64,000 bases of DNA from Geitlerinema sp. PCC 7407. GTDB taxonomy: Bacteria; Cyanobacteriota; Cyanobacteriia; PCC-7407. Below are positions 1 through 64,000 of the stretch, piece by piece. The stretch covers positions 732,501-796,500 of the forward strand of contig NC_019703.1 in the NCBI RefSeq assembly GCF_000317045.1, read 5' to 3'. The translations under genes and the position numbers were made by a program. A model generated the notes under the pieces. It did no database searches. It worked only from the letters and a program-made list of their open reading frames with translations, and was not told where the DNA came from. Positions within the stretch are counted from its first letter, which is position 1. Each line of letters opens with the position of its first letter.

Positions 1-388
1 TGAGCAGGGGCTCGAGGACAACGCTGAGGGTGGCAGTTCCTAGGGGCACCCCGGCGTTTTTGGCCGCCATGACCCGCCCATAGAAGTGCCAAACATTGCC
101 GGGGAGGTACTTAGCGATGTTGGTTTTGAGATAAATCAGGGTCGCCTGGGGGCCGCTAAGGCGAGCGTCAAATTCGCGGACGATCCAGCCCCAGACCCAG
201 CCAGAGCAGAGGTGGGCCAGGAGGGTGACGCCCAGGGCGATCGCCAGGGAAGCCCAGCCTGTCTCGGTGATCCGGAGAGCAGTGACTTCTTGCCAGTTGT
301 CTTTGAGGGCCTTGAGCAGAAAAAAGAGGGTGCCCCCGAGAATGACCCAGCGGAGGTAGGGCTTGAGTCGGGAGAGAACAGCTTTCAT
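1..388 (-). CDS. Lysylphosphatidylglycerol synthase-like (UPF0104) membrane protein, N-terminal part
   Basis: The minus strand reads ATG at 388 and stays open to the window edge, giving 129 residues that begin [19 protein letters not shown]. Two hydrophobic segments (about residues 13-27 and 45-70) are followed by the motif [19 protein letters not shown]-x-VW stretch after the first helices is typical of the integral membrane region of the lysylphosphatidylglycerol synthase/UPF0104 family. These are polytopic inner-membrane proteins, some acting as flippases or lipid-linked transferases, and the substrate here is unknown. The start overlaps the larC stop in an ATGA (385-388), so the two are probably translationally coupled. 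The C-terminus lies outside the window. The family call is from visible motifs; the function is not known. Confidence 0.8.
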
Positions 389-1875
389 GCAGGGGTGATC
401 GCGAAATCGGCAACGGCAGCGTACCAGGCCTGGAGGGCGAGGCGGTGAATTTCCCGCCAGGCAACTTGGTGCTGACGGGCGAGGCGAGCGCAGTCTTCGT
501 ATTCAGGCTGGACGTTGGCGATCGCCCCTTGACTCGGTTCCCCAGCCCACGCCACCTTGACGGCGATCGCCCCGTAGGGAGTTTCCACCCTCTGAAAAGC
601 CCGCTGCAAGATCGTGCGCTCTTGGCGGCGATGGCGGATACCCAGGGTCGTCGTCTCCCGAAAAATCAGGGCCTCACAGGCTGCCTGCAAGGCCACCGGG
701 CAAATCACCGTCAGCAGCAGCCCCGTCCGAGACTTTTTCATGGTCACCGCCTGGGTGTAGACATCCAGCGCCCCGGCCTCTAGCAAGCGCTCCATCACGT
801 AGGCGATCGCCTGGGGACTGAGGTCGTCAATCTGGGTTTCCAGCACGACAATGCTCTGGGGTGTCTCTGGGGCTTGAGCAGGAGCGGGTTCCGGAACCCG
901 TTCAGGGGCGATCGCTGAGGGCTCCGCCGGTGCGTGATCGTGGGCATGATCGTGGGCGTGACCGCGGGAATGATCGTGGGGGTGTGAGTGATCATGGGCG
1001 TGGGTATGCTCCTGGGCCTGGACATAACTCGTTCCGCCCGAGTTCTCGACCTCATACCCCAGCCACAGCTGCAAAATATTGGGCAGCAGCAGGTCCCGCG
1101 ACCCAGCCCCCAGACCCACCTTGCGCAGCGTCATCGGCGGCACCGGCCCAAACTGCTTGGCCAGGGTCACCGCGATCGCCGCTCCCGTCGGCGTCACCAG
1201 CTCCCGCGCAATGCCGTTGCTGTACACCGGCACCTGACGAGACTCCCACAGCTTCAGCACCGCAGGCGTCGGCACCGGCAGCCGCCCGTGGGCCGCCCGC
1301 ACCGTGCCGCCCCCCGTGGGCAGCGCCGAGCAGTAGATTTCATCCACGCCCAGCCAGTCCAGCCCCAGACAGGTCCCCACGATGTCCACAATGGCATCGG
1401 CGGCCCCCACCTCATGGAAGTGCACCGCCTCCGGCGCAATCCCGTGGACCGCTCCCTCCGCCTCCGCCAGCGATCGAAACACCGCCAGCGCCCAGGTCGC
1501 GGCCCGCTCCGGCAACCCCGCCGACCGGATCATGTGCTCGATTTCGGGCAAGTGCCGGGACGCGCGGCCCGCTTGAGCCGTGCCCCCCCCAGAAGATTCG
1601 TGGCCTTGAAACGTGGGGTAGGGGTCTTCGCCCGCTGCCGCCGCGATCGCAGCCTCAGCGCTATGCTGATCAGCAGTGAGGTCTACGTGAAACTTCGTAG
1701 CCTGGAGACCATTGCGCTGGACTTTTTCGGTCCACAGACGGTACTCATCGGCCACGCCGAGACGCTGGAGCTGCTCTACCAGGTACTCCAGCGGGACTCC
1801 GGCATCCACAAGGGCTCCCAGGCACATATCTCCCGCAATTCCCGTCGGACACTGTAGGTAGGCTAACTTCTTCAT
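385..1875 (-). CDS. larC: Nickel-pincer cofactor biosynthesis protein LarC
   Basis: The 496-residue product starts [20 protein letters not shown], the GDM-LGAL N-terminal signature of LarC (DUF111). In known systems LarC is a CTP-dependent cyclometallase that inserts nickel into the pyridinium dithiocarboxylate mononucleotide made by LarB and LarE, producing the cofactor of lactate racemase. The core motifs [15 protein letters not shown] and TPTGAAI are present. A histidine- and aspartate-rich linker (about residues 290-315, repeats of HAHDH) fits a nickel store. The gene is one continuous frame, unlike the frameshifted larC1/larC2 of Lactobacillus. No larA, larB or larE is nearby. The downstream membrane-protein gene overlaps its stop by four bases. 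Confidence 0.93.
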
Positions 1876-2070
1876 AGATCACTCTTTGGTTCAGCAGTCT
1901 TCGAATCAAACGTGGACGCAGGTCATCGTGACACCGGAGACAGCAGAAAGCCACCGTGCCTTTTGATGCCCAGCCTCGGTCCGCTTTTACGGACCCCGGG
2001 ACGCGCGATCGCGCCTTAGCATCACCCCTCACGCTTGCTCCTAGCCCCTCCCTCAGCACGTGCAATTGCC

Positions 2071-2748
2071 ATGGCAAGAATTTACTCAGTTCATCCGGAC
2101 AATCCTCAAAGCCGCCGAATAGAACAAATTAGGGACGCCCTGCGAGACGGTGCGGTGATGCTTTATCCCACCGATACAGTCTACGCAATCGGGTGTGACC
2201 TGAATGTCAAGTCGGCGGTAGAACGGGTGCGGCAAATCAAACGGCTCTCTAACGATAAGCCCCTGACCTTTTTGTGTCCTTCTCCTTCCAATGTGGCCCA
2301 ATACGCCTGGGTGCAGGACTCTGCTTATCGGCTCATGCGTCGGCTGGTTCCCGGACCGTACACCTTTTTGCTGCCCGCGACCAAAGCTGTGCCCCGCTTG
2401 GTGATGGAGCCCAAACGGAAGACGACGGGTATTCGTGTACCCGATCATCCGGTGTGCAATGCTCTCCTCGCAGCGCTGGGCAACCCGATCATTTCCACAT
2501 CGGCCTACCTTCCCATGGACGAAGGCGAGGCTCCCATATTCATCAGCGAGGGACGGGGCGAAATTTCGCAGGCCGAACTGTTCGACCGTCTCGATGGCTT
2601 GGTGGATGTGATTGTGGATGATGGGTCAGAACCGGGACTTGTGGTCTCGACCATCTTGGATTTGACGGGGGAGGAACCGGTGGTCGTCCGTCGCGGTCTG
2701 GGATGGGAAGCAGTCGCGGAGTGGGTACCGGAGGCGGAGTTCGCTTAG
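2071..2748 (+). CDS. Sua5/YciO/YrdC family protein
   Basis: The 225-residue product carries the YrdC fold signatures: GAVMLYPTDTVYAIGCD near the N-terminus, the KR-SNDKPLTFLC segment that binds RNA/ATP in the family, PGPYTFLLPAT and the RVPDHP motif. Sua5/TsaC members make threonylcarbamoyl-AMP for tRNA t6A37. This short form without a Sua5 C-terminal domain and with the KRKTTGIRVPDHP motif is closer to the YciO branch, whose role is less clear. The ATG at 2071 (MARIYSVHPDN) is preferred over the in-frame ATG at 2035, because the 12 residues between are not family-like. It is divergent from larC. Confidence 0.85.
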   Translation: MARIYSVHPDNPQSRRIEQIRDALRDGAVMLYPTDTVYAIGCDLNVKSAVERVRQIKRLSNDKPLTFLCPSPSNVAQYAWVQDSAYRLMRRLVPGPYTFLLPATKAVPRLVMEPKRKTTGIRVPDHPVCNALLAALGNPIISTSAYLPMDEGEAPIFISEGRGEISQAELFDRLDGLVDVIVDDGSEPGLVVSTILDLTGEEPVVVRRGLGWEAVAEWVPEAEFA

Positions 2749-3101
2749 GCGAGACGGCTTTGGGTCGGCGATCCAGTTTGAGAATTGGCCCTGGGATTTT
2801 GCGATCGCAGGGGGCGTCTTTGGCATGAAGTAGTAGCGGCGATCGCCCGTGGGTGGGCATTTGGACAGAGGGACACTCTCTCATCTGTCCTATCTTGTAA
2901 TGTCTCTTTCCCTCGGTAGATTGACTGCTTTAGGAAGTGACACACCGTATGCAGGGATCCGCCGTACCGTCCGGAGACGATGGTGTAGAGCCCAATAGCA
3001 ATGGATAGCGAGCCCAAACGTTTTCCTTTGCGATTGCCACAGTTTCCGTCTAGATCCGGCTTTCGAGACTTTGTTACGGTGCCCTACCAAGAGGAAGAGC
3101 G
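2749..3101. other. Intergenic region upstream of hetZ
   Basis: About 350 bases with no credible reading frame. It holds HIP1 copies. The hetZ ribosome-binding site is at its end (AGAGGAAGAG just before the ATG at 3102). No clear terminator or recognisable operator was found. It probably contains the hetZ promoter. Confidence 0.5.
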
Positions 3102-4430
3102 ATGAACGTCAACCTTGCGAATTCCCTCAGCCATTCCCCTGGCGACCCCAATTTTTATCCCCGCGCCTCCGAGCAGTCGGCGTTTATGCCCCTAGCAGAT
3201 CCCCTGACGGGCGATGACCTGCGCAGCTCATCCTCCGCTCCTTTGCCGCCCTCCAGTGGCGGTAGTTCCGAAGACCCGGCCCAAGCTGATTCTTCTTTCC
3301 TGGATGTCCAAGGGTTAACCGGAATTTTGGTGCAGGAATTTCAGATGGAGCTGAAATCCCTGAGCCGGAGTGCCCGGGCGATCGCCCTGCGGATTGCCCA
3401 AGAAGTCGTGCGTATCTGCACCAAAAGCGATCGTATTCAGGCGTCCGGTGAAATCCGCACCTGGCAGCTGGCCCTCGCCCGCCACCGCGTGAAAAAGTGC
3501 CTGAGCTACTACCACCTCGGCTCCGAGCGCGGCCGCGTCGACCTCCACAGCAACCTCAGCGCCATGGTGTATCGCCACGTCGCTCCCCTGCGCGCTCAGC
3601 TCGGGTTCCAGGCCCGCTACAACCTGATCGAAGACTTCTTGCAAGGGTTCTACATCGAAGTCCTGAAAGCCTTTCGCCGCGAAAACCAGCTCCCCGACTA
3701 CACGCCCCGGACCCAGCTGGAGCTAGCCGAATACATGGCCTTTGCGGAGCAGTATGCCAAGCGGCGCATTGGCCTGCCCGGGCGCAACCGGCAGCAGCTG
3801 ATCGTCCTGCGGGCTCAGGGCTTTGCGCGGCGGCAGCCCCCCGAGGCGAGCCTCGACATCGAGTCCGCCATGGAGGCCCCCCGCAACGATGCCGAGGTCA
3901 CCTCGCAGTCCAGCGTCGCCCAAGAAATCCGTGAGCAGATGGTGACTGAGGCCGCGGACCCCGCCGAGCAGGTGCTGCGGGAGCGGGTGATCGGCGAGCT
4001 GGTGGCCTACCTGGAGTCCCAGGGCCAAAGCGACTGCATCGACTATCTGACTCTCAAGCTGCACGATCTGTCGGCTCCCGAAATTGACGAAATCCTGGGG
4101 CTGTCGTCTCGCCAGCGGGACTATCTCCAGCAGCGCTTTAAGTACCACGTGGAGAAGTTTGCCCGCACGCACCAGTGGAAGCTGGTTCATCAGTGGCTGG
4201 GGGCGGACGTGGATCAAAATCTGGGCCTGTCGCCCCAGCTGTGGGAGCGCTTTTTGGCCACGCTGAGCGCCGATCAGCGGCTGCTGGTCCAGCTGAAGCA
4301 GGCCCAGTGGGGCGAGGCCGAAATCGCTCAGGCCCTCAAGTGCACGGTGAAGCAGATGCGTCGTCGGTGGTCCCAGGTGCTGGATCTGGCCTGGCAGGCC
4401 CGCAATCAGTCGGAAGGGGAGGGGCGCTAG
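3102..4430 (+). CDS. hetZ: HetZ-family developmental regulator
   Basis: The 442-residue product has the HetZ core: RIAQEVVRIC-KSDRIQASGEIRTWQ, SYYHLGSERGRVDLHS-LSAMVYR, a conserved YNLIEDFLQGFYIEVLKAFRRE-like block, TQLELAEYMAFAEQYAKRRI and LPGRNRQQLIVLRAQ. Its C-terminal part (about residues 290-435) has two helix-turn-helix-like segments, including LSAPEIDEILGLSSRQRDYL. In Anabaena, HetZ is a DNA-binding protein needed early in heterocyst commitment. Homologues are also kept in filamentous species without heterocysts, so heterocysts are not implied. The first 75 residues are a poorly conserved Ser/Pro-rich leader. A strong AGAGGAA site supports the start. Its last 95 bases overlap the convergent ATPase gene. 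Confidence 0.88.
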   Translation: MNVNLANSLSHSPGDPNFYPRASEQSAFMPLADPLTGDDLRSSSSAPLPPSSGGSSEDPAQADSSFLDVQGLTGILVQEFQMELKSLSRSARAIALRIAQEVVRICTKSDRIQASGEIRTWQLALARHRVKKCLSYYHLGSERGRVDLHSNLSAMVYRHVAPLRAQLGFQARYNLIEDFLQGFYIEVLKAFRRENQLPDYTPRTQLELAEYMAFAEQYAKRRIGLPGRNRQQLIVLRAQGFARRQPPEASLDIESAMEAPRNDAEVTSQSSVAQEIREQMVTEAADPAEQVLRERVIGELVAYLESQGQSDCIDYLTLKLHDLSAPEIDEILGLSSRQRDYLQQRFKYHVEKFARTHQWKLVHQWLGADVDQNLGLSPQLWERFLATLSADQRLLVQLKQAQWGEAEIAQALKCTVKQMRRRWSQVLDLAWQARNQSEGEGR

Positions 4431-5133
4431 TCTGGGTGGCCTGGGGCGATCGCGCCTCTAGCAACTCGTGGGCAGCCCCCACCGCCACCACTCGCCCTGC
4501 CTCCAGGCGAACCAGGTGATCAGCCAGGGTGATGGCCTCGGAGCGCGAGTGCGTCACCAGGAGGATCGGTAAGTTTAGGCGCCGCTGCAAGGCTTTGAGT
4601 TCCTGTTGCAGCGTGGTGCGCAAGTCGTCATCTAGGGCACCAAACGGCTCATCCATGAGCAGCAGCTGAGGACAAGGGGCGATCGCCCGCGCAATGGCGA
4701 CTCGCTGGGCCTGACCGCCCGAGATGTGCCGAATCGGGCAGGGGAGCAAGTCCTCAAGAGCCAGTAAATCCGCCAACTCTCGAATGCGCTGCTGTCGCTG
4801 GGATTTGGGCCAGCGATGAAGGGCAAAGCCAATATTGTCAGCGACATTGAGATGGGGAAAGAGGGCGTAATTTTGGAAGACATAGCCGACGCGGCGACGG
4901 TGGGGCGGCAGGTGCAGGGCGCGATCGCCCGCAAAAAACGGAGTGCCCTGCACAGTGATATGCCCCGCATCCGGCCTCAGCAGTCCGGCGATCGCCTGGA
5001 GCGTCGACGTCTTGCCGCAGCCCGACGGCCCAAACAGCACCGTGAGGCCCGTCGGCACCCGAAACTGCACCGCTAGGTCAAAGGTGCTCCGCCCGGGCGT
5101 TTTCCACTGTTTCCAAATCGCGACATCCAGCAT
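4336..5133 (-). CDS. ABC transporter ATP-binding protein, ModC/CysA-like
   Basis: The 265-residue ATPase has Walker A GPSGCGKTS, Q-loop FQNYALFPHL, signature ISGGQAQR, Walker B LLLMDEPFGALD and H-loop VTHS. The LHLPPHRRRVGYVFQ stretch is typical of molybdate (ModC) and sulfate/spermidine-type importers. It ends soon after the ATPase core and lacks the C-terminal Mop/TOBE substrate-sensing domain of classical ModC. No permease or binding protein adjoins it, so its partner must be elsewhere. The ATG at 5133 (MLDVAIWKQW) is chosen; 60 upstream codons are antisense to the HAD gene and not family-like. The final ~32 codons read antisense into the hetZ 3' end and look like run-on sequence. Confidence 0.82.
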   Translation of the reverse strand: MLDVAIWKQWKTPGRSTFDLAVQFRVPTGLTVLFGPSGCGKTSTLQAIAGLLRPDAGHITVQGTPFFAGDRALHLPPHRRRVGYVFQNYALFPHLNVADNIGFALHRWPKSQRQQRIRELADLLALEDLLPCPIRHISGGQAQRVAIARAIAPCPQLLLMDEPFGALDDDLRTTLQQELKALQRRLNLPILLVTHSRSEAITLADHLVRLEAGRVVAVGAAHELLEARSPQATQTSAPPLPTDCGPARPDPAPGTTDDASASPCT

Positions 5134-5146
5134 GGCCGCCTGTTCT

Positions 5147-5926
5147 TTAGCCCTTGGCCGCTGCGATCGCCGCCACCAGCTCCGCAAACCCGGCCCCCTC
5201 AGCCGCAGTCGTGAGGTAGGCCGGACGATGGGCCAGCCGATCGGCATAGTGCCGGAGATTGGCAACCCCCACAGACAGCGGGAACAGGCTGGCATCAAAC
5301 AAGCTTTCGTCATTGGGACTGTCGCCCACCGTCACCACCTCCTCGGGCTGCAGGTCCGGAAACTGTCGCCGCAGCACGTCCTGCAAGCCGGCGGATTTCT
5401 CCTGGGCCAAGGGCTTGATGTGGCACTGGACCGTGCTGTAGGTAAAGCCCCAGCCCGAGGCAGCGCACTGCTCTGCGAGCTGAGCGAGGTCTTCGGGACT
5501 GAGTCCCTGGACGTCAAAGGTCCAGTCCGTGAGGCGGAACCGATTGTCTCCGGACTCGCGCAGGTCGGGAAAGCGCTGCTGCAGCTGCTGGAAGCACTGG
5601 GCCAGCTTGGCCCGATGAACCAAGGGTTCCACCAGAGGCGTCAAAAACTCCGGTTCTTCCTGGTGGCCCCAGTAGCAGAGGCCGCCATTTTCGGCGATCG
5701 CCCCCCGCACCGGCAGATAATGGGCCAGCCCGTTGACCCAGCCCGCCGATCGCCCGGTTACAATCAGCACGTCAACGCCCGAGGTCGCCAGCGTGCGAAA
5801 GGCTGCCAGCAGATCCGGTGTAAACTTGCCCCCCAGGGTCAAGGTGCCATCCATGTCGGTCGCCACAAGGCGAATTTTCCTTAAGCAATCCGTAGCGATC
5901 GCCTGGGATAACGGTTCCATCGGCAT
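5147..5926 (-). CDS. HAD-IIB family sugar-phosphatase-like hydrolase
   Basis: About 259 residues with the four HAD motifs: I, VATDMDGTLT (nucleophile and acid aspartates); II, IVTGRS; III, a lysine in the K-PLAQEKSAGL region; IV, TVGDSPNDESLFD. The large cap between motifs II and III marks the IIB (Cof-type) class, including phosphosugar phosphatases. The ENGG motif early in the cap is seen in many of these. The substrate is unknown. The start is ATG at 5926, with ATG at 5920 as an alternative. It lies 13 bases upstream of the ModC-like gene and probably shares its transcript. A divergent promoter with the M15 gene must fit in about 36 bases. Confidence 0.85.
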   Translation of the reverse strand: MPMEPLSQAIATDCLRKIRLVATDMDGTLTLGGKFTPDLLAAFRTLATSGVDVLIVTGRSAGWVNGLAHYLPVRGAIAENGGLCYWGHQEEPEFLTPLVEPLVHRAKLAQCFQQLQQRFPDLRESGDNRFRLTDWTFDVQGLSPEDLAQLAEQCAASGWGFTYSTVQCHIKPLAQEKSAGLQDVLRRQFPDLQPEEVVTVGDSPNDESLFDASLFPLSVGVANLRHYADRLAHRPAYLTTAAEGAGFAELVAAIAAAKG

Positions 5927-5962
5927 AAAGTGTTGTGTAGTTCGTAGCGTGGGTGCGTGGTG

Positions 5963-7624
5963 ATGCCCAAATTGACACCAGACCAGCGAAATTACCTGTA
6001 TTTGACCGAAGCGGCCAGAGTCGGCATCCACAAGCCTATTTTGGCAGCTCTTTACCAGGCTCAGGGCCGCCCCAATCTGGCAGACGGCGAAACCGGCCTC
6101 GGCGTCGCTCCCGCCAACCGCATCCCGCTGTCCCAGGTCGACAGCTTCTCCGAGCAGGTCCAGTTCGCCGCCAATACCGTTCGCAGCATCACCGATCGCC
6201 TGAGCCGCGACGGCTGGTCTCCCGCCGATATTTGGGACGTCACCCAGGGCCGATACAGCGATCGCTTTTTGAGCGCTGTGGCCGCAGGCTACGCCCCCCC
6301 GGCCCAGGACACCAGCGCCGCCCGCCTAGAAGTTTGCAACGCCCAGACCCTGATCCAGGCCTACCTCCAAGACCTCGACATCGACTACCGGGCCGAGAGC
6401 CTGCCCCAAAATCTGGCCTACCTGGACAAAGCCCTGCTGACCCTGATCGAGCGGCTGCCCCGCTACTACGCCAGCCTGGGCCACCAGCGCGAAGCCATGG
6501 TGGAGGGCGTGCGGGTCTGGCGGCAGCTAGACACCCGGACCACCGCCATTGCGTCCCTCAATGCGCCCCTGCCGCCGGGAGCGACTCTGGCCACGGTGGA
6601 TGACAGCTACCTAGACAAGCCGCTGATCGAGTTCATGCAGCGCCTGTCTTTCAATTTCTCGGGCCTACCCCACCAGCGCGAAGGGCTGCTGCGCCTGACC
6701 CAGCTCTGGCGACAGCTCGACTCCCGGGAAGCGGCGATCGCCTCCCTCGCCAAGGACACCTCCGGCGAAACCGGCCTGCGCATCGTCGACCCCGCCCTGA
6801 TCGCCTTTGTTCAGCGCGTCCCCAGCTTCTATCAGGGCGTTGGTGAGCAGCGCCACGCCATCACCGAGGGCTACCGGATCTGGAACAAGCTCGATTCGCG
6901 CACCACGACCCTGACGACGTTGGGCGTCAACCCGGCCCTCTTTAGCGGTGGTCTCGATCGCGATGCCCTCGCCACGGCTGCCGCTCAGCTCGATCGCGCC
7001 CTCCTAGAATTTTTGCGGCGGGTGCCAACGACCTACCAAGAAGACGACCAAGAGCGCGAAGCCCTGATCCGCCTAGTGCAGCTCTGGCGCAAGCTCCCCA
7101 GTCGCGAGGCCACGATCCAGTCCCTCTTTGAAGATGTGCGCCGCATGGAGCAGGCCCGCCGCGACGCCATCGAGATCCCCAAGCCCCAGCCGATGACCCT
7201 GCCCAGCCGGCCCAGCGTCTGGACCCCGGACAACATTCAGCTCTACGCCAGCATCATTCCCAACGGCAGCTTTAGCTGGGCCGAGGCTACCCACGGCGGC
7301 ACCCGGATGCCCCCGGACCAGTACACTGTGGACGCCATCGTGCGGATTGCCAATCTGGCTCAGCAGGCGCGCGATCGCATTGGACGGCCCTTTCACGTCA
7401 CCAGCTGGTATCGCCCGCCCGAGATCAATGCTCGCGTGGGCGGAGCCTCCGAAAGCCGCCACATCGTCGGGGACGCCATCGACTTTTATTGCGATGGCCT
7501 GACCGGCGATCAGATCTACTGGGCCTTGGATCCGTGGTGGCCCGGCGGCCTGGGCCGCTATATCCAGTACCCCTATCTCGGCCACCTGGACGCCCGCAGC
7601 TATCGGGCTCGCTGGACGAACTAG
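5963..7624 (+). CDS. Multidomain protein with four internal repeats and C-terminal M15 (DD-peptidase-like) domain
   Basis: The 553-residue product has three regions. Residues 1-115 (LTPDQRNYLYLTEAARVGIHKPILAALYQ, then a DGETGLGV segment) resemble a lysozyme-like fold with a possible catalytic Glu; this is inference. Residues about 156-388 hold four copies of a ~44-residue unit with pattern ALL-FL-R-P--Y------QREAL----LWR-LDSREA-I-SL. Residues about 420-553 are a peptidase M15A-type domain: SWYRPPEIN, H500-IVG-D507 and H541 in GHLDARSYRARW are the expected zinc ligands. M15 enzymes cut D-Ala-D-Ala or related peptidoglycan bonds. No signal peptide is visible. The ATG at 5963 is preferred over the GTG at 5957. 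Confidence 0.8.
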   Translation: MPKLTPDQRNYLYLTEAARVGIHKPILAALYQAQGRPNLADGETGLGVAPANRIPLSQVDSFSEQVQFAANTVRSITDRLSRDGWSPADIWDVTQGRYSDRFLSAVAAGYAPPAQDTSAARLEVCNAQTLIQAYLQDLDIDYRAESLPQNLAYLDKALLTLIERLPRYYASLGHQREAMVEGVRVWRQLDTRTTAIASLNAPLPPGATLATVDDSYLDKPLIEFMQRLSFNFSGLPHQREGLLRLTQLWRQLDSREAAIASLAKDTSGETGLRIVDPALIAFVQRVPSFYQGVGEQRHAITEGYRIWNKLDSRTTTLTTLGVNPALFSGGLDRDALATAAAQLDRALLEFLRRVPTTYQEDDQEREALIRLVQLWRKLPSREATIQSLFEDVRRMEQARRDAIEIPKPQPMTLPSRPSVWTPDNIQLYASIIPNGSFSWAEATHGGTRMPPDQYTVDAIVRIANLAQQARDRIGRPFHVTSWYRPPEINARVGGASESRHIVGDAIDFYCDGLTGDQIYWALDPWWPGGLGRYIQYPYLGHLDARSYRARWTN

Positions 7625-7828
7625 GCGCTGCTCTCTGGGGGCGATCGCCCCACGCAAAATTCGCTCCCTCTCCTCTGTTTTTGCTTTCGAAGCACCATCC
7701 GGTTTCAGGCGCCTCAACCTTGAAGTCTTTCTTGAGGACTTCTTAACAGAACGGCCCCCTTTGATGCAAAGCTTCCAAAGCAGGGCATCCTAGGAAAAAG
7801 AGCACACCAGAACCCCCGAGTAAGGACT

Positions 7829-8740
7829 ATGCCAACGCCCCTCTTCATCGTTGACCCCTGGTTGGCGCAGGCTCCCGCAAAGAAAACCACCACAGCCCAA
7901 AAGCCAGCCGCCCAGCCAGCCACCCCTGCCGAAGGCGCCGCCCCTGGGCAATTGTGGATGTTTACCTCCGGCGGTCTTGCCCTCTTGCTCATTGGGCTGG
8001 GCGTTTTTTACAAGATTCAATCTGACCAATTTCAAAAGAAGCTCAAGTTTGAAACCTTCAAAAACCAAGAGCTTCAAAAAAAGCTGAAACTGGCTCTGAG
8101 CACCATCACCAAGATGGAGCAGAACCCAGACTTGATTCACTCTCGAGAATTTAACCTTGACTACTTGAGAATGCGGATGGAAGAAGAAGTCTTCCACTTC
8201 GCAATCTTGAACCAAATCAAGATGAAGGTGAAAGACCGCATCACGATCGCGCTGCGCCCAACCCAGCACAACCAAGGGGTCGTGGGCGTCGCCAGTGCGG
8301 GCCGCCAGGTGGACCAAATCTTTGATGTGGAGTACGAGCCGGGGGATCTGCCCAAGGGAACCAAGCGAGTCCTGTTCCGGATTCAGATCAAGCTGGTCAA
8401 GCTGCCCACTCAGCCGACGTCCGTCACCATTAGCCAAATCATTGACTGCATCGAAACCTATCTGAGCCCAACGGCGGACCACGACACCTGGCAGCCCACG
8501 ATCCAGGGGCGCATTGCCTACATGCACTGGGACCAAAAGGCCAAACCAACGCCTTTGCTGGTGCTGGAGCAGTCCAATGAGGGGGTCAATGTCACCTTCC
8601 GCACGACGCGACATACGACAGCACCCACCGGTGAGGCAGCAACAGCCAAGCCCGGAACGCCTCCGGCTCCCCAAGCCACCAATCGTCCCAATAACAGTGG
8701 CGCAGCCAGCAAGCCTCGCCCACCCAAGCAAACTCGCTAA
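7829..8740 (+). CDS. Single-pass membrane protein of unknown function
   Basis: This 303-residue protein was not assigned to a named family. It has a Pro/Ala-rich N-terminus (residues 1-38), one transmembrane segment (about 42-62, LWMFTSGGLALLLIGLGVFY), a charged helical stretch rich in Lys/Gln likely to form a coiled coil (63-105), a folded domain (about 110-260) and a disordered basic Pro/Thr tail. The pattern suggests a membrane-anchored cytoplasmic or thylakoid-surface protein. A TAAGGA ribosome-binding site sits four bases before the ATG at 7829. It is convergent with the next gene across a hairpin. Confidence 0.75.
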   Translation: MPTPLFIVDPWLAQAPAKKTTTAQKPAAQPATPAEGAAPGQLWMFTSGGLALLLIGLGVFYKIQSDQFQKKLKFETFKNQELQKKLKLALSTITKMEQNPDLIHSREFNLDYLRMRMEEEVFHFAILNQIKMKVKDRITIALRPTQHNQGVVGVASAGRQVDQIFDVEYEPGDLPKGTKRVLFRIQIKLVKLPTQPTSVTISQIIDCIETYLSPTADHDTWQPTIQGRIAYMHWDQKAKPTPLLVLEQSNEGVNVTFRTTRHTTAPTGEAATAKPGTPPAPQATNRPNNSGAASKPRPPKQTR

Positions 8741-8789
8741 TCTTCCTGGCCACACCAAGCCTAGATTGGCTGTCTCAAACGCTTTTGCA

Positions 8790-8820
8790 GAGCTGACCCA
8801 GCACTCTTCAGGGTCAGCTC
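8790..8820. terminator. Hairpin between convergent genes
   Basis: A perfect 10-bp stem (GAGCTGACCC / GGGTCAGCTC) with an 11-base loop lies between the stop at 8740 and the convergent stop at 8814, overlapping the latter. There is no long T run on either side, so this may be a weak or factor-assisted terminator. Confidence 0.55.
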
Positions 8821-9155
8821 ATGGCGTCGTCGGGAATAGCGTCAAACTTGTCAGGAATCAGCTCTTCTCCTGACTGGCAAACTGGTTGATAGATCCGGGC
8901 GTTTGGAGAATCCATCACGAAGGCAAGATCGGCTGCGCAGGCGCGATCGCCGATCGAGTGCCCAAACGGCCCGTATTCGGTGCTCAGCCAAGCCCGCACC
9001 TCCTCAAGAGCGCGCGCGTCCTCGGACGAAAACTGGATGTAGTTGACAGCGGTAGAGTTAGGAACTTGCAGGGTTACGAAGACCGTAGAAGGCTCTTTCT
9101 GGTCGGACATTCGCGGCGGCTGAACGGTCAGTCTGTAGGCAAGAATCGGGTTCAT
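8814..9155 (-). CDS. Small protein of unknown function
   Basis: 113 residues starting MNPILAYRLTVQPPRMSDQK. No family was recognised. It looks soluble and acidic, with a central segment VFVTLQVPNSTAVNYIQFSS suggestive of a beta-rich fold and an EVRAWLSTEYG helix. The ATG at 9155 is preferred; a longer frame to 9284 would overlap the divergent gene at 9180. The two starts are only 24 bases apart, so they share one compact regulatory region. Low-similarity alternatives cannot be excluded. Confidence 0.6.
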   Translation of the reverse strand: MNPILAYRLTVQPPRMSDQKEPSTVFVTLQVPNSTAVNYIQFSSEDARALEEVRAWLSTEYGPFGHSIGDRACAADLAFVMDSPNARIYQPVCQSGEELIPDKFDAIPDDAMS

Positions 9156-9179
9156 AAGTATTAGCTTGAGAGGTGTTTT

Positions 9180-9398
9180 ATGTCGTGGTTTAGAGTCAAA
9201 GTTGACGGTGAGTGGAAGGATATTCTGTTTGCCTCGATTCGTGGGGGCAGGTGGGTTGTTCCAGGTGAGGCTATGGTTCTTCACACCGACACATACCCCT
9301 ACATCCCAGTCTATTTTTATGATTACGACATGGATGATGAAGATGACCGTGAAACCTGGAATATGCTACTTCAGGTTAGCAATTTAGACGCCAGCTAA
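9180..9398 (+). CDS. Small acidic protein of unknown function
   Basis: 72 residues, MSWFRVKVDGEWKDILFASI, then an acidic patch YDYDMDDEDDRETW. A GAGAGG ribosome-binding site about seven bases before the ATG supports translation, and a good intrinsic terminator follows at 9430. It is divergent from the 8814-9155 gene. No family was recognised. The GC content is lower than in the surrounding genes. Confidence 0.65.
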   Translation: MSWFRVKVDGEWKDILFASIRGGRWVVPGEAMVLHTDTYPYIPVYFYDYDMDDEDDRETWNMLLQVSNLDAS

Positions 9399-9429
9399 AA
9401 ATCATCAGGAATCTTTGTGCGCAAAGCTG

Positions 9430-9461
9430 ACAGCCTCTCTACGAGGCTGTTTCTGTTTTTG
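9430..9461 (+). terminator. Intrinsic terminator
   Basis: An 8-bp stem (ACAGCCTC / GAGGCTGT) with a 5-base loop is followed by TTCTGTTTTT, 31 bases after the stop of the small acidic gene. It may also serve the MFS gene arriving from the other side. Confidence 0.75.
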
Positions 9462-9493
9462 GAATAGCAAAATTGTCGGGTTGAATTTGGTGG

Positions 9494-10756
9494 CTAGGAG
9501 GGAGAGTGAGGCGAAGACTGGAGACGGCTGAGCACCTGCAAGATCGCCACGCCGACGCTCACCGTCAGGGCCAGCACCAGCCAGAAACCATCGGCGATCG
9601 CCTTTGACTGGTCCAGCGCCCAGCCCCCCAGGGGCGGCCCCACAAAGTATCCAATGGCCCAGCACTGGGAATTGATCGACAGATAAACGCCCCGCAAAGA
9701 CGCCGGGGCATACTCCACCACCAAAGCCGACGCCGACGGCGTATAGGCCGCCATCGCCACCGCCTGAATGCTCACAGCCAGCACCGCCCAGGCCAAATGG
9801 CCCGCCGCCGCAACCCCCGTCAGCCCCACCAGCAAAAAGCCCACGCCCCACAGCAGCATGGACACCGTCAGGGCCTGGGGCCGACTAAAGACTGCTAGCC
9901 GCCGCGCGATCGGTAGCTGGATCAGCGCCGCGAGCACCACGTGCCAGGTAAACAGCGCGCTGATAGTAGCTGGCGCAAACCCGTCTCGGCCGGGCAGGGA
10001 CAAAAAATTGCTGAAGTAGAGGGGCAAGGTGCTATTGATCTGGGCCAGGTAGGTCGTGAACAGCACATTCACCCCGACAAAAATCATCAGGCGGCGATCG
10101 CCCAAGGCCGTGGCCCAGGACTGGCGAAGCTGCTGCGGGGGCTCGTGAAACGAGTTGGTTTCGGCGATCGCGGCGTAGACCACCCAAAAGAAGACCACAA
10201 AGGAAATCCCGTCCACCACAAACAACGATCGGTAGGCCTGGGTGGTGCTGATGATGAGCCCGCCCAAAATCACGCCCACCCCCAGACCGATGCTGTCGGC
10301 CAAACGGGCGATCGCAAAGGCTTCGCTGCGCTGCTCCGGCTTGGTCAGGTCCGCCACTGCCGCTTCGGTGGCGGGCCAGTACAGGCCAATGCCCAGGCCC
10401 ATCAGCAGGTTGCCCACCACAAACAGCGGGAAATTGTCCGCCAGCGCCAAGAAGACATCTGCCAGAGCCGAAACCAGGGCCGAGATCAGCAAGATCTTGC
10501 GGCGGCCCCAGCGGGGCGAGTCGGAGGCCGTGCCGCCCACAAATCGGCCCAGCACCCCGGAAATGGAGCCGCTGCCCAGGCCCAAGCCCACCGCTGTCGG
10601 GCTCAGGCCCACCTCATTGACGAAAAAGATCGGCGCGTAGAACAGCGTGAAGCCGGTGCCAATCTGCAACAGCAGCCGCCCCGCCGCCAAAATCCAAATC
10701 TGATAACCGAGCGATCGCAGTCCGGGGGGCCGAGCGTCAGGAGCCGGAGGCGTCAT
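9494..10756 (-). CDS. Major facilitator superfamily transporter
   Basis: The 420-residue product has about twelve hydrophobic segments. The loop 2-3 motif reads [18 protein letters not shown] (MFS motif A), and [18 protein letters not shown] resembles the drug/sugar efflux branch. The substrate is unknown. Its ATG overlaps the murD stop by four bases (ATGA, 10753-10756), suggesting coupled translation with murD, though a functional link to peptidoglycan is unproven. The C-terminus is a short Ser/Pro tail. Confidence 0.88.
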
Positions 10757-12150
10757 TCTGCTAGGGCCAGACAGAGCTGACGGAAGTGATCGCCCCGATG
10801 CTCGAAGCTGGTGTACTGGTCAAAGCTGGCGCAGGCCGGAGACAGCAGCACGTGGGGCACGCCAGCGGCGATCGCCAGCTCTGCCCCCCGCTCCACGGCC
10901 CGGTCCATAGTTTCGACAATTTCTGCGGCGGTGTAGCCGACCTGACTGAGGCGATCGCGGAAAGCAGGCGCGGCATCCCCGATCAGCAGCACTGCCACCG
11001 CCTTGTCCTGGATGGCCCGGAGCCAGCCGGTGTCGTCACCTTCCTTCGCCTCGCCCCCCGCAATCAGGATCACCGGCGCAGGCACCGCCTGGAGCCCAAC
11101 CTCCGCCGCATCGTAGTTGGTGGCCTTGCTGTCATTGATAAAGCGCACCCCCTGCCAGATCCGGATCAGCTCCAGCCGGTGGGCCACGCCCGGAAACGCC
11201 GCGATCGCCTGCTGGATCGCCGCCTTCTCAATGCCCGCTAGCCGCGCCGCCAGGACCGCCATCAGCAGATTTTGCTGGTTGTGAGCGCCGACCATCGCCA
11301 AGGTGTCGGCCTGCACGATCGCCTCGTCCTGCACATACACCCAGCCGTCCTGGAGATAGGCGCCGCGCTCGGGGTTGGCTACCAGGGCGTCCCGGCCCTG
11401 GACGCTGGTCCAGCAGGCTTGGGGCCAGCGATCGCCCGCCGTGCGGCGCAGGTGCGGATCATCCCCGTTGATCACCTGAAATTCGGCCTGATCCAGCAGC
11501 TTGGCCTTGATTTCGTAGTAGCGCTCCAGGGTTTTGTGGCGGCTGAGGTGGTCTGGGGTGAAGGTGGTCCAGACGCCGATGCGCGGTGCCAGGGTGTCGG
11601 AGGCCTCGATCTGGTAGCTGCTGAGCTCGCCAATCACCCAGTCCAGGGGCGGCGTCATGCCCTGGGTGGCCTGGAGAGCCAGCTCGCACACCGCATGGCC
11701 AATGTTGCCGCAGGCCGGCGCATTCAGGCCCGCCGCCTGGAAAATCGCCGCCGTCAGGGCCGTGGTCGTGGTCTTGCCGTTGGTGCCGGTGATGCCGACC
11801 CAGGGATAGGTGCTCAGCGATCGCCAGGCCAGCTCGACTTCGCCGATGGTTTCGATGCCCAGCTCCCGCGCGCGGGCCGGCCCCGGCGCATCCCAGGGCA
11901 CCCCCGGACTGACGACGACCAGCGCCGGGCGATCGCTCCCCGCTGCATCGCCGGTCAGATCATCGCTCATCGGATCAAAGCTGTGGCCCAGCTTGACCGT
12001 GATGCCTTCAGCGGCCAGGGCCTGCTGCTGCGCCCGCAGTCCTTCAGAATCGGTGCGATCGCTGAGCACCACTTGCCACCCCTGCTGCATCAGCAGCCGA
12101 GCCGCTGCTACCCCTGACCGACCCAATCCGATGACGTGCGCGATCGCCAT
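10753..12150 (-). CDS. murD: UDP-N-acetylmuramoylalanine--D-glutamate ligase
   Basis: The product (465 residues from ATG 12150, [13 protein letters not shown]) adds D-Glu to UDP-MurNAc-L-Ala in cytoplasmic peptidoglycan synthesis. Visible motifs are the N-terminal [13 protein letters not shown] nucleotide-like loop, the ATP-binding [14 protein letters not shown], the ELSSYQIE segment, [26 protein letters not shown] and the C-terminal [21 protein letters not shown], which is diagnostic of MurD. A 24-codon longer frame upstream overlaps the hairpin region and is rejected. It is followed without a gap by the MFS gene. Confidence 0.96.
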
Positions 12151-12180
12151 AATTCTCCTGCGAATACTCGAACGCAAAGC

Positions 12181-12211
12181 ATCCCCCATCCTACCGTGAG
12201 GGATGGGGGAT
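12181..12211 (-). terminator. Hairpin between glyS and murD
   Basis: A perfect 11-bp stem (ATCCCCCATCC / GGATGGGGGAT) with a 9-base loop lies 44 bases past the glyS stop. No T run follows on the minus strand, so it could be an attenuator or RNA-stabilising hairpin rather than a full terminator. Confidence 0.6.
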
Positions 12212-12254
12212 TGCGGCGACAATCCTGCCTAGGGCAGGGGTTGCGGCGGTTTGA

Positions 12255-14423
12255 CTAGCGCTTCACGATCGGGCCAAAGTCCGCTAGGACCCGCGCGTGG
12301 TTGCGCAGGAGGCCCAGCAGGTTGAGGCGGTTGCGGCGAATGTCGGGGTTTTCGTCCATCACCAGCACGCTCTGGGGACCGTCAAAGAAGTTGCTGATGG
12401 TCGGGGCGGTGTCTGCCAGCGCCGTCACTAGGCGGCGATAGTCCCGCGCCGACTGGGCGGCCTGGGTCTCGGGCAGCAGCTTGCCGAGGGCTTCATAAAA
12501 AGCCTGCTCCGAGGGCTGCTGGAAGCGTCCTGTATCCACCACATTGGCCGGGTCCAGGGTCACCGTGTCGAGGTCGCCCTTCACCGCCAGACGAGAGGCG
12601 CGGTTGACGATCTCGTAGATGGGCTCCAGGGTGCCATCTTGGCGAATCGTTTGCAGGAACTGGGCGCGATCGCGCACGTCCAGCAGGTCTTGGAGGGCGC
12701 GCTCGGTGTACTCGGGGTCGTCCTCTCCCAGCACCGCGCTCACCAAGTCATAGTCGATGTGGCGATCTTCCTGGAGCAGGGTTTGGATGCGCTGCAAGAA
12801 GAAGCTGCGCAGCTGACCCAGCAGATCCTCGGCGCTGAGCTTCATCACGGCGCCTTTCTCGGCGCTGAAGCGCTGCACCACCTGGTCCAGCAGCGCCGCC
12901 AGATTGATCGACAGATCCGCGCCCCAGATGATGTTGACGATGGCGGTCGCCGCGCGGCGCAGGGCAAAGGGATCCGAAGAGCCCGAGGGAATCAGGCCCA
13001 GGGCGAAAATGCTCACCAGCGTGTCGAGGCGATCGGCCAGACCCACCACCTGACCGACGAGGCTGGGCGGCAGGCGATCGCCCGCGCCCTTGGGCAGATA
13101 GTGCTCCGAAATCGCCTGGGCCACCGCTTCCGGTTCGCCGCTGACTCGGGCGTATTTTTCGCCCATGATGCCCTGGAGCTCGGGGAACTCGAAGACCATC
13201 TGGGTCACCAGGTCCGCCTTGCACAGCAGGGCAGCCCGCTCGATCAGCGCGCGATCGCCCGCACTCACCCCGAGCTGCTCGGCGATTTGGCCAGCGATTT
13301 GCCCAACGCGCTTCACCTTGTCGCCCATGGAGCCCAAGGCTTCCTGGAAGGTCACCGTTTCGAGCTGGGGCAAGAATTTCTCTAGGGACTGGCCGCAGTC
13401 TGCCTTGTAGAAGAACTGGCCGTCCGCCAGACGCGCCCGGATCACCCGCGCGTTGCCCGCCGCGATGATGTCTGACTTTTTGGGGTCGCCGTTGGAGATG
13501 GTGATGAAGCGCGGCAGCAGCGAGGCACCGGGAGCGCTCGGGTCCGCCTGGAAAATCGGGAAATAGCGCTGGTGGGTGACCATCACCGTGGTGATCACCT
13601 CCGGCGGCAGCTCCAGAAACTCGTCTTCGAAGGTGCCCAACACCGCCGTGGGCCACTCCACCAGCTGGGTCACTTCTTCTAGGAGGTCAGGGCTGATTTC
13701 AGCGACGCCCCCGGCCTTCTCGGCCACCAGCTTGATCTCTGCCTCGATGGCCTGACGGCGGATGTCCACGTCCGGCTCCACAAAAGCCTTGCGCAGGCGA
13801 TCGAGATAGTGATCGGCGTGGTCGAGGGTGACCGGGTCGGGATGCAGCACGCGGTGACCCTGGGAAACGCGATCGCTGGTCACCGTCGCCCCGTCGTTGG
13901 GCAGGGTCAGGGGCAGCACCGCGCCGTCGAGGAGGGCCACCAGCCAGCGAATGGGCCGGGGAAAGCGCAGATCGCCGGTGCCCCAGCGCATAAAGCGGCG
14001 ACCTTCGAGGGCCGAAATCCAGCCCAGGGCTAGCTCCTGCAAAATTTCGGCGGTGGGGCGGCCCGGGATCTGCTGCTGCAAGAAGACAAAGTCGCCTTTC
14101 TCGGTGCTGCGGATTTCGAGGTCCGAAACGCTGGCCCCCCGCGATCGCACAAAGCCCTCGGCGGCCTTGGTGGGCTGGCCATCTTTAAATGCAGCCTGGG
14201 CCGAGGGGCCTTTGACCAGCTCTTCGCGATCGGGCTGGCGATCGGGCAACCCTTTGATCAGCACGGCCAAGCGGCGAGGGGTGCCGTAAAGCTCGAGGGC
14301 CTCGGTGTGTAGGTAGTGCTCGCTGAGCGCCTGAGGGAGGCGCGATCGCCACTGTGCTAGGGCGCTGTCCACAAAATCTGCAGGTAGTTCTTCGGTTCCG
14401 ACTTCCAGTAGAAAGGTCGCCAT
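12255..14423 (-). CDS. glyS: Glycyl-tRNA synthetase beta subunit
   Basis: The 722-residue product begins [20 protein letters not shown], the invariant start of the beta subunit of the bacterial alpha2-beta2 glycyl-tRNA synthetase. Further landmarks are [21 protein letters not shown], the HQRYFPIF block and the [11 protein letters not shown] segment of the HD-like core. A C-terminal anticodon-binding region ends with [22 protein letters not shown]. The beta subunit supplies tRNA binding; the catalytic alpha subunit (glyQ) is not in this window. The length is normal for the family. Confidence 0.97.
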
Positions 14424-14727
14424 AGCGCGCCAAAGGGCCTCAGTTGCCTATGAATAAACTTTTGCGGCGGCGATCGCTCGGCGGGGCTCTGGGGTTGACC
14501 GCGTTGCCGGTGCCAAGGGGGCGATCGCCCACCACTTTCTAGAAAACTTTGCGATCGCGACTTTGCCAACCAACCGGTGCCGAAATGCGGCAGTTTGGCG
14601 ACACAAAGCACGGTCGCTGCGTTCGGTGAGTATATCAAAATTGGTGAGTCCCCGTTCCCTGGGGGCGTCCCCCAGCCAGCCAAGAAGCTCGCTCCTGGTC
14701 TGGCGCAACCCCTTTCTGATTCCACCC
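14424..14727. other. Gene-free stretch upstream of glyS
   Basis: About 300 bases rich in HIP1 copies with no credible coding sequence. It must hold the glyS promoter (minus strand). Nothing else was recognised. Confidence 0.45.
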
Positions 14728-14762
14728 AAAAGCGGGCCTCGGGGCAGTCCCCGAGACCCGCT
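14728..14762 (-). terminator. Intrinsic terminator of the carotenoid-protein gene
   Basis: On the minus strand AGCGGG-CTCGGGG pairs with CCCCGAG-CCCGCT (one internal mismatch, 4-base loop) and is followed by TTTT. It starts 20 bases after the stop at 14782. Confidence 0.8.
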
Positions 14763-14781
14763 CAAGCGAAGTGATTAGCAC

Positions 14782-15303
14782 TTACAGGCTGGGCGTCTTT
14801 TGCGTTTGGGTGGGCGTCTGACCCACTTCGCTGTAGCCCATCTCGCCTGCGACCTGGCGCAGGAAGGAGATCTGGCTCTCAAAATCCAGCTTTTCTAGCT
14901 GCGGCAGCAATCGATTGGTTTCTTCACTCGCTTTGTAATCTGCGGGCAGGTCCACCACCGTATCCCCCATGCCCTGGGCCCAGGCGTACCACACCAGCAG
15001 CTGGTTGTTTTCGGTCAGGGCACCGTAGGCGCGGGAGAGCTCAGTGTCTCGGTTATCCACGATGTCCCGCATGACCTGGAGCTGCTCGTCTTCAGAAAGG
15101 TCGTAGAATTCACTGCCCAGCAGCTTGGGCGCTAGGTTCGGCTCAGCGGCAGCGGGGGCTGCGGGCGTCACAGAGTCGCCCATCTTCTCATAGACAAAGT
15201 AGAGAAACGCCAGTTTCTCATCGGTGCCCAGATTGTCAAAAACCTGAACAGTTTGCTTGACCTCTTCTGAGAGGAGCTCTAGGCGTTGTTGATTGGTGCT
15301 CAT
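14782..15303 (-). CDS. Helical carotenoid protein (OCP N-terminal domain homologue)
   Basis: The 173-residue product consists of one orange-carotenoid-protein N-terminal-type all-helical domain: LGTDEKLAFLYFVYEKMGDSV, then LSEDEQLQVMRDIV-NRDTELSRAYG, LLVWYAWAQGMGD, and LESQISFLRQVAGEMG-like ending. It lacks the C-terminal NTF2-like domain of OCP, so it is a helical carotenoid protein, a class that binds keto-carotenoids and includes singlet-oxygen quenchers. Aromatics equivalent to those lining the OCP carotenoid tunnel (Tyr in FVYEKMG, Trp in WYAWAQ) are present. Start ATG 15303 (MSTNQQRLELL). It is divergent from dps, suggesting joint stress regulation. Confidence 0.85.
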   Translation of the reverse strand: MSTNQQRLELLSEEVKQTVQVFDNLGTDEKLAFLYFVYEKMGDSVTPAAPAAAEPNLAPKLLGSEFYDLSEDEQLQVMRDIVDNRDTELSRAYGALTENNQLLVWYAWAQGMGDTVVDLPADYKASEETNRLLPQLEKLDFESQISFLRQVAGEMGYSEVGQTPTQTQKTPSL

Positions 15304-15711
15304 GAAATTTTGAGGAGTGTTTTTGTTGGCGGTTTCACGACCATAGTCACGAAAATCTGACAGAGTGTCGCCCGCCATCTGGAAGAGTTCCAGAAAGATT
15401 GCGATCGCCTCCACAATGCCTCAAAAGAAAGAGTGCGATCGCCTTTTTAGAGTCAGCAATTCTTCCCCTAACGGCTCAATTTCTCATTACCTAGTTCATC
15501 GCTCTCCGATCCCGATAGAGACGCTATGGCTCTTATGTTTGATTCCTCTAGCATGGGATAGAAAGCTAGGGGAAATCAATCCAAAAGTCCTATTCCTGAA
15601 GACAGATAACCTCAAGAGAGAGACCAAGACTACTCCCTTGGCAGATACGATTTGCAAGTGAAATTTGGTTAGCTATTTCCAGAGCCGTTGAATTTAGGAA
15701 ATAACATCAAC
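15304..15711. promoter_or_regulatory. Divergent promoter region between carotenoid protein and dps
   Basis: About 400 bases, richer in A+T than the flanks, separating two divergent stress genes. A 98-codon frame inside (15365-15661) has no protein-like composition. No specific operator was recognised. Confidence 0.5.
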
Positions 15712-16248
15712 ATGCGTCCTATTAATATTGGTCTTACTGACGAGCAGCGCCAAGGCGTGATTAACCTTTTGAATCAGGATTTGGCAGATGCCTATCTGCT
15801 GCTGATCAAAACCAAAAAGTATCACTGGGACGTCGTGGGTCCGCAGTTCCGCACCCTTCATGAGCTGTGGCAAGAACAGTATGAAGCGCTGCACGAGACC
15901 GTAGACGCGATCGCGGAGCGGGTCCGGATGCTGGGCGGCTATCCGATTGGCACTGCCGAGGACTTCCTCAAGCACAGCAGCATCTCGGAGCACGCCGGTG
16001 ACATCCCCGAGGCGACGGAAATGGTGGCTCGCTTGGCAGACAACCACGAGCAAATCATTCGCAATCTGCGCGGGCACGTCGATCAGTGCTCTGAGAAGTT
16101 CCACGATGAAGGAACCGCTGACTTCCTGACGGGCCTGATGGAGGAGCACGAAGAAATGGCGTGGATGCTGCGCTCCTTTATCGAAGGGACCGCTGTGGAG
16201 CCCAATGGCAAAACCGCGAAGCAGACCGCTGCGGCGGGCGCTCGCTAA
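15712..16248 (+). CDS. dps: Dps-family DNA-binding ferritin-like protein
   Basis: The 178-residue product has the Dps ferroxidase signature across subunits: KTKKYHWDVVGPQF (His ligand) followed by HELWQEQYEALHETVDAIAERVRMLGG (acid ligands). The HDEGTADFLTGLMEEHEEMAWMLRSF helix completes the four-helix bundle. Dps dodecamers oxidise Fe2+ with peroxide and protect DNA. The start is ATG 15712 with an AGGA element upstream; a TTG eight codons earlier is less likely. The basic/Ala-rich C-terminal tail could bind DNA. A strong terminator follows. Confidence 0.93.
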   Translation: MRPINIGLTDEQRQGVINLLNQDLADAYLLLIKTKKYHWDVVGPQFRTLHELWQEQYEALHETVDAIAERVRMLGGYPIGTAEDFLKHSSISEHAGDIPEATEMVARLADNHEQIIRNLRGHVDQCSEKFHDEGTADFLTGLMEEHEEMAWMLRSFIEGTAVEPNGKTAKQTAAAGAR

Positions 16249-16315
16249 TCCCCGTTTCTGACTTTCCGACCGAGGATTCTCGCGCAGGATTTCCTTTTCA
16301 GGATGCGTTCAGTTT

Positions 16316-17215
16316 TCAATTGCTTGGCCTTGCAAGCCCCCGAAAGCTCCGGGGGCTTTTTTTGGCTGGGGCGTTGTCTCCAGGGACGGCGGGCACCAGC
16401 GTCAGCACCGTCACCTCAGGCGGACACCCCAGGCGACCCGGCAAGTAGGTGCCCAGGCCCCGGTTGACGTAGAGCTGGTTTTGGCCGATGCGATGGAAGC
16501 CGTGGCCCCATTCCCAGTGGCGGACCCCGGCGACGCCGCCGCGCTTCATGTAGGGCAGCCAGCTCAGACAGGGTGGGGTGATGCGACGTAGAAACGGGAC
16601 ATAGGCGGGCAGCGCGCCCAGTCCGGGCAAAATCACCTGGCCGCCGTGGGTATGGCCCGCGAGCTGGAGGTCCACCCGCCACTGCTGCAAGGTTTCGGCG
16701 GTGTCTGGGTTGTGGGACAGGACGAGGCGGGGCGTGGTCGGCGGCAGGGTGTCGAGGACGGCTTCGGGGCGAAATTCTCGCGATCGCAGGTCGCCGAGGC
16801 CCACCAAGGCGATCGCCTCCCCCAGGGGATAGGCCACCTGATTGCGCAGGACGTGAATGCCCGCCTCGGCCAGAGACTCAGCAATGAAAGGCTTGATCAC
16901 GCCGTGCCAGTAGTCGTGGTTGCCCAGGGACGCGAAAACGCCGGTGCGGCTGCGGAGCGATCGCAGGCGCGGGGCCAAGACCTGGACCGGCGCGGATTCG
17001 TAGGTGACGAAATCCCCCGTCAGGACGATCAGATCGGGCTCTGCGGCATTGGCTGCGGCGATCGCCTGCTCCAGCAGACGGTCCGAAAGGCGCAGCCCGT
17101 CGTAGTGAAAATCGCTGAGCTGCACAATGCGGGTGCCGACCAGGGCCGGGGCCAAATCGGCGATCGCCACCGTGATGTGCTCGACTTTGAGCCGCCCCGT
17201 CCTCGGTTGAAGCAT
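16316..17215 (-). CDS. Metallophosphoesterase (YkuE/YaeI-like)
   Basis: The 299-residue product has calcineurin-type motifs in order: LSDFHYD, LTGDFVTY, LGNHDYW, SHNPD and GHTHGGQV. This subclass with HTHGGQ includes YkuE/YaeI, dimetal phosphodiesterases acting at the membrane or cell wall; the substrate here is unknown. No N-terminal anchor is visible. Its last ~16 codons (KKSPRSFRGLARPSN) run through the dps intrinsic terminator, so the C-terminal tail is encoded by the terminator complement and is probably not a conserved part. Confidence 0.85.
   Translation of the reverse strand: MLQPRTGRLKVEHITVAIADLAPALVGTRIVQLSDFHYDGLRLSDRLLEQAIAAANAAEPDLIVLTGDFVTYESAPVQVLAPRLRSLRSRTGVFASLGNHDYWHGVIKPFIAESLAEAGIHVLRNQVAYPLGEAIALVGLGDLRSREFRPEAVLDTLPPTTPRLVLSHNPDTAETLQQWRVDLQLAGHTHGGQVILPGLGALPAYVPFLRRITPPCLSWLPYMKRGGVAGVRHWEWGHGFHRIGQNQLYVNRGLGTYLPGRLGCPPEVTVLTLVPAVPGDNAPAKKSPRSFRGLARPSN
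16334..16363 (+). terminator. Intrinsic terminator of dps
   Basis: GCCCCCG pairs with CGGGGGC (7 bp, 7-base loop) and is followed by TTTTTTT. It sits 86 bases after the dps stop and inside the 3' end of the opposing phosphoesterase gene. Confidence 0.88.
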
Positions 17216-17263
17216 TCCTCACTGACCCGGCCTTATTCGTCTTTTCCGGCTCCAGCCTAGCAA

Positions 17264-18805
17264 CTAGGACCAGCGACTGAGGAACTTTAGCAGGGCCTGC
17301 GATCGCGGCGTCAGCTGGGTGCGGCGGTAGGCGTCTGCCGCTTTTTTGATCGCCTCGGCCTGGGTGGGATAGGGGTGAATCACCGTCGCCAGCTGGTTGA
17401 GGCCGATCCCGCCCACCATGGCCGTGGTCACCTCGCTGATCATCTCGCCAGCGTGGCGGGCCACGATCGTCGCCCCCACAATGCGATCGGAGTGGGCCTC
17501 GTGGTGCAGCTTCAGCAGACCCTCGGTTTCGCCATCGGCGATCGCCCGGTCCACCCGCTCAAAGGGAATCGCGATCGTCTTGATCGCCCGCCCCTGCTGG
17601 CGCGCCGTCGCTTCGTCCAGGCCCACGTGGGCCACCTCCGGATCGGTGTAGGTCACCCGTGGGATCACCAAGTCGCTCAGCTTGGCCCGCCCTAGGCCGA
17701 AGGGCGCAAAGAACGCATTGCGAATCAGGATCCGGGCCGCCGCATCGGCCGCATGGGTAAACTTCCAGGCCATGCAGACGTCCCCCGCCGCGAAGATGCG
17801 GGGGTTGGTGGTTTGCAGCGCGTCGTTGACCTGAATGCCGCGATCGCCGTAGGCCACGCCCGCCGCCTCCAGATTCAGCGACTCCACATTGGGCACCCGG
17901 CCAGCCCCCACCAAAATTTCATCCACGACGAGGGTCTCCCCGCGCCCCGCTGTCGTGCAGGTGATTTCCTTGCCCGCAGGCGTTTTCTGGACTTGCTGAA
18001 TCTGGCTGCTGAGCACCAAACGGATGCCTTCGCGCTGGAACTGGCGCTGCACCAGGGCCGCCGCCGCCGGATCCTCTTTGCTCAGCAGATGCTCTCCCCG
18101 CTGAAACAGCACCACCTCACAGCCCAGACGCCGAAAAGTCTGGGCCAGCTCGCAGCCAATGGGTCCGCCGCCAATCACCGCCAAGCGTCGAGGCCGCTCC
18201 GTGAGGGAAAACACCGTCTCATTAGTCAGGTAGCCTGCTGCCGCCAAGCCGGGAATCTCGGGGCTAGCTGGCCGCGCTCCCGTGGCGATCGCCGCCTTCT
18301 TGAAGCGGAGCTGCGTGTCGCCCACCTGGACCGTGTCCGGCCCCGTGAACCGCGCCTCCCCCAAAAACGTGTCCACGCCCAGATTCTGGAAGCGCTGGGC
18401 CGAGTCGTGGGGGCTGATGCCCGCCCGCAGTCGGCGCATGCGGGCCATCACCGCCGGAAAGTCCACCTCCGGGGCCGCGGCCCGCACCCCAAACGCCTCT
18501 GCACCTTCGATCTCCGCCACCACCCGCCCCGAGCGGATCAGGCACTTCGACGGCACGCAGCCCACATTCAGGCAGTCGCCGCCCATCAGGTGCTTTTCGA
18601 TCAGGGCCACCCTCAGGCCGATACCCAGGCCCGCCGCGCCCGCCGCCGTCACCAGGCCCGCCGTGCCCGCGCCGATCACCACGAGGTCGTAGCAGTCGGC
18701 GGGCGACGGATTCACCCAGTCCGCCGGATGGACCTGGGAAAGCAGTTGCTGGTTGTACTCATCCAGGGGCAGCAGAGTCCCGGCCTGGGTCGAGGAATTA
18801 TGCAT
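17264..18805 (-). CDS. FAD-dependent pyridine nucleotide-disulfide oxidoreductase (mercuric reductase-like)
   Basis: The 513-residue flavoprotein has an FAD-binding GAGTAGLVTAAGAAGLG, the redox disulfide GGDCLNVGCVPSK, a second NAD(P) site VIGGGPIGCELA, FAAGDV and the C-terminal dimerisation HPYPTQAEAIKKAADAY. It belongs to the MerA/dihydrolipoamide dehydrogenase family. The N-terminal HMA domain and the C-terminal vicinal cysteines that bind Hg(II) in true MerA are absent, so mercury reduction is unlikely. Its start overlaps the upstream TVP38-family gene by eight bases, a pairing seen in other bacteria, which suggests a redox role linked to membrane transport. Confidence 0.85.
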   Translation of the reverse strand: MHNSSTQAGTLLPLDEYNQQLLSQVHPADWVNPSPADCYDLVVIGAGTAGLVTAAGAAGLGIGLRVALIEKHLMGGDCLNVGCVPSKCLIRSGRVVAEIEGAEAFGVRAAAPEVDFPAVMARMRRLRAGISPHDSAQRFQNLGVDTFLGEARFTGPDTVQVGDTQLRFKKAAIATGARPASPEIPGLAAAGYLTNETVFSLTERPRRLAVIGGGPIGCELAQTFRRLGCEVVLFQRGEHLLSKEDPAAAALVQRQFQREGIRLVLSSQIQQVQKTPAGKEITCTTAGRGETLVVDEILVGAGRVPNVESLNLEAAGVAYGDRGIQVNDALQTTNPRIFAAGDVCMAWKFTHAADAAARILIRNAFFAPFGLGRAKLSDLVIPRVTYTDPEVAHVGLDEATARQQGRAIKTIAIPFERVDRAIADGETEGLLKLHHEAHSDRIVGATIVARHAGEMISEVTTAMVGGIGLNQLATVIHPYPTQAEAIKKAADAYRRTQLTPRSQALLKFLSRWS

Positions 18806-19484
18806 CAGGAGTTTCAGAGATTTTGGTTTGGAGGGCTTGGCGAGCGAGACGGGTGATATAGAGCGTGACGCCCAGGGTGGCCAGGAATCCCACGATGCGC
18901 AGGGTCCACTCTAGGGCCGGATTGCCCGGAGTTTCGCCGCTGCCCAGGGTGGCCAAGCTGCCCGCCAGGGAGCCGAGATAGACGTACAAAAGGGTGCCGG
19001 GAATCATGCCGACGAATCCTAGACAGTAGTCCCGTAGGGAAACCTGGGTCAGGCCGAGGCTGTAGTTGAGCAAATTAAAGGGGAAAACCGGCGAAAGTCG
19101 GGTCAAAATAACGATTTTTAGTCCTTCGCGGCCGATGGCTTCGTCGATGGCGCGAAAGCGGGGATTTTGGGCGATTTTGCGGGCAACCCAGTCTCGGGCC
19201 AGATAGCGGCCCACCCAGAAGGCCGCGATCGCCCCCAGGGTCGCGCCCACCAAGACATACAGCGTGCCCGCCAGCAGCCCAAACACCACGCCCGCCCCCA
19301 GGGTCAGCACCGAACCGGGCAGAAACGCCACCGTCGCCACGATGTAGAGCCCGATAAAGGCGATCGCTCCCATCGGGCCAAGGCCGTCAATCCAGGCCAG
19401 GGCGTCCCGCAAGAGCCCGGAGAGGTCTGCCAGGGGCGAGAGTTGGGCGATCGCCGACATCCAGAGAAAACCGCTGTCCACCAT
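18798..19484 (-). CDS. TVP38/TMEM64 (DedA-superfamily) membrane protein
   Basis: The 228-residue polytopic protein has about five hydrophobic segments and the VTT-domain hallmarks FLPGSVLTLGAGVVFG, a GATLGAIAAFWVGRYLARDW stretch and LTRLSPVFPFNLLNYSLGLT. The family acts as a phospholipid scramblase/transporter in several systems. ATG 19484 (MVDSGFLWMSA) is used; the frame extends a further 88 codons but that stretch is low-complexity basic and overlaps the mtnD promoter region. It overlaps the downstream MerA-like gene. Confidence 0.85.
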   Translation of the reverse strand: MVDSGFLWMSAIAQLSPLADLSGLLRDALAWIDGLGPMGAIAFIGLYIVATVAFLPGSVLTLGAGVVFGLLAGTLYVLVGATLGAIAAFWVGRYLARDWVARKIAQNPRFRAIDEAIGREGLKIVILTRLSPVFPFNLLNYSLGLTQVSLRDYCLGFVGMIPGTLLYVYLGSLAGSLATLGSGETPGNPALEWTLRIVGFLATLGVTLYITRLARQALQTKISETPDA

Positions 19485-19716
19485 GGAGTTTTTCCTCAAT
19501 AACCGCGCAAGGTCTGGCCAGCAGCGGCTCAACAGCGCCCGTTCCTTCGCAGGATAGCAAGAGTCTGATCGGGTCAGCATCTCTCGGGCGCGGCCAGCCC
19601 TCGAGGGGCGATCGCCCAGGCCAATATTTCCCCCAACTCCCGCCTTCTGCCGCCTCGGACGACCCCGAAGCAAAAACGGTATACTAGACCGTCGGATTCT
19701 GTGGCAGAGGAAGACC

Positions 19717-20274
19717 ATGGCAATTCTGAGACTCGAAGACGGGACCACCTACACCGAGCTAGACGCGATCGCCCGCGAGCTAGCGCCGCTGAACGTCCAG
19801 CTCAACCACTGGCCCGTGAGCGATGATTCAAGGGCGCGATCGCTGCTGGCCCAATCAGCCCTGGACGCGGACGAGAAAGAGCAGGTCCTCCAGTCCCTAG
19901 ACCACTACTTCGAGCAGCTGCAAGCCTCCGATGGCTACCAGTCGCGAGATTTGATTGTCTTGAATCCCGACATTCCCAACCTCGATGAGATGTTGGCGAA
20001 ATTTATTCAGTGCCACACCCACGCAGACGACGAAGTGCGCTACATCGTCGATGGAGAAGGGGTTTTTGGATTTGTGCGCCCCGACGGCAGCCAGATCGCC
20101 CTCACCGTCCAGCCCGAGGAATTCATTAACGTCCCCGCCAATACCGAGCACTGGTTTCACCTCACCGCCAGCCGCCGCGTCAAGGCCGTGCGCTACTTCA
20201 CCACCACCGAGGGCTGGGTGCCCGTGTACACCGGCACCGAAGTCCGGCTGCGTCCCGAGCAGCTGGTGGCCTGA
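19717..20274 (+). CDS. mtnD: Acireductone dioxygenase
   Basis: This 185-residue cupin converts the acireductone of the methionine salvage pathway to 2-keto-4-methylthiobutyrate and formate (Fe form). The metal ligands are visible: H100, H102 and E106 in CHTHADDEVRYIVDGEG, and H145 in ANTEHWF. It heads a compact mtnD-mtnW-mtnX-mtnB block in the plus direction; its stop shares one base with the next start. Length and motifs are normal. Confidence 0.95.
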   Translation: MAILRLEDGTTYTELDAIARELAPLNVQLNHWPVSDDSRARSLLAQSALDADEKEQVLQSLDHYFEQLQASDGYQSRDLIVLNPDIPNLDEMLAKFIQCHTHADDEVRYIVDGEGVFGFVRPDGSQIALTVQPEEFINVPANTEHWFHLTASRRVKAVRYFTTTEGWVPVYTGTEVRLRPEQLVA

Positions 20275-21443
20275 TGGCGATCGAGGTTGACTACCGGTTT
20301 CCGGCGGGCATCGATGCCCACAAGCAGGGCCAAGTGATCGCCGTGGGCCAGACCGCAGGCTCCTGGGACGAGCAGCGCTTTGCCCAGCAGTCGGCATCCC
20401 TGCGATCGCACCTAGCCGAGGTGGCCGAGGTGCGCACCGACGCCCAGGGCAGCACCGTCACGGTCCGCTTCCCCGAGAGCAACGTCGAGGGCGACATCGG
20501 CAGCCTGCTGACCATGATTTTCGGCAAGTACTCCATGGCTGGCCCCGCCAAAGTGGTCGGCCTGCGGCTGCCCGAGACCTACGGGCAGCGAGCCAAGTTT
20601 GGCATCTCCGGCCTGCGATCGCGCCTGGGCGTGAGCGATCGCCCCTTGGTGATGGCGATTTTCAAGCCAGCCCTGGGTCTTTCGGCCAATGACCACGCCG
20701 TGATCCTGCGTCAGGTGGCCTACGCGGGCCTGGACGTGATCAAAGATGACGAAATCCTGGGCGACTTGGCCAGCGCGCCGACCCTGGAGCGCCTGGTGGC
20801 CTGCCGCCGCGCCCTGGACGCCGTGAAGGCAGACACGGGCCGCACGGTGCTCTATGCGGTGAATGTGACGGGCCGAGCCGATCGGCTGCTGGCGCGGGCG
20901 CGCCAGCTCGTGGAGGCAGGGGCCAATGCCCTGCTGCTAAATGTCTTGAGCTATGGCTTCTCGGTGCTGGAGGCGATCGCCGCTGATCCTGCGATCAATG
21001 TCCCCGTGTTTGCCCATCCGGCCTTCGCGGGGGCTCTGTGTGGCGCTCCGGACCACGGCCTGAGCTACCCGATCGTCCTGGGCACACTGATGGCCCACGC
21101 TGGAGCCGACGCCGTCCTGTATCCGGCCCACTACGGCAGCTTGCCCTTCGATGCCCAGGACGAGGCCAGCATTCGCGACGCCCTGCGCCAGCGCAACGTG
21201 TTTCCGGTGCCCTCGGCGGGCATCCATCCCGGCATCGTGCCGCGCGCCCTGGCGGACTACGGCCACGACGTGATCCTGAACGCGGGCACCGGCATCATGG
21301 ATCATCCCGCTGGCCCCGCCGCGGGGGTCGAGGCCTTTTTGCAGGCGCTGGCCCTGGCCAAACCCGGCGAGCCCTTTGACCGAGCGGCGATCGCCCCCCA
21401 GACGCCCTTGCACCAAGCCTTGGAAAAGTGGGGGTCCGCGTGA
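20274..21443 (+). CDS. mtnW: RuBisCO-like 2,3-diketo-5-methylthiopentyl-1-phosphate enolase
   Basis: The 389-residue product is a form IV RuBisCO-like protein. KP (K131) in FKPALGLS and K157-D-D159-E160 in GLDVIKDDE match the catalytic lysine and the carbamylated-lysine/metal site of RuBisCO. In Bacillus and Microcystis such proteins enolise DK-MTP-1-phosphate in methionine salvage. Sitting between mtnD and mtnX with 1- and 4-base overlaps makes this assignment strong, and CO2 fixation is not expected. The N-terminal domain is shorter than in photosynthetic RuBisCO. Confidence 0.94.
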   Translation: MAIEVDYRFPAGIDAHKQGQVIAVGQTAGSWDEQRFAQQSASLRSHLAEVAEVRTDAQGSTVTVRFPESNVEGDIGSLLTMIFGKYSMAGPAKVVGLRLPETYGQRAKFGISGLRSRLGVSDRPLVMAIFKPALGLSANDHAVILRQVAYAGLDVIKDDEILGDLASAPTLERLVACRRALDAVKADTGRTVLYAVNVTGRADRLLARARQLVEAGANALLLNVLSYGFSVLEAIAADPAINVPVFAHPAFAGALCGAPDHGLSYPIVLGTLMAHAGADAVLYPAHYGSLPFDAQDEASIRDALRQRNVFPVPSAGIHPGIVPRALADYGHDVILNAGTGIMDHPAGPAAGVEAFLQALALAKPGEPFDRAAIAPQTPLHQALEKWGSA

Positions 21444-22081
21444 AACGAATCGTGTTCTGTGACTTCGACGGCACCATTACCGCCGAGGAAACCTTTGTGG
21501 CCATGCTCAAGGAATTTACGCCGGAGCTGGCCGCCCGCCTGATGCCGGAGATGTACGCTCTGCGCCTGACCCTGCGCGAGGGGGTGCGCCAGATGCTGGA
21601 GTCGATTCCGGCGGAGCAGTATCCGGCGATTTTGGCCTTTGCCCGCACCAAGGCGCTGCGGGCCGGGTTCGCAGACTTTCTGGATCTGCTGGAGGCCCAG
21701 GGGGTGCCCCTGGTGGTGATTTCCGGCGGTCTTCAGGGCATGGTGGAGACGGTCCTCGAGCCCTACCGGCACCGGATTCACGCCATTCACGCGGTGGAGG
21801 TGGGCACGGAGGGCGAATATTTGAGCGTGCGATCGCCCGCCGAAGGCGAGACCGAGCTGGTGGACAAAGTGGCCATCCTGGAACGCTACGGCGCTGACGA
21901 AGCGATCGCCGTGGGTGACTCGGTGACGGACTTAAACATGGCCCTCCACGCCCCGGTTGTTTTCGCCCGCGATCGCCTGGCCCAGTACCTGAGCGATCGC
22001 CAAAAGCCCTATTTCCCTTGGGAAACCTTCCACGATATTCGGGACACCCTCCAGCAGCGCTGGACCACCCCCGTCGCCTAG
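21440..22081 (+). CDS. mtnX: 2-hydroxy-3-keto-5-methylthiopentenyl-1-phosphate phosphatase
   Basis: The 213-residue HAD phosphatase has motif I FCDFDGTIT, a SGG motif II region (VISGGLQGMVETVL), and motif IV VGDSVTDLNMA. It is the MtnX partner of MtnW, producing the acireductone used by MtnD. The GTG at 21440 overlaps the mtnW stop as GTGA and is preferred over the GTG at 21428. Several neighbouring families share the fold, so context decides the call. Confidence 0.92.
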   Translation: MKRIVFCDFDGTITAEETFVAMLKEFTPELAARLMPEMYALRLTLREGVRQMLESIPAEQYPAILAFARTKALRAGFADFLDLLEAQGVPLVVISGGLQGMVETVLEPYRHRIHAIHAVEVGTEGEYLSVRSPAEGETELVDKVAILERYGADEAIAVGDSVTDLNMALHAPVVFARDRLAQYLSDRQKPYFPWETFHDIRDTLQQRWTTPVA

Positions 22082-22157
22082 CGCCCAATCTTTTCTATCC
22101 TTTTGGGGCGGCTCGAGGGCTGGCCCCAGCGTTTTTTGGACCTTCTTTTTCGCCGCT

Positions 22158-22784
22158 ATGAGTGCAGATCCTCGTTCGATTTTGGTTGCTGACGCCCGCC
22201 GCTTCTATGAGCAGGGCTGGATGGTCGGCACCGCTGGCAACCTCTCGGCACGCCAGCCCGACGGCAGTTTTTGGATCACGGCCAGCGGCCGCGACAAAGG
22301 GCAGCTCAGCACCGAGGACTTCATCCGCATCGCCCCCGACGGGTCCGTGGCCGAGCAGCCCCACCCGACGGCGCGCCCCTCCAACGAAACCTGCATTCAC
22401 GAGGCCATCTACCAGCTATTTCCCGAAGCCCAGGCCTGCTACCACGTGCATTCGGTGCCCGCCAATCTGGTCTCCCGCCTGACCACGGGCGATCGCATTG
22501 CCCTGCCGCCCCTGGAGATGATCAAGGGCCTGGGCATCTGGGAGGAAAACCCCACCGTGCACCTGCCCATCCTTGCTAACCATCTTCAGGTGCCCCGTAT
22601 TGCCGCCGAAATCCGCGATCGCTTTTCCCAGGAGGCGCCCGAGGTCCCGGCGCTGCTGATCCGCGATCACGGCATCACCATCTGGGCACCGGCGATCGCC
22701 GCCGCGCGCCACTACGTCGAGGTGATGGAATACATTTTTCGGTTCCAGGTGGCCGCCCAGCAAACTCCTGGCCTCGTCTGGTGA
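22158..22784 (+). CDS. mtnB: Methylthioribulose-1-phosphate dehydratase
   Basis: This 208-residue class II aldolase/adducin-fold enzyme dehydrates MTRu-1-P to DK-MTP-1-P. The features are GTAGNLSAR, ITASGRDKG, the SNET phosphate-binding segment, zinc histidines in YHVHSVPANL and the third His in RDHGITIW. It lies 76 bases after mtnX. A GC-rich stretch with a T6 run (near 22119-22136) before it could be a weak attenuator. The earlier steps (mtnN/mtnP, mtnK, mtnA) are not in this window. Confidence 0.93.
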   Translation: MSADPRSILVADARRFYEQGWMVGTAGNLSARQPDGSFWITASGRDKGQLSTEDFIRIAPDGSVAEQPHPTARPSNETCIHEAIYQLFPEAQACYHVHSVPANLVSRLTTGDRIALPPLEMIKGLGIWEENPTVHLPILANHLQVPRIAAEIRDRFSQEAPEVPALLIRDHGITIWAPAIAAARHYVEVMEYIFRFQVAAQQTPGLVW

Positions 22785-22881
22785 CCCTGGCTGAACTCGC
22801 CGAAGTTCGCTGATCCCCGAGGACAGCGCGGCCCGCAGCGGCAATAATTGGAGTCGTCGACTCCTCTCGCCAAATATTCCT

Positions 22882-23400
22882 GTGACGATCCCAGACAACT
22901 ACACGCCCCAAGAGTGGGATAAATTGAGCGACGCGCCGCTATATGTCGGGGGCGCGGTCATGGTCGCCGCCAGAAGCGGCTTCTTTGGCACTCTGCGCGA
23001 AGGCTTCTCGATGGTGTGCTCCCCCGGCGATCTGGCCAAGCAGTTTCCCCACAACGCCCTGATCCAGGGCGTGGTCAAGGAGGCCGCCCCCGAAGACCCC
23101 AGCGCGACTAGTTTCGCGAGCGATCGCGATCCCCAGCCCGAAGTCATCCAGGCAGAGGCCCTCGCCTGCTGCCGCACCGTCGCCGATATCCTGGCGCGCA
23201 AAGCCAGCCCCACCGAGGCCAACGAGTACCGGACCTGGCTGCTCCAGATCGGCTGGCGGGTTGCCAACGCGGCTCGCGAAGGCGGTCGGTTTGGGCTGGG
23301 GGGCCAGCGGGTCAGCGAGGCTGAGCTGGCCATTTTGCGCGACATTGCCGAGGCCCTCGGGCTGCCCCGGAGCGTTGTGGAGACTCTGGGACAGCCCTAG
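22882..23400 (+). CDS. Conserved soluble protein of unknown function
   Basis: A 172-residue product starting at GTG 22882 (MTIPDNYTPQEWDKLSDAPL). The fold looks all-helical: GGAVMVAARSGFFGTLREGFSM, a central EALACCRTVADILARKAS helix, and a C-terminal EAELAILRDIAEALGLP helix. The pattern resembles small cyanobacterial/TerB-like helical proteins, but I cannot assign it to a family with confidence. It is 97 bases after mtnB on the same strand and could be co-transcribed. Only nine bases separate its stop from the convergent pcyA stop. Confidence 0.75.
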   Translation: MTIPDNYTPQEWDKLSDAPLYVGGAVMVAARSGFFGTLREGFSMVCSPGDLAKQFPHNALIQGVVKEAAPEDPSATSFASDRDPQPEVIQAEALACCRTVADILARKASPTEANEYRTWLLQIGWRVANAAREGGRFGLGGQRVSEAELAILRDIAEALGLPRSVVETLGQP

Positions 23401-23409
23401 AAGCGCTGC

Positions 23410-24150
23410 CTAGTCGGCGAGGTCAAAGAGCACCGTCGTCATGTAGCGCTCGGCCCAGGCATCCCCAAAGGCTTTTTCGAGGACGCGGCGGGTTTTGTCG
23501 TTTTGCTGCTGCTGGGTGCAGTAGCGGCGCTGCCCTGCCAGGATTTCGGCGCGGGCCTCGGGGTCCGTCACCGGGGACTGGGCGATCGCCTGCTGACAGT
23601 GAATGTCCAAAAAAGCCTCGATGCGATCGAGGAAGACCGCTCCTTCCTCATCGCTGGCGGGCCGAATAAAGGTGCAGAACTCCGAGAAGATGCTGCCCCA
23701 CTCTGGCAACTCTCGAGGCTGAGCAAAATTCGGGGTGGGCAGCGCGGCCAGGGCGCTCTGGTAGCCCGGCGGCAGCGACGAATCGGCGCTCACCGGCGAC
23801 AAATCGGCGATCGCGGCGCTGATTTGGCCACGGCCCCCGACCAAGTCGGTGCCAAACATCGGCAAGGCGTACTCCGGCCGAGGAAACATCACGCAGTGCA
23901 GGATGTCCAAAGAGTTGCCCACCCGCGCCAGCTCTAGGTGCATCTTGCGGAACTGGGGGGTTTGGTAACAGCGATTTTCGATCACCAGGCGCTCGCCTTC
24001 GAGGCGGCCTTCGACATAGCCCAGGTCCTCTGGCAATGCGTAGGGCGACAGGTCCAGATGACGCTGCCAAACGGCCTCAATGCGATCGGCCAATTGATGA
24101 ATCAGGGGGTGCTGCTGCTCTCGAAGAGAGGGTTGCAGGGTTTGCGACAT
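23410..24150 (-). CDS. pcyA: Phycocyanobilin:ferredoxin oxidoreductase
   Basis: The 246-residue enzyme reduces biliverdin IXalpha to phycocyanobilin with four electrons from ferredoxin, supplying the phycobilisome and phytochrome chromophore. The ferredoxin-dependent bilin reductase core is visible: FRKMHLELA (catalytic Glu), the [20 protein letters not shown] block with its conserved His, and the TDLVGG aspartate that protonates the bilin. ATG 24150 ([12 protein letters not shown]) is chosen over a non-ATG start four codons earlier. Length is normal. Confidence 0.96.
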
Positions 24151-24324
24151 GCTCCCAACCAACGCGACGTGTCCAGCTTGACATAATCACCGGACCGAAT
24201 CCACGGTGATTCTTGACGCGTCGCTGAATTCTGCTACCCAGGGAGCCTGACAAAGCTTTGAGCAGCGCCGCCGCTTTTGGGCCTGATCTGTGGCTTACCG
24301 ATTGCGTCTGCAACGCTGGCGGGC

Positions 24325-25695
24325 CTACTCGACGCTCAGGGGCAGGCTGGCTTTGGGACTGGGGCCGGGGTCGATGGGGAGGGCGACGGTGACCGTGGTG
24401 CCCTGGTCGGTCTGGCTGTCGATGTGGATCTGGCCGTGGTGGTTTTCGACGATGGCCTGGGCGATCGCCAGGCCCAGGCCCGAGCCGCTTTGCCGGTCGT
24501 CGTGGGTGCGGGCCGGGTCGACCCGATAAAAGCGATTGAAAATGTGGGGCAGGGCGCTGGCCGGAATGCCGATCCCGGTGTCTTTGACCTGGATCTGGAG
24601 GGTGGCGGGGTGACTGGGGCGCGATCGCCGCTCTAGGAGCACCTGCACTTGGCCGCGGGTGGGCGTGTACTGCACGGCGTTGCCGATCAGGTTGGTCATC
24701 AGGCGGGCGAGCTGGTCGCGATCGCCCTGGAGCAAAAAGCAGGTGTCGAGCCAGTCAGCACTGCCATTGGGAAGATCGGGGCTGGGTTCTGCTTCGAGGA
24801 GATCGAGGCTGAGGGCGATCGCCTTTTCATCTGCGATCGCCTGCTGCTCCTCCACCACCTCCATCAGCAGCTCGTCCAGGTAGACGGGGCTCCAGCGGGG
24901 CTGCACCATGCCGCTGTCCTGGCGGGCCAAAAAGAGCAAATCGTCCACCAGACGGCCCAGGCGGCGCGTCAGGCGCTCGACCACCTTGAGCTGCTGGCGC
25001 TGGGCGGGGTCCCAGTCCGGATCGGCCAAGGCCACCTGGACATTGGTCTGGATCATGGCAATGGGGTTGCGCATCTCGTGGGAGGCGTCGGCGGTGAACT
25101 GCTTTAGGCGCTGGTAGGACTCGCGCACCGGGGCGATCGCCAGCCCCGACAAAAACCAGCCGATCCCGCCCACCGACGCCACCGTCAAGCCCATGCCCAG
25201 GGTCAGGTCGAGGATCAGCTGGCGCGTGGGCTTGGTCACCTCAAACCACGGATGGCTCACCCGCAGATAGCCCAGCACCTGACGGCCAAACTGGATCCGC
25301 TGGGTGACCTGGCGCAGCAGGTGGTCGTCGCCCAGATGGACCGTTTCGCCATTGGCGTTGAGGTGCATGGGCACCGTCAGCGTCTCGGCAAAGGTCGACC
25401 ACAGCAGCTCCCCCGTGGGGCTAAACCATTCCAGATCGATGTGGTCGTCGTCGAGGGTGTTGGCGTTGTTGCGAAAGCTGGCCTCCACGTTGACTTGTAG
25501 CTGAGTGCCGCTGCCCGTGGGCTCGATGACCAGCGATCGCTGCACCACCTCCACCACGTGGCTCAGGGTGTCGTCGATGCGCTCGATCAGCGTCGTGCGC
25601 ACGTACAAGTAGAAACCGCTGCCAAACAGCAGCAGCAGCACGGCCGTGACGGTGGTGTACCACAGCGCCAAACGCCGACGGGTCGCCTGAAACAT
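24325..25695 (-). CDS. Orphan sensor histidine kinase
   Basis: The 456-residue membrane kinase has TM1 (about 12-32), a ~130-residue extracytoplasmic region, TM2 (about 160-185), and a HisKA domain with DASHEMRNPIAMIQTN (phospho-acceptor H206). The catalytic domain shows an N box (NLIGNAVQYTP), G1 DTGIGIP, F box HIFNRFYRVD and G2 GSGLGLAI. It resembles the RppB/ManS-type kinases of cyanobacteria, but the ligand is unknown. No response regulator is adjacent. It lies 32 bases downstream of the giant GH15-like gene, so the two may be co-transcribed. Start ATG 25695. Confidence 0.9.
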   Translation of the reverse strand: MFQATRRRLALWYTTVTAVLLLLFGSGFYLYVRTTLIERIDDTLSHVVEVVQRSLVIEPTGSGTQLQVNVEASFRNNANTLDDDHIDLEWFSPTGELLWSTFAETLTVPMHLNANGETVHLGDDHLLRQVTQRIQFGRQVLGYLRVSHPWFEVTKPTRQLILDLTLGMGLTVASVGGIGWFLSGLAIAPVRESYQRLKQFTADASHEMRNPIAMIQTNVQVALADPDWDPAQRQQLKVVERLTRRLGRLVDDLLFLARQDSGMVQPRWSPVYLDELLMEVVEEQQAIADEKAIALSLDLLEAEPSPDLPNGSADWLDTCFLLQGDRDQLARLMTNLIGNAVQYTPTRGQVQVLLERRSRPSHPATLQIQVKDTGIGIPASALPHIFNRFYRVDPARTHDDRQSGSGLGLAIAQAIVENHHGQIHIDSQTDQGTTVTVALPIDPGPSPKASLPLSVE

Positions 25696-25727
25696 TGCCA
25701 ACCAAGCCCAAAACGCCTCAGCCGAAC

Positions 25728-28700
25728 CTAGCGGGCGATCGCCTCCTCCGTGACCACACTGGTCGAACCCTGCTGGCTAAGGAACTGCATCGCCTTGGCA
25801 ATGAAGCCCGCACAGCGGTAGGGCGAGGTGCGATAAAACGTCTGCCAAGCCGCGGCCTTATGCTGATCGTAGTGGTTCTCGTGCTCCGGATGGTCCGCCA
25901 ACCAGGCCAAGCGCACCGCGTGGCCGATCAGCACATCCAGCACGATGTAGTCTTCTACGCGCAGCGTCGGGTTGTGCTCCAAGATCGCCGACAGCTCCAT
26001 CAGCGCCTCGACGTTCACCTGGCGGTACTCCGGAGCCGTGATCTTGTTGAGCAGGTGCTCCACCCGCAGCGCGAAGTTTTTCTCGCCGGGGGTCATCTCC
26101 GACAGGACGATGTGGCTTTCCAGGCGATTGCGCCGCTCGAGCTTGTCGCCGATCACCAGACCCCGACAGTGGCGCAGCACTCGCCACACCCCCGGATAAA
26201 AGTCCTTGGGCACGCGGTTGAGGGCGCCGTCGAGGTGACGGCGCTGGGCCCAGCCTTCGGTGGGGGTGGCGGGCTCCTGGTCATCGGGCAGGACCGCCCA
26301 GTCAATGGACTGCCCCGCTTGGCTGACGTGGAGAGACTCCTGCTGACGCAGGGTCTGGTTCATGGTTTCGTAGCCCGCCAGCACCCGCCGCAGATGGGTC
26401 TTGACCTCAAAGGGGCTCAGCTCCACCAGCTGCTCGTAGGCTTCGTCCTGGGTGAGCTGGCGATCGCGCGCCAGCTCCGCCACGATCAGCAACACCAAGT
26501 AGCCCACCCGCAGGGTCAAAAAGCCCTTGAACAGGTCGGGTTCTGCCTTGATCAGCACGCCCAGATAGGTCAAGATCTCCTGGGCCAAAACGCGATCGCG
26601 GATGTCCTCGCCGCAAAATTCCTCGATCTTCGCCAAAATCTCCGTGTTGGACATGGGCTTGGTGATCAGGGACGCCTCGCTGTAGGACTTGCCCACGGCG
26701 ATCTGCTTTTGGCGCACCAAAATATCCGTCACCGTATCCGACAGGCTGATGTCCAGCTTTCCGACCAGGCCAGCGGTCCGCCGCACCACCCCCCACAGGC
26801 GCTGTTTGCTGGCGCGGCTGTAGACCTCTTCGAGCAGGTCGGCGACGGTCACCACCTTGTCGGGGCCGCCGAGCCCCGTCTCAAAGCTCAGCCCCTTGAG
26901 GCGGGCCAGGGTTTGCAGCAGCTCCGTCTGCTCGTACAGATTCACCGACTGGCGCAGGTTGTCGATCAGCAGGGTCGGGTTCGTCTCACACTCGAGGGAA
27001 AATTCCTGGGTGTAGCTCAGGACGCCCGTTTTGGACGGATCAAAGCTCAGGTAGTAGTGGCGCGGCTGGGCGTTTTGGAGGGAGGTCTGGCTGAACTGGA
27101 AATCATGGAGAAAGTCGATCCGCTCGGAGCCAGCGGTCAGCAGCAGTTGGTTGAGGGGGGCGAGCAGCACCTCGACGCCGTTGCAGTGGCCATTTTGCAA
27201 GTCCTGCATCAGCTCCAGCAGCGCGGCTTGGGCCGTTTCGAGCATGGTGTGGGTGAGCATCAGCACCATGGTGGGCCGTCCGTTGCGCTGCCAGTGGCGC
27301 TGGATGTAGGCCAGCTCGCTGCGGATCTGGGCCACCAAGAAGTGGTAGTCCAGGGTGAGATAAAACTGGGCCTGGTCCAAGAAGGCGGGCAAGAAGACGA
27401 GGGTGTTGCCCTGGATGCGAAAGACCTTGGAGGTGGTCAGGCTGCGCAGGCGGCGAATGGGCCGACCGCTGAGGTTGATTTTGTCGTTGCGGCCGACGTG
27501 GGCATAGGCGTGGGCCAGCTCTTCGGCCCGCCGCACCTGGATGGGCTCGACTTCTTGGGGGGTCTGGGTGGCGATGCCGTAGTCGGCGAGTTTCTCTTGT
27601 AGCTCGCTGTCTTCGGCCAGGAGGGCCACCTGGACGATGGGATGACGCTGGCGACCGGGGTGCAGGTGCCGCCCTAGGGGGTCAATGTCGCCGATGGCGA
27701 TCAGGCCTTCTTCGAGCAGGTCGCCCAGCCAGTAGAGGCTCTGGGCCCAGACGAGGGGGATGTTGTCGTTGGGGAGGCGGGTTTGGCTGTGGGGCGATCG
27801 CCGTTCTGCCTCCACGCGGTCGGCGGGCACGTAGTACAGCTCGGGCAGGAGCTGGATGCCATTTTGCTCGACGCACAGCCCCTCTAGGCGCTGCTTGTAG
27901 TCGGCAGCCAGAGCGCGATCGCCCCGAAACAGCGCATCGAGCCGCAAATAGGTAAAAAAGAGCGGCCATTCACACTCGATGTGCTCAAACTGCCGCAGCT
28001 CCTCCGGCTCGTAGTGCAGGCGGCTCGTGTCCTCCAGGACCGTCTGGTGGCCGTCCCGCAAGAAGCGCTTGCAGCCGTAGCGGCCCGCCAGCTTATCGAG
28101 AATCTTGGTGCGGGTGCGCTCGATCAGCGCCTCATCCTCGATGGCAAAGGCCGGGAAGCTGATCACGCTCAGCAGGGCCGCATCCACTTCCTTGGAGCTG
28201 GACTCCCGGGGCAGCAGGGACCCGAGGGTAATCCGGGCGCGGGCGATCTCATCGCCCAGTACGTGGATCACCGAGGGCTGACTGCCCAGCACCCCAAACA
28301 GGTTCAGGCCGTCGATCGCTTCCAGCGCTGCCTTGGCGATGCCCACCGAGCTGGCATTCAGCTCCGCGTTGCCGTGATTGATCTTGTTGCCGCGCTCCCA
28401 GATCCCGTAGTCCGGGGTGCGGTAGGCCCGACCGATGTAGTAGACCAGGTTTTGCACAAAGTTCACTTCGTCGATGGTGTAGACGATGTGCAGCCCCGAA
28501 GCGGTCATCTGGGCCAGCATCAGCAAAAAGAGCGACGTCGCGTCTAGCTGAAGGTGGCCCCACTCGTCGTCTCCGACGACCGGTTCGCCGGTGTGGGTGT
28601 TGTACTTGGCGTGGAGGGCGTCGTCTAGGGCTTGGGTTTCTTTGAAGCGCTCGACTTTGGGGGCCTGCCGCATCATGGCGTAGAGCAGGCCCCGCATCAG

Positions 28701-28961
28701 CTTGACGACGCTTTGCTGGAGCTCGAAGGTGCGACCCGGATCTTTGTCGAGGTTGCGGTAGGCCAGGGCCAGTCCCCACACTGCCAGGATGCTGTAGACA
28801 TTGTCGCGAACCCAGGCGTCGGTGTAGTTGCCGTGGCTGTTGATGGCGGTGCTGGCGGGTAATAGGCCGCTGATGGGGTTCTGTCTCGCGAGGATGACTG
28901 CCTGGACTTGCTGATAGTAGCGATCAAGATGAGCCAGGCGATCGGATGCAGTGCTGGGCAT
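25728..28961 (-). CDS. GH15/phosphorylase-kinase-alpha-like large protein
   Basis: The 1077-residue product starts with a GH15-type (alpha/alpha)6 region similar to the alpha/beta regulatory subunits of phosphorylase b kinase: NPISGLLPAS, GNYTDAWVRDNVYSILAVWGLA, GDDEWGHLQLDATSLFLLML and YRTPDYGIWERGNKINHG. Those motifs cover roughly residues 28-420. The second half has no recognised domain. Cyanobacteria commonly carry one such gene. Whether it hydrolyses an alpha-glucan or only binds it is not known; the GIWE motif keeps an acidic residue expected in GH15 enzymes. It is probably linked to glycogen metabolism, which is inference. Confidence 0.85.
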   Translation of the reverse strand: MPSTASDRLAHLDRYYQQVQAVILARQNPISGLLPASTAINSHGNYTDAWVRDNVYSILAVWGLALAYRNLDKDPGRTFELQQSVVKLMRGLLYAMMRQAPKVERFKETQALDDALHAKYNTHTGEPVVGDDEWGHLQLDATSLFLLMLAQMTASGLHIVYTIDEVNFVQNLVYYIGRAYRTPDYGIWERGNKINHGNAELNASSVGIAKAALEAIDGLNLFGVLGSQPSVIHVLGDEIARARITLGSLLPRESSSKEVDAALLSVISFPAFAIEDEALIERTRTKILDKLAGRYGCKRFLRDGHQTVLEDTSRLHYEPEELRQFEHIECEWPLFFTYLRLDALFRGDRALAADYKQRLEGLCVEQNGIQLLPELYYVPADRVEAERRSPHSQTRLPNDNIPLVWAQSLYWLGDLLEEGLIAIGDIDPLGRHLHPGRQRHPIVQVALLAEDSELQEKLADYGIATQTPQEVEPIQVRRAEELAHAYAHVGRNDKINLSGRPIRRLRSLTTSKVFRIQGNTLVFLPAFLDQAQFYLTLDYHFLVAQIRSELAYIQRHWQRNGRPTMVLMLTHTMLETAQAALLELMQDLQNGHCNGVEVLLAPLNQLLLTAGSERIDFLHDFQFSQTSLQNAQPRHYYLSFDPSKTGVLSYTQEFSLECETNPTLLIDNLRQSVNLYEQTELLQTLARLKGLSFETGLGGPDKVVTVADLLEEVYSRASKQRLWGVVRRTAGLVGKLDISLSDTVTDILVRQKQIAVGKSYSEASLITKPMSNTEILAKIEEFCGEDIRDRVLAQEILTYLGVLIKAEPDLFKGFLTLRVGYLVLLIVAELARDRQLTQDEAYEQLVELSPFEVKTHLRRVLAGYETMNQTLRQQESLHVSQAGQSIDWAVLPDDQEPATPTEGWAQRRHLDGALNRVPKDFYPGVWRVLRHCRGLVIGDKLERRNRLESHIVLSEMTPGEKNFALRVEHLLNKITAPEYRQVNVEALMELSAILEHNPTLRVEDYIVLDVLIGHAVRLAWLADHPEHENHYDQHKAAAWQTFYRTSPYRCAGFIAKAMQFLSQQGSTSVVTEEAIAR

Positions 28962-29690
28962 AAAGGCAAACCCGAAGAAACAGATGGAGAGGGAACAACT
29001 GAAAGCAATGAAGGCGCTAGGCTGCTAGAGCCTAGATCCAGAGAGCCGGGAGCAATCCCCAGCTCGAATGCATTTCTGGGCGATCGCCCGCGCTCAAGCG
29101 ATCTGCCGCTGGGGAGAGGTGCTCTAGGACACCATTATGGATTCTTTTTAAGGTTGATTTAATATTTGCCGCAAGCTGGACTGGGGTGGAGGGTGCGAGG
29201 AGTCGAGGCCCTAGGGGGAGCTGTGGGGGCGATCGCTCTTCCGGAAGGTCGGTGGCGCTGGCCGGATAGATCCAGTGTGTCGCAGCGTGGGCGATCGCAC
29301 TGTTGCAGAAGCGGCAGTTTGGCGCGCTAGCGCACAAGAACCATATCCACTGGCCCAAAAAGCTAACCCGCTGGCCCAGAGTCTTGAAGCGAGGGCGGGC
29401 GATCGGCTCAGGGGGCTTTTTCAAAGTCTTCCAAGCCTAGCGCTGAGGCTCCCAAACTATCAAGAAAAATCAGAGCCTAAGAGAGTAACGGCTCATTCCG
29501 TGGTTTCGCTCAATCTTCATTCGGAATCTCTTTATATTGTCCATAGCTTTACTGATTGAGCTTGTATTCAGGTTGGATATCTTGGTATCACATAGAAAGA
29601 AGAGTCTCGCTCCAACTCCCAATCTCCCTCACCCTTTCAAGTTATCCGCTACAAACTCAGGGCAAATTCGCTAGTCAAGAGGTGGGAAAA
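28962..29690. other. Gene-poor region of about 730 bases
   Basis: No credible gene was found. Several frames of 80-130 codons occur but have no protein-like composition or ribosome-binding site. The segment 29430-29690 is A+T-rich relative to its flanks and probably holds the promoter of the 43-residue gene. Confidence 0.5.
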
Positions 29691-29822
29691 ATGTCACTCC
29701 GATACAACAACAACCAATCTCCCTTCGTCCGCATCGTTTATATCAAAGTCAAGGTTGACGCCAAAACCGAACTCGTCCCGATGGAACTCTACGCTGATGG
29801 ATCCGTTAAGCGCGCAGCCTAG
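29691..29822 (+). CDS. Very small protein of unknown function (43 residues)
   Basis: ATG 29691 is preceded by an AAGAGGTGGG ribosome-binding site. The peptide starts MSLRYNNNQSPFVRIVYIKV and continues with a charged amphipathic stretch ending SVKRAA. A strong terminator follows 76 bases later, so the locus is a self-contained transcription unit. The alternating polar/hydrophobic pattern suggests two beta strands. No family was recognised; the evidence is the translation signal and terminator. Confidence 0.55.
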   Translation: MSLRYNNNQSPFVRIVYIKVKVDAKTELVPMELYADGSVKRAA

Positions 29823-29898
29823 GTTTCACTCCCTTCATCAACCCTCAATGACGTTTAGGCTACATCCTTTAAAGTTTCCAAAAAGTTGCCATCCAAAA

Positions 29899-29940
29899 AG
29901 AGGAGCGATCGCCCAAAAGGGATCGCTCCTCTCGCTTTTT
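29899..29940. terminator. Bidirectional intrinsic terminator containing a HIP1 copy
   Basis: A perfect 12-bp stem (AGAGGAGCGATC / GATCGCTCCTCT) with a 10-base loop has a T run on the plus side (CGCTTTTT) and an A run on the other (five A's), so it can end both the 43-residue gene and the GST gene. The left arm and loop together contain GCGATCGC. Confidence 0.9.
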
Positions 29941-29967
29941 AAAGATTCAATGAATCTTGAGTTTCGG

Positions 29968-30570
29968 TTAGCCTTGGGGCATGGTTGAGCGGACAGATTC
30001 TCGCTGATGTAGCGCTTCAAACCAGGTTTTTAGATGGGGATATTGGGCCTGCCAACCTGTGCCAAATCGCAGGCTATAGTACCCGAGAGCGCAGAGGGCA
30101 GAGACATCAATGGCGCTCCAGTTTTCCCCAAAAAGATAGGGGTTCCCCGACAAGCGTTGATTCAAGAAGTGTAATAGCCGATCGAGGAGCTGCTGGAGCT
30201 TGGCCTGATCGGCGGCGTCGGGGGTGCTCTTTTGCTTCTGGAACCAGAGGCCAACGACGGTGTCCATCAGGGTGTCTGCTAGCTCCTCGCCCTGGCGGCA
30301 GCGCAGACGCTCTGCGCGATCGCTCGGGTAAAAGGCTGGCTCAGGATAGGTCTCGTCGAGGTATTCGACGATTTGGGTCGAGTCCCACAGCACCAGGTCG
30401 TCTTCGACCAGGATGGGGACTTTGCCGATGGGAGACAGGCGCAGCAGCTCGTCGCTTTTGTTTTTGATGTCCGTTTCCCGCAGCTCACAGGGAAGCTGCT
30501 TTTCAGCGAGGATGATACGCACCTTGCGCGCATAGGGCGATCGCTGGGCGTAGTACAGGATGCGATTCAT
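29968..30570 (-). CDS. Glutathione S-transferase family protein
   Basis: A 200-residue GST with an N-terminal thioredoxin-like domain (YYAQRSPYARKVRIILAEK, LSPIGKVPILVEDD, the DSTQIVEYLDE glutathione-site motif) and a C-terminal helical domain (ENWSAIDVSALCALGYYSLR). A Ser in QRSPYARKV is the likely catalytic-region residue. The substrate is unknown. ATG 30570 (MNRILYYAQRS) is chosen over a non-ATG codon two residues earlier. Confidence 0.92.
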   Translation of the reverse strand: MNRILYYAQRSPYARKVRIILAEKQLPCELRETDIKNKSDELLRLSPIGKVPILVEDDLVLWDSTQIVEYLDETYPEPAFYPSDRAERLRCRQGEELADTLMDTVVGLWFQKQKSTPDAADQAKLQQLLDRLLHFLNQRLSGNPYLFGENWSAIDVSALCALGYYSLRFGTGWQAQYPHLKTWFEALHQRESVRSTMPQG

Positions 30571-30607
30571 AGGCAAAATTTTGTATCACACGATACCATT
30601 TTAGCGG

Positions 30608-31696
30608 CTAGGAGCGATCGCCTTCGGTTAGCCGAAACACATCTACTAGAATCTCGCCGGAGCCCAGCCGCCGCTTGGGCGACAGCGTGTCGTAAACCAC
30701 GAGCAGCCCCTGGGCACCCCCCAGGCAGGAATAGAGCGCCAGCCCCTCGGCCCGGTCTTCTCCCGGGAGCAGCGGCAAATCAAACATCCTGTGCAGATGC
30801 TTGCTGTCCTGGTAGACCAGGCTGTTTTCGTCGCGATCGAGGGCGTTGCGCCACCGGAAAGTGCGGATCGTGGCGTCTAGAGTCATGGTCGGGCCGCCCA
30901 GCACGATCAGGTCGTCGCCATCAAAGCACAGCTCTCGGATGCCCAGGCCGCTGAGATCCAGCAAGTGCTTGCGGTAGAGCTCGCCGCCATCGCCGATGGG
31001 CTGGAGGACAAGGTCGCCGTCTTCGGCAGTGACCTCGATTTCCAGAATCACGGCCCAGCCCCGCAGCACCGGCCCCCGCAACCCCAAAAAGACGCGATCG
31101 CCCTTCACTGCCAAGCCTTCAATGTCAAAGCCGTTTTCCTTGGACGGCAGACCGCTGCTGACGTAGGTTCCCAGGTGCTCGTCGGTCTTGAGGGCCTCCA
31201 TGAGGGCATTACTCGCGTCGCCAACGGCCAACTGGGCCGCCGTCAGCTGGTGCGAGCTTTCTTGGGGATCTTCGACGCTCTTGACCAGCTTCCCGTTGAT
31301 CACGGGCACTCGCCCCAGCAGGTAGCGATTGACCTCGCTCTTGACGGTTTTGAGCCGCTCAAGATCTTTGTCGGGCTTTTTGCCCTTGGGCCGCTTGCGC
31401 TTGGTGCTGTGGGACCCGGTCACCCACAGATACCCCGCAGAGTAGTCCATGCCCTCGATGTCGATTTCTCCTTCTGGGTCCGGCAGCGCCAAAAAGTCTC
31501 CCAAATTAAAAGACTGATGATCGCCAAAGACCATGGGCTCAAGGGGCGAGAGACGCTCAAGGGTTGTCAGCTCATCGGAGCCCACCCACAGGCTGCCGTC
31601 TGGCGTAAAGGCTGCGGCGGAGATGTCCTCCAGCAGATCAGAGTCATCGGTAGCAAAGCGCAGCAGAACTCGGCTCAAGAGAAACGGTGATGTCAT
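30608..31696 (-). CDS. DUF3616 family protein
   Basis: A 362-residue product with a beta-propeller-like pattern: DISAAAFTPDGSLWVGSDE, DIEGMDYSAGYLWVTGSHS, FDIEGLAVKGDRVFLGLRGP and EDRAEGLALYS. The DIEG...L-V-GSHS arrangement is typical of DUF3616. The biochemical function is unknown; propeller proteins of this kind often bind or lyse sugars or phosphoesters. A Lys-rich insert at about residues 98-115 is exposed. No signal peptide is visible. Confidence 0.8.
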   Translation of the reverse strand: MTSPFLLSRVLLRFATDDSDLLEDISAAAFTPDGSLWVGSDELTTLERLSPLEPMVFGDHQSFNLGDFLALPDPEGEIDIEGMDYSAGYLWVTGSHSTKRKRPKGKKPDKDLERLKTVKSEVNRYLLGRVPVINGKLVKSVEDPQESSHQLTAAQLAVGDASNALMEALKTDEHLGTYVSSGLPSKENGFDIEGLAVKGDRVFLGLRGPVLRGWAVILEIEVTAEDGDLVLQPIGDGGELYRKHLLDLSGLGIRELCFDGDDLIVLGGPTMTLDATIRTFRWRNALDRDENSLVYQDSKHLHRMFDLPLLPGEDRAEGLALYSCLGGAQGLLVVYDTLSPKRRLGSGEILVDVFRLTEGDRS

Positions 31697-31851
31697 GGGG
31701 GGCGATCGCTGACAAGCGATGACGAAAACAAAAAGAAACTAAAAAGCCGCTATCCCAGCACAAATATTTTGCGTCTAGGAGGCATCTTGGGTTGAGTATA
31801 GGCAACTCCCTAGGCCGCAAACCTTAATTTTGCGTTAGTAAAAACAAATGT

Positions 31852-31880
31852 AAAAAGGCTGACCCTAAAGAGAGTCAGCC
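31852..31880 (-). terminator. Intrinsic terminator of the lipoprotein gene
   Basis: On the minus strand GGCTGAC pairs with GTCAGCC (7 bp, 10-base loop) and is followed by TTTTTA, about 80 bases after the lipoprotein stop at 31960. Confidence 0.8.
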
Positions 31881-31959
31881 CAGAGATGGAAGGAACTTGG
31901 GAAAAAAGGGCGATCGCCCTTTGGCTGCCTAGGACTAATCAGCCAAACAGATTAAGCTA

Positions 31960-32532
31960 TTAGGCCTTGTTCTGAATCGCGTCTGCTGCATCCTCAACAG
32001 CGCGCCGAGTGGTTTTCACGTCAGACTGCACCTTATCTTCGATCGCGTCTGCTGCGTCCTTCACGGAGCGACTGGCACTTTTCGTGACGTTCTCACCTGC
32101 GTTTCGAGCGTTCTCTTGCAGGTTACGAGCGCCGCGCTGAGCGCCCTGGGTCGCATCTTGGGCCGTCTGCTTCACGCTCCGAGCGGCTTGTTCTGCTGTT
32201 TCTCCAGGCTCAGCGTTGCTGCGAATATTCGCAAACACGCCGCCCAGGCCATCGGTCTGCTGAGCTTGCTGCTTCGCGTTCTTCACCAGCTTGTCAGCCT
32301 TGGCAGCAGCCCGACTCGTGTCTCGCCGCGGGTCTGTATCCGGATAGACGTTCATGCCGCCTTCCTTGGCTTGGCGAGGCCGATACAGCTCTGTTTCAGG
32401 CTGATTTGAGCCATTGGTCAGACCCTTGGTAGCCATGCCCGCATCTTGGCCGCAGGCTGTGCTCACAAGCAGCAAAACCCCTGCCAAAAAGACAATCACA
32501 ATCTGTTTGAAAGATCCTAAAACCTTCTTCAT
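31960..32532 (-). CDS. Lipoprotein with LEA-like amphipathic repeats
   Basis: A 190-residue lipoprotein. The signal peptide has a basic start (MKKVLGSFKQ), a hydrophobic core and the lipobox VSTAC, with Cys27 as the lipidated residue. The mature part includes GGMNVYPDTDPRRDTS and then Ala/Lys/Asp-rich amphipathic helices (ARSVKQTAQDATQGAQ, ARNAGENVTKSA, SVKDAADAIEDK, RAVEDAADAI). It looks like cyanobacterial lipoproteins of the DUF6658 type with LEA/apolipoprotein-like repeats, probably stress-linked; that is inference. ATG 32532 has a GGAGA site; the longer frame to 32607 is rejected. Confidence 0.8.
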   Translation of the reverse strand: MKKVLGSFKQIVIVFLAGVLLLVSTACGQDAGMATKGLTNGSNQPETELYRPRQAKEGGMNVYPDTDPRRDTSRAAAKADKLVKNAKQQAQQTDGLGGVFANIRSNAEPGETAEQAARSVKQTAQDATQGAQRGARNLQENARNAGENVTKSASRSVKDAADAIEDKVQSDVKTTRRAVEDAADAIQNKA

Positions 32533-33438
32533 ACCTAGTCTCCATTTCTTCTCATGAAAATCTCTCGCCAGCGCTGCTTTTGGGCTGCTCTGGCTGCAAT
32601 AGTTCAATATTTCCGAACGATGTCTGAGAACTCCTTAGGGAACCAGCCGCAGCCCACTTCAAAGGTTCTGCGTCTGTTCGCTTCTCTAGGTTAGGAGGCC
32701 AGGGGCGATCGCCTCGTCTAGCACAAGTTGCATATTCCCCAAACTTGTACCGCCTCTTTCTATCCCTCAAGGGAGAGACCCCACCGCCCACCAACCGATC
32801 CCAAGCCCGTCATGCTAGAACTTTCAGCCTTTACCCGCGAACTCAAGAAATTTTTAGATTCTGTGAGTAGCAATCTACTGCCTCCTGAAAAGGCAATAGG
32901 CACTAAATCAAGAAATTAAACTATGCCCCTGTAGCCTTCTGTGAGTAGGTAAGGATAGTACGACTGTTGAAGCGGAATGGAAATAGACAACAAGCCTTGA
33001 GCAATCAAATCAATATCTAAACGGTGTCTGCCTTACTGGACAAATGTTTCTGTTGTAACAATAATTACGCGTACTCGCTAACCCTAACGCTTAGGCTCTG
33101 AGCCAACACATAAAAATATTTTCGCTAAACTAGGAAAATGCGAGCCTGTTGTGCTGTATGTGGGCTCTACTCTCGTGGTTAGTTGGCCAAATTCAAACCT
33201 CTAACACCCGCGAATTTGCTCTGTTTGCTACACCTTCTCTCAAGAGCTAGGGATCTCTGTAAATCCCTCAAACTCACCCTTCACCCAAAGTTGACGAAGA
33301 AGTCTGGCAGTCTTTTGCAAAGACACTTCATGACCTGTGTTGAGACACAGGCTTGTCAGACTTGCCGTGAGGATATCAACTGATTGGGTGCTCAGATGAT
33401 GAGGCTCTTGATGTCGTTGAATTTTTAGGTTTCTAGTG
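32533..33438. other. A+T-rich gene-poor region, possibly with decayed coding sequence
   Basis: About 900 bases without a convincing gene and clearly lower in G+C than the rest. Short peptide-like stretches appear in different frames (for example around 33158-33250, and a PKVDEEVWQSFAKTLHDL frame near 33286-33345) and could be remains of a frameshifted gene, but this is weak. Confidence 0.4.
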
Positions 33439-33711
33439 ATGAATCACGAACAACTAGTTTTTGAGTTGCTAGTCAAGCTTGAAAAAATGCAGCCTCTAGG
33501 CGATTTCTCGAGCGAGCAAGCGCTGTACGACTATCTTCAGGTTCAAGGTGCTTCATCAGACGAAGTACGCTCTTGCCTCAAGTACATGCGTGCTCAGGAA
33601 TGGATTGAAACACAGGAAATTGCAAGAGGCGTTGATTTTCACCCCAGAAGCTTGACGGCCTTAGGCATTGATCGTCTACACAGCCTCCGGAGCTCTTCTT
33701 CGGATAACTAA
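33439..33711 (+). CDS. Small winged-helix-like protein of unknown function
   Basis: A 90-residue product starting MNHEQLVFELLVKLEKMQPL. Helices at residues 3-15, 25-33 and 40-52 (SDEVRSCLKYMRAQEWI) followed by a short strand-like segment (VDFHPRSLTALGIDRL) resemble a winged-helix DNA-binding domain; the LTALGIDRL stretch is like the end of PadR/MarR-type domains. A non-ATG start one codon earlier is possible. It is followed by tRNA-Val on the other strand. Confidence 0.55.
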   Translation: MNHEQLVFELLVKLEKMQPLGDFSSEQALYDYLQVQGASSDEVRSCLKYMRAQEWIETQEIARGVDFHPRSLTALGIDRLHSLRSSSSDN

Positions 33712-33834
33712 CGGGCGAGCATTGCTGGTATCCGTCGGCAATTTGTTGAACGCGCCTCTAGAGTTGCTCAACGCGCTACTGGTACAGATGAGACCATCAC
33801 AGAGGAGAGCGTCTCGCCCTTGCCCTTGAAACGC

Positions 33835-33862
33835 GAAAGCCCCGCACTAATGCGGGGCTTTC
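33835..33862 (-). terminator. Terminator hairpin of tRNA-Val
   Basis: A perfect 12-bp stem (GAAAGCCCCGCA / TGCGGGGCTTTC) with a 4-base loop starts six bases from the tRNA 3' end. The flanking T run is short. Confidence 0.8.
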
Positions 33863-33867
33863 GGGAA

Positions 33868-33941
33868 TGGACACAACTGGACTCGAACCAGTGACCCCCA
33901 CGATGTCAACGTGGTGCTCTAACCAACTGAGCTATGCGTCC
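33868..33941 (-). tRNA. tRNA-Val (GAC anticodon)
   Basis: On the minus strand the sequence folds as a complete cloverleaf: acceptor GGACGCA/TGTGTCC (one G-U), D arm GCTC-AGTTGGTTA-GAGC, anticodon arm CCACG-TTGACAT-CGTGG with anticodon GAC, T arm ACTGG-TTCGAGT-CCAGT and discriminator A. The CCA end is not encoded. It reads GUC/GUU valine codons. Confidence 0.97.
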
Positions 33942-34024
33942 GAACGGATAACTAACGTAACACAGGTTTCTGGCAAAAGACAAGCAAAATCGAAAATTTT
34001 TTGGTGATTCCTGGCAGAGTGCCT

Positions 34025-34050
34025 GGGGAAGCGCCAAAGCTCCCCCAGAC
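34025..34050 (-). terminator. Imperfect hairpin after serA
   Basis: CTGGGGAAGC pairs with GCTCCCCCAG with one mismatch and a 6-base loop, just past the serA stop at 34059. No T run, so the terminator role is tentative. Confidence 0.4.
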
Positions 34051-34058
34051 GGGCTGGA

Positions 34059-35642
34059 CTAGAGCGTCACCGTGTGGGCGTCGCGGATGCCAGGAACCTT
34101 GGTGATCTCGCTCAGGATGCCATCCGGCAGCGGATCATCAATGCTTAGGACCATCACAGCGTCCCCTCGGACGATCTTGCGGCCGACCTGCATGCTGGCG
34201 ATGTTCACATTGAAGCTGCCGAGCAGAGAGCCGATCTTGCCGATGATGCCGGGCATGTCGCGGTGCAGCGTCAGCAGCATGTGGCGGCTCGGGGGCACGT
34301 TGATGGGGAAATCGTCGATCGTCGTGATGCGGATTTCGCCATCGCCCAGGAGAGTGCCGGTCACCGAGTGCTCACCCAGGGAGCCCTTGGCGATCAGGCG
34401 CAGGGAGCCTGCGTAGTCGCGCACAGAGTCGTCGCGAGTCTCGACCACCCGAATGCCGCGCTCCTTGGCTTCGATGCTGGCGTTGACGTAGTTGACGCGC
34501 TCTCGCAGCGCCTGGGAGAGCAGGCCCTTGAGGGAGGCGATCGTGATGGGTTTGCTTTCCATCGCGGCCAGTTCCCCTTGGAGGCGAATGGTGAGGGACT
34601 CGATGCGGCCGCCAGCGAGCTGGCTGACCAGGGTGCCCAGAGTCTCGGCCAGCTGGAGGTAGGGCCGGAGCTTCTCGAGGACGTCCGGATAGAGGCCGGG
34701 GATGTTGACGGCGGAGCGAGCCGGCAGGCCCAGCAGCACGTCGCGAATCTGCTCGGCGACGTCGATGGCGACGTTGACCTGGGCCTCAGCGGTGGAGGCG
34801 CCCAGGTGGGGGGTGAGCACCAGATCTTTGCCGACGGCGCGCAGGACCGAGTCTTCTTCGAGGGGTTCGTTTTCGAAGACGTCGAGGGCAGCGCCGCCGA
34901 TCCGGCCTTCGTTGATGGCAGCGGCGATCGCCGCTTCATCGATAATGCCGCCCCGGGCGCAGTTCACAATCCGGACCGTGGGCTTCATGGTTGCCAGGGT
35001 CTCGGCGTTGATCAGGTGGGTGGTTTCCGGGGTCTTGGGGATGTGGAGGGTGATGTAGTCCGCCTCGCGCAGCAGGAAATCGAGCTCGACTAGGCGGCAG
35101 CCCAGCTGCTCTGCTCGCTCGCTGGAGATGAAGGGATCGTAGGCGAGGAGCTTCATGCCCATGGCGCGGGCGATCGTGGCGACATGGGAGCCGATTTTGC
35201 CGAGACCGACGACGCCAAGGGTTTTCTTGTAGACCTCAACGCCCATGAAGGACTTGCGGTCCCACTTGCCGCTCTTGACGGACTGGTTGGCGTCGGGGAC
35301 ATGCCGCGACAGCGACAGCATCATGGCGACGGCGTGCTCTGCTGCTGCGATGGTGTTGCCCTCGGGGGAGTTGACGACGACCACCCCCTGGCGGGTAGCT
35401 GCCGGTACATCGACGTTGTCTACGCCGACCCCTGCCCGACCGATGATCTTTAGCTGAGTTCCGGCCTCGATAACTGCGCGCGTTACTCGTGTGCCGGAGC
35501 GAATCATGAGTGCGTCATATTCAGGGATAATGCGCACTAATTCTTCTTCAGATAGCCCCGTTTGCACATCAACTTGGGCGACTTGAGAAAGAATGTCGAG
35601 ACCGGCTTGATCGACCGGATCAGAAACTAAAACCTTGGGCAT
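34059..35642 (-). CDS. serA: D-3-phosphoglycerate dehydrogenase
   Basis: The 527-residue product is the long (type I) phosphoglycerate dehydrogenase starting serine synthesis. It shows the substrate motif RSGTRVTRAVIE, the NAD-binding GVVGLGKIGSHVA, catalytic Arg in NCARGGIIDE, Glu in FENEPLEE and His in TPHLGAST. Following these are the intervening ASB domain (about 315-450) and a C-terminal ACT domain (HRDMPGIIGKIGSLLGSFNVNI) that binds serine as feedback inhibitor in related enzymes. It starts at ATG 35642. Confidence 0.97.
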   Translation of the reverse strand: MPKVLVSDPVDQAGLDILSQVAQVDVQTGLSEEELVRIIPEYDALMIRSGTRVTRAVIEAGTQLKIIGRAGVGVDNVDVPAATRQGVVVVNSPEGNTIAAAEHAVAMMLSLSRHVPDANQSVKSGKWDRKSFMGVEVYKKTLGVVGLGKIGSHVATIARAMGMKLLAYDPFISSERAEQLGCRLVELDFLLREADYITLHIPKTPETTHLINAETLATMKPTVRIVNCARGGIIDEAAIAAAINEGRIGGAALDVFENEPLEEDSVLRAVGKDLVLTPHLGASTAEAQVNVAIDVAEQIRDVLLGLPARSAVNIPGLYPDVLEKLRPYLQLAETLGTLVSQLAGGRIESLTIRLQGELAAMESKPITIASLKGLLSQALRERVNYVNASIEAKERGIRVVETRDDSVRDYAGSLRLIAKGSLGEHSVTGTLLGDGEIRITTIDDFPINVPPSRHMLLTLHRDMPGIIGKIGSLLGSFNVNIASMQVGRKIVRGDAVMVLSIDDPLPDGILSEITKVPGIRDAHTVTL

Positions 35643-36008
35643 GGTTGAGACAGTTTGCCTTTCAAAAGTAGCAATGAATGGGTGGGCAGCGATCGCTGCT
35701 CAACGTTGGTGAAAGCCTGTCTGAACGAGATGTTCGGAACCCAGTCAGCAGCAGGGCAAAATTACCACGAGAGGACATTTTACTGCAATGCGGCCTCGCT
35801 GCTGTCGGGACAATAGAAAAGTTTTTCAATTCTCTTGAACGCCAAAAATGCGCCCCTTCCGTCGGTGATTTTGCGAAGAAGAATCGGTTACCCGAGATTG
35901 GAAATTTGAAAAGCGTGAATTTGTCTGGGCGATCGCCCCCTCAGCCCTTCCTGCTGTACGCTTTTTCTGAGTGGTTGCACTGAAAATACGCCTCTTTTTA
36001 CCTTTTAT
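35643..36008. other. Divergent intergenic region between serA and a membrane-protein gene
   Basis: About 365 bases expected to hold both promoters. A 101-codon frame inside (35678-35983) is not protein-like. No operator or hairpin was recognised. Confidence 0.45.
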
Positions 36009-36521
36009 ATGAATTACCTTGTTGCTGTTTTGTCCGATCGCATTCAGGCTGAGGAAGCTTATTCGGCCCTGGAGCGGGCTGGCCTGCCCCTAGCGCAGGT
36101 GGCGATTTTGGGACGGGGCTACCAGAGTGCCGATGAATACGGCCTGATCGATCCCAAAGAAGAGGCGTGGAAGCAGGTGCGGCGCATGGCGTACTGGGTG
36201 ATTCCCTTTGGCTTTGGGGCGGGGGCGACCTTTAGCGTGCTCACCGGGCTCAATACCTTTGCCTGGGCCGGTGAGGTGGGCAATCACATCGTCGGCGGCT
36301 TGCTGGGGGCCGTCGCGGGCGCCATGGGCAGTTTCTTTGTGGGTGGCGGCGTGGGGGCTGGGCTGGGCAGCGGGGACGCGCTGCCCTACCGAAACCGCTT
36401 GAGTGCGGGAAAATATCTCATAGTGGTAAAGGGATCAGCGGATTTGACCCGCAAGGCGACGCCGATTTTGCGGGCCTGCAACCCCGAAAACCTCCAAGGC
36501 TACGCCGATCCCACTGCCTAG
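36009..36521 (+). CDS. Conserved membrane protein with glycine-rich helical hairpin
   Basis: A 170-residue protein. Residues 1-45 (MNYLVAVLSDRIQAEEAYSALERAGL) look like an alpha/beta domain of the general-stress-protein-17M type. Two membrane segments follow (about 63-85 and 96-125), the second very glycine-rich (GGLLGAVAGAMGSFFVGGG, a glycine-zipper). The C-terminal part (YLIVVKGSADLTRKATPIL) again looks like the soluble domain. Function unknown. The photosystem II S4 gene starts 30 bases downstream on the same strand. Confidence 0.75.
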   Translation: MNYLVAVLSDRIQAEEAYSALERAGLPLAQVAILGRGYQSADEYGLIDPKEEAWKQVRRMAYWVIPFGFGAGATFSVLTGLNTFAWAGEVGNHIVGGLLGAVAGAMGSFFVGGGVGAGLGSGDALPYRNRLSAGKYLIVVKGSADLTRKATPILRACNPENLQGYADPTA

Positions 36522-36551
36522 CGTTTTTTCTCCCCTGTCCTCAACCTGCCC

Positions 36552-37331
36552 ATGCTACCCAGAGACGAATTGCTGCAAAAAGCTCAAAATCGCGAGGCCG
36601 CTGCTCAGCTAATTGATGCGGCGGAGCGGGCCATCAAGACCTGGGAAGTGGTGCTGACGGACTTTTTGTCGCCCCCCGAGATGGCCGATGCTCAGCAGAT
36701 GTTTGGGCGGCTGACGGAGGTGCAGCTGATGGGCTGGGGCGGCTATCCCCAGGCGGAGCGGCAGCGGCTGGCGATCGCCCGGCCCGAGATTCCCCTGGAG
36801 GCGAGCCAGGTCGAGGTGGCGGTGCTGGAGATCGCGGGCAACTTCTTGTTTGACCCGGCGACCCACCGAGATTTCTTGGGGGCGGTGCTGGGTACGGGCA
36901 TCGTGCGCGACAAGGTGGGCGACATCGTGGTGCTGGGCGATCGCGGTGCCCAGGCCCTCGTGGTGCCCGAGATGGTGGACTTTTTGGCCATGAGCCTGAC
37001 CCAGGTGCGATCGGTGCCGGTGAAAACCCAGCCCATTGACCTGGCCGAGCTGAAGGTACGCGAGCCCAAAAAGAAAGAAATGACCACGGTGGAGGCGTCG
37101 ATGCGCCTAGATGCGATCGCCTCCGCTGGTTTTGGCATGTCCCGCAGCAAGATGGCGGATCTGATCACCGGCGGCGATGTGCGAGTGAACTGGCGCGACG
37201 TCACCCAGGCCAGCTACCAGGTGAAGGCTGGGGATTTGGTGGCGGTGCGGGGCAAGGGCCGCCTGGAAATCGGCGAAGTGGCGGTGACCAAAAAAGACCG
37301 CTACCGCATCCAGCTCACCCGCCTGATGTAG
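36552..37331 (+). CDS. Photosystem II S4-domain RNA-binding protein
   Basis: A 259-residue product with an N-terminal YlmH-like part (FLSPPEMADAQQMFGRL, QAERQRLAIA) and a C-terminal S4 RNA-binding domain (RLDAIASAGFGMSRSKMADLI-GGDVRVNW). This is the family annotated as photosystem II S4 domain protein in cyanobacteria and plants. An effect on PSII is reported for the family; the RNA target is unknown. It probably shares a transcript with the preceding membrane-protein gene. Confidence 0.9.
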   Translation: MLPRDELLQKAQNREAAAQLIDAAERAIKTWEVVLTDFLSPPEMADAQQMFGRLTEVQLMGWGGYPQAERQRLAIARPEIPLEASQVEVAVLEIAGNFLFDPATHRDFLGAVLGTGIVRDKVGDIVVLGDRGAQALVVPEMVDFLAMSLTQVRSVPVKTQPIDLAELKVREPKKKEMTTVEASMRLDAIASAGFGMSRSKMADLITGGDVRVNWRDVTQASYQVKAGDLVAVRGKGRLEIGEVAVTKKDRYRIQLTRLM

Positions 37332-37448
37332 GGGCGATCGCTCCCAGCAGGCTTTATTTTGTAGCGGAAATATCTGACATTTTCGAGCGCGATCGCCTTC
37401 TATCCTGGGCACTCTAGAGACGAAATCTCAGACAGTTTTGGGTGTCCT

Positions 37449-38798
37449 ATGGCTCGGTTGAATCGACAAGCGCTCAAGCTCCTCACGCGAGAACTCGATC
37501 GCCAGGTGCAGCTCGATCCAGCCCTGGCTATGGGGCGCGATCTGGTGCTGCGGCGCTGGGATCGCCTGCTGGAGCGAGACGGGGAACCCGCGACCCTGGC
37601 CGAGCTGCAAGCGTCGGTAAAAGACCTGTTTCCCAACTTCAGCGATCGCGTGCTGGAGCGCGCCGCCGCCGCCAATCGCCCCTCTTTCTTTGGCAAGCTG
37701 GTGGGGCCGCTGGTGACCCTGGGGGTGATTGGGGTGGGCGTGCCGGGGTTCATTTGGCTGGTCAACCTGCCCTATCCGATGATTCGCTGGCCCGTGGCCC
37801 GCACCGCGCCTATTTTGCTGCTGCCCAGCTTCATGCAGATGGACCACAGCTATCGCCAGACGGTGTCGCTGGTGGAGCAGGCCGATCAGCTGGTGAACCA
37901 GGCGACGGGGCCAGCGGACATCGAGCTGGGAGCCGAAAAGGTCAAGGCGGCTCAGTCCCACCTCGACAAGCTGCCTGTCTGGTTTTTGGGCTACTATCCC
38001 CAGCGCTACTGCTCCCTATTTTCCTGTGGGTGGCAGTTCACCCTCGATGAGTTTCGGGGGGCGCGGGCCAGCATCGGCCGCATGGAGGCGAAGGTGTTTC
38101 AGGAGCAGCAGGCCGCTGCGGCTCTCGAAGAGGGGACCGGCGCGATCGCCCAGGCCCAGCAGGCCTATCAGCAGGCTGGCGATCTGAGCACCAAAACCAG
38201 CGCGATCGCCGCTTGGCAGGCCGCCATTGACAGCGTGCATCAGGTGCCCGCCGCCACCCTGGCCGGACGCATGGCCAAAACTCAGCTGATCGCCTACGAG
38301 CGCGACTTCCAGCAGGTGGCGACCCTGGCCGGCGCCAACAGCAAAGCCGATCGCCTGATCAGTGCGGCCAAAGCCTTTGGCATGGAGGCGGCGACCCTGG
38401 CCCAAAATCCCCCGCACACGGCGGACGAGTGGCAGGCGATCGCGGAATTGTGGGCCCAGGCGATCGCCAACCTCGATCGCGTCTCCCAGGAGGATCCGGG
38501 CTACGAGACGGTGCCGCCCCTCAAGGCCAAGTACGCCACCAACCAGGTCCAGGTGAAAACCCGTTTGGCCGCCGAGCGAGATTCGGTGGTGGCCTACGAC
38601 CAGGCCCAAAGCGCCTACCAAAATCTCCTTCGCAGCCTGCCCGATGACGGCAAGGTGACGAACCGCAATCAGGCGATCGCCCAAATTGCAGAAATTCGGC
38701 GATATCTGGTCAAGGTGCAGCCAGGGACCACGGTCTACACCGAGGCCCAGGCGATGCAGCAGTTCGCCGACAAAAAGCTTAAGGACCTAGGCCAGTAA
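37449..38798 (+). CDS. Membrane-anchored protein with repeated helical domain, unknown function
   Basis: A 449-residue protein. The N-terminal ~75 residues are basic and helical. A single transmembrane segment follows (about 84-106, VTLGVIGVGVPGFIWLVNLP). The C-terminal ~330 residues are Ala/Gln-rich helices, likely coiled coil, with a repeated AIAxAQQAYQQAGDLSTKT-type pattern and a conserved LGYYPQRYCSLFSCGWQFTLDEF motif containing two Cys. It looks like a conserved cyanobacterial protein; I cannot name a family. Confidence 0.75.
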   Translation: MARLNRQALKLLTRELDRQVQLDPALAMGRDLVLRRWDRLLERDGEPATLAELQASVKDLFPNFSDRVLERAAAANRPSFFGKLVGPLVTLGVIGVGVPGFIWLVNLPYPMIRWPVARTAPILLLPSFMQMDHSYRQTVSLVEQADQLVNQATGPADIELGAEKVKAAQSHLDKLPVWFLGYYPQRYCSLFSCGWQFTLDEFRGARASIGRMEAKVFQEQQAAAALEEGTGAIAQAQQAYQQAGDLSTKTSAIAAWQAAIDSVHQVPAATLAGRMAKTQLIAYERDFQQVATLAGANSKADRLISAAKAFGMEAATLAQNPPHTADEWQAIAELWAQAIANLDRVSQEDPGYETVPPLKAKYATNQVQVKTRLAAERDSVVAYDQAQSAYQNLLRSLPDDGKVTNRNQAIAQIAEIRRYLVKVQPGTTVYTEAQAMQQFADKKLKDLGQ

Positions 38799-38959
38799 CC
38801 ACGGCGGTTCCTTGGGGGCAAGCGCTGAGAAAACCGTGGGGGGCGATCGCCCTTTCCTGGGTTTAACCCGCGCGGCCAATGGGGCTCCCAGGCCAGCCTT
38901 TCAGGAAGGCAGGGGAGTCTTTGTGTTGTTTTTCAAGATGTGTAGAGAGAATTCACGCT

Positions 38960-39301
38960 ATGCGACTGTTGGTTCAACTGCTGGGCTTCGGGCTGATGCT
39001 GCTGGGGCTGTACTACCTGGGCAAAAATATTTTCTTCACCACCTCCGTGAGCCCCTACTGGTGGCGCGGCATTGCGGCGGATCTGTCGGTGCTCTCCCTC
39101 ACCTTCGGCGTCGCCATGCTCGCCATCTTGCCCCGCAGCGCCAAGACCCTGGGTTTTGTGTGCATCGCCTTTGGCATTTTGATGGTGATCGTCAGTAGCC
39201 GAGCGATTTTGACCCCCATGAGCCTGTGGCAGTTTGTGATCTCTCTGGGCTCCTTTGTCTTCGGCTTCCGGATGATGCTAACGGGGCGGCTGCCGGTCTG
39301 A
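38960..39301 (+). CDS. Small integral membrane protein
   Basis: A 113-residue product from ATG 38960 (MRLLVQLLGFGLMLLGLYYL) with four hydrophobic segments (about 2-20, 33-52, 57-75 and 82-105). It has no signal peptide cleavage site or catalytic motif. The extra 27 codons of a longer frame are not membrane-like. Its last 24 bases overlap the convergent SGNH gene. Function unknown. Confidence 0.75.
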   Translation: MRLLVQLLGFGLMLLGLYYLGKNIFFTTSVSPYWWRGIAADLSVLSLTFGVAMLAILPRSAKTLGFVCIAFGILMVIVSSRAILTPMSLWQFVISLGSFVFGFRMMLTGRLPV

Positions 39302-40462
39302 GGCCGGGCGGGGCTGCTGGGCGATCGCCTTCGGCAAGTCCAGGCTTTGGACAAACTCAAACACCCCGGGCCGCTGGTCCTGCCAAGCTGCGCGCTGGCG
39401 GCGAATGTCCCTCAGGTGGGCCTCGACGGTCTGCGGCGTGACCCAGACCCCAAAGTCCGCCGGAATCTGGGGATTGGCGACGCCGAACAGGCGATCGAGC
39501 ACCCGGTCGCCGACGGTGCTGCGATAGTGGGAGCTGTCCCAGTAGTTCACCATGGTGGCGCTCACGGGCTCCATGGTGACGCTGTTGTAGCCCGAAAAGT
39601 CCCACACCGGCGTGATGGCCACGACTTGGCGCTTCCAGTCCTCAAACACCGGCCACAGCCCCGCCGCCCGTAGCCCTTCCCACTGGACCGCGTGGGAGGG
39701 GGAAATGAACACCTTCAGGTCAATGTTGTGGGAGCGACACAGGTCCGCGATCGCCCGCAGGTCTTCTAGGCGCGCCTCAGAAAGCTGGTAGCGTCCGTAG
39801 TACTCCTCACTTTCCAGGAAACCCCGGATCGACTGGGCAAACTTTTGGGGGATCGGTTCGTCGGTCTGGTTGCCGTAGATGTAGCGAAAGCCGTCGGGCC
39901 GGTAGAGATAGTAAGCTTCGCCCTCGACGTTGGCCCCCAGGGTGCGGCGGCTCGCCTCCAGGGACCCCAGGGAAACGGTGGTGCTCAGCAGGTCCCGCGG
40001 CCAGAGGGTGCGGCGATCGAGGCGCTCTTCGCTAAAGTCCGGCGCCGTGACCTTGTGGGTGTTGAACATAAAAAAGTCCACCCCCAAAACGACCGTCCGC
40101 AGGTCTGGCTGATTGGCGATCGCGTGCTCCAGATAGCGCCGCACCTCGTAGGTGTTGGGACCGACCAGGCCGAGGTTGTAGGCGGGCTGGTGGTCGGCCA
40201 GGGCGGGATGCTGGGGGTCAAGGCCGAGCTCGGTGCGAGAGGTGCCCAAAAAGACGGTTTTGGGCCGAATTCGAGTAATATCAGCCGCTTTGAACAGGCG
40301 CACATGGTTAAACTTCTCGGGGCGCAGACGATTGAGCCCAGGAACGTCGGGGCTGTCGAGGACCCCGAAGGGATCCATCAACCCATTCACAGCCCCGACG
40401 GTTAGCACACCGGGTATCACCAAGCCCAACAAGACGCGATTAAAGCGCTGATGCGTTCCCAT
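39278..40462 (-). CDS. SGNH-hydrolase-like protein (AlgX/DltD type)
   Basis: A 394-residue protein with an N-terminal hydrophobic anchor (about 10-28), then FLGTSRTELGLDPQHP as the SGNH block I (Ser in GTSR) and WDSSHYRSTVGDR holding Asp and His of block V near residue 320. This arrangement is shared by AlgX/AlgJ, DltD and related proteins that transfer or remove acetyl groups on exported polysaccharides. The catalytic triad call is from motifs only. It lies 26 bases downstream of the 976-residue RTX/SGNH protein on the same strand, suggesting a common pathway. Confidence 0.8.
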   Translation of the reverse strand: MGTHQRFNRVLLGLVIPGVLTVGAVNGLMDPFGVLDSPDVPGLNRLRPEKFNHVRLFKAADITRIRPKTVFLGTSRTELGLDPQHPALADHQPAYNLGLVGPNTYEVRRYLEHAIANQPDLRTVVLGVDFFMFNTHKVTAPDFSEERLDRRTLWPRDLLSTTVSLGSLEASRRTLGANVEGEAYYLYRPDGFRYIYGNQTDEPIPQKFAQSIRGFLESEEYYGRYQLSEARLEDLRAIADLCRSHNIDLKVFISPSHAVQWEGLRAAGLWPVFEDWKRQVVAITPVWDFSGYNSVTMEPVSATMVNYWDSSHYRSTVGDRVLDRLFGVANPQIPADFGVWVTPQTVEAHLRDIRRQRAAWQDQRPGVFEFVQSLDLPKAIAQQPRPASDRQPPR

Positions 40463-40487
40463 AGTGGTGAATTTTTCGCTAGTTTCG

Positions 40488-43418
40488 CTAAACGATCACG
40501 AAGGAGCTGGCATTGAGGCTGCTGGACTGGACGCCGCTGAGGGTGGCCAGGAGCTCATCGGTGTTGTAGACGCGGATCAGGGTACCGCTGCCGCTGCTGG
40601 AGGGGGCGATCGCCAACTGATCGTAGCGAAGTCCACCGCCCAGCCCCAGGCGATCGCTGCCCACCTCGAAGTCCAGCACCGCCTCAGCCCCGCTGCCAGC
40701 CCTCAGCACAAAGGTATCGGCCCCGCTGCCGCCGAGTAGGGTGTCGAGGCCGCCGCGCCCATCGATCCAGTCGTTGCCCGCGCCGCCTTCGATCCGGTTG
40801 CTGCTCGCGTTTCCCAAGAGGCGATCGCCGTAGGCCGTGCCCACCAGGTTTTCGACGCCCGTCAGCGTATCGCGTCCCGCCTTGACGTCCAGCAGCGCGT
40901 CGCGCCAGACCTCGGCCATTTTGGTGTAGCCGCTGGTGCTGAGATGGAGATTGTCAAAGGACAAGTCGCTGTACTGGATCTGGCTAAACATGTCCACAAA
41001 GGTGACGTTGGCGCCCTGGGCCGCCTTTTGGGACACCATGCCCGGAATCGTGGCGTTGAAGGCCTCAACCTGGGCAGGGTCTCCGGTTCGGTTGATCGGC
41101 GGGATCGAGGCGACCAACAGGTTCGCGCTGGGCAGTCGCTGGGTGACTTTGTCGATCAGCTGGCTGAGGCGATCGGGGGCCGTGCTGAGCTGATAGTCTT
41201 GCAGCACGTCGTTGGTGCCGATCATCAACAAGATCGTGTCGGGCTTGTAGGTGTCGAGCCAGCCGTTGACGCTGCTAGAAATCTGGTCGATTCGCCAGCC
41301 GCCATGCCCTTCGTGATCGCGATCGAAGGTGCTGGGGCCGTCGGTCTGGGAGCCCACAAAGTCCACATCAAAGCGATCGCCCGCCGTCAAAAAGCTCCAC
41401 AGATTGTCCCGGTAGCCCGCAGTGTCCCATTCCTTGCCGCGGGTGTTGGAGTCGCCGAGGGGCATGATCCGGTGGGTGCGATCGCCCGTCGAGAAGTAGC
41501 GCACGACGCTGCCCGCCGCCAGATCCGCCTCAATGCGGTTATTCATCCAGGCGTAGCTGGCGGTGTCCACGCCGCTGCCGCCGTCCAGCAGGTTGTTGCC
41601 GTCCTTGCCGATCAAAACATCGTTGCCGCCCAGCCCCTGAATCACGCTGCTGACGCTGTTGCCCGTCAGAGTTTCGCTGGCGCTGGTGCCGGTGATATTG
41701 GTGGGCGGCAGTGGGGTCACCGGCACCAGCTCGATGTAGTCAAAGCGAGCAAACTCGGACTGGTCCACGGCTCCCGCCAGGGTCAAGGTGTCGCCGGTAT
41801 TGATTTGGACTGCTGAGGCGATCGTGCGGGTCGTGCGAGTCTGGGACGTGACGCCACCGTTGCCCCGATTTTCGTCAAAGGTCCAGCGGTACTGGGTGCC
41901 GCCCACGGTCAAAGACGCCGGCGATCGCCCGTCATTTTCGTCGAAGTAGCCTACGACCACGTCATAGGTACCGCTGGCGCCCGCGAAAACCTGGGTGGCG
42001 GTGCCCTGGGTGCTGGTGCCCTTGTAGAGCGTGATGCCCTGGCCGCCGGAGGCCGGGGACTGGGCCTCTGTCCGGAAGCCGCTGAGGGTCATGGCCTCCG
42101 CTTCGTAGCGAATGGGCGAGCCGGTGGGCGCTGGGTTCGGGGCGGGGGCGGTGTCGTTGTCGGCGATGGTCAGCGTGGCGCTGGTTTGGCTGCCCAGGGT
42201 GGCGCCATTGGTCGGGTTGCTGAGCTGAAGATTGACCGTCTCCGCGCTCTCCACAGTAGTGTCGTCCACGATGGGCAAGAAAACCGTTTTGCTGGTTTCG
42301 CCCGCCGCGAAGGTGACAACCAGGGGATTGCTAGTGTAGTCGCTGCCCGCGATCGCCGTTCCGCCGCTGGGGGTCAGGGTGACGCTGGCGCTGCCGTCGC
42401 TGCCGCCGCTCCGCACCACGGTGATGGCCGCGCCCGTGGTCGTGCCCTCGGTGACGCCAAAGCTGGCGCTGCTGAGGCCAAAGCTGCCCACGCTCGGCGG
42501 TGGCGTGCTGCCGCCCACAGGCACCAGCTCGATGTAGTCGAAGCGGGCAAACTCGGACTGGTCCACGGCTCCCGCCAGGGTCAGAGTGTCGCCGGTGTTG
42601 ATCTGAATCCCGGAGGCCACTGTGCGGGTCGTGCGGGTCTGGGACGTGACGCCGCCGTTGCCTCGATTTTCGTCAAAGGTCCAGCGGTACTGGGTGCCGC
42701 CCACGGTCAGAGACGCAGGCGATCGCCCGTCATTTTCGTCGAAGTAGCCTACGACCACGTCATAGGTGCCGCTAGCGCCCGCGAAAACCTGGGTGGCGGT
42801 GCCCTGGGTGCTGGTGCCCTTGTAGAGCGTGATGCCCTGGCCGCCGGAGGCCGGGGACTGGGCCTCCACCCGGAAGCCGCTGAGGGTCATGGCCTCCGCT
42901 TCGTAGCGAATGGGTGAGCTGCTGATAGCCGGTTCTGGGGTAGGCGTGGGGCTGGGTTCGGGTGTTGGCTCTGGGCTGGGTTCGGGGCTGGGTTCGGGCG
43001 CTGGGCCGCTGGCGCTGACAAACTCGATGTAGTCGAAGCGGGCAAACTCTGCTTGGTCGACTTGACCGGCCAGGGTGATGGGGTCGCCATTGCGCAGGGT
43101 CACGCCCGTGGCCAGGGTCCGGGTGGCGCGAGTTTGGCTGGTGACGCCGCCGTTTCCGAGATTTTGATCAAAAACCCAGCTGTACTGGGTGCCGCCCACC
43201 GTGACGGACACCGGCGATCGCCCGTCGTTTTCGTCGAAGTAGCCCACCACGATGTCATACACACCATCGCTGCCGGTGAAGGCCGAGGTCGCGGTGCCCT
43301 GGGTGCCGCTGGCCTGATAGAGACCGATGATTTTTTCCCCAGACGCAGGCGATCGCCCCGACTCGATCACGAACCCTTGCAGGCTAAAGTCCTCTGCCTC
43401 CATCCGAATGACCGCCAT
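40488..43418 (-). CDS. RTX protein with CBM-like modules, Calx-beta and a nested CE3-like SGNH esterase
   Basis: A 976-residue protein without a signal peptide, typical of type I (RTX) secretion. Order: three carbohydrate-binding-like beta-sandwich modules (residues 1-135, 168-300, 434-567; YFDENDGRSP-S-TVGGTQY and FARFDYIE in each), a Pro/Glu linker (140-163), a Calx-beta domain (310-423), an RTX half (574-640, GLGGNDVLIGKDGNNLLDGG), an SGNH esterase (645-845: Ser657 in PLGDSNTRG, Asn736 in GTND, Asp822 and His825 in DNLHLS), then the second RTX half (850-905). The SGNH core resembles CE3 acetyl-xylan esterases. I infer secreted deacetylation of a surface polysaccharide. Confidence 0.85.
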   Translation of the reverse strand: MAVIRMEAEDFSLQGFVIESGRSPASGEKIIGLYQASGTQGTATSAFTGSDGVYDIVVGYFDENDGRSPVSVTVGGTQYSWVFDQNLGNGGVTSQTRATRTLATGVTLRNGDPITLAGQVDQAEFARFDYIEFVSASGPAPEPSPEPSPEPTPEPSPTPTPEPAISSSPIRYEAEAMTLSGFRVEAQSPASGGQGITLYKGTSTQGTATQVFAGASGTYDVVVGYFDENDGRSPASLTVGGTQYRWTFDENRGNGGVTSQTRTTRTVASGIQINTGDTLTLAGAVDQSEFARFDYIELVPVGGSTPPPSVGSFGLSSASFGVTEGTTTGAAITVVRSGGSDGSASVTLTPSGGTAIAGSDYTSNPLVVTFAAGETSKTVFLPIVDDTTVESAETVNLQLSNPTNGATLGSQTSATLTIADNDTAPAPNPAPTGSPIRYEAEAMTLSGFRTEAQSPASGGQGITLYKGTSTQGTATQVFAGASGTYDVVVGYFDENDGRSPASLTVGGTQYRWTFDENRGNGGVTSQTRTTRTIASAVQINTGDTLTLAGAVDQSEFARFDYIELVPVTPLPPTNITGTSASETLTGNSVSSVIQGLGGNDVLIGKDGNNLLDGGSGVDTASYAWMNNRIEADLAAGSVVRYFSTGDRTHRIMPLGDSNTRGKEWDTAGYRDNLWSFLTAGDRFDVDFVGSQTDGPSTFDRDHEGHGGWRIDQISSSVNGWLDTYKPDTILLMIGTNDVLQDYQLSTAPDRLSQLIDKVTQRLPSANLLVASIPPINRTGDPAQVEAFNATIPGMVSQKAAQGANVTFVDMFSQIQYSDLSFDNLHLSTSGYTKMAEVWRDALLDVKAGRDTLTGVENLVGTAYGDRLLGNASSNRIEGGAGNDWIDGRGGLDTLLGGSGADTFVLRAGSGAEAVLDFEVGSDRLGLGGGLRYDQLAIAPSSSGSGTLIRVYNTDELLATLSGVQSSSLNASSFVIV
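41718..42113 (-). repeat. CBM-like module copy (third)
   Basis: Encodes residues about 436-567. Nearly identical at DNA level to 42519-42917, with only scattered differences, so a recent intragenic duplication or gene conversion is likely. Confidence 0.85.
42519..42917 (-). repeat. CBM-like module copy (second)
   Basis: Encodes residues 168-300, the partner of the copy at 41718-42113. The first module (residues 1-135) is more diverged. Confidence 0.85.
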
Positions 43419-43593
43419 GATCCAACCTCTCTCGCCTGTGTATTAGTGCTGAGATTGCCCCAGCGCTCTCCGGGGACATCAAAATTTCTCAGCCACAGCC
43501 TATACAGAGCCCCTAGAGAGCGACTACGGTATTTGCGTAATCTTGATGAAGGCTTTTTGGAATCCCCGTATTTTTGCGGAAAATATAAAGAAA

Positions 43594-43641
43594 CCAATGG
43601 CTGATCTAGCACGATTGAGTCCGGCCAGATCAGCCATCGGT
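43594..43641 (-). terminator. Hairpin between the two RTX genes
   Basis: ATGGCTGATCT pairs with AGATCAGCCAT (11 bp, extended by three more pairs after one mismatch) around a 19-base loop. On the minus strand a T-rich stretch follows (TTTCTTTATATTTT). It suggests separate transcription of the two RTX genes. Confidence 0.75.
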
Positions 43642-43692
43642 TCTCTATATTTCCGAACAGAGCGTCAGTCAGCGATCGCCAGAAGCCTTGCC

Positions 43693-46600
43693 CTAGGCAA
43701 TGATGGTGATCTGCTCCGGCGTCAGGATGGGCGAGCCCGTCAAAGTAGCCAGGGTCACTGCACCTGCGCTGCCCGTGCCGTCGGGGTCATAGCGCAGCAC
43801 CCCGCCGTCGTAGAGGAAGTTCGCGCTGGTCCCCAGGGGCGTTGTGCCATTGACCAAAACTCCGGTAGCCGAGGCTGCATCCAGGCTCAGGCGGGTCCCC
43901 GCCACCAGGCCGCCGCCAAAGGCCGACGCCGAGATATACAGCCGATCGTCGTCCGCAAAGTCCGTGATCGTGTCGCCCCGGTGGCTGGGCGATCGATACA
44001 CAAACACATCGGCGCCGCCATTGCCCGTCAGCACATCACTGCCTGCGCCGCCTTCGAGAACGTTGACGCCCGCATTGCCAGTGATGTTGTCGTTGTAGGC
44101 CGAGCCCACGACGTTCTCGATGCTGCTGAGGCTGTCTTGGCTCTCGCCGAGGGCCGCAAACCAGCTATTGCTCAGGACCTGGTAGCTGGCCGCCGTCAGG
44201 TGAATCTGGTCTCCCGACAGGCTCGATCGGGTAAAGGTGCTGCTGCCATCGACAAAGGACACTTTCTTGCCCTGCTGCACCTTGTCGGCGACCAGGCTGG
44301 GCACCATGGCATTAAAGGCTGCGGCGTTCTGGCGCGACAGCGTGCCGCTGCTTGCTTGGCCCGAGGGCGGCACGGAGGAGACCAGGATGTGCGAGTTGGG
44401 AGAGACCGCTAGCACGCTGTCGATCAGGGTGCTCAGGCGATCGCGGGCAACCCCGGCACCGGCCCCTTGCAGCAGGTCATTGGTCCCCGCCATCAGCAAC
44501 ACATAGTTGGGCCGGGAGCTGTTCAAGGTCGCTCGAATCGCCCCGCCAGTGGTGCGCCCGTTCAGCTGATCGATGCGCTCGCCTCGATAGCCTTCGTGCT
44601 GGTCGTCAAAGGGGCGACCCCCAGGCGTTACCAGCGGGCCTGGGGCAGTGTCGGTCCCTGTCCTGAGGGAGCCCACGAAATTGATCAGCACATTGCGATT
44701 GGCAAAGGCGTCCTGGAGCAGGGGCCGATAGCCGCCGCTGTTGGTGTCTTCATTCAGGGTGCTGCTGCGGTTGATCACGCCGTAGGTCATGGAGTCGCCT
44801 AGCGGCATCAGGCTGCTGTTATTGGCGATCAGGTTGCGCGTGGCGGTGCCGCTGGCCAGATTGACGGTCATGGCGCTGGTGGCCTGGGCATAGCTGACGG
44901 TGTCGCTGCCAGCGCCGCCGTTGAGGGTGTTGTTACCGCCGCTGCTCCAGATTGTGTCGTTGCCTGCACCGGCGTTGATGACGTCGTTGCCGAGGCCGCC
45001 GTCCATCGTGTCGTCGCGATCGCTGCCGGTCAGGGTGTTGTTGTTGGAGTCGCCTCGAATCACGCGCGTTGGGACAAACTCGATGTAGTCGACCCGGGAG
45101 AACTCGCCGCCATTGTTGTTTCTGGCGCTGACGCCGCGAAGGGTGACGGTGTCATCACCATCGAGGTACAGGCCGCGAACGGTCCGGGTCGTGAAGTTAG
45201 CAGATTCTGGGACGCCGCTGCCAGCGGTTTGGTTGAGGTCCCATGTTTCCACCGTGACGCCGTTCACCTGAACAGCGAGCTTCGAGACGCCGTCGGTCTC
45301 GTCGAAGTGGGCCACCACGAGGTCGTAGTAGCCAGCGGTGCCGGTGAAGGTGGTGCTGGCGGTGCCGATCTGGCCGTCGATGCTGCCTCGGAGACCGAGG
45401 CCGATGTATTTGCCGCCAGAGGCGAAAGAGGCGCTGGTTGTCCCTGCGGGCTCGACGATGAAGTCGCCGCCAAGGGTGAGGTTTTCGGCTTCGATGCGCG
45501 TGGCGTTTCCGCTGTTGGCGAGGGGCTGGGTGGGGGTCTGGACGGCGACTTGGAAGGTGCCCAGGGAGCCTGCGACGACGGCGTTGCCGCTGGTGTCGAG
45601 GACCTGGTCAGCGGCGATCGCCACTTGATAGGTGCCGTTGTCCTTGGGGGACCACTGGCCGGCTGGGGCGGTGACGCGATAGGTGGCGGTGCGGGGCGTG
45701 CCGTCTCCAGCGGTGTCCACGCTGACGAGCTGGGCATTTTGGCTAAAGCCGTTGGGGCCGGTGACCACGACGTCGCTGCTGTCTAGGCTGCTGGCGTCGA
45801 GGGCGATGTTGTCGGTGAAGGTGACCGTAAAGGTGTGGGTGGTGCCGTTGACGACGTCGTTGGTGGTCAGGCTGGCGGTGGGCGGGATCTGCTCGGGCAC
45901 ATTGACCTGGAAGCTGCCCAAAGATCCGGCGGTGACGGCGTTGCCGCTGGTGTCGCGGACCTGGTCAGCGGCGATCGCCACCTGATAGGTGCCGTTGTCG
46001 CCAAAGTCCCAGCTGCCTCCCGGGGCGCTGATCCGGTAGGTCGCGCTGCGGGGCGTGCCATTGCCTGCTGGATTCACGCTGACGAACTGGGCATTTTGGC
46101 TAAAGCCGTTGGGACCGGTGACCACAACGTCGCTGCCATCAAGGGTGTCAACATCCATCCCGGCATTGTCGGTGAAGGTGACGGTGAAGGTCTGCTCGGT
46201 GGTGCCGACGGTGGTGATGTCGGCGGCCTTCAGCGTCGCGGCGGGAGCCTGGGTATCCGGCGCATTGACCTCAAAGGAGCCCAAAGCGCCCCCGGAAACC
46301 GCATTGCCGCTGGTGTCGCGGACCTGGTTAGCGGCGATCGCCACTTGATAGGTGCCATTGTCGTCAAAGTCCCAGCTGCCTCCCGGGGCGGTGATTCGGT
46401 AGGTTGCCGTTTTGGGCGTGCCATTGCCTGCTGGATTCACGCTGACGAACTGGGCATTTTGGCTAAAGCCATTGGGGCCGGTCACCAAAAGGTCGCTGCC
46501 ATCGAGGGTCGCAACGTCGATGCCTGCATTGTCTGCGAAGGTCACCGTCAGGGTTTGGCTGGTTGCTCCCTCGCTGGTGACGTCGGTGACGCTCAGGGTT

Positions 46601-48003
46601 GCGGTGGGGCTCTGGCTGTCCGGCACGCTCACCTGAAACGAACCCAGAGTGCCCGCAGCCACGGCGTTCCCGTTCACGTCGCGGACCTGATTGGCGGCGA
46701 TCGCCACCTGATAGGCCCCATTGTCCTCGACGCTCCAGCTCCCCCCCGGCGCGGTGATGCGGTAGGTTGCCGTGCGAGGAGTCCCATTGCCCGCCGCATT
46801 CACGCTGACGAGCTGAGCCCGCTGCGAAAAGCCATTGGGACCAGTCACCAGCACATCGTTGCTGTCGAGGGTCGCCGCATCAATCCCCACATTGTCGGCG
46901 AAGGTGATCGTAAAGGTTTGAGTCTCGCCCCCTTCGGCAGTGATATTGCTGGCGGTCAGCTGGGCCGTTGGCCGCTGGGTATCGGGCACCGTCACCCGAA
47001 AAGACCCCAGAGATCCGGCTGCGACGGCATTGCCGCTGGTGTCGCGGACCTGATTGGCGGCGATCGCCACCTGGTAGGTGCCGTTGTCGCCAAAGTCCCA
47101 GCTCCCCCCCGGCGCGGTGATCCGGTAGGTGGCGGTGCGCGGCGTGCCGTTACCCGCCGCATTCACGCTGACGAGCTGAGCCCGCTGCGAAAAACCGTTG
47201 GGGCCAGTCACCAGCACATCATTGCTGTCGAGGGTCGCGGCATTAATCCCGCGATTGTCGGCAAAGGTGACCGTAAAGGTTTGGGTCGCGCTGCCCGCCG
47301 TGGTGATGTTTCCGGCGCTCAGGCTAGCCGTCGGCGCGATCGTGTCGGCAGGCTGCAGCGGCGGGGTGCTGCCGGGAGGCCGGGTCAGGCGGCCCTCAAA
47401 CTGGCCAAACAGCAGGTAGTGCTGAATGGCGCTGGTAAAAAATCCTGCCGTGACCGCTGCCTGGACGTCGCCGTAGGTCTGGAGATAAAAAGCGCTGTCA
47501 AAACTGCTGCTAAAGCTGCGGCCCTCGGTTTGGCCGATGAAAACAAAGTGCTGCCACGCGCTGGCAACCAGGCCCTGGCTGATGCCGGTCTGAACATCCG
47601 TGTGGGTACGGAGATAGTAGGCAGTATCAAATTGGGCAAAGGGCGATCGCCCCTCAAACTGACCAAACCGGACAAAGTGATCGAAACCGCTGACGAATTT
47701 GCCCTGCTGAATGGCGATCGCTACATCCGTATTTTGCTGAAGATAATATTTTTCATCGAAGAAGGGCGTCGGCGATCGCCCCTCTTTGTAGCCAAAGAGC
47801 AAGAAATGCTCTTCAGCGCTCTTAAATGAGCCTTGCTCGATGGCAATCTTCACATCCAGATTGCGGCTAAGATAAAAAGATTCACTAAAAATAGTGCTAG
47901 AAATTTTTCCGCCAAAAAGAGACTCAAAGGTGATCGAGACCTTAGTGGTTTCTGTTTGAGTCTGGGTACGGCCCAAAACTAAATCTCTATAGGAAATATT
48001 CAT
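43693..48003 (-). CDS. Large RTX protein with FD-repeats, five Ig-like repeats, CBM-like module and nested SGNH esterase
   Basis: A 1436-residue protein. Residues 38-205: four ~42-residue repeats (FDEKYYLQQNTDV...HF--FGQFEGRSP), common in cyanobacterial RTX proteins. Residues 220-823: five ~121-residue Ig-like repeats (pattern TFADN-GI--ATLDS-DVLVTGPNGFSQ). Residues 830-978: a CBM-like module. Residues 980-1050: RTX nonapeptides. Residues 1060-1290: a CE3-like SGNH esterase (Ser1071 in PLGDSMTYG, Asn1175 in GTND, Asp1265 and His1268). Residues 1296-1350: the second RTX half. No Sec signal peptide; type I secretion is expected but the exporter is not here. The layout parallels the 976-residue neighbour. 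Confidence 0.85.
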   Translation of the reverse strand: MNISYRDLVLGRTQTQTETTKVSITFESLFGGKISSTIFSESFYLSRNLDVKIAIEQGSFKSAEEHFLLFGYKEGRSPTPFFDEKYYLQQNTDVAIAIQQGKFVSGFDHFVRFGQFEGRSPFAQFDTAYYLRTHTDVQTGISQGLVASAWQHFVFIGQTEGRSFSSSFDSAFYLQTYGDVQAAVTAGFFTSAIQHYLLFGQFEGRLTRPPGSTPPLQPADTIAPTASLSAGNITTAGSATQTFTVTFADNRGINAATLDSNDVLVTGPNGFSQRAQLVSVNAAGNGTPRTATYRITAPGGSWDFGDNGTYQVAIAANQVRDTSGNAVAAGSLGSFRVTVPDTQRPTAQLTASNITAEGGETQTFTITFADNVGIDAATLDSNDVLVTGPNGFSQRAQLVSVNAAGNGTPRTATYRITAPGGSWSVEDNGAYQVAIAANQVRDVNGNAVAAGTLGSFQVSVPDSQSPTATLSVTDVTSEGATSQTLTVTFADNAGIDVATLDGSDLLVTGPNGFSQNAQFVSVNPAGNGTPKTATYRITAPGGSWDFDDNGTYQVAIAANQVRDTSGNAVSGGALGSFEVNAPDTQAPAATLKAADITTVGTTEQTFTVTFTDNAGMDVDTLDGSDVVVTGPNGFSQNAQFVSVNPAGNGTPRSATYRISAPGGSWDFGDNGTYQVAIAADQVRDTSGNAVTAGSLGSFQVNVPEQIPPTASLTTNDVVNGTTHTFTVTFTDNIALDASSLDSSDVVVTGPNGFSQNAQLVSVDTAGDGTPRTATYRVTAPAGQWSPKDNGTYQVAIAADQVLDTSGNAVVAGSLGTFQVAVQTPTQPLANSGNATRIEAENLTLGGDFIVEPAGTTSASFASGGKYIGLGLRGSIDGQIGTASTTFTGTAGYYDLVVAHFDETDGVSKLAVQVNGVTVETWDLNQTAGSGVPESANFTTRTVRGLYLDGDDTVTLRGVSARNNNGGEFSRVDYIEFVPTRVIRGDSNNNTLTGSDRDDTMDGGLGNDVINAGAGNDTIWSSGGNNTLNGGAGSDTVSYAQATSAMTVNLASGTATRNLIANNSSLMPLGDSMTYGVINRSSTLNEDTNSGGYRPLLQDAFANRNVLINFVGSLRTGTDTAPGPLVTPGGRPFDDQHEGYRGERIDQLNGRTTGGAIRATLNSSRPNYVLLMAGTNDLLQGAGAGVARDRLSTLIDSVLAVSPNSHILVSSVPPSGQASSGTLSRQNAAAFNAMVPSLVADKVQQGKKVSFVDGSSTFTRSSLSGDQIHLTAASYQVLSNSWFAALGESQDSLSSIENVVGSAYNDNITGNAGVNVLEGGAGSDVLTGNGGADVFVYRSPSHRGDTITDFADDDRLYISASAFGGGLVAGTRLSLDAASATGVLVNGTTPLGTSANFLYDGGVLRYDPDGTGSAGAVTLATLTGSPILTPEQITIIA
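45535..47346 (-). repeat. Five tandem Ig-like repeat units
   Basis: Each unit is about 121 codons (363 bases). Units begin at residues 220, 341, 462, 584 and 704. The first two share long identical stretches (LVTGPNGFSQRAQLVSVNAA), while the fifth is the most diverged. This implies stepwise expansion. Confidence 0.9.
47389..47892 (-). repeat. Four N-terminal FDxxYYL repeats
   Basis: Four ~42-residue units (residues 38-205) with consensus FD--YYL--N-DV--AI--G-F-SA--HF--FGQ-EGRSP. They may anchor the protein to the cell surface; that is inference. Confidence 0.8.
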
Positions 48004-48866
48004 AAGTCTCTAGTGACCTCCACCAACATTTGACTGACTCATCGATGTTCTGGCTGCACCCAAATTCAGCCCGCACGAATCCAGCCAGACAAGACTATCC
48101 GAGGCTTTCTCTCAAATGAAGAGACGCCATCATGTCTTATCGGCGAGCAATTCTGCTGCTAAAAATTTCTGATTGAGAGCATGAAAAAACTCTCTGTCAG
48201 GCCCTGAGTAATGACGAATTTCTAAGAAATTCAACGATATTCAAAAGAGTTCGTCATCTCTATGAATTGGCAGTATTTTTTGAGAATTGCGCTCTAAGCT
48301 CAGGTCCAATCGTCAATCTCAAAGCCAATTGATTGGGGGCTTGCCGGCATGAGAAAAACTAAGGCCTGTGAATCAGCGAAAAACTCATTTGCTGGATTGC
48401 GATCGCCCTCAAAAACACCCTGCTTGAGCAAAACAATCATCAATGACCCTGACATAATCTACAGTTTTTTCAACTTAGGCATGCCGCTAAAAGCAAGGCT
48501 CAAACACGATGGGGAACAGCTTCCAAGGCGCAACGTAAACTGGGGGCACAGCTGCGCGAATACACGCAAGTTGCTAAGGCTCATACTAATCAGCCGCCAA
48601 ACCTAATCGCTAGACACACGGCCGTATCTTTACCTACTCTTCACCGTGTTATTAGCTTCTCAGAAAAAGTTATGAAGTTTCGACAACCGACGGAACCTCG
48701 TCTCTGCGTGAATCGAGCGGGCAGGCTTGGGGAGAATGTCTAGCGCTCTTGCCCTGCTTGTGCGTGTTTCTAGCGAAAAGCCCAGCGATGTCTCTGCCAC
48801 GGGTCTGCCGCAGTCTGTAACGCTCCTCGATACAATAGTGAGCGACTCTCGCAGTAGTTTTGGCCC
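48004..48866. other. Gene-poor region of about 860 bases
   Basis: An A+T-rich stretch between two divergent genes (1436-residue RTX and tatC). No convincing gene; one 85-codon frame (48349-48606) lacks protein-like composition. It must contain the RTX and tatC promoters. Confidence 0.5.
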
Positions 48867-49688
48867 ATGACACCCCCTTCGGAATTGGATACTGCCCCGC
48901 AGCCAAATCTCGATCCTGCCCTCCATGCAGGTCCGTCCATGTTTTCAGGGACCGCTGGCAGCGAGAATTCTGATGAAGATGACTTGCCAGATGATGTCGA
49001 GATGGGCCTTTTTGACCACCTAGAAGAGCTGCGCATACGCATCTTCTATTCGCTGATCGCGGTGCTCACTGCCACGATTGGCTGCTTTGCCGTCGTCGAC
49101 CAGATTGTGGTGCTGCTACAGCAACCGGCTCAGGGCGTCAAGTTTGTACAGCTTGCCCCAGGCGAATATTTCTTTGTGTCTGTCAAAGTGGCTGTCTACA
49201 GCGGCCTGCTGATGGCGACCCCGTTTATCGTTTACCAGATCTTGCAGTTTGTGCTGCCCGGGTTGACCCGTCGCGAGCGGCGTTTTGTCGGCCCCATCGT
49301 GCTAGGGTCGACCGTTCTGTTTGTGGTCGGTCTTACCTTTTCCTACACTGCCCTGACTCCGGCGGCGCTGCAGTTTTTTATCAACTATGGCGGGGGCGTC
49401 GTTGAGCAGTTTTGGTCCATCGATCGCTACTTTGAAATGGTCCTAGCGCTGCTGTTTAGCACCGCCTTGGCCTTCCAAATCCCGGTGCTCCAGCTTTTGC
49501 TGGGCGTGCTGGGCATCGTGTCGTCCAAGAAGATGCTGTCAGGCTGGCGCACGGTGGTGCTGGGGGCCGTGGTGTTAGGGGCGGTGATCACGCCCTCGAC
49601 GGACCCGCTGACCCAAAGCATGCTGGGAGGAGCGGTGATAGGCCTCTATTTTGGTGGTGCCGGACTGGTGGCGCTGCTGGGGCGCTAG
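48867..49688 (+). CDS. tatC: Sec-independent protein translocase TatC
   Basis: A 273-residue product with six transmembrane helices. The [13 protein letters not shown] motif starts the first helix after a ~45-residue acidic N-terminal extension. The [23 protein letters not shown] and [12 protein letters not shown] segments are typical. TatC with TatB binds the twin-arginine signal and recruits TatA. The petC product two genes away carries a twin-arginine motif. The N-terminal extension is longer than in E. coli TatC. Confidence 0.96.
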
Positions 49689-49701
49689 GGGCGATCGCCC
49701 T

Positions 49702-50019
49702 TCAAAATTCCTCAAGGAGCCATTCAGACGCTCGCTCCCCCAGATCCAGGGGGATACTGACGGCCTTGCCCAAGCGAGGCCGTTCCTTTGTGGTGGCGAT
49801 GTAGCTTTGGATCTGCTCGACGCCGCCCCAAGCCTGCAAGTAGGCGGCGATCGCCTCCAGGTGGCTGAAATACTCGGTCTCCGTCATCGGGAAAGACGCC
49901 TGCTCCAGGTACTTCCACATCACCTGCACAAAGATTTTGCCCTGGGTGCGGCGCAGTTGGATGTCGTAGGAGCGACCCCACTTCTCTACCAATAGCTGAT
50001 GTAACTCCAAGCCAGTCAT
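49702..50019 (-). CDS. DUF3067 family protein
   Basis: A 105-residue protein starting MTGLELHQLLVEKWGRSYDIQ, with the conserved RRTQGKIFVQVMWKYLEQ-SFP and AIAAYLQAWGG segments of DUF3067. It is found in cyanobacteria and plastid-bearing plants; function unknown. It lies on the opposite strand between tatC and petC, a layout seen in other cyanobacteria, which suggests a link to cytochrome b6f biogenesis. ATG 50019 is preferred over the longer frame to 50097. Confidence 0.85.
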   Translation of the reverse strand: MTGLELHQLLVEKWGRSYDIQLRRTQGKIFVQVMWKYLEQASFPMTETEYFSHLEAIAAYLQAWGGVEQIQSYIATTKERPRLGKAVSIPLDLGERASEWLLEEF

Positions 50020-50298
50020 GCGGATTTTGCGACGATATCCTTTACATTTTGTTACAAAAACGAAGGCTTTTTTGCCAAGCGGTAATGCTAACTTCAAAAA
50101 GTGTAACCAAGCTCTAGAACGCGCAGGCTATCAGCTCTTCGAGGTTTTGTAACCTAACTTTACAAATAAAGTTTTTCATCCTGAGTCCCTTGTATCGGCT
50201 AGCCTCCAAGACTCAGGAGATCAAACTGATAAAATTCTAGAGTTTTGTTTAGAGCGGTCTGCGAAAATACATCAAGGACACGTACCTCAGCATAAGTC

Positions 50299-50841
50299 AT
50301 GACTCAAGTTTCTGGTTCTTCTGACGTACCCAGCATGGGGCGTCGTCAGTTCATGAATTTCCTCACGTTTGGGGCGGTTACGGGTACGGCCTTGGGAGCG
50401 CTGTATCCCGTGGTCAAGTACTTCATCCCCCCTTCTAGCGGTGGCGGCGGCGGCGGCGTGACCGCAAAAGACGCTCTGGGAAATGACATTGTGGTTAGCA
50501 ACTTCCTGTCGACCCACAATGCTGGTGAGCGCGTCCTGGCGCAAGGCCTCAAAGGCGATCCGACCTACGTTATCGTCACCGATGACAAGAGTGTGGCAGA
50601 CTACGGCCTCAACGCCGTTTGCACCCACTTGGGTTGTGTTGTGCCCTGGAACGCTAGCGAGAACAAGTTCATCTGCCCCTGCCACGGTTCTCAGTATGAC
50701 AACACCGGCAAGGTTGTGCGCGGCCCGGCTCCGCTCTCCCTGGCGTTGGCCCACGCTAACGTGACGGAAGATGACAAGCTTGTGTTCACCACTTGGACCG
50801 AGACGGACTTCCGCACGGGCGATCAGCCTTGGTGGAGCTAG
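50299..50841 (+). CDS. petC: Cytochrome b6f Rieske iron-sulfur protein
   Basis: A 180-residue protein with a twin-arginine motif ([13 protein letters not shown]) at the start of its membrane helix, a six-glycine hinge ([13 protein letters not shown]) and the [2Fe-2S] ligands in CTHLGCVV and CPCHGSQYD. The Rieske protein moves electrons from plastoquinol to cytochrome f. The nearby tatC fits its Tat-dependent insertion. petA follows 159 bases later. Length is normal. Confidence 0.98.
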
Positions 50842-51000
50842 GGTCTTGGGTGCGGTGAGAGCCGCAGCGGCCTCGGGCAAGTGCCTCGCCATCATTCATC
50901 CATTATTGTGAGTGCGGTTTTTCCGCGACCCAAGGCTCTCAGGCTACGGGCTCATAGTTGAAACTTCTTTGCCCTTCATTACTGATTATCCTCGTTGCAG

Positions 51001-51987
51001 ATGAAAAGCGTTTCCCTATCAGCGGTCTGGCTTCGTGGCGTCAAGCTTGCCACGAAGAGTGTGCTGCTGGCGATCGCCACTATTGCCATCCTGGTCGCAG
51101 GTGATTTTGCCCTGCCCCAGTCAGCGGCCGCCTATCCCTTCTGGGCTCAGCAAAACTACGAAAATCCCCGGGAAGCAACCGGTCGCATCGTTTGCGCCAA
51201 CTGCCACCTCGGCGCCAAGCCCACCGAAGTCGAAGTGCCTCAGGCTGTGCTGCCTGACACCGTCTTCGAAGCGGTGGTCAAGATCCCCTACGACACCAGC
51301 ATTCAGCAGGTGCAGGGCGATGGCTCCCTCGGCGGCCTGAACGTCGGTGCAGTTGTGATGCTGCCCGATGGCTTCAAGGTTGCTCCTGCGGATCGGATTC
51401 CTGAAGAGCTGAAGGAAAAGGTCGGCGACCTCTACTTCCAGCCCTACAGCGACACCCAAGAGAACATCGTGCTTGTGGGCCCGCTGCCCGGTGAGCAGTA
51501 CCAAGAAATCGTGGTGCCGGTGCTCTCTCCCGACCCCGCGACCAACAAGGCTATTCACTTCGGCAAGTACCAGATCCACGTGGGCGGTAACCGCGGCCGC
51601 GGTCAGGTGTACCCCACCGGTGAAAAGTCGAACAACGCTGTGTACAACGCTTCGGCTGCTGGCACCATCAGCAAGATCGCGAAGACCGATCTCGGTGGCG
51701 CTGAAGTCACGATCGCGACCGAAGATGGCAAGACCGTTGTGGATACCGTTCCCGCTGGTCCTCAGCTCGCTGTGAGCGAAGGCCAGACCGTGGCAGCGGG
51801 TGCAGCTCTCACCAACAACCCCAACGTGGGTGGTTTCGGTCAGCGCGATGTGGAAATCGTGCTCCAGAGCCCCAACCGCGTCAAGGGCCTGCTTGCCTTC
51901 CTGGTGGCCGTCATGGTTTCCCAAGTCATGCTGGTGCTGAAGAAGAAGCAAGTTGAGAAGGTGCAAGCGGCTGAGATGAACTTCTAA
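51001..51987 (+). CDS. petA: Cytochrome f
   Basis: A 328-residue precursor. The signal peptide ends SAAA, and mature Tyr45 ([17 protein letters not shown]) is the axial haem ligand through its amino group. The haem c site is C65-ANC68-H69. A C-terminal membrane anchor ([21 protein letters not shown]) holds it in the thylakoid membrane with the haem domain in the lumen. It is downstream of petC and probably co-transcribed. ATG 51001 is the normal start; a TTG two codons earlier is unlikely. Confidence 0.98.
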
Positions 51988-52013
51988 GTTTTCTCTCGCT
52001 TTGCCTAAACTTC

Positions 52014-52049
52014 AAACCCCCTCCCACGGTCTCGTGGGAGGGGGTTTTT
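52014..52049 (+). terminator. Strong intrinsic terminator of petCA
   Basis: A perfect 15-bp stem, AAACCCCCTCCCACG paired with CGTGGGAGGGGGTTT, with a 4-base loop and continuing T run. It lies 26 bases after petA. Confidence 0.95.
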
Positions 52050-52152
52050 GTTGGCGCTGGGGTACTGACGCGAAAGCCGGAGCGCTGGGGCTCCGGCTTG
52101 GCAGGGGCAGTAGTACTGAGAAGTTTCCCAAAGGGCAATTAAAGGGCGATCG

Positions 52153-53742
52153 CTACAGCGGTCGGTAGGAGCGGTAGTTGATATTCGGGAAGATGTTGTC
52201 GATGGCTTCGACTTTTTCGAGCCAGCCGCTGTCGATTTTGCCGATGTTGACGTCGTCGTAGAGTTTGTTGAAGCGCATTAGGTGCGATCGCGTCCGGCGC
52301 ACCGCGTAGGGCACCATCGTCCCTGTCCGCATAATGAACGCCCAGTCCGACGACTGCGCCAGCAGCAGCTCACGAGCCGCCTGGTTGAGCGCTCGCCACT
52401 CCAGCTCATCCGCTGGCTCTCGCTTGGCCAGCTCGATCATCCGCTCCGCTGCTTTGTGCAGGTGAGGATAGATCCAGGCGTTGGTTTCGTTGAGCCAATA
52501 TTCGTGGAAGCCCTTGTAGCCCCAGCTTGACTGAGACGGACGACAAACCTGCTGAGTCGGGTTTTCCTGCAGATAGTCCGCCAGGTGGGTCATGCGATAG
52601 GTTTGCTGGTCGTACCAGGACTTGCGGAACAGGTAGTCAATAAACCACGGTCCCTCGTACCACCAGTGGCCAAACAGCTCTGCATCGTAGGGAGAAACCA
52701 CAATCGGCGGACGCTGCATCAGATCGTGCAGGTGCTGGACCTGGCGCTCCCGGTTGAACATGAAGTTCCCGGCGTGCTCTGCTGCCTTCTCCCGAGCCCA
52801 GTAGGGGTCATAGAGCGCTTTGTCTCCGAGCCCGAGGCCGCGGCCGGTGATTTTGTGATACTTGATGCCCACGTTCTTGCGCTGGCCGTTGGGCATGATG
52901 TAGGGCTTGATGTACTCGTAGTCAGCTTCCCAGCCCAAGTCTTTGTAAAACTCGCGGTACTCGGGCGCTCCGGGATAGCCGACCTCCGAGGACCAGACCT
53001 GCTGAGAGGACTCGTGGTCGCGCCCGAAGACGGCAACCCCCGTCTCGGTGAAGATGGGCGCGTAGGTTCCAAAGCGGGGCCGAGGGCGGGCGTACAGGAT
53101 GCCGTGTCCATCGGTGAGGAAGTAGCGCAGGCCCGCATCGGCGATCATGCGCTCGAGGCCTTCGTAGTAGGCGCACTCCGGCAGCCAGATCCCTTTGGGC
53201 GGGCGACCGAAGTTTTCTTCGTAGTGCTCGCAGGCCACTTGGAGCTGGGACCAGACAGCCTGGGGATACATCTTCATCAGGGGCAAGTAGCCGTGGGTGG
53301 CCCCGCAGGTGATGATCTCTAGGTTGTTGGAGTCGAGAAACTGCTTGAAGCCGGTGACCAGATCGCCGCCGTAGCGCTCCCACACTTCGCGGACGTCACT
53401 AAATTCTTGGGCGTAGTGCTCGGCGAGGTAGCGAATGTGGCCGTTGTGCTTGTTGTGCTCGATTTCGAGCTCGATCAGTTCTTCGAGGCTGGTGAGGTGG
53501 GCGTCGTAGCGCTCTTGGAGGAGAGGGTCACGCAGCATGGACACCAGCGGCGGTGTCATGCTCATGGTCATTTTGAAGTCGATCCCGTCCCGTTTGAGTC
53601 CCTCAAATACCCGTAGCAAGGGGACGTAGGTTTCCGTGATTGCCTCAAACAGCCACTCCTCTTCGAGGACATAGTCGCTTTCGGGGTGGCGAACGAATGG
53701 CAGATGGGCATGTAGGACGAGGGCAACGTATCCAATGCTCAT
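52153..53742 (-). CDS. GH57 family glucan branching-type enzyme
   Basis: A 529-residue product starting GYVALVLHAHLPFVRHPE, the family 57 N-terminal His motif. The catalytic nucleophile is in GIWLPECAYYEGLE and the acid in VSPYDAELFGHWWYEG. This subclass includes thermophilic 1,4-alpha-glucan branching enzymes. A role in glycogen branching is likely but unproven, since GlgB may also be present. It is minus strand, convergent with petA. Confidence 0.88.
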   Translation of the reverse strand: MSIGYVALVLHAHLPFVRHPESDYVLEEEWLFEAITETYVPLLRVFEGLKRDGIDFKMTMSMTPPLVSMLRDPLLQERYDAHLTSLEELIELEIEHNKHNGHIRYLAEHYAQEFSDVREVWERYGGDLVTGFKQFLDSNNLEIITCGATHGYLPLMKMYPQAVWSQLQVACEHYEENFGRPPKGIWLPECAYYEGLERMIADAGLRYFLTDGHGILYARPRPRFGTYAPIFTETGVAVFGRDHESSQQVWSSEVGYPGAPEYREFYKDLGWEADYEYIKPYIMPNGQRKNVGIKYHKITGRGLGLGDKALYDPYWAREKAAEHAGNFMFNRERQVQHLHDLMQRPPIVVSPYDAELFGHWWYEGPWFIDYLFRKSWYDQQTYRMTHLADYLQENPTQQVCRPSQSSWGYKGFHEYWLNETNAWIYPHLHKAAERMIELAKREPADELEWRALNQAARELLLAQSSDWAFIMRTGTMVPYAVRRTRSHLMRFNKLYDDVNIGKIDSGWLEKVEAIDNIFPNINYRSYRPL

Positions 53743-54481
53743 AGGGATTCCTAAGGAGACTTAGCGTAGATTTGAAGCGTAGGAAGACAGGGTTGCCAAG
53801 ATTGTAAAGCGAAATTACAACAAAACAAAATATTAATGAGGGTTATCCAAAACGACAGAAAAAATCATTCAAGAAATAAGGGTGTTTTAGACAACCAAAG
53901 AAGGGGGTTTTGGTTGAGGCTGCGCTGGCTGAAAGGGTGATTTTGGGGCTGATCGGGGCATTTTGAGGGGCGATCGCGCGGAACCCCACTGCTAAGGCGC
54001 CTCTAAGAAATGTCTTTTTTCGTTACAGAGGCTACTGAAAACTCAAGATTCTTATCTCTAGAAATGACTCGTTAAATGGATGTTAATTCCTCAAGGTCTA
54101 ATAGGATTTCGATTGATTTTAAGAGAATTTTCTAAAGAGAAATGCTTGTTTGTTTGTGCGCAAGCTTGCGATCGCCTAAGAAACTTTGGATTGAACTTAT
54201 TTGCGAAAGATTGCGTTTCTTTGTGATTTCTAGAGTCTGGGAACAAAAAGGAGGCGCGAAACTTCTCAAGAGAAGGTCAGGAAATTTGCTTGAATCCGTG
54301 AGTTCGCACTTTTGAGGAAATCCTCCGCGATATCACTGTCAGAAATCATGATTTGTCGCAAAGTTATGGATGAAAATACTTGCAACAAGCGGGCGATCGC
54401 GGATAGATTGTAAATTATTGAACTGCGTATTCTTCTGACGTGCGCTACATCACGTCTTGGAGTGTTTGAGATCACGAATTG
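53743..54481. other. A+T-rich gene-poor region upstream of the GH57 gene
   Basis: About 740 bases of low G+C. A 57-codon frame (54142-54315) has a weak AAAGAGAA site but no protein-like signature. A 6-bp hairpin GACGTG/CACGTC is at 54437-54456. The region ends in a terminator with T8 (next entry), so an unannotated plus-strand transcript probably crosses it. Confidence 0.5.
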
Positions 54482-54519
54482 ACGGTTTCTCAGGTCACAG
54501 GGAAGCCGTGATTTTTTTT
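54482..54519 (+). terminator. Intrinsic terminator with T8 upstream of a small gene
   Basis: ACGGTTTC pairs with GAAGCCGT (8 bp, one G-U) around a 12-base loop and is followed by two bases and eight T's. It ends 33 bases before the 67-residue gene, so it may end an unseen RNA or act as an attenuator. Confidence 0.75.
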
Positions 54520-54546
54520 GCATACTATGCACATTGAGTTTGTGCA
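54519..54546. promoter_or_regulatory. Overlapping inverted repeats next to the start codon
   Basis: TGCATA-C-TATGCA (54519-54531) overlaps TGCACA-7-TGTGCA (54528-54546), ending six bases before the ATG at 54553. They could form an operator or a hairpin controlling translation. Confidence 0.5.
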
Positions 54547-54552
54547 TCAGTA

Positions 54553-54756
54553 ATGCAAGTTCCCGCTCAATCGTCATTAGGGTCCATCGAACAGGTAGTA
54601 GAACGCATTTTTCGCTCTCACCGAATCACGCGGGCTGACCAACAGCTTTTTATGAATGCGCTGCTGACTAAGCACGCTTTGAGTCGAGAAGATCGAGCAA
54701 ATATCGATCGCGTTTTTGAGGGCTTACGGCGGGGCCTGCTGCGGGTTGTAGATTAG
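54553..54756 (+). CDS. Conserved small cyanobacterial protein
   Basis: A 67-residue helical protein, MQVPAQSSLGSIEQVVERIF, with the motif SHRITRADQQLFMNALL and an ending RANIDRVFEGLRRGLLRVVD. The ITR-DQ...FM-LL...I-RVF--L--GLLRVVD pattern resembles a family of short cyanobacterial proteins of unknown function that often occur in several copies. The longer frame of the opposite strand (54266-54577) is rejected. Confidence 0.8.
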   Translation: MQVPAQSSLGSIEQVVERIFRSHRITRADQQLFMNALLTKHALSREDRANIDRVFEGLRRGLLRVVD

Positions 54757-54973
54757 AGAAAAGGTGTATGTCGAGAGTGGCGCTTCGGGCCTCGAGACAC
54801 GGCTTAAAAGCCTTTGAACATCTCTAGATTTGCGTAGATCAAAGCGATTTCTAGATGACAAGGCTGCCTCTTCAAGATGCTTTAAACCCCTGAAAGAATG
54901 AAGTTGAAAAGTGTTGTTTTGAACGCTAGGTTGAGCGATCGCCCGCTTGTGAAAAGTGTCTGCTTTCTAACTC

Positions 54974-55013
54974 AACAAAAAAGATGCCTCTGAGAAGGGG
55001 CATCTTTTTTGTT
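54974..55013. terminator. Bidirectional intrinsic terminator
   Basis: A perfect 15-bp stem (AACAAAAAAGATGCC / GGCATCTTTTTTGTT) with a 10-base loop. It lies 36 bases after the stop of the minus-strand NarL-type gene (55050) and about 220 bases after the small gene, so it likely serves the former. Confidence 0.9.
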
Positions 55014-55049
55014 AAAAAGGCGTTGCTCAAAGCAGGCTGGCTGGGTGCC

Positions 55050-55706
55050 CTAGCTCACGAGACCGGAGCGCAGCGCCACCACGGCGGCCTGGACGCGATC
55101 GTCAACGGCGAGCTTGTTCATGATGCCGCGAACGTGGGTTTTGACGGTGTTGGGGCTCAGGTAGAGGGCGGCGGCGATTTCGGGATTGCTGTAGCCTTCG
55201 ACCATGAGCTTGAGAACTTCTGTCTCTCGCTCCGAAAGCTGACCCAAATTGTTGTTGGTGGTGGGCGGCCGCAGGTGGTCGATGACGAGGCGGGCGATTT
55301 GGGGGTCGAGGTAGGTGGCTCCTTCCTGGGCGGCGGCGATCGCCGCGAGGAGACGATCAACGCTAGAACCCTTGATGCAGTACGCATCGGCACCGCTGGA
55401 GAGGGCCGCGATAATTTCGGTTTCGGTGGTGTGGGAGGTCAAGACCACGACGCGGACGTCTGGGAGGGCGTCTTTGATCTGCTTGGTGGCGGCGATGCCG
55501 TCCAGGCGCGGCAGGCCGATGTCCATGACGACAAGATCGGGCTTGAGGCGGAGGGCCGCTTCGACGCCAAGGTAACCGTCTTCGGCTTGACCTACGAGGG
55601 TGATGTCGGTCTGATCGGCGAGGGCTTGCTCGAGACCCAACTGCATCATGGGGTCATCTTCGACGATCAAAACGCGGAGTGAGGCCGACTCTGAAGCGTG
55701 ACTCAT
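55050..55706 (-). CDS. NarL/LuxR-type response regulator
   Basis: A 218-residue regulator. The receiver domain has acidic residues LIVEDD, the phospho-acceptor Asp in VVMDIGLPRLDG and the Lys in YCIKGSS. The DNA-binding LuxR-type helix-turn-helix reads LSERETEVLKLMVEGYSNPEIAAALYLSPNTVKTHV. No histidine kinase is adjacent. ATG 55706 (MSHASESASLRV) is used instead of the longer frame to 55757. Confidence 0.93.
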   Translation of the reverse strand: MSHASESASLRVLIVEDDPMMQLGLEQALADQTDITLVGQAEDGYLGVEAALRLKPDLVVMDIGLPRLDGIAATKQIKDALPDVRVVVLTSHTTETEIIAALSSGADAYCIKGSSVDRLLAAIAAAQEGATYLDPQIARLVIDHLRPPTTNNNLGQLSERETEVLKLMVEGYSNPEIAAALYLSPNTVKTHVRGIMNKLAVDDRVQAAVVALRSGLVS

Positions 55707-55873
55707 GGAGACTCTGGGGCGAAACTCACAAGGGGAAGAAAAGGCGTGGCAGCGCACGGGCGATCGCAGGTTGCACCCATTGCGCCATCAGGACTCTAGT
55801 CTACAGGCCTCCCCCAGGAAATTTCGTACTTCTCACTAGATCTCTTTCGGTGCCGGCCGGGATTTCCAGAGCG

Positions 55874-57880
55874 CTAGGTCCGCGCCCGCAGCTCGATGGA
55901 TTCGAGATTCTTGAGCAGGGCGATCGCCGCGAAATAGGCCTCCTCGGTGAGCTTTTCCTGCTCCTCGGGGGTGTCTGCCATGCCGTCGACGATCAGCTTG
56001 AGGGAGCCCAGCATGCCGTTGAGCTGGGTGCGTGCCTGGTACGACAGCTCCATGACGGCGGTTTCGCGTGCAGCCCGAATCGCCTCGGTGTTGTCGCCGG
56101 AGAACTGCATCCGGTGCAGGCGCGTGTAGTAGCCGTTGCGCTGCAATAGCTCGTGGTGGTTGCCGATTTCGACCACGCGTCCCTGCTCCATTACGGCGAT
56201 CTGGTCGGCTTTTTGGATGGTTGAGAGGCGGTGGGCGATCACCAAAATGGTGCGGTTGCGGCTCAGCTCGTCGATGGCCTCTTGGACTAGGCGCTCGGAG
56301 ACGGTGTCTAGAGCGCTGGTGGCTTCATCGAGGATCAAGATCTCGGGGTTTCGCAGGAGGGCGCGGGCGATCGCGATCCGCTGGCGCTGGCCCCCCGACA
56401 GCAAAATGCCGCGATCGCCCAGCTTGGTGTCAAAGCCCTGGGGCAGCTTTTGAATAAACTCGTAGGCGTTGGCCCGCTTGGCCGCCTCGATAATGCTGGC
56501 CTCCGTCGCATCGTCCGCCGCGTAGGCGATGTTGTTGCGCACCGTGTCATTAAACAAAAAGGTGTCCTGGCTCACGATGCCCATGCCCCGCCGCAGCGAT
56601 CGCAGCTCGTAGTCCCGCAGGTCCACCCCATCGATCAGAATGCGGCCCTCCTGGGGGTCATAAAAGCGCGGCAGCAGATCCGCCAGGGTCGACTTGCCGG
56701 CCCCCGACGCGCCCACCAGCGCCAGGGTCGTCCCCCGCGGCAGGTCCAGCGTCACGTCCTGGAGCACCCAGCCCTCCCCCGAGGGGTACTGAAAAGACAG
56801 ATTTTCAAACCGGATGCCCTCCCGGATCGACTCGTAGGGAACCTGACCATTGGCCATAAACGGCTTGTTGTCCCGGCGCAGCAGGTCCGCCACCACCTCC
56901 GTGCTAGAGCTAAAGTTGGCAAACTGGCTGCGAATATTGTTTAGGCTGCTGATCAGGGGCAGGGTCCGAAACAGCACAAACAGGTAGGTCAGCAGCACCG
57001 TCGAGAGGGACACCAGCTGCTCGGCAAAAAACACCCGGCCCAAAAACACAATGGCGAACACCGTGATAATGCCCGTCATTTCGTTAATGGGGCCGATCGC
57101 CGCATAGTTGGCCGACGACTTAAAGTCAATCTTCTCGCGCTCCTGGATCAGCGTCTCGACCTTGGCGTATTCCCGGTCTTCGGTGCCGCTGGCGCGAATG
57201 GTGCGAATGCCGTTGAGCACCTCGATCAGCCGTGCCGAATAGACTCCCGAAACCTTGGAGAGAATGCGGCCAAACTCCCGCGCTCGCCCAATAAAAATCT
57301 GGTTGATCACCGCCATCACCGCCAGCAGCACCGACGAAGCGAGGGTGAGCTGCCAAGAAATCGACAGCAGCAGGGCCACAAACACCAAAATCGTGATGGT
57401 GGTGGTCACCATGTCGATCATGGAGCGGATGCCGGCGGCGGTGCGATTGACCTGCTCGCCTACCCGGTTGACCAAGTCCCCAATGCGAATCTGGGCATAG
57501 AAGGCCAGATCGACCTCGAGAAGCAGCCGCAGCGCTTCCTTGCGCAGGTCCCGCGTCAGCCGCCGCGACAGAAAGCTGGAGGTGATGACGCTGGCGTAGG
57601 TGGCTAGGTTTTTGAGGCCGATCGCTAGCAGCACCATCCCCGTCAGCAGGGCCAGCCGCACATCGGGCTCAAAGCCATCAAAAAAGGCCATGGACTTTTG
57701 GATCACCGGGGGAGCGCCCTGGAGATTGATCTCTTGGCCCAGGAAGCTCAGCAAAATCGGCACCACCAGCGTGACGCTGACCCCGTTGAAGATGGCTCCC
57801 GAGAAGCCCAGCACCATGGTGAGCCCGATCAAAGCGGGCGATCGCGCAGCGAATTTGAGCAGAAGCTGATTGGGGGACAT
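55874..57880 (-). CDS. HepA-like ABC exporter with C-terminal HisKA-like tail
   Basis: A 668-residue half-transporter with an N-terminal six-helix membrane domain (about 1-310) and an ATPase (Walker A VGASGAGKSTL, signature LSGGQRQR, Walker B ILILDEATSALD, H-loop IAHRLST). It resembles MsbA/HepA exporters; HepA in Anabaena is needed for the heterocyst envelope polysaccharide. The last ~59 residues (ELSYQARTQLNGMLGSLKL...) look like a degenerate histidine-kinase dimerisation helix pair, with Tyr in place of the phospho-acceptor His. It lies 75 bases downstream of glycosyltransferase genes on the same strand. ATG 57880 is chosen. Confidence 0.88.
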   Translation of the reverse strand: MSPNQLLLKFAARSPALIGLTMVLGFSGAIFNGVSVTLVVPILLSFLGQEINLQGAPPVIQKSMAFFDGFEPDVRLALLTGMVLLAIGLKNLATYASVITSSFLSRRLTRDLRKEALRLLLEVDLAFYAQIRIGDLVNRVGEQVNRTAAGIRSMIDMVTTTITILVFVALLLSISWQLTLASSVLLAVMAVINQIFIGRAREFGRILSKVSGVYSARLIEVLNGIRTIRASGTEDREYAKVETLIQEREKIDFKSSANYAAIGPINEMTGIITVFAIVFLGRVFFAEQLVSLSTVLLTYLFVLFRTLPLISSLNNIRSQFANFSSSTEVVADLLRRDNKPFMANGQVPYESIREGIRFENLSFQYPSGEGWVLQDVTLDLPRGTTLALVGASGAGKSTLADLLPRFYDPQEGRILIDGVDLRDYELRSLRRGMGIVSQDTFLFNDTVRNNIAYAADDATEASIIEAAKRANAYEFIQKLPQGFDTKLGDRGILLSGGQRQRIAIARALLRNPEILILDEATSALDTVSERLVQEAIDELSRNRTILVIAHRLSTIQKADQIAVMEQGRVVEIGNHHELLQRNGYYTRLHRMQFSGDNTEAIRAARETAVMELSYQARTQLNGMLGSLKLIVDGMADTPEEQEKLTEEAYFAAIALLKNLESIELRART

Positions 57881-57955
57881 AGGGTGCAATGACTCGTCGG
57901 ATAGGCGACTGACAACCAAGACAAACTCACCAAACAAAACAAACTGGCGATCGCG

Positions 57956-59134
57956 CTAGGACTGCCAGCGAGCCAGCAGCTGCGCCAAAATATCGGCCAT
58001 GACCTCCACACTATAGTGTTCCACGCACCGGCGACGCGCCTGCTGACCGCGCGCTAGCGCCCCCTCCCACTCCCCGAAGATCGTTTGCAGCGTCGCCGCG
58101 ATCTGATTCGGCGCGCTAGGGGGCACCAGGTACCCCGCCTCCCCCAAAATCTGGGGAATATCGCCCACCGTCGTGGCCAGGATCGGCTTGGCCATGGCCA
58201 TGCCGTCGGTGAGCTTGAGGGGAAACTGGGCCAGGGCGTTGGGGTGGTTGCGCTGAGGCACCACCACCACGTGGGCCGCCGCCACGACCTCGGGCATCTG
58301 CTCGGCGGGCACCGGCGGCAGCTGGACAATCCAGCGGCCCCAGCGCGATCGCAGCTGCTCGTCGTAGTCGTCGTAGGGACTGCCGCCCACGATTACCAGC
58401 CGCAGGTCCGGGATATCGAGCTGGTCGAGGGCCACCAGCACATCTTCAATTCCCTTGTAGGGACGGGGGGCACCCGGAAACATTAAGACACGGTAACCGG
58501 CCAGCCCGTAGCGATCGCGGCTGGCCTGGGCATCGTAGCGATCGGGGTCAAAGCGGTGGACGTCTTTGCCATTGGGCAGGTAAACGCCCCCAAATCGGGC
58601 CTGCATAAACTGCGTGTGGGTCGTCACTGCGTCGGCCTGGGCGACCCAGCCCTCGGCCCACTGGAGGTACAGCGGATGGTCGGGATTGCGCAGAGCGCCG
58701 TTGGCCTTGAGCAGATCCCGCGCCAGCTGCCGGGGCGAGGGCCGATAGGCAAAGTTTTCGCCGCCGTGGAGTCCCAGCTCCCAGTCGTCGATGTCCAGCA
58801 GGACCGGTCGGCCCCGCAGGCGGCGGTGCAGCAGCGCCAGACCAAAGCTGGTGGCCTTGAGCTTGTAGGCGTAGATCAGGTCGCCGTCGAGGTGCTGGAG
58901 GAGCTGGCGAGCGCTGGTGAGAAAGGGCGGGTAGGGGCGCGCTGGCCAGGCGGCGATGGGGATGCCGTCGATCTGAGAGCGGGTGGGCGCGCTGACCTCG
59001 CGATTGAAGCCGAGGATTTCGACGCTGTGGCCGAGCTGGCGCAGGGCCTGACTGAGCAAAAAGGGCCGCACGGCACCCCCCCAGCGCCCGACGCCGCTTT
59101 TGGAAAGATCGCTGACGACCAGAGAAATTTTCAC
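57956..59134 (-). CDS. GT4-family glycosyltransferase
   Basis: A ~392-residue GT-B enzyme. The N-terminal domain has a KSGVGRWGGAVRPFLLSQAL motif. The C-terminal domain has MFPGAPRPYKGIEDVLVAL, a PNALAQFPLKLTDGMAMAKPILAT donor-site segment and VGDIPQILGEAGYLV. The GT4 E-x7-E donor motif is not classical here (KLTDGMAMAKPI), so the donor is uncertain. GTG at 59134 is assumed; a TTG at 59152 would overlap the upstream gene. It probably builds the glycan exported by the HepA-like transporter. Confidence 0.85.
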   Translation of the reverse strand: MKISLVVSDLSKSGVGRWGGAVRPFLLSQALRQLGHSVEILGFNREVSAPTRSQIDGIPIAAWPARPYPPFLTSARQLLQHLDGDLIYAYKLKATSFGLALLHRRLRGRPVLLDIDDWELGLHGGENFAYRPSPRQLARDLLKANGALRNPDHPLYLQWAEGWVAQADAVTTHTQFMQARFGGVYLPNGKDVHRFDPDRYDAQASRDRYGLAGYRVLMFPGAPRPYKGIEDVLVALDQLDIPDLRLVIVGGSPYDDYDEQLRSRWGRWIVQLPPVPAEQMPEVVAAAHVVVVPQRNHPNALAQFPLKLTDGMAMAKPILATTVGDIPQILGEAGYLVPPSAPNQIAATLQTIFGEWEGALARGQQARRRCVEHYSVEVMADILAQLLARWQS

Positions 59135-59141
59135 GGGGGTT

Positions 59142-60383
59142 CTAGGACTCAAAAAGGTGGCGCTGGAGCAGCAGAGGCACCGTCCGCAGGGCGGCGACGG
59201 GGAGCGATCGCGGGGGCGTTTCGGCGGCGACCTCGGCGATCAGGTGCCGGAGGCGATCGCCCGCCTGCCGCCACGAAAAATCTTGCTCCGCTCGCTGGCG
59301 GCCCTGGCTGCCGAGGCGCTGGCGCAGGTCCGGATCGGCCAGCAGTCGCCCCACCGCGATCGCCACAGCCTGCGGGTCTTCAGGGTCGACGAGATAGCCG
59401 GTTTCTCCGTCCACTACCGCGTCGGGGACGCCGCCGCTGCGGCCCGCCACCACCGGCAGGCCGCAGGCGTTGGCCTCCAGGTAGACAATGCCGAAGCCCT
59501 CAACCTCGTGGCTGCCCGCAGGCTGGCGGCTGATCATGGCAAACACCTGAGCGGCATAGTAGTACGCCAACAGGTCCTCGTCCGATACGGCCCCGGCAAA
59601 AATCACCGAGTTCTGGAGCCCCAGCTCGTCCCGCAGGGCCTCAAGGCGCGATCGCTCCGGGCCCTCGCCCACGATCAGGTACACCGCCTCAGGGCACTGC
59701 GCCAAAATCTGGCCCATGGCCCGCATCATCACGTCGCAGCCCTTGCGCTCGATCAGCCGCGTCACCGTCAAGATCACGGGGCGATCGCCCAGCCCGTGAC
59801 GCTGGCGCAAGGCCGCTAGCTGCTCCGCTGCTGGCGCTGTGCTCCAGGCCTGGGCATCCACGCCCGGGCACAGCCGCACGATCTTGCTGGGGGTCACTCC
59901 GACGTCCCGCAGCAGCTCCCCGGTGTAGTGGCTGTTGCACACGACCCGACTGGCCCCCTCTAGGGCTCGCTGCATCAGCGGCGCGGTTTTGGGGTCAGCC
60001 GCGTGCTCCAGGATTTCTTTACCGTGGGTGTAGACCACGTAGGGCAGCCCCAGGGTCTGGGCCAGGAGCCAGCCCGAGATGCCGTCCGGCAGCACCAGGC
60101 CGCAGTGGACAACGCGAATCCGGTGCTGGCGGCACAGCGGCACCAGCGATCGCAGCCATTTGGCGCGGCCCGGTCGCCCCCAGCGAAACCACTTGTCACT
60201 CAGCGGCCCCACCCGCACCACTGGCAGCGCGTACTGCTGGTCAAACTCGGCGTAGTCGCCCGTCTGGTCCGGCGTCACGATCACCGCCTGGGGAGCCAGC
60301 TGGCTAAACAAGTGATGGTAATAATTTTCGCGGCCCCCGACCCGCGGCAGGTAGGTGTGGGTAATCAGCAGAGAGTTGCCCAT
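59142..60383 (-). CDS. GT4-family glycosyltransferase (PimB-like)
   Basis: A ~413-residue GT-B enzyme with a glycine loop (YLPRVGGRENYYHHL), YTHGKEI, the donor-binding TVTRLIERKGCDVMM and the EGFGIVYLEANACGLPVVAG motif containing the conserved E-x7-E. It resembles mannosyltransferases of the PimB type; the sugar is unknown. The start is ATG 60383 (MGNSLLITHTYLP), with ATG 60413 as the alternative. The upstream asparagine-synthase-like gene ends 46 bases before. Confidence 0.88.
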   Translation of the reverse strand: MGNSLLITHTYLPRVGGRENYYHHLFSQLAPQAVIVTPDQTGDYAEFDQQYALPVVRVGPLSDKWFRWGRPGRAKWLRSLVPLCRQHRIRVVHCGLVLPDGISGWLLAQTLGLPYVVYTHGKEILEHAADPKTAPLMQRALEGASRVVCNSHYTGELLRDVGVTPSKIVRLCPGVDAQAWSTAPAAEQLAALRQRHGLGDRPVILTVTRLIERKGCDVMMRAMGQILAQCPEAVYLIVGEGPERSRLEALRDELGLQNSVIFAGAVSDEDLLAYYYAAQVFAMISRQPAGSHEVEGFGIVYLEANACGLPVVAGRSGGVPDAVVDGETGYLVDPEDPQAVAIAVGRLLADPDLRQRLGSQGRQRAEQDFSWRQAGDRLRHLIAEVAAETPPRSLPVAALRTVPLLLQRHLFES

Positions 60384-60429
60384 GGGAGATTCTGGCGAAG
60401 ACGGCCTGATCATTAGCGCTTGTCCGTCG

Positions 60430-61968
60430 TTATTTCAGATGCTGTAGGTGCTGAATCCAGAACACCATGGTCACCAAGAAGGCAACGGCGGGAGTCCGCT
60501 TTTGGGTGGTTTGGTGGTCTGTTAGCACGGCCTCGATGCCCTCTGGAGAAATCAGCTCCGACAGCAGGTCCGCGTGCGATCGCACAAAATCCGCGATCGC
60601 CGGGCTGGCGAACCACTCAGGATAGCGAGCGTAGCCCACGATGGGGTAGCGGTAGCTCTTGGGGTGCCAGTAGCGGAAGGGCGCCCGCACCGCAGTGCGC
60701 ACGGCCTTGCCCTGCTCTGGGAAGTCCAGCAGGCGGGGATAGTTCTTTTGGAGGGCGTAGCGGTGCCAGTTGTGGCCCAGTTTCCACGAGCGGGACAGGT
60801 TCCACACCGTAGCGACCCAGTCGCGCTCTAGGAACGGCACCCGCCACGCCACGCTTTCGCTGTAGAGCTTCATGCCATTGCCCATAAAGTTGCGCACCCG
60901 CTGCTCCAGATAGAGCCGATCGAGCCCCGGCAAAAAGCTGTGGTGACACAGCTCTACCAGCGTTTCGGCGGTGGCGCTGCGGGCCTCTGGTCCCAGGCGT
61001 TCTCCCAAAGCTGGATTCAGAAATCCCAGCTCAGCAGGGGTAAAAATCGGATTGACTTTCTGCTGGCAGACGGTGCGCAGGCTTTGTTCGGGCGATCGCC
61101 AGCTCTGGTACAGCGCATGGATGCCCCGGTCGAAATACACCGTCTTGGCCCAGGCCCCATTGGTGCCGACAAAAAACGGCTGCTGCGGATCGAAGCCTGC
61201 TGCCCGAGTGTACAGGTAGGTGTGCCAGTGGCGAGCGGTCTTGGTGCCGTTGGTGAGGGCGCTGATCAGCGGGCCGTAGGCCAGGTAGTCCTCGATGCGC
61301 AGCTGGACCCGCCGCAGCTCCAGGCCCAGGGCGCTGGCGATCTGCTGAGCGATGATCACGTCTGTGCTGTCCTCGAACCCCATCGTCACCAGGGACGGCC
61401 GATAGCCCACCTTGAGGGCGCTGGCCAGGAGCACGCGGGAGTCAAACCCGCCAGAAATGGAGACCACCGGATCTTTGCCGCCCCACTCCTGCACGCTGCG
61501 GTTGAGGGCGTCGAGGGCGAGGCGGGGCGTCGCTTTGGCGCGGGGATGGAGATCTTCCCAGGCCAGGGTCGTGCGCTGGAGGGCGCCATTGCGGAAGTGC
61601 AGGACGCTGCGCTCGGGCACCCGCTCGACGGCGGGGTGGAGGGTGCGGTTTTCGAGGGGATGGTCGAAGATGGCCAGCTCGGCCAGCGATCGCCAGTTCC
61701 ACTCCCAGGGCAGTTGCGCCTGCTTGAGCACGCCCAGGACCGTATCCCCGTGGAAAATGCGGCTGCCCTGGACGGTGTAGTAGTACTGACAAACCCCGTA
61801 GGCAGAGCTGATGAAGTAGCACTCGCCGGTCCGCTCCAGCACGATCAGGTATTCTCCGCGGAGGGTGATGAGGCTGGGGGCTCCTGCGCGCTCTAGCTGG
61901 GCCAAAATCTGCTCGCTGCTGAGATTGCAGTATCCCAAGACGCGAACGCGGAATATTTCCTCTACCAT
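60430..61968 (-). CDS. Asparagine-synthase-like protein without catalytic Cys
   Basis: A 512-residue product with an N-terminal class II amidotransferase-like domain (LRGEYLIVLERTGECYFISSAYGVCQYYY) and a C-terminal PP-loop (VVSISGGFDSRVLLASALK). Residue 2 is Val, so the Cys nucleophile used to release ammonia from glutamine is absent. Similar proteins occur in polysaccharide loci and in RiPP clusters (lasso peptide cyclase). No precursor peptide is recognisable. ATG 61968 (MVEEIFRVRVLGYC) is chosen over a 78-codon longer frame that runs through an intergenic region. Confidence 0.82.
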   Translation of the reverse strand: MVEEIFRVRVLGYCNLSSEQILAQLERAGAPSLITLRGEYLIVLERTGECYFISSAYGVCQYYYTVQGSRIFHGDTVLGVLKQAQLPWEWNWRSLAELAIFDHPLENRTLHPAVERVPERSVLHFRNGALQRTTLAWEDLHPRAKATPRLALDALNRSVQEWGGKDPVVSISGGFDSRVLLASALKVGYRPSLVTMGFEDSTDVIIAQQIASALGLELRRVQLRIEDYLAYGPLISALTNGTKTARHWHTYLYTRAAGFDPQQPFFVGTNGAWAKTVYFDRGIHALYQSWRSPEQSLRTVCQQKVNPIFTPAELGFLNPALGERLGPEARSATAETLVELCHHSFLPGLDRLYLEQRVRNFMGNGMKLYSESVAWRVPFLERDWVATVWNLSRSWKLGHNWHRYALQKNYPRLLDFPEQGKAVRTAVRAPFRYWHPKSYRYPIVGYARYPEWFASPAIADFVRSHADLLSELISPEGIEAVLTDHQTTQKRTPAVAFLVTMVFWIQHLQHLK

Positions 61969-62229
61969 GACGCCGCTAATTGATGGATGGGGGATAGATG
62001 GTGAACCAAAATCGTTCCAAAAACGGGACACCCAGGGAAATTTTGGTGGCCAATCCCTGGCTTTGGGAGCGGTGGGGCTGGTTGTCTTCCAGAATGCCCT
62101 GAATTGGGGGAGCGATCGCCCCTTGTCCGAATTTTCACGGGGAATTTTCCAAAATCCGCTGAGCAGGCAGTTTCCTAAAATGAAGAAGCTGAACGTGCCC
62201 ACCCCTTTGCGGACCTATTTTTGACGGCT

Positions 62230-63003
62230 ATGGAAGTGCTGCGTCTCCCGGCTCTGTCGGATAACTATATCTTTTTGCTCTACGACGCCTCCTCGGGCAC
62301 CGCTGCCGTGGTCGACCCTGCCGAGGCGGAGCCCGTTTTGGCCGAGCTCCGTCGCTTGGGGGCGCGTCTGGTGGCGATTTTCAATACCCACCACCACGGC
62401 GATCATGTGGGTGGCAATCGCCCGCTGCTGGCGGCCTTTCCGGAGGCGACGGTGTACGGCGGCGCGGAGGACCGGGGCCGGATTCCGGGCCAGAGCGTGT
62501 TCCTGGTGGAGGGCGATCGCGTGACCTTTGGGCAGCGCGAGGCAACGGTGCTGTTTGTGCCCGGTCACACCCGCGCCCACATCGCCTACTATTTCCCGCC
62601 CGCCGCAGCGGACCAGCCCGGCCATTTGTTTTGCGGCGACACGCTGTTTTCGGGGGGCTGCGGGCGGCTGTTTGAGGGGACGCCGGCCCAGATGGTGGAC
62701 TCCCTGAGCAAGCTGCGATCGCTCCCCGACCAGACCCAGGTGTGGTGCGCCCACGAGTACACCCTGAAAAATCTTCAGTTTGCCCTGACCGTCGAGGGCG
62801 GCAACGCCGACTTGCAGCGGCGCTGGGCCGAGGTCCAGGCAGCGCGCCAGCGCCAAGAGGCCACGATCCCGGCCTGGCTGGGGGTCGAGAAGCGCACCAA
62901 TCCCTTTTTGCGCTGGGATCTCCCGGCCCTCCAGACGGCTATGGCGGCCCAAGACGGCGTGCAAACCTTTAGCCGGCTGCGGGGCCGCAAGGATGTTTTT
63001 TAG
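62230..63003 (+). CDS. gloB: Hydroxyacylglutathione hydrolase (glyoxalase II)
   Basis: A 257-residue metallo-beta-lactamase-fold enzyme. It has the [10 protein letters not shown] motif, [28 protein letters not shown] and the [13 protein letters not shown] segment of the GloB family, with the C-terminal RTNPFLRW. It hydrolyses S-lactoylglutathione in methylglyoxal detoxification. ATG 62230 ([13 protein letters not shown]) is preferred over the TTG at 62221. Confidence 0.94.
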
Positions 63004-63357
63004 CCTGCTGGCGGTCTGAACGGGCGATCGCCCCTCCCGTGGCAAATAGACGCGCTGGTTGCGATCGCCTACCGCTTCTCGGTATTATGTACCATTGCGC
63101 TTACAGCGATTTTCACAGCGGCATCGGATCCACTCGGTGACGGTTTTGGCTGTCCTGCCGTTCGGGCCTCTGTCTACGGACTTCCTTCCAGAAGTGGAAA
63201 CGCTGTCAGTGAGCGCCCCCCATCGCGCTGTTTCCAGATTCCTGTCGCTCAGGCGTCAGCGATGGCTGCAACGTTGAGGCACAAACCCAAGGGCTGTAGG
63301 GGTTGCCAATAAGGCGGCCCCTTGAAGTACGCGCAGTAGAGAACCCGCAGGAAAGAC
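63004..63357. other. Gene-free stretch before rplI
   Basis: About 350 bases with no credible gene. It should hold the rplI promoter; a CAGGAAAGAC ribosome-binding site immediately precedes the ATG. Nothing else was recognised. Confidence 0.5.
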
Positions 63358-63816
63358 ATGGCAAAGCAAGTTCAACTCGTTCTAAATAAAGAAGTTTTCA
63401 AGCTCGGCAAAGCCGGTGACCTGGTTAGCGTCGCTCCTGGCTACGCTCGCAACTACCTGATTCCCCAGGGATTGGCTGTGCCGACGACCCCTGGCATCCT
63501 CAAGCAGGTTGAGCGCCGCCGTGAGCTCGAGCGTCAGCGTCTCCTCGAAGAGAAGAAAGAGGCTGAAACCCGCAAGACCGCGCTCGAGACCATCGGCCGC
63601 TTCACGATCGAGAAGCAGTTGGGCGAAAACGAGGCGATCTTCGGAACCGTCACCAACCAAGATGTGGCTGACGTGATCGCCGCTGTCACCAAGCAAGAAG
63701 TCGATCGCCGGGGCATCACCGTTCCTGAAATTCACAAGCTCGGCTCCTACAAGGTGGAAGTGAAGCTCCATCCCGAAGTGAGCGCGGTTGTCGAAGTTCA
63801 GGTCACCGCTAAGTAG
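63358..63816 (+). CDS. rplI: 50S ribosomal protein L9
   Basis: A 152-residue protein starting [20 protein letters not shown] with the L9 N-terminal signature [21 protein letters not shown], a long connecting helix ([20 protein letters not shown]) and a C-terminal domain ending [12 protein letters not shown]. Its place directly before dnaB is the usual cyanobacterial order. Confidence 0.98.
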
Positions 63817-63883
63817 GGTGAGCGCCTAGGACTCATGGCGCGATCGCCCGTCGGCGACTTTCGTCATTTTCTAGCATCATGGA

Positions 63884-63922
63884 GGGGGTTGAGCCGAGCC
63901 TTTGGGCCGGTCCTCAGCCCCC
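63884..63922 (+). terminator. Hairpin between rplI and dnaB
   Basis: GGGGGTTGAG pairs with CTCAGCCCCC (10 bp, one G-U) around a 19-base loop, followed only by TATTT. It may be a partial terminator allowing some readthrough into dnaB. Confidence 0.6.
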
Positions 63923-63958
63923 TATTTCATCTCAATCCAGTGTTCCGCTGTTTCTCCC

Positions 63959-64000
63959 ATGCTTCAGGAACCGAGCTTTCAGCCCATTAGCGATCGCGTC
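63959..64000 (+). CDS. dnaB: Replicative DNA helicase DnaB, first 14 codons
   Basis: ATG 63959 opens MLQEPSFQPISDRV and runs off the window. The peptide resembles the start of cyanobacterial DnaB, and rplI-dnaB is a conserved gene pair. The call rests on context and 14 residues. Confidence 0.6.
   Translation, partial: MLQEPSFQPISDRV

What the first reader, a model, noticed from the sequence alone, without database searches (positions are those of the whole stretch)
40488..48003. CE3-like SGNH esterase domains nested inside RTX modules in two adjacent giant proteins
In both proteins the RTX stretch is interrupted at the same place: after the SYA...ADLAAG or VNLASG segment and before the DTLTGVENLVG or DSLSSIENVVG segment that normally follows at once. 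A complete SGNH esterase (Ser/Asn/Asp-His blocks all present) fills the gap. The RTX halves are recognisable on both sides, so this looks like domain insertion rather than end-to-end fusion. Calcium folding of the RTX could gate esterase activity after secretion. The rest of the architectures differ, so the nested cassette has been kept while flanking modules changed.
Basis: partly seen in the sequence, partly recalled or inferred. Interest (0 to 1): 0.72.

Follow-up and report, generated by a model that had tools for sequence, protein, structure and literature searches.

The report
Esterases inserted inside RTX beta-rolls
Two neighbouring secreted proteins of a cyanobacterium carry a sugar-esterase-type enzyme threaded through the joint of a calcium-binding RTX coil, an arrangement that recurs in many cyanobacteria and some alphaproteobacteria, is unnamed in the databases searched, and could be used to test how RTX proteins fold during export.

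Summary
Two minus-strand ORFs (976 and 1436 aa) each carry a complete CE3-type SGNH domain between two RTX halves. The insertion point is the RTX inter-block linker known from solved RTX structures: after the Tyr/antiparallel-strand element (SYA...EADL or TVNL) and before the (I/V)EN element. In 15 uninterrupted cyanobacterial linkers the two elements lie 11-13 residues apart; in the nested proteins, 200-260. AlphaFold2 folds the first cassette confidently (pLDDT 92.9, pTM 0.84); Foldseek matches its esterase to a CE3 enzyme.

A new test supports a roll that continues through the insert. In CyaA the linker Glu of (I/V)EN ligates Ca2+ of the block before it. Among 70 nested homologs, that Glu is present in 45/46 with an N-side roll and 3/24 without, while C-side roll positions are unchanged. 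Relatedness inflates the P value; about three supported independent co-losses, none opposed.

The layout is widespread (about 22 of 390 cyanobacterial genomes; Rhizobium, Sinorhizobium and Cereibacter plasmids) but I found no family model or paper naming it. A vWFA domain emerging from an RTX roll is published, so this is an enzymatic variant of a known kind. Ca2+ gating, T1SS export and deacetylation are inferences.

The parts
40488..43418 (-). Protein 1 (976 aa): three CBM35-like modules, Calx-beta, RTX N-half, SGNH esterase, RTX C-half and C-terminal tail
43693..48003 (-). Protein 2 (1436 aa): N-terminal repeats, five Ig-like repeats, CBM35-like module, RTX N-half, SGNH esterase, RTX C-half
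41523..41708 (-). Protein 1 RTX N-half with linker entry: Tyr622 and strand EADL 630-633
40899..41498 (-). Protein 1 SGNH/CE3 domain, residues 641-840; Ser657, Asn736, Asp822, His825
40704..40871 (-). Protein 1 linker exit (DTLTGVENLVG, Glu856) and RTX C-half
40491..40703 (-). Protein 1 C-terminal tail, presumed cap and type I secretion signal
   Evidence: inferred from position and sequence
44860..45066 (-). Protein 2 RTX N-half with linker entry: Tyr1038 and strand TVNL 1046-1049
44155..44838 (-). Protein 2 SGNH domain, residues 1056-1283; Ser1071, Asn1175, Asp1265, His1268
43954..44136 (-). Protein 2 linker exit (DSLSSIENVVG, Glu1296) and RTX C-half
41718..43310 (-). Span holding three CBM35-like modules of protein 1 (300-nt cores 41718-42017, 42516-42815, 43011-43310) and Calx-beta (42153-42491)
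45536..47281 (-). Five Ig-like repeats of protein 2, spacing about 363 nt
43565..43645 (-). Terminator-like hairpin followed by a T-rich run between protein 2 and protein 1; suggests they are separate transcripts
   Evidence: -40 kcal/mol, z -8.45

Best explanation
Both proteins are surface or matrix carbohydrate esterases. A CE3-type SGNH domain has been inserted into the exposed loop of an RTX inter-block linker, so it buds sideways from one calcium-bound beta-roll instead of sitting beside it. The linker still works across the insert: the entry strand packs in the roll and the exit Glu completes the last Ca2+ site of the N-side roll. After type I export, the C-terminal roll would fold first, then the esterase, and the N-side roll would close only once both linker ends meet. 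CBM35-like and Ig-like modules would hold the enzyme on an acetylated extracellular polysaccharide. Shown here: positions, catalytic blocks, conserved slot, linker residues, Glu/N-roll coupling, confident model. Inferred: T1SS export, order of folding, polysaccharide deacetylation.
For: Slot spacing 11-13 empty versus 200-260 filled. Linker definition from RTX crystal structures: Tyr/Phe plus antiparallel Val strand on entry, (I/V)EN on exit with Glu ligating Ca2+ of the preceding block, and one continuous core (PMC8486122). Across 18 cassettes the Glu is invariant and the Tyr nearly so. Glu present in 45/46 homologs with an N-side roll and 3/24 without (P 1.1e-13), while the C-roll Gly/Asp/Asn/hydrophobic positions (columns 0, 1, 5, 7, 9, 10, 14, 16, 18, 21, 23, 25, 27) do not differ; fully automatic classification 45/48 versus 3/22, P 3e-11. 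Independent pairs on supported branches: about 3 in the same direction, none opposed in nearly all pairings. AF2 pLDDT 92.9, pTM 0.84 for protein 1. Esterase domain matches CE3 2vpt, TM-score 0.86 by target length, 1.9 A, and by sequence E 1.4e-42. HlyD-type membrane fusion proteins above the curated cut-off and TolC-type outer membrane proteins elsewhere in the genome. CBM35-like modules. One nested relative follows an Acyl_transf_3 acyltransferase gene.
Against: No coordinates of the model were available, so a shared core was not seen; Foldseek alignments that span both rolls and two-block RTX structures superpose poorly (rmsd 16-21 A), which is ambiguous. The protein 2 model is weaker (pLDDT 80.2, pTM 0.67). 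The coupling P values ignore relatedness; the phylogenetic sign test is underpowered (median p 0.25). Two of 70 rows were reassigned by hand. Substrate and activity are unknown; T1SS genes are not in the window.
Confidence: 0.68

Rival explanations
1. Ordinary end-to-end shuffling: two independent RTX domains that happen to flank an SGNH domain, with no shared fold.
For: RTX domains are shuffled freely; closely related SGNH domains occur without RTX in other cyanobacteria; superpositions over both halves are poor.
Against: Each half lacks the other part of a linker, the cut is always at the same point, and the exit Glu is lost when the N-side roll is lost while the C-side roll stays intact. 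Several homologs keep the entry strand with no N-side roll, so the strand belongs with the C-side part.
Confidence: 0.13
2. The insertion is real but the layout is passive: a generic projecting slot for extracellular modules (like split domains of RTX adhesins), without any effect of Ca2+ on activity. This shares the anatomy of the best explanation and differs only in denying a functional role for the folding order.
For: RTX adhesins project ligand-binding domains from split domains, including a vWFA domain from the C-terminal RTX roll (PMC12077191); EDTA did not impair CE3 enzyme CtCes3-1 (PMC9487903); CBM modules are present.
Against: None direct; compatible with the same evidence as the best explanation except for the proposed folding order.
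Confidence: 0.45
3. The SGNH domain is a degenerate or non-catalytic binding module.
For: Protein 2 departs from the CE3 calcium loop (NFVG...DDQ instead of DFVG...DXD).
Against: All catalytic blocks are intact in both window proteins and S98, G148, N177, H266 are invariant in 18 cassettes.
Confidence: 0.07

Closest known systems
[quoted passage not shown]
   Same: A folded domain buds from within a C-terminal RTX roll, and the chain returns to finish the roll.
   Different: There the guest is a ligand-binding vWFA domain in a 5047-residue adhesin; here it is a catalytic CE3-type esterase. Whether the AhLap insertion uses the same linker loop was not tested.
CyaA RTX inter-block linkers (PMC8486122; 7rah, 7usl, 6sus)
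   Same: Same entry Tyr plus antiparallel strand and exit (I/V)EN; sequence alignments match the C-side segment to several CyaA blocks.
   Different: CyaA linkers hold only short loops. A two-residue insertion just after the linker Glu stops folding of the blocks before it (PMC10511787); here about 200 residues are tolerated just before the DTL..(I/V)EN segment.
Carbohydrate esterase family 3 (CtCes3-1, 2vpt; TcAE206, 5b5s)
   Same: Sequence, fold, catalytic blocks, and in protein 1 the DFVG calcium loop.
   Different: Those are stand-alone or end-to-end appended domains; here nested in RTX.
Family I.3 lipases (Pseudomonas MIS38 lipase, 2z8x)
   Same: Extracellular esterase with two RTX rolls, exported by T1SS.
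   Different: Catalytic domain is an alpha/beta hydrolase and lies before the rolls, not inside (from general knowledge and PMC6891781).

Membership tests
Carbohydrate esterase family 3 (CE3) | Block I GxSxT with catalytic Ser; Gly, Asn and DxxH blocks | tested here: met
   GDSNT and GDSMT; GTND; DNLH and DQIH
Carbohydrate esterase family 3 (CE3) | DFVGXnDXD calcium-loop motif (PMC9487903) | tested here: inconclusive
   Protein 1 DFVG...FDRD fits; protein 2 NFVG...FDDQ departs
Carbohydrate esterase family 3 (CE3) | Fold closest to solved CE3 enzymes | tested here: met
   2vpt TM-score 0.86 by target length, 42% identity; 5b5l/5b5s next; protein 1 only
Carbohydrate esterase family 3 (CE3) | Acetylesterase activity on acetylated carbohydrate | not testable with these tools
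   Needs an enzyme assay
RTX proteins | Tandem GGxGxDxUx nonapeptides | tested here: met
   PF00353 over cut-off in both proteins, both halves
RTX proteins | Type I secretion with uncleaved C-terminal signal | tested here: inconclusive
   RTX at the C-terminus, N-termini do not look like Sec signals (by eye, no predictor run), HlyD- and TolC-type genes elsewhere in the genome; export not shown
RTX inter-block linker (PMC8486122) | Entry Tyr/Phe plus antiparallel hydrophobic strand; exit (I/V)EN with Ca2+-ligating Glu | tested here: met
   Y622/E856 and Y1038/E1296; Glu invariant in 18 cassettes; Ca2+ ligation itself not testable here
Split-domain projection of RTX adhesins (PMC12077191) | Guest domain emerges from a host domain that completes its fold afterwards | tested here: inconclusive
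   Sequence layout and residue coupling fit; model coordinates could not be inspected

The most novel reading that the evidence does not exclude
The nested layout is an export checkpoint: because the exit Glu needed by the N-side roll lies beyond the esterase, the roll can be completed only after the enzyme has left the secretion channel and folded, so Ca2+-driven C-to-N folding assembles an active, projected enzyme only outside the cell.
Probability: 0.25. Interest if true: 0.7.

Novelty: new variant of a known kind. Interest (0 to 1): 0.52.

Why it matters
RTX linkers are thought to pass a folding signal from C- to N-terminus, and a two-residue insertion just past the linker Glu breaks that relay in CyaA. 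Here about 200 residues with their own fold sit in the linker of many natural proteins. This is a natural experiment on what the relay needs, it marks a loop that tolerates whole enzymes, and it gives an unnamed layout that annotation now splits into 'GDSL esterase' and 'calcium-binding protein'.

Tried and rejected
Recent tandem duplication of the two window genes: rejected, they fall in different subclades. Single origin of nesting: the nested SGNH domains are not one clade (p-AU 1e-16), but one gain with several losses remains possible, so the number of insertion events is open. Other domains in the same slot: none in the sampled loci or in the 60 listed rows of a plasmid search; those samples are small and the query was partly composite (its first part was typed by hand and not copied from one protein). 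Phage homologs: none. Solved relatives of the 394-aa neighbour: none. Empty-linker controls in the same genome: its large RTX proteins use another linker type, so controls came from other cyanobacteria.

Full report
What is there. Two adjacent minus-strand ORFs hold the reported features. Protein 1 (40488-43418) carries three CBM35-like modules, a Calx-beta domain, an RTX half, an SGNH domain (residues 641-840) and a second RTX half. Protein 2 (43693-48003) carries N-terminal repeats, five Ig-like repeats, one CBM35-like module, and the same RTX-SGNH-RTX cassette (SGNH 1056-1283). Catalytic blocks are intact in both. The esterase domain is CE3-like: 2vpt is the best PDB match by sequence (E 1.4e-42) and by fold (TM-score 0.86 by target length).

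The insertion site. Goldsmith et al. 2021 (PMC8486122) showed that RTX blocks of CyaA are joined by a conserved linker within a continuous beta-roll: an entry Tyr/Phe packing against an extra antiparallel strand, then a loop, then (I/V)EN, whose Glu ligates Ca2+ of the block before the linker. The window proteins show both elements, with the esterase between them: Tyr622/EADL and Glu856 in protein 1, Tyr1038/TVNL and Glu1296 in protein 2. In 15 uninterrupted linkers from other cyanobacterial RTX proteins the elements are 11-13 residues apart; in the nested proteins the distance is 200-260.

How common it is. An evenly drawn search of 390 cyanobacterial genomes found related SGNH domains in 55; by my reading of the flanks about 22 of the 390 hold at least one nested or partly degenerate cassette. 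More appear in order-level searches and in named genomes such as Symploca, Okeania and Laspinema. Alphaproteobacterial plasmids of Rhizobium sullae, Sinorhizobium sojae and Cereibacter carry the same layout, with the N-side roll reduced to one or two turns or less; these form a clade inside the cyanobacterial nested set. Many actinobacterial relatives carry the SGNH domain without RTX. Nested genes often lie side by side, as here, in several other genomes.

Is the roll continuous across the insert? AlphaFold2 gave a confident single model for the 417-residue cassette of protein 1 (pLDDT 92.9, pTM 0.84) and a weaker one for protein 2 (80.2, 0.67). Coordinates could not be inspected. I therefore used homologs. 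Some have lost the nonapeptides before the esterase but keep the entry strand. If the two halves form one linker, the exit Glu should matter only when an N-side roll exists. In 70 homologs the Glu is present in 45 of 46 with an N-side roll and 3 of 24 without (Fisher P 1.1e-13, two rows reassigned by hand; automatic classes 45/48 versus 3/22, P 3e-11). C-side roll positions (Gly, Asp, Asn, hydrophobic) are kept in both sets, so this is not general decay of the C-half; the neighbouring Ile/Val also weakens (46/46 versus 16/24). Sequences are related, so the P values are inflated; on well-supported branches about three independent pairs change together and almost none in opposition.

How it probably works. 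RTX proteins are exported C-terminus first and fold in Ca2+ from the C-terminal end (PMC8486122, PMC10511787). By inference, the C-side roll folds, the esterase folds, and the N-side roll is then completed by the exit Glu. The esterase would project from the roll and act on an extracellular acetylated glycan, held by CBM35-like modules. One Cereibacter relative follows an Acyl_transf_3 gene, in line with a role in acetyl turnover. The genome has HlyD-type proteins near other RTX genes at about 2.97 Mb and TolC-type proteins elsewhere. A strong terminator-like hairpin lies between protein 2 and protein 1 (z -8.45), so they are probably transcribed separately.

What is known. A vWFA domain emerging from an RTX roll in an Aeromonas adhesin is published (PMC12077191), so an RTX roll as a host for a guest domain is not new. 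I found no paper or family model describing an enzyme in this position; the paper library is open-access only, so this is weak negative evidence. The finding is a new variant of a known kind.

Noticed in passing
window 39278-40462 (-): A 394-aa ORF 25 nt downstream of protein 1 on the same strand, with GTSR and DSSH motifs that by eye suggest a distant SGNH/AlgX-like protein; no Pfam, NCBIfam or PDB sequence match. Possibly co-transcribed with protein 1.
   Followed up: partly
L341-L345 (also L075): Short SGNH proteins (274-334 aa) without RTX repeats that keep a remnant like AIADLEEK just before the esterase, in genomes that also hold nested copies; they look like products of RTX loss.
   Followed up: no
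L224 about 4001-4960: A family 16 glycosylhydrolase protein of a Rhodobacteraceae plasmid with a divergent SGNH domain after a strand-like LLIDLEAG and RTX-like repeats after it: possible nested case in another architecture.
   Followed up: no
window 55874-63045 (-): ABC exporter, two group 1 glycosyltransferases and an asparagine-synthase-like gene in a row, a possible polysaccharide cluster near the esterases.
   Followed up: no
L093: One cyanobacterial protein of 1419 aa carries three SGNH domains alternating with Calx-beta-like segments, without RTX.
   Followed up: no
window 45536-47281 (-) and 41718-42815 (-): Five Ig-like repeats of protein 2 are 74-85% identical in DNA, and two CBM35-like copies of protein 1 are 93% identical, suggesting recent internal duplication.
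   Followed up: no
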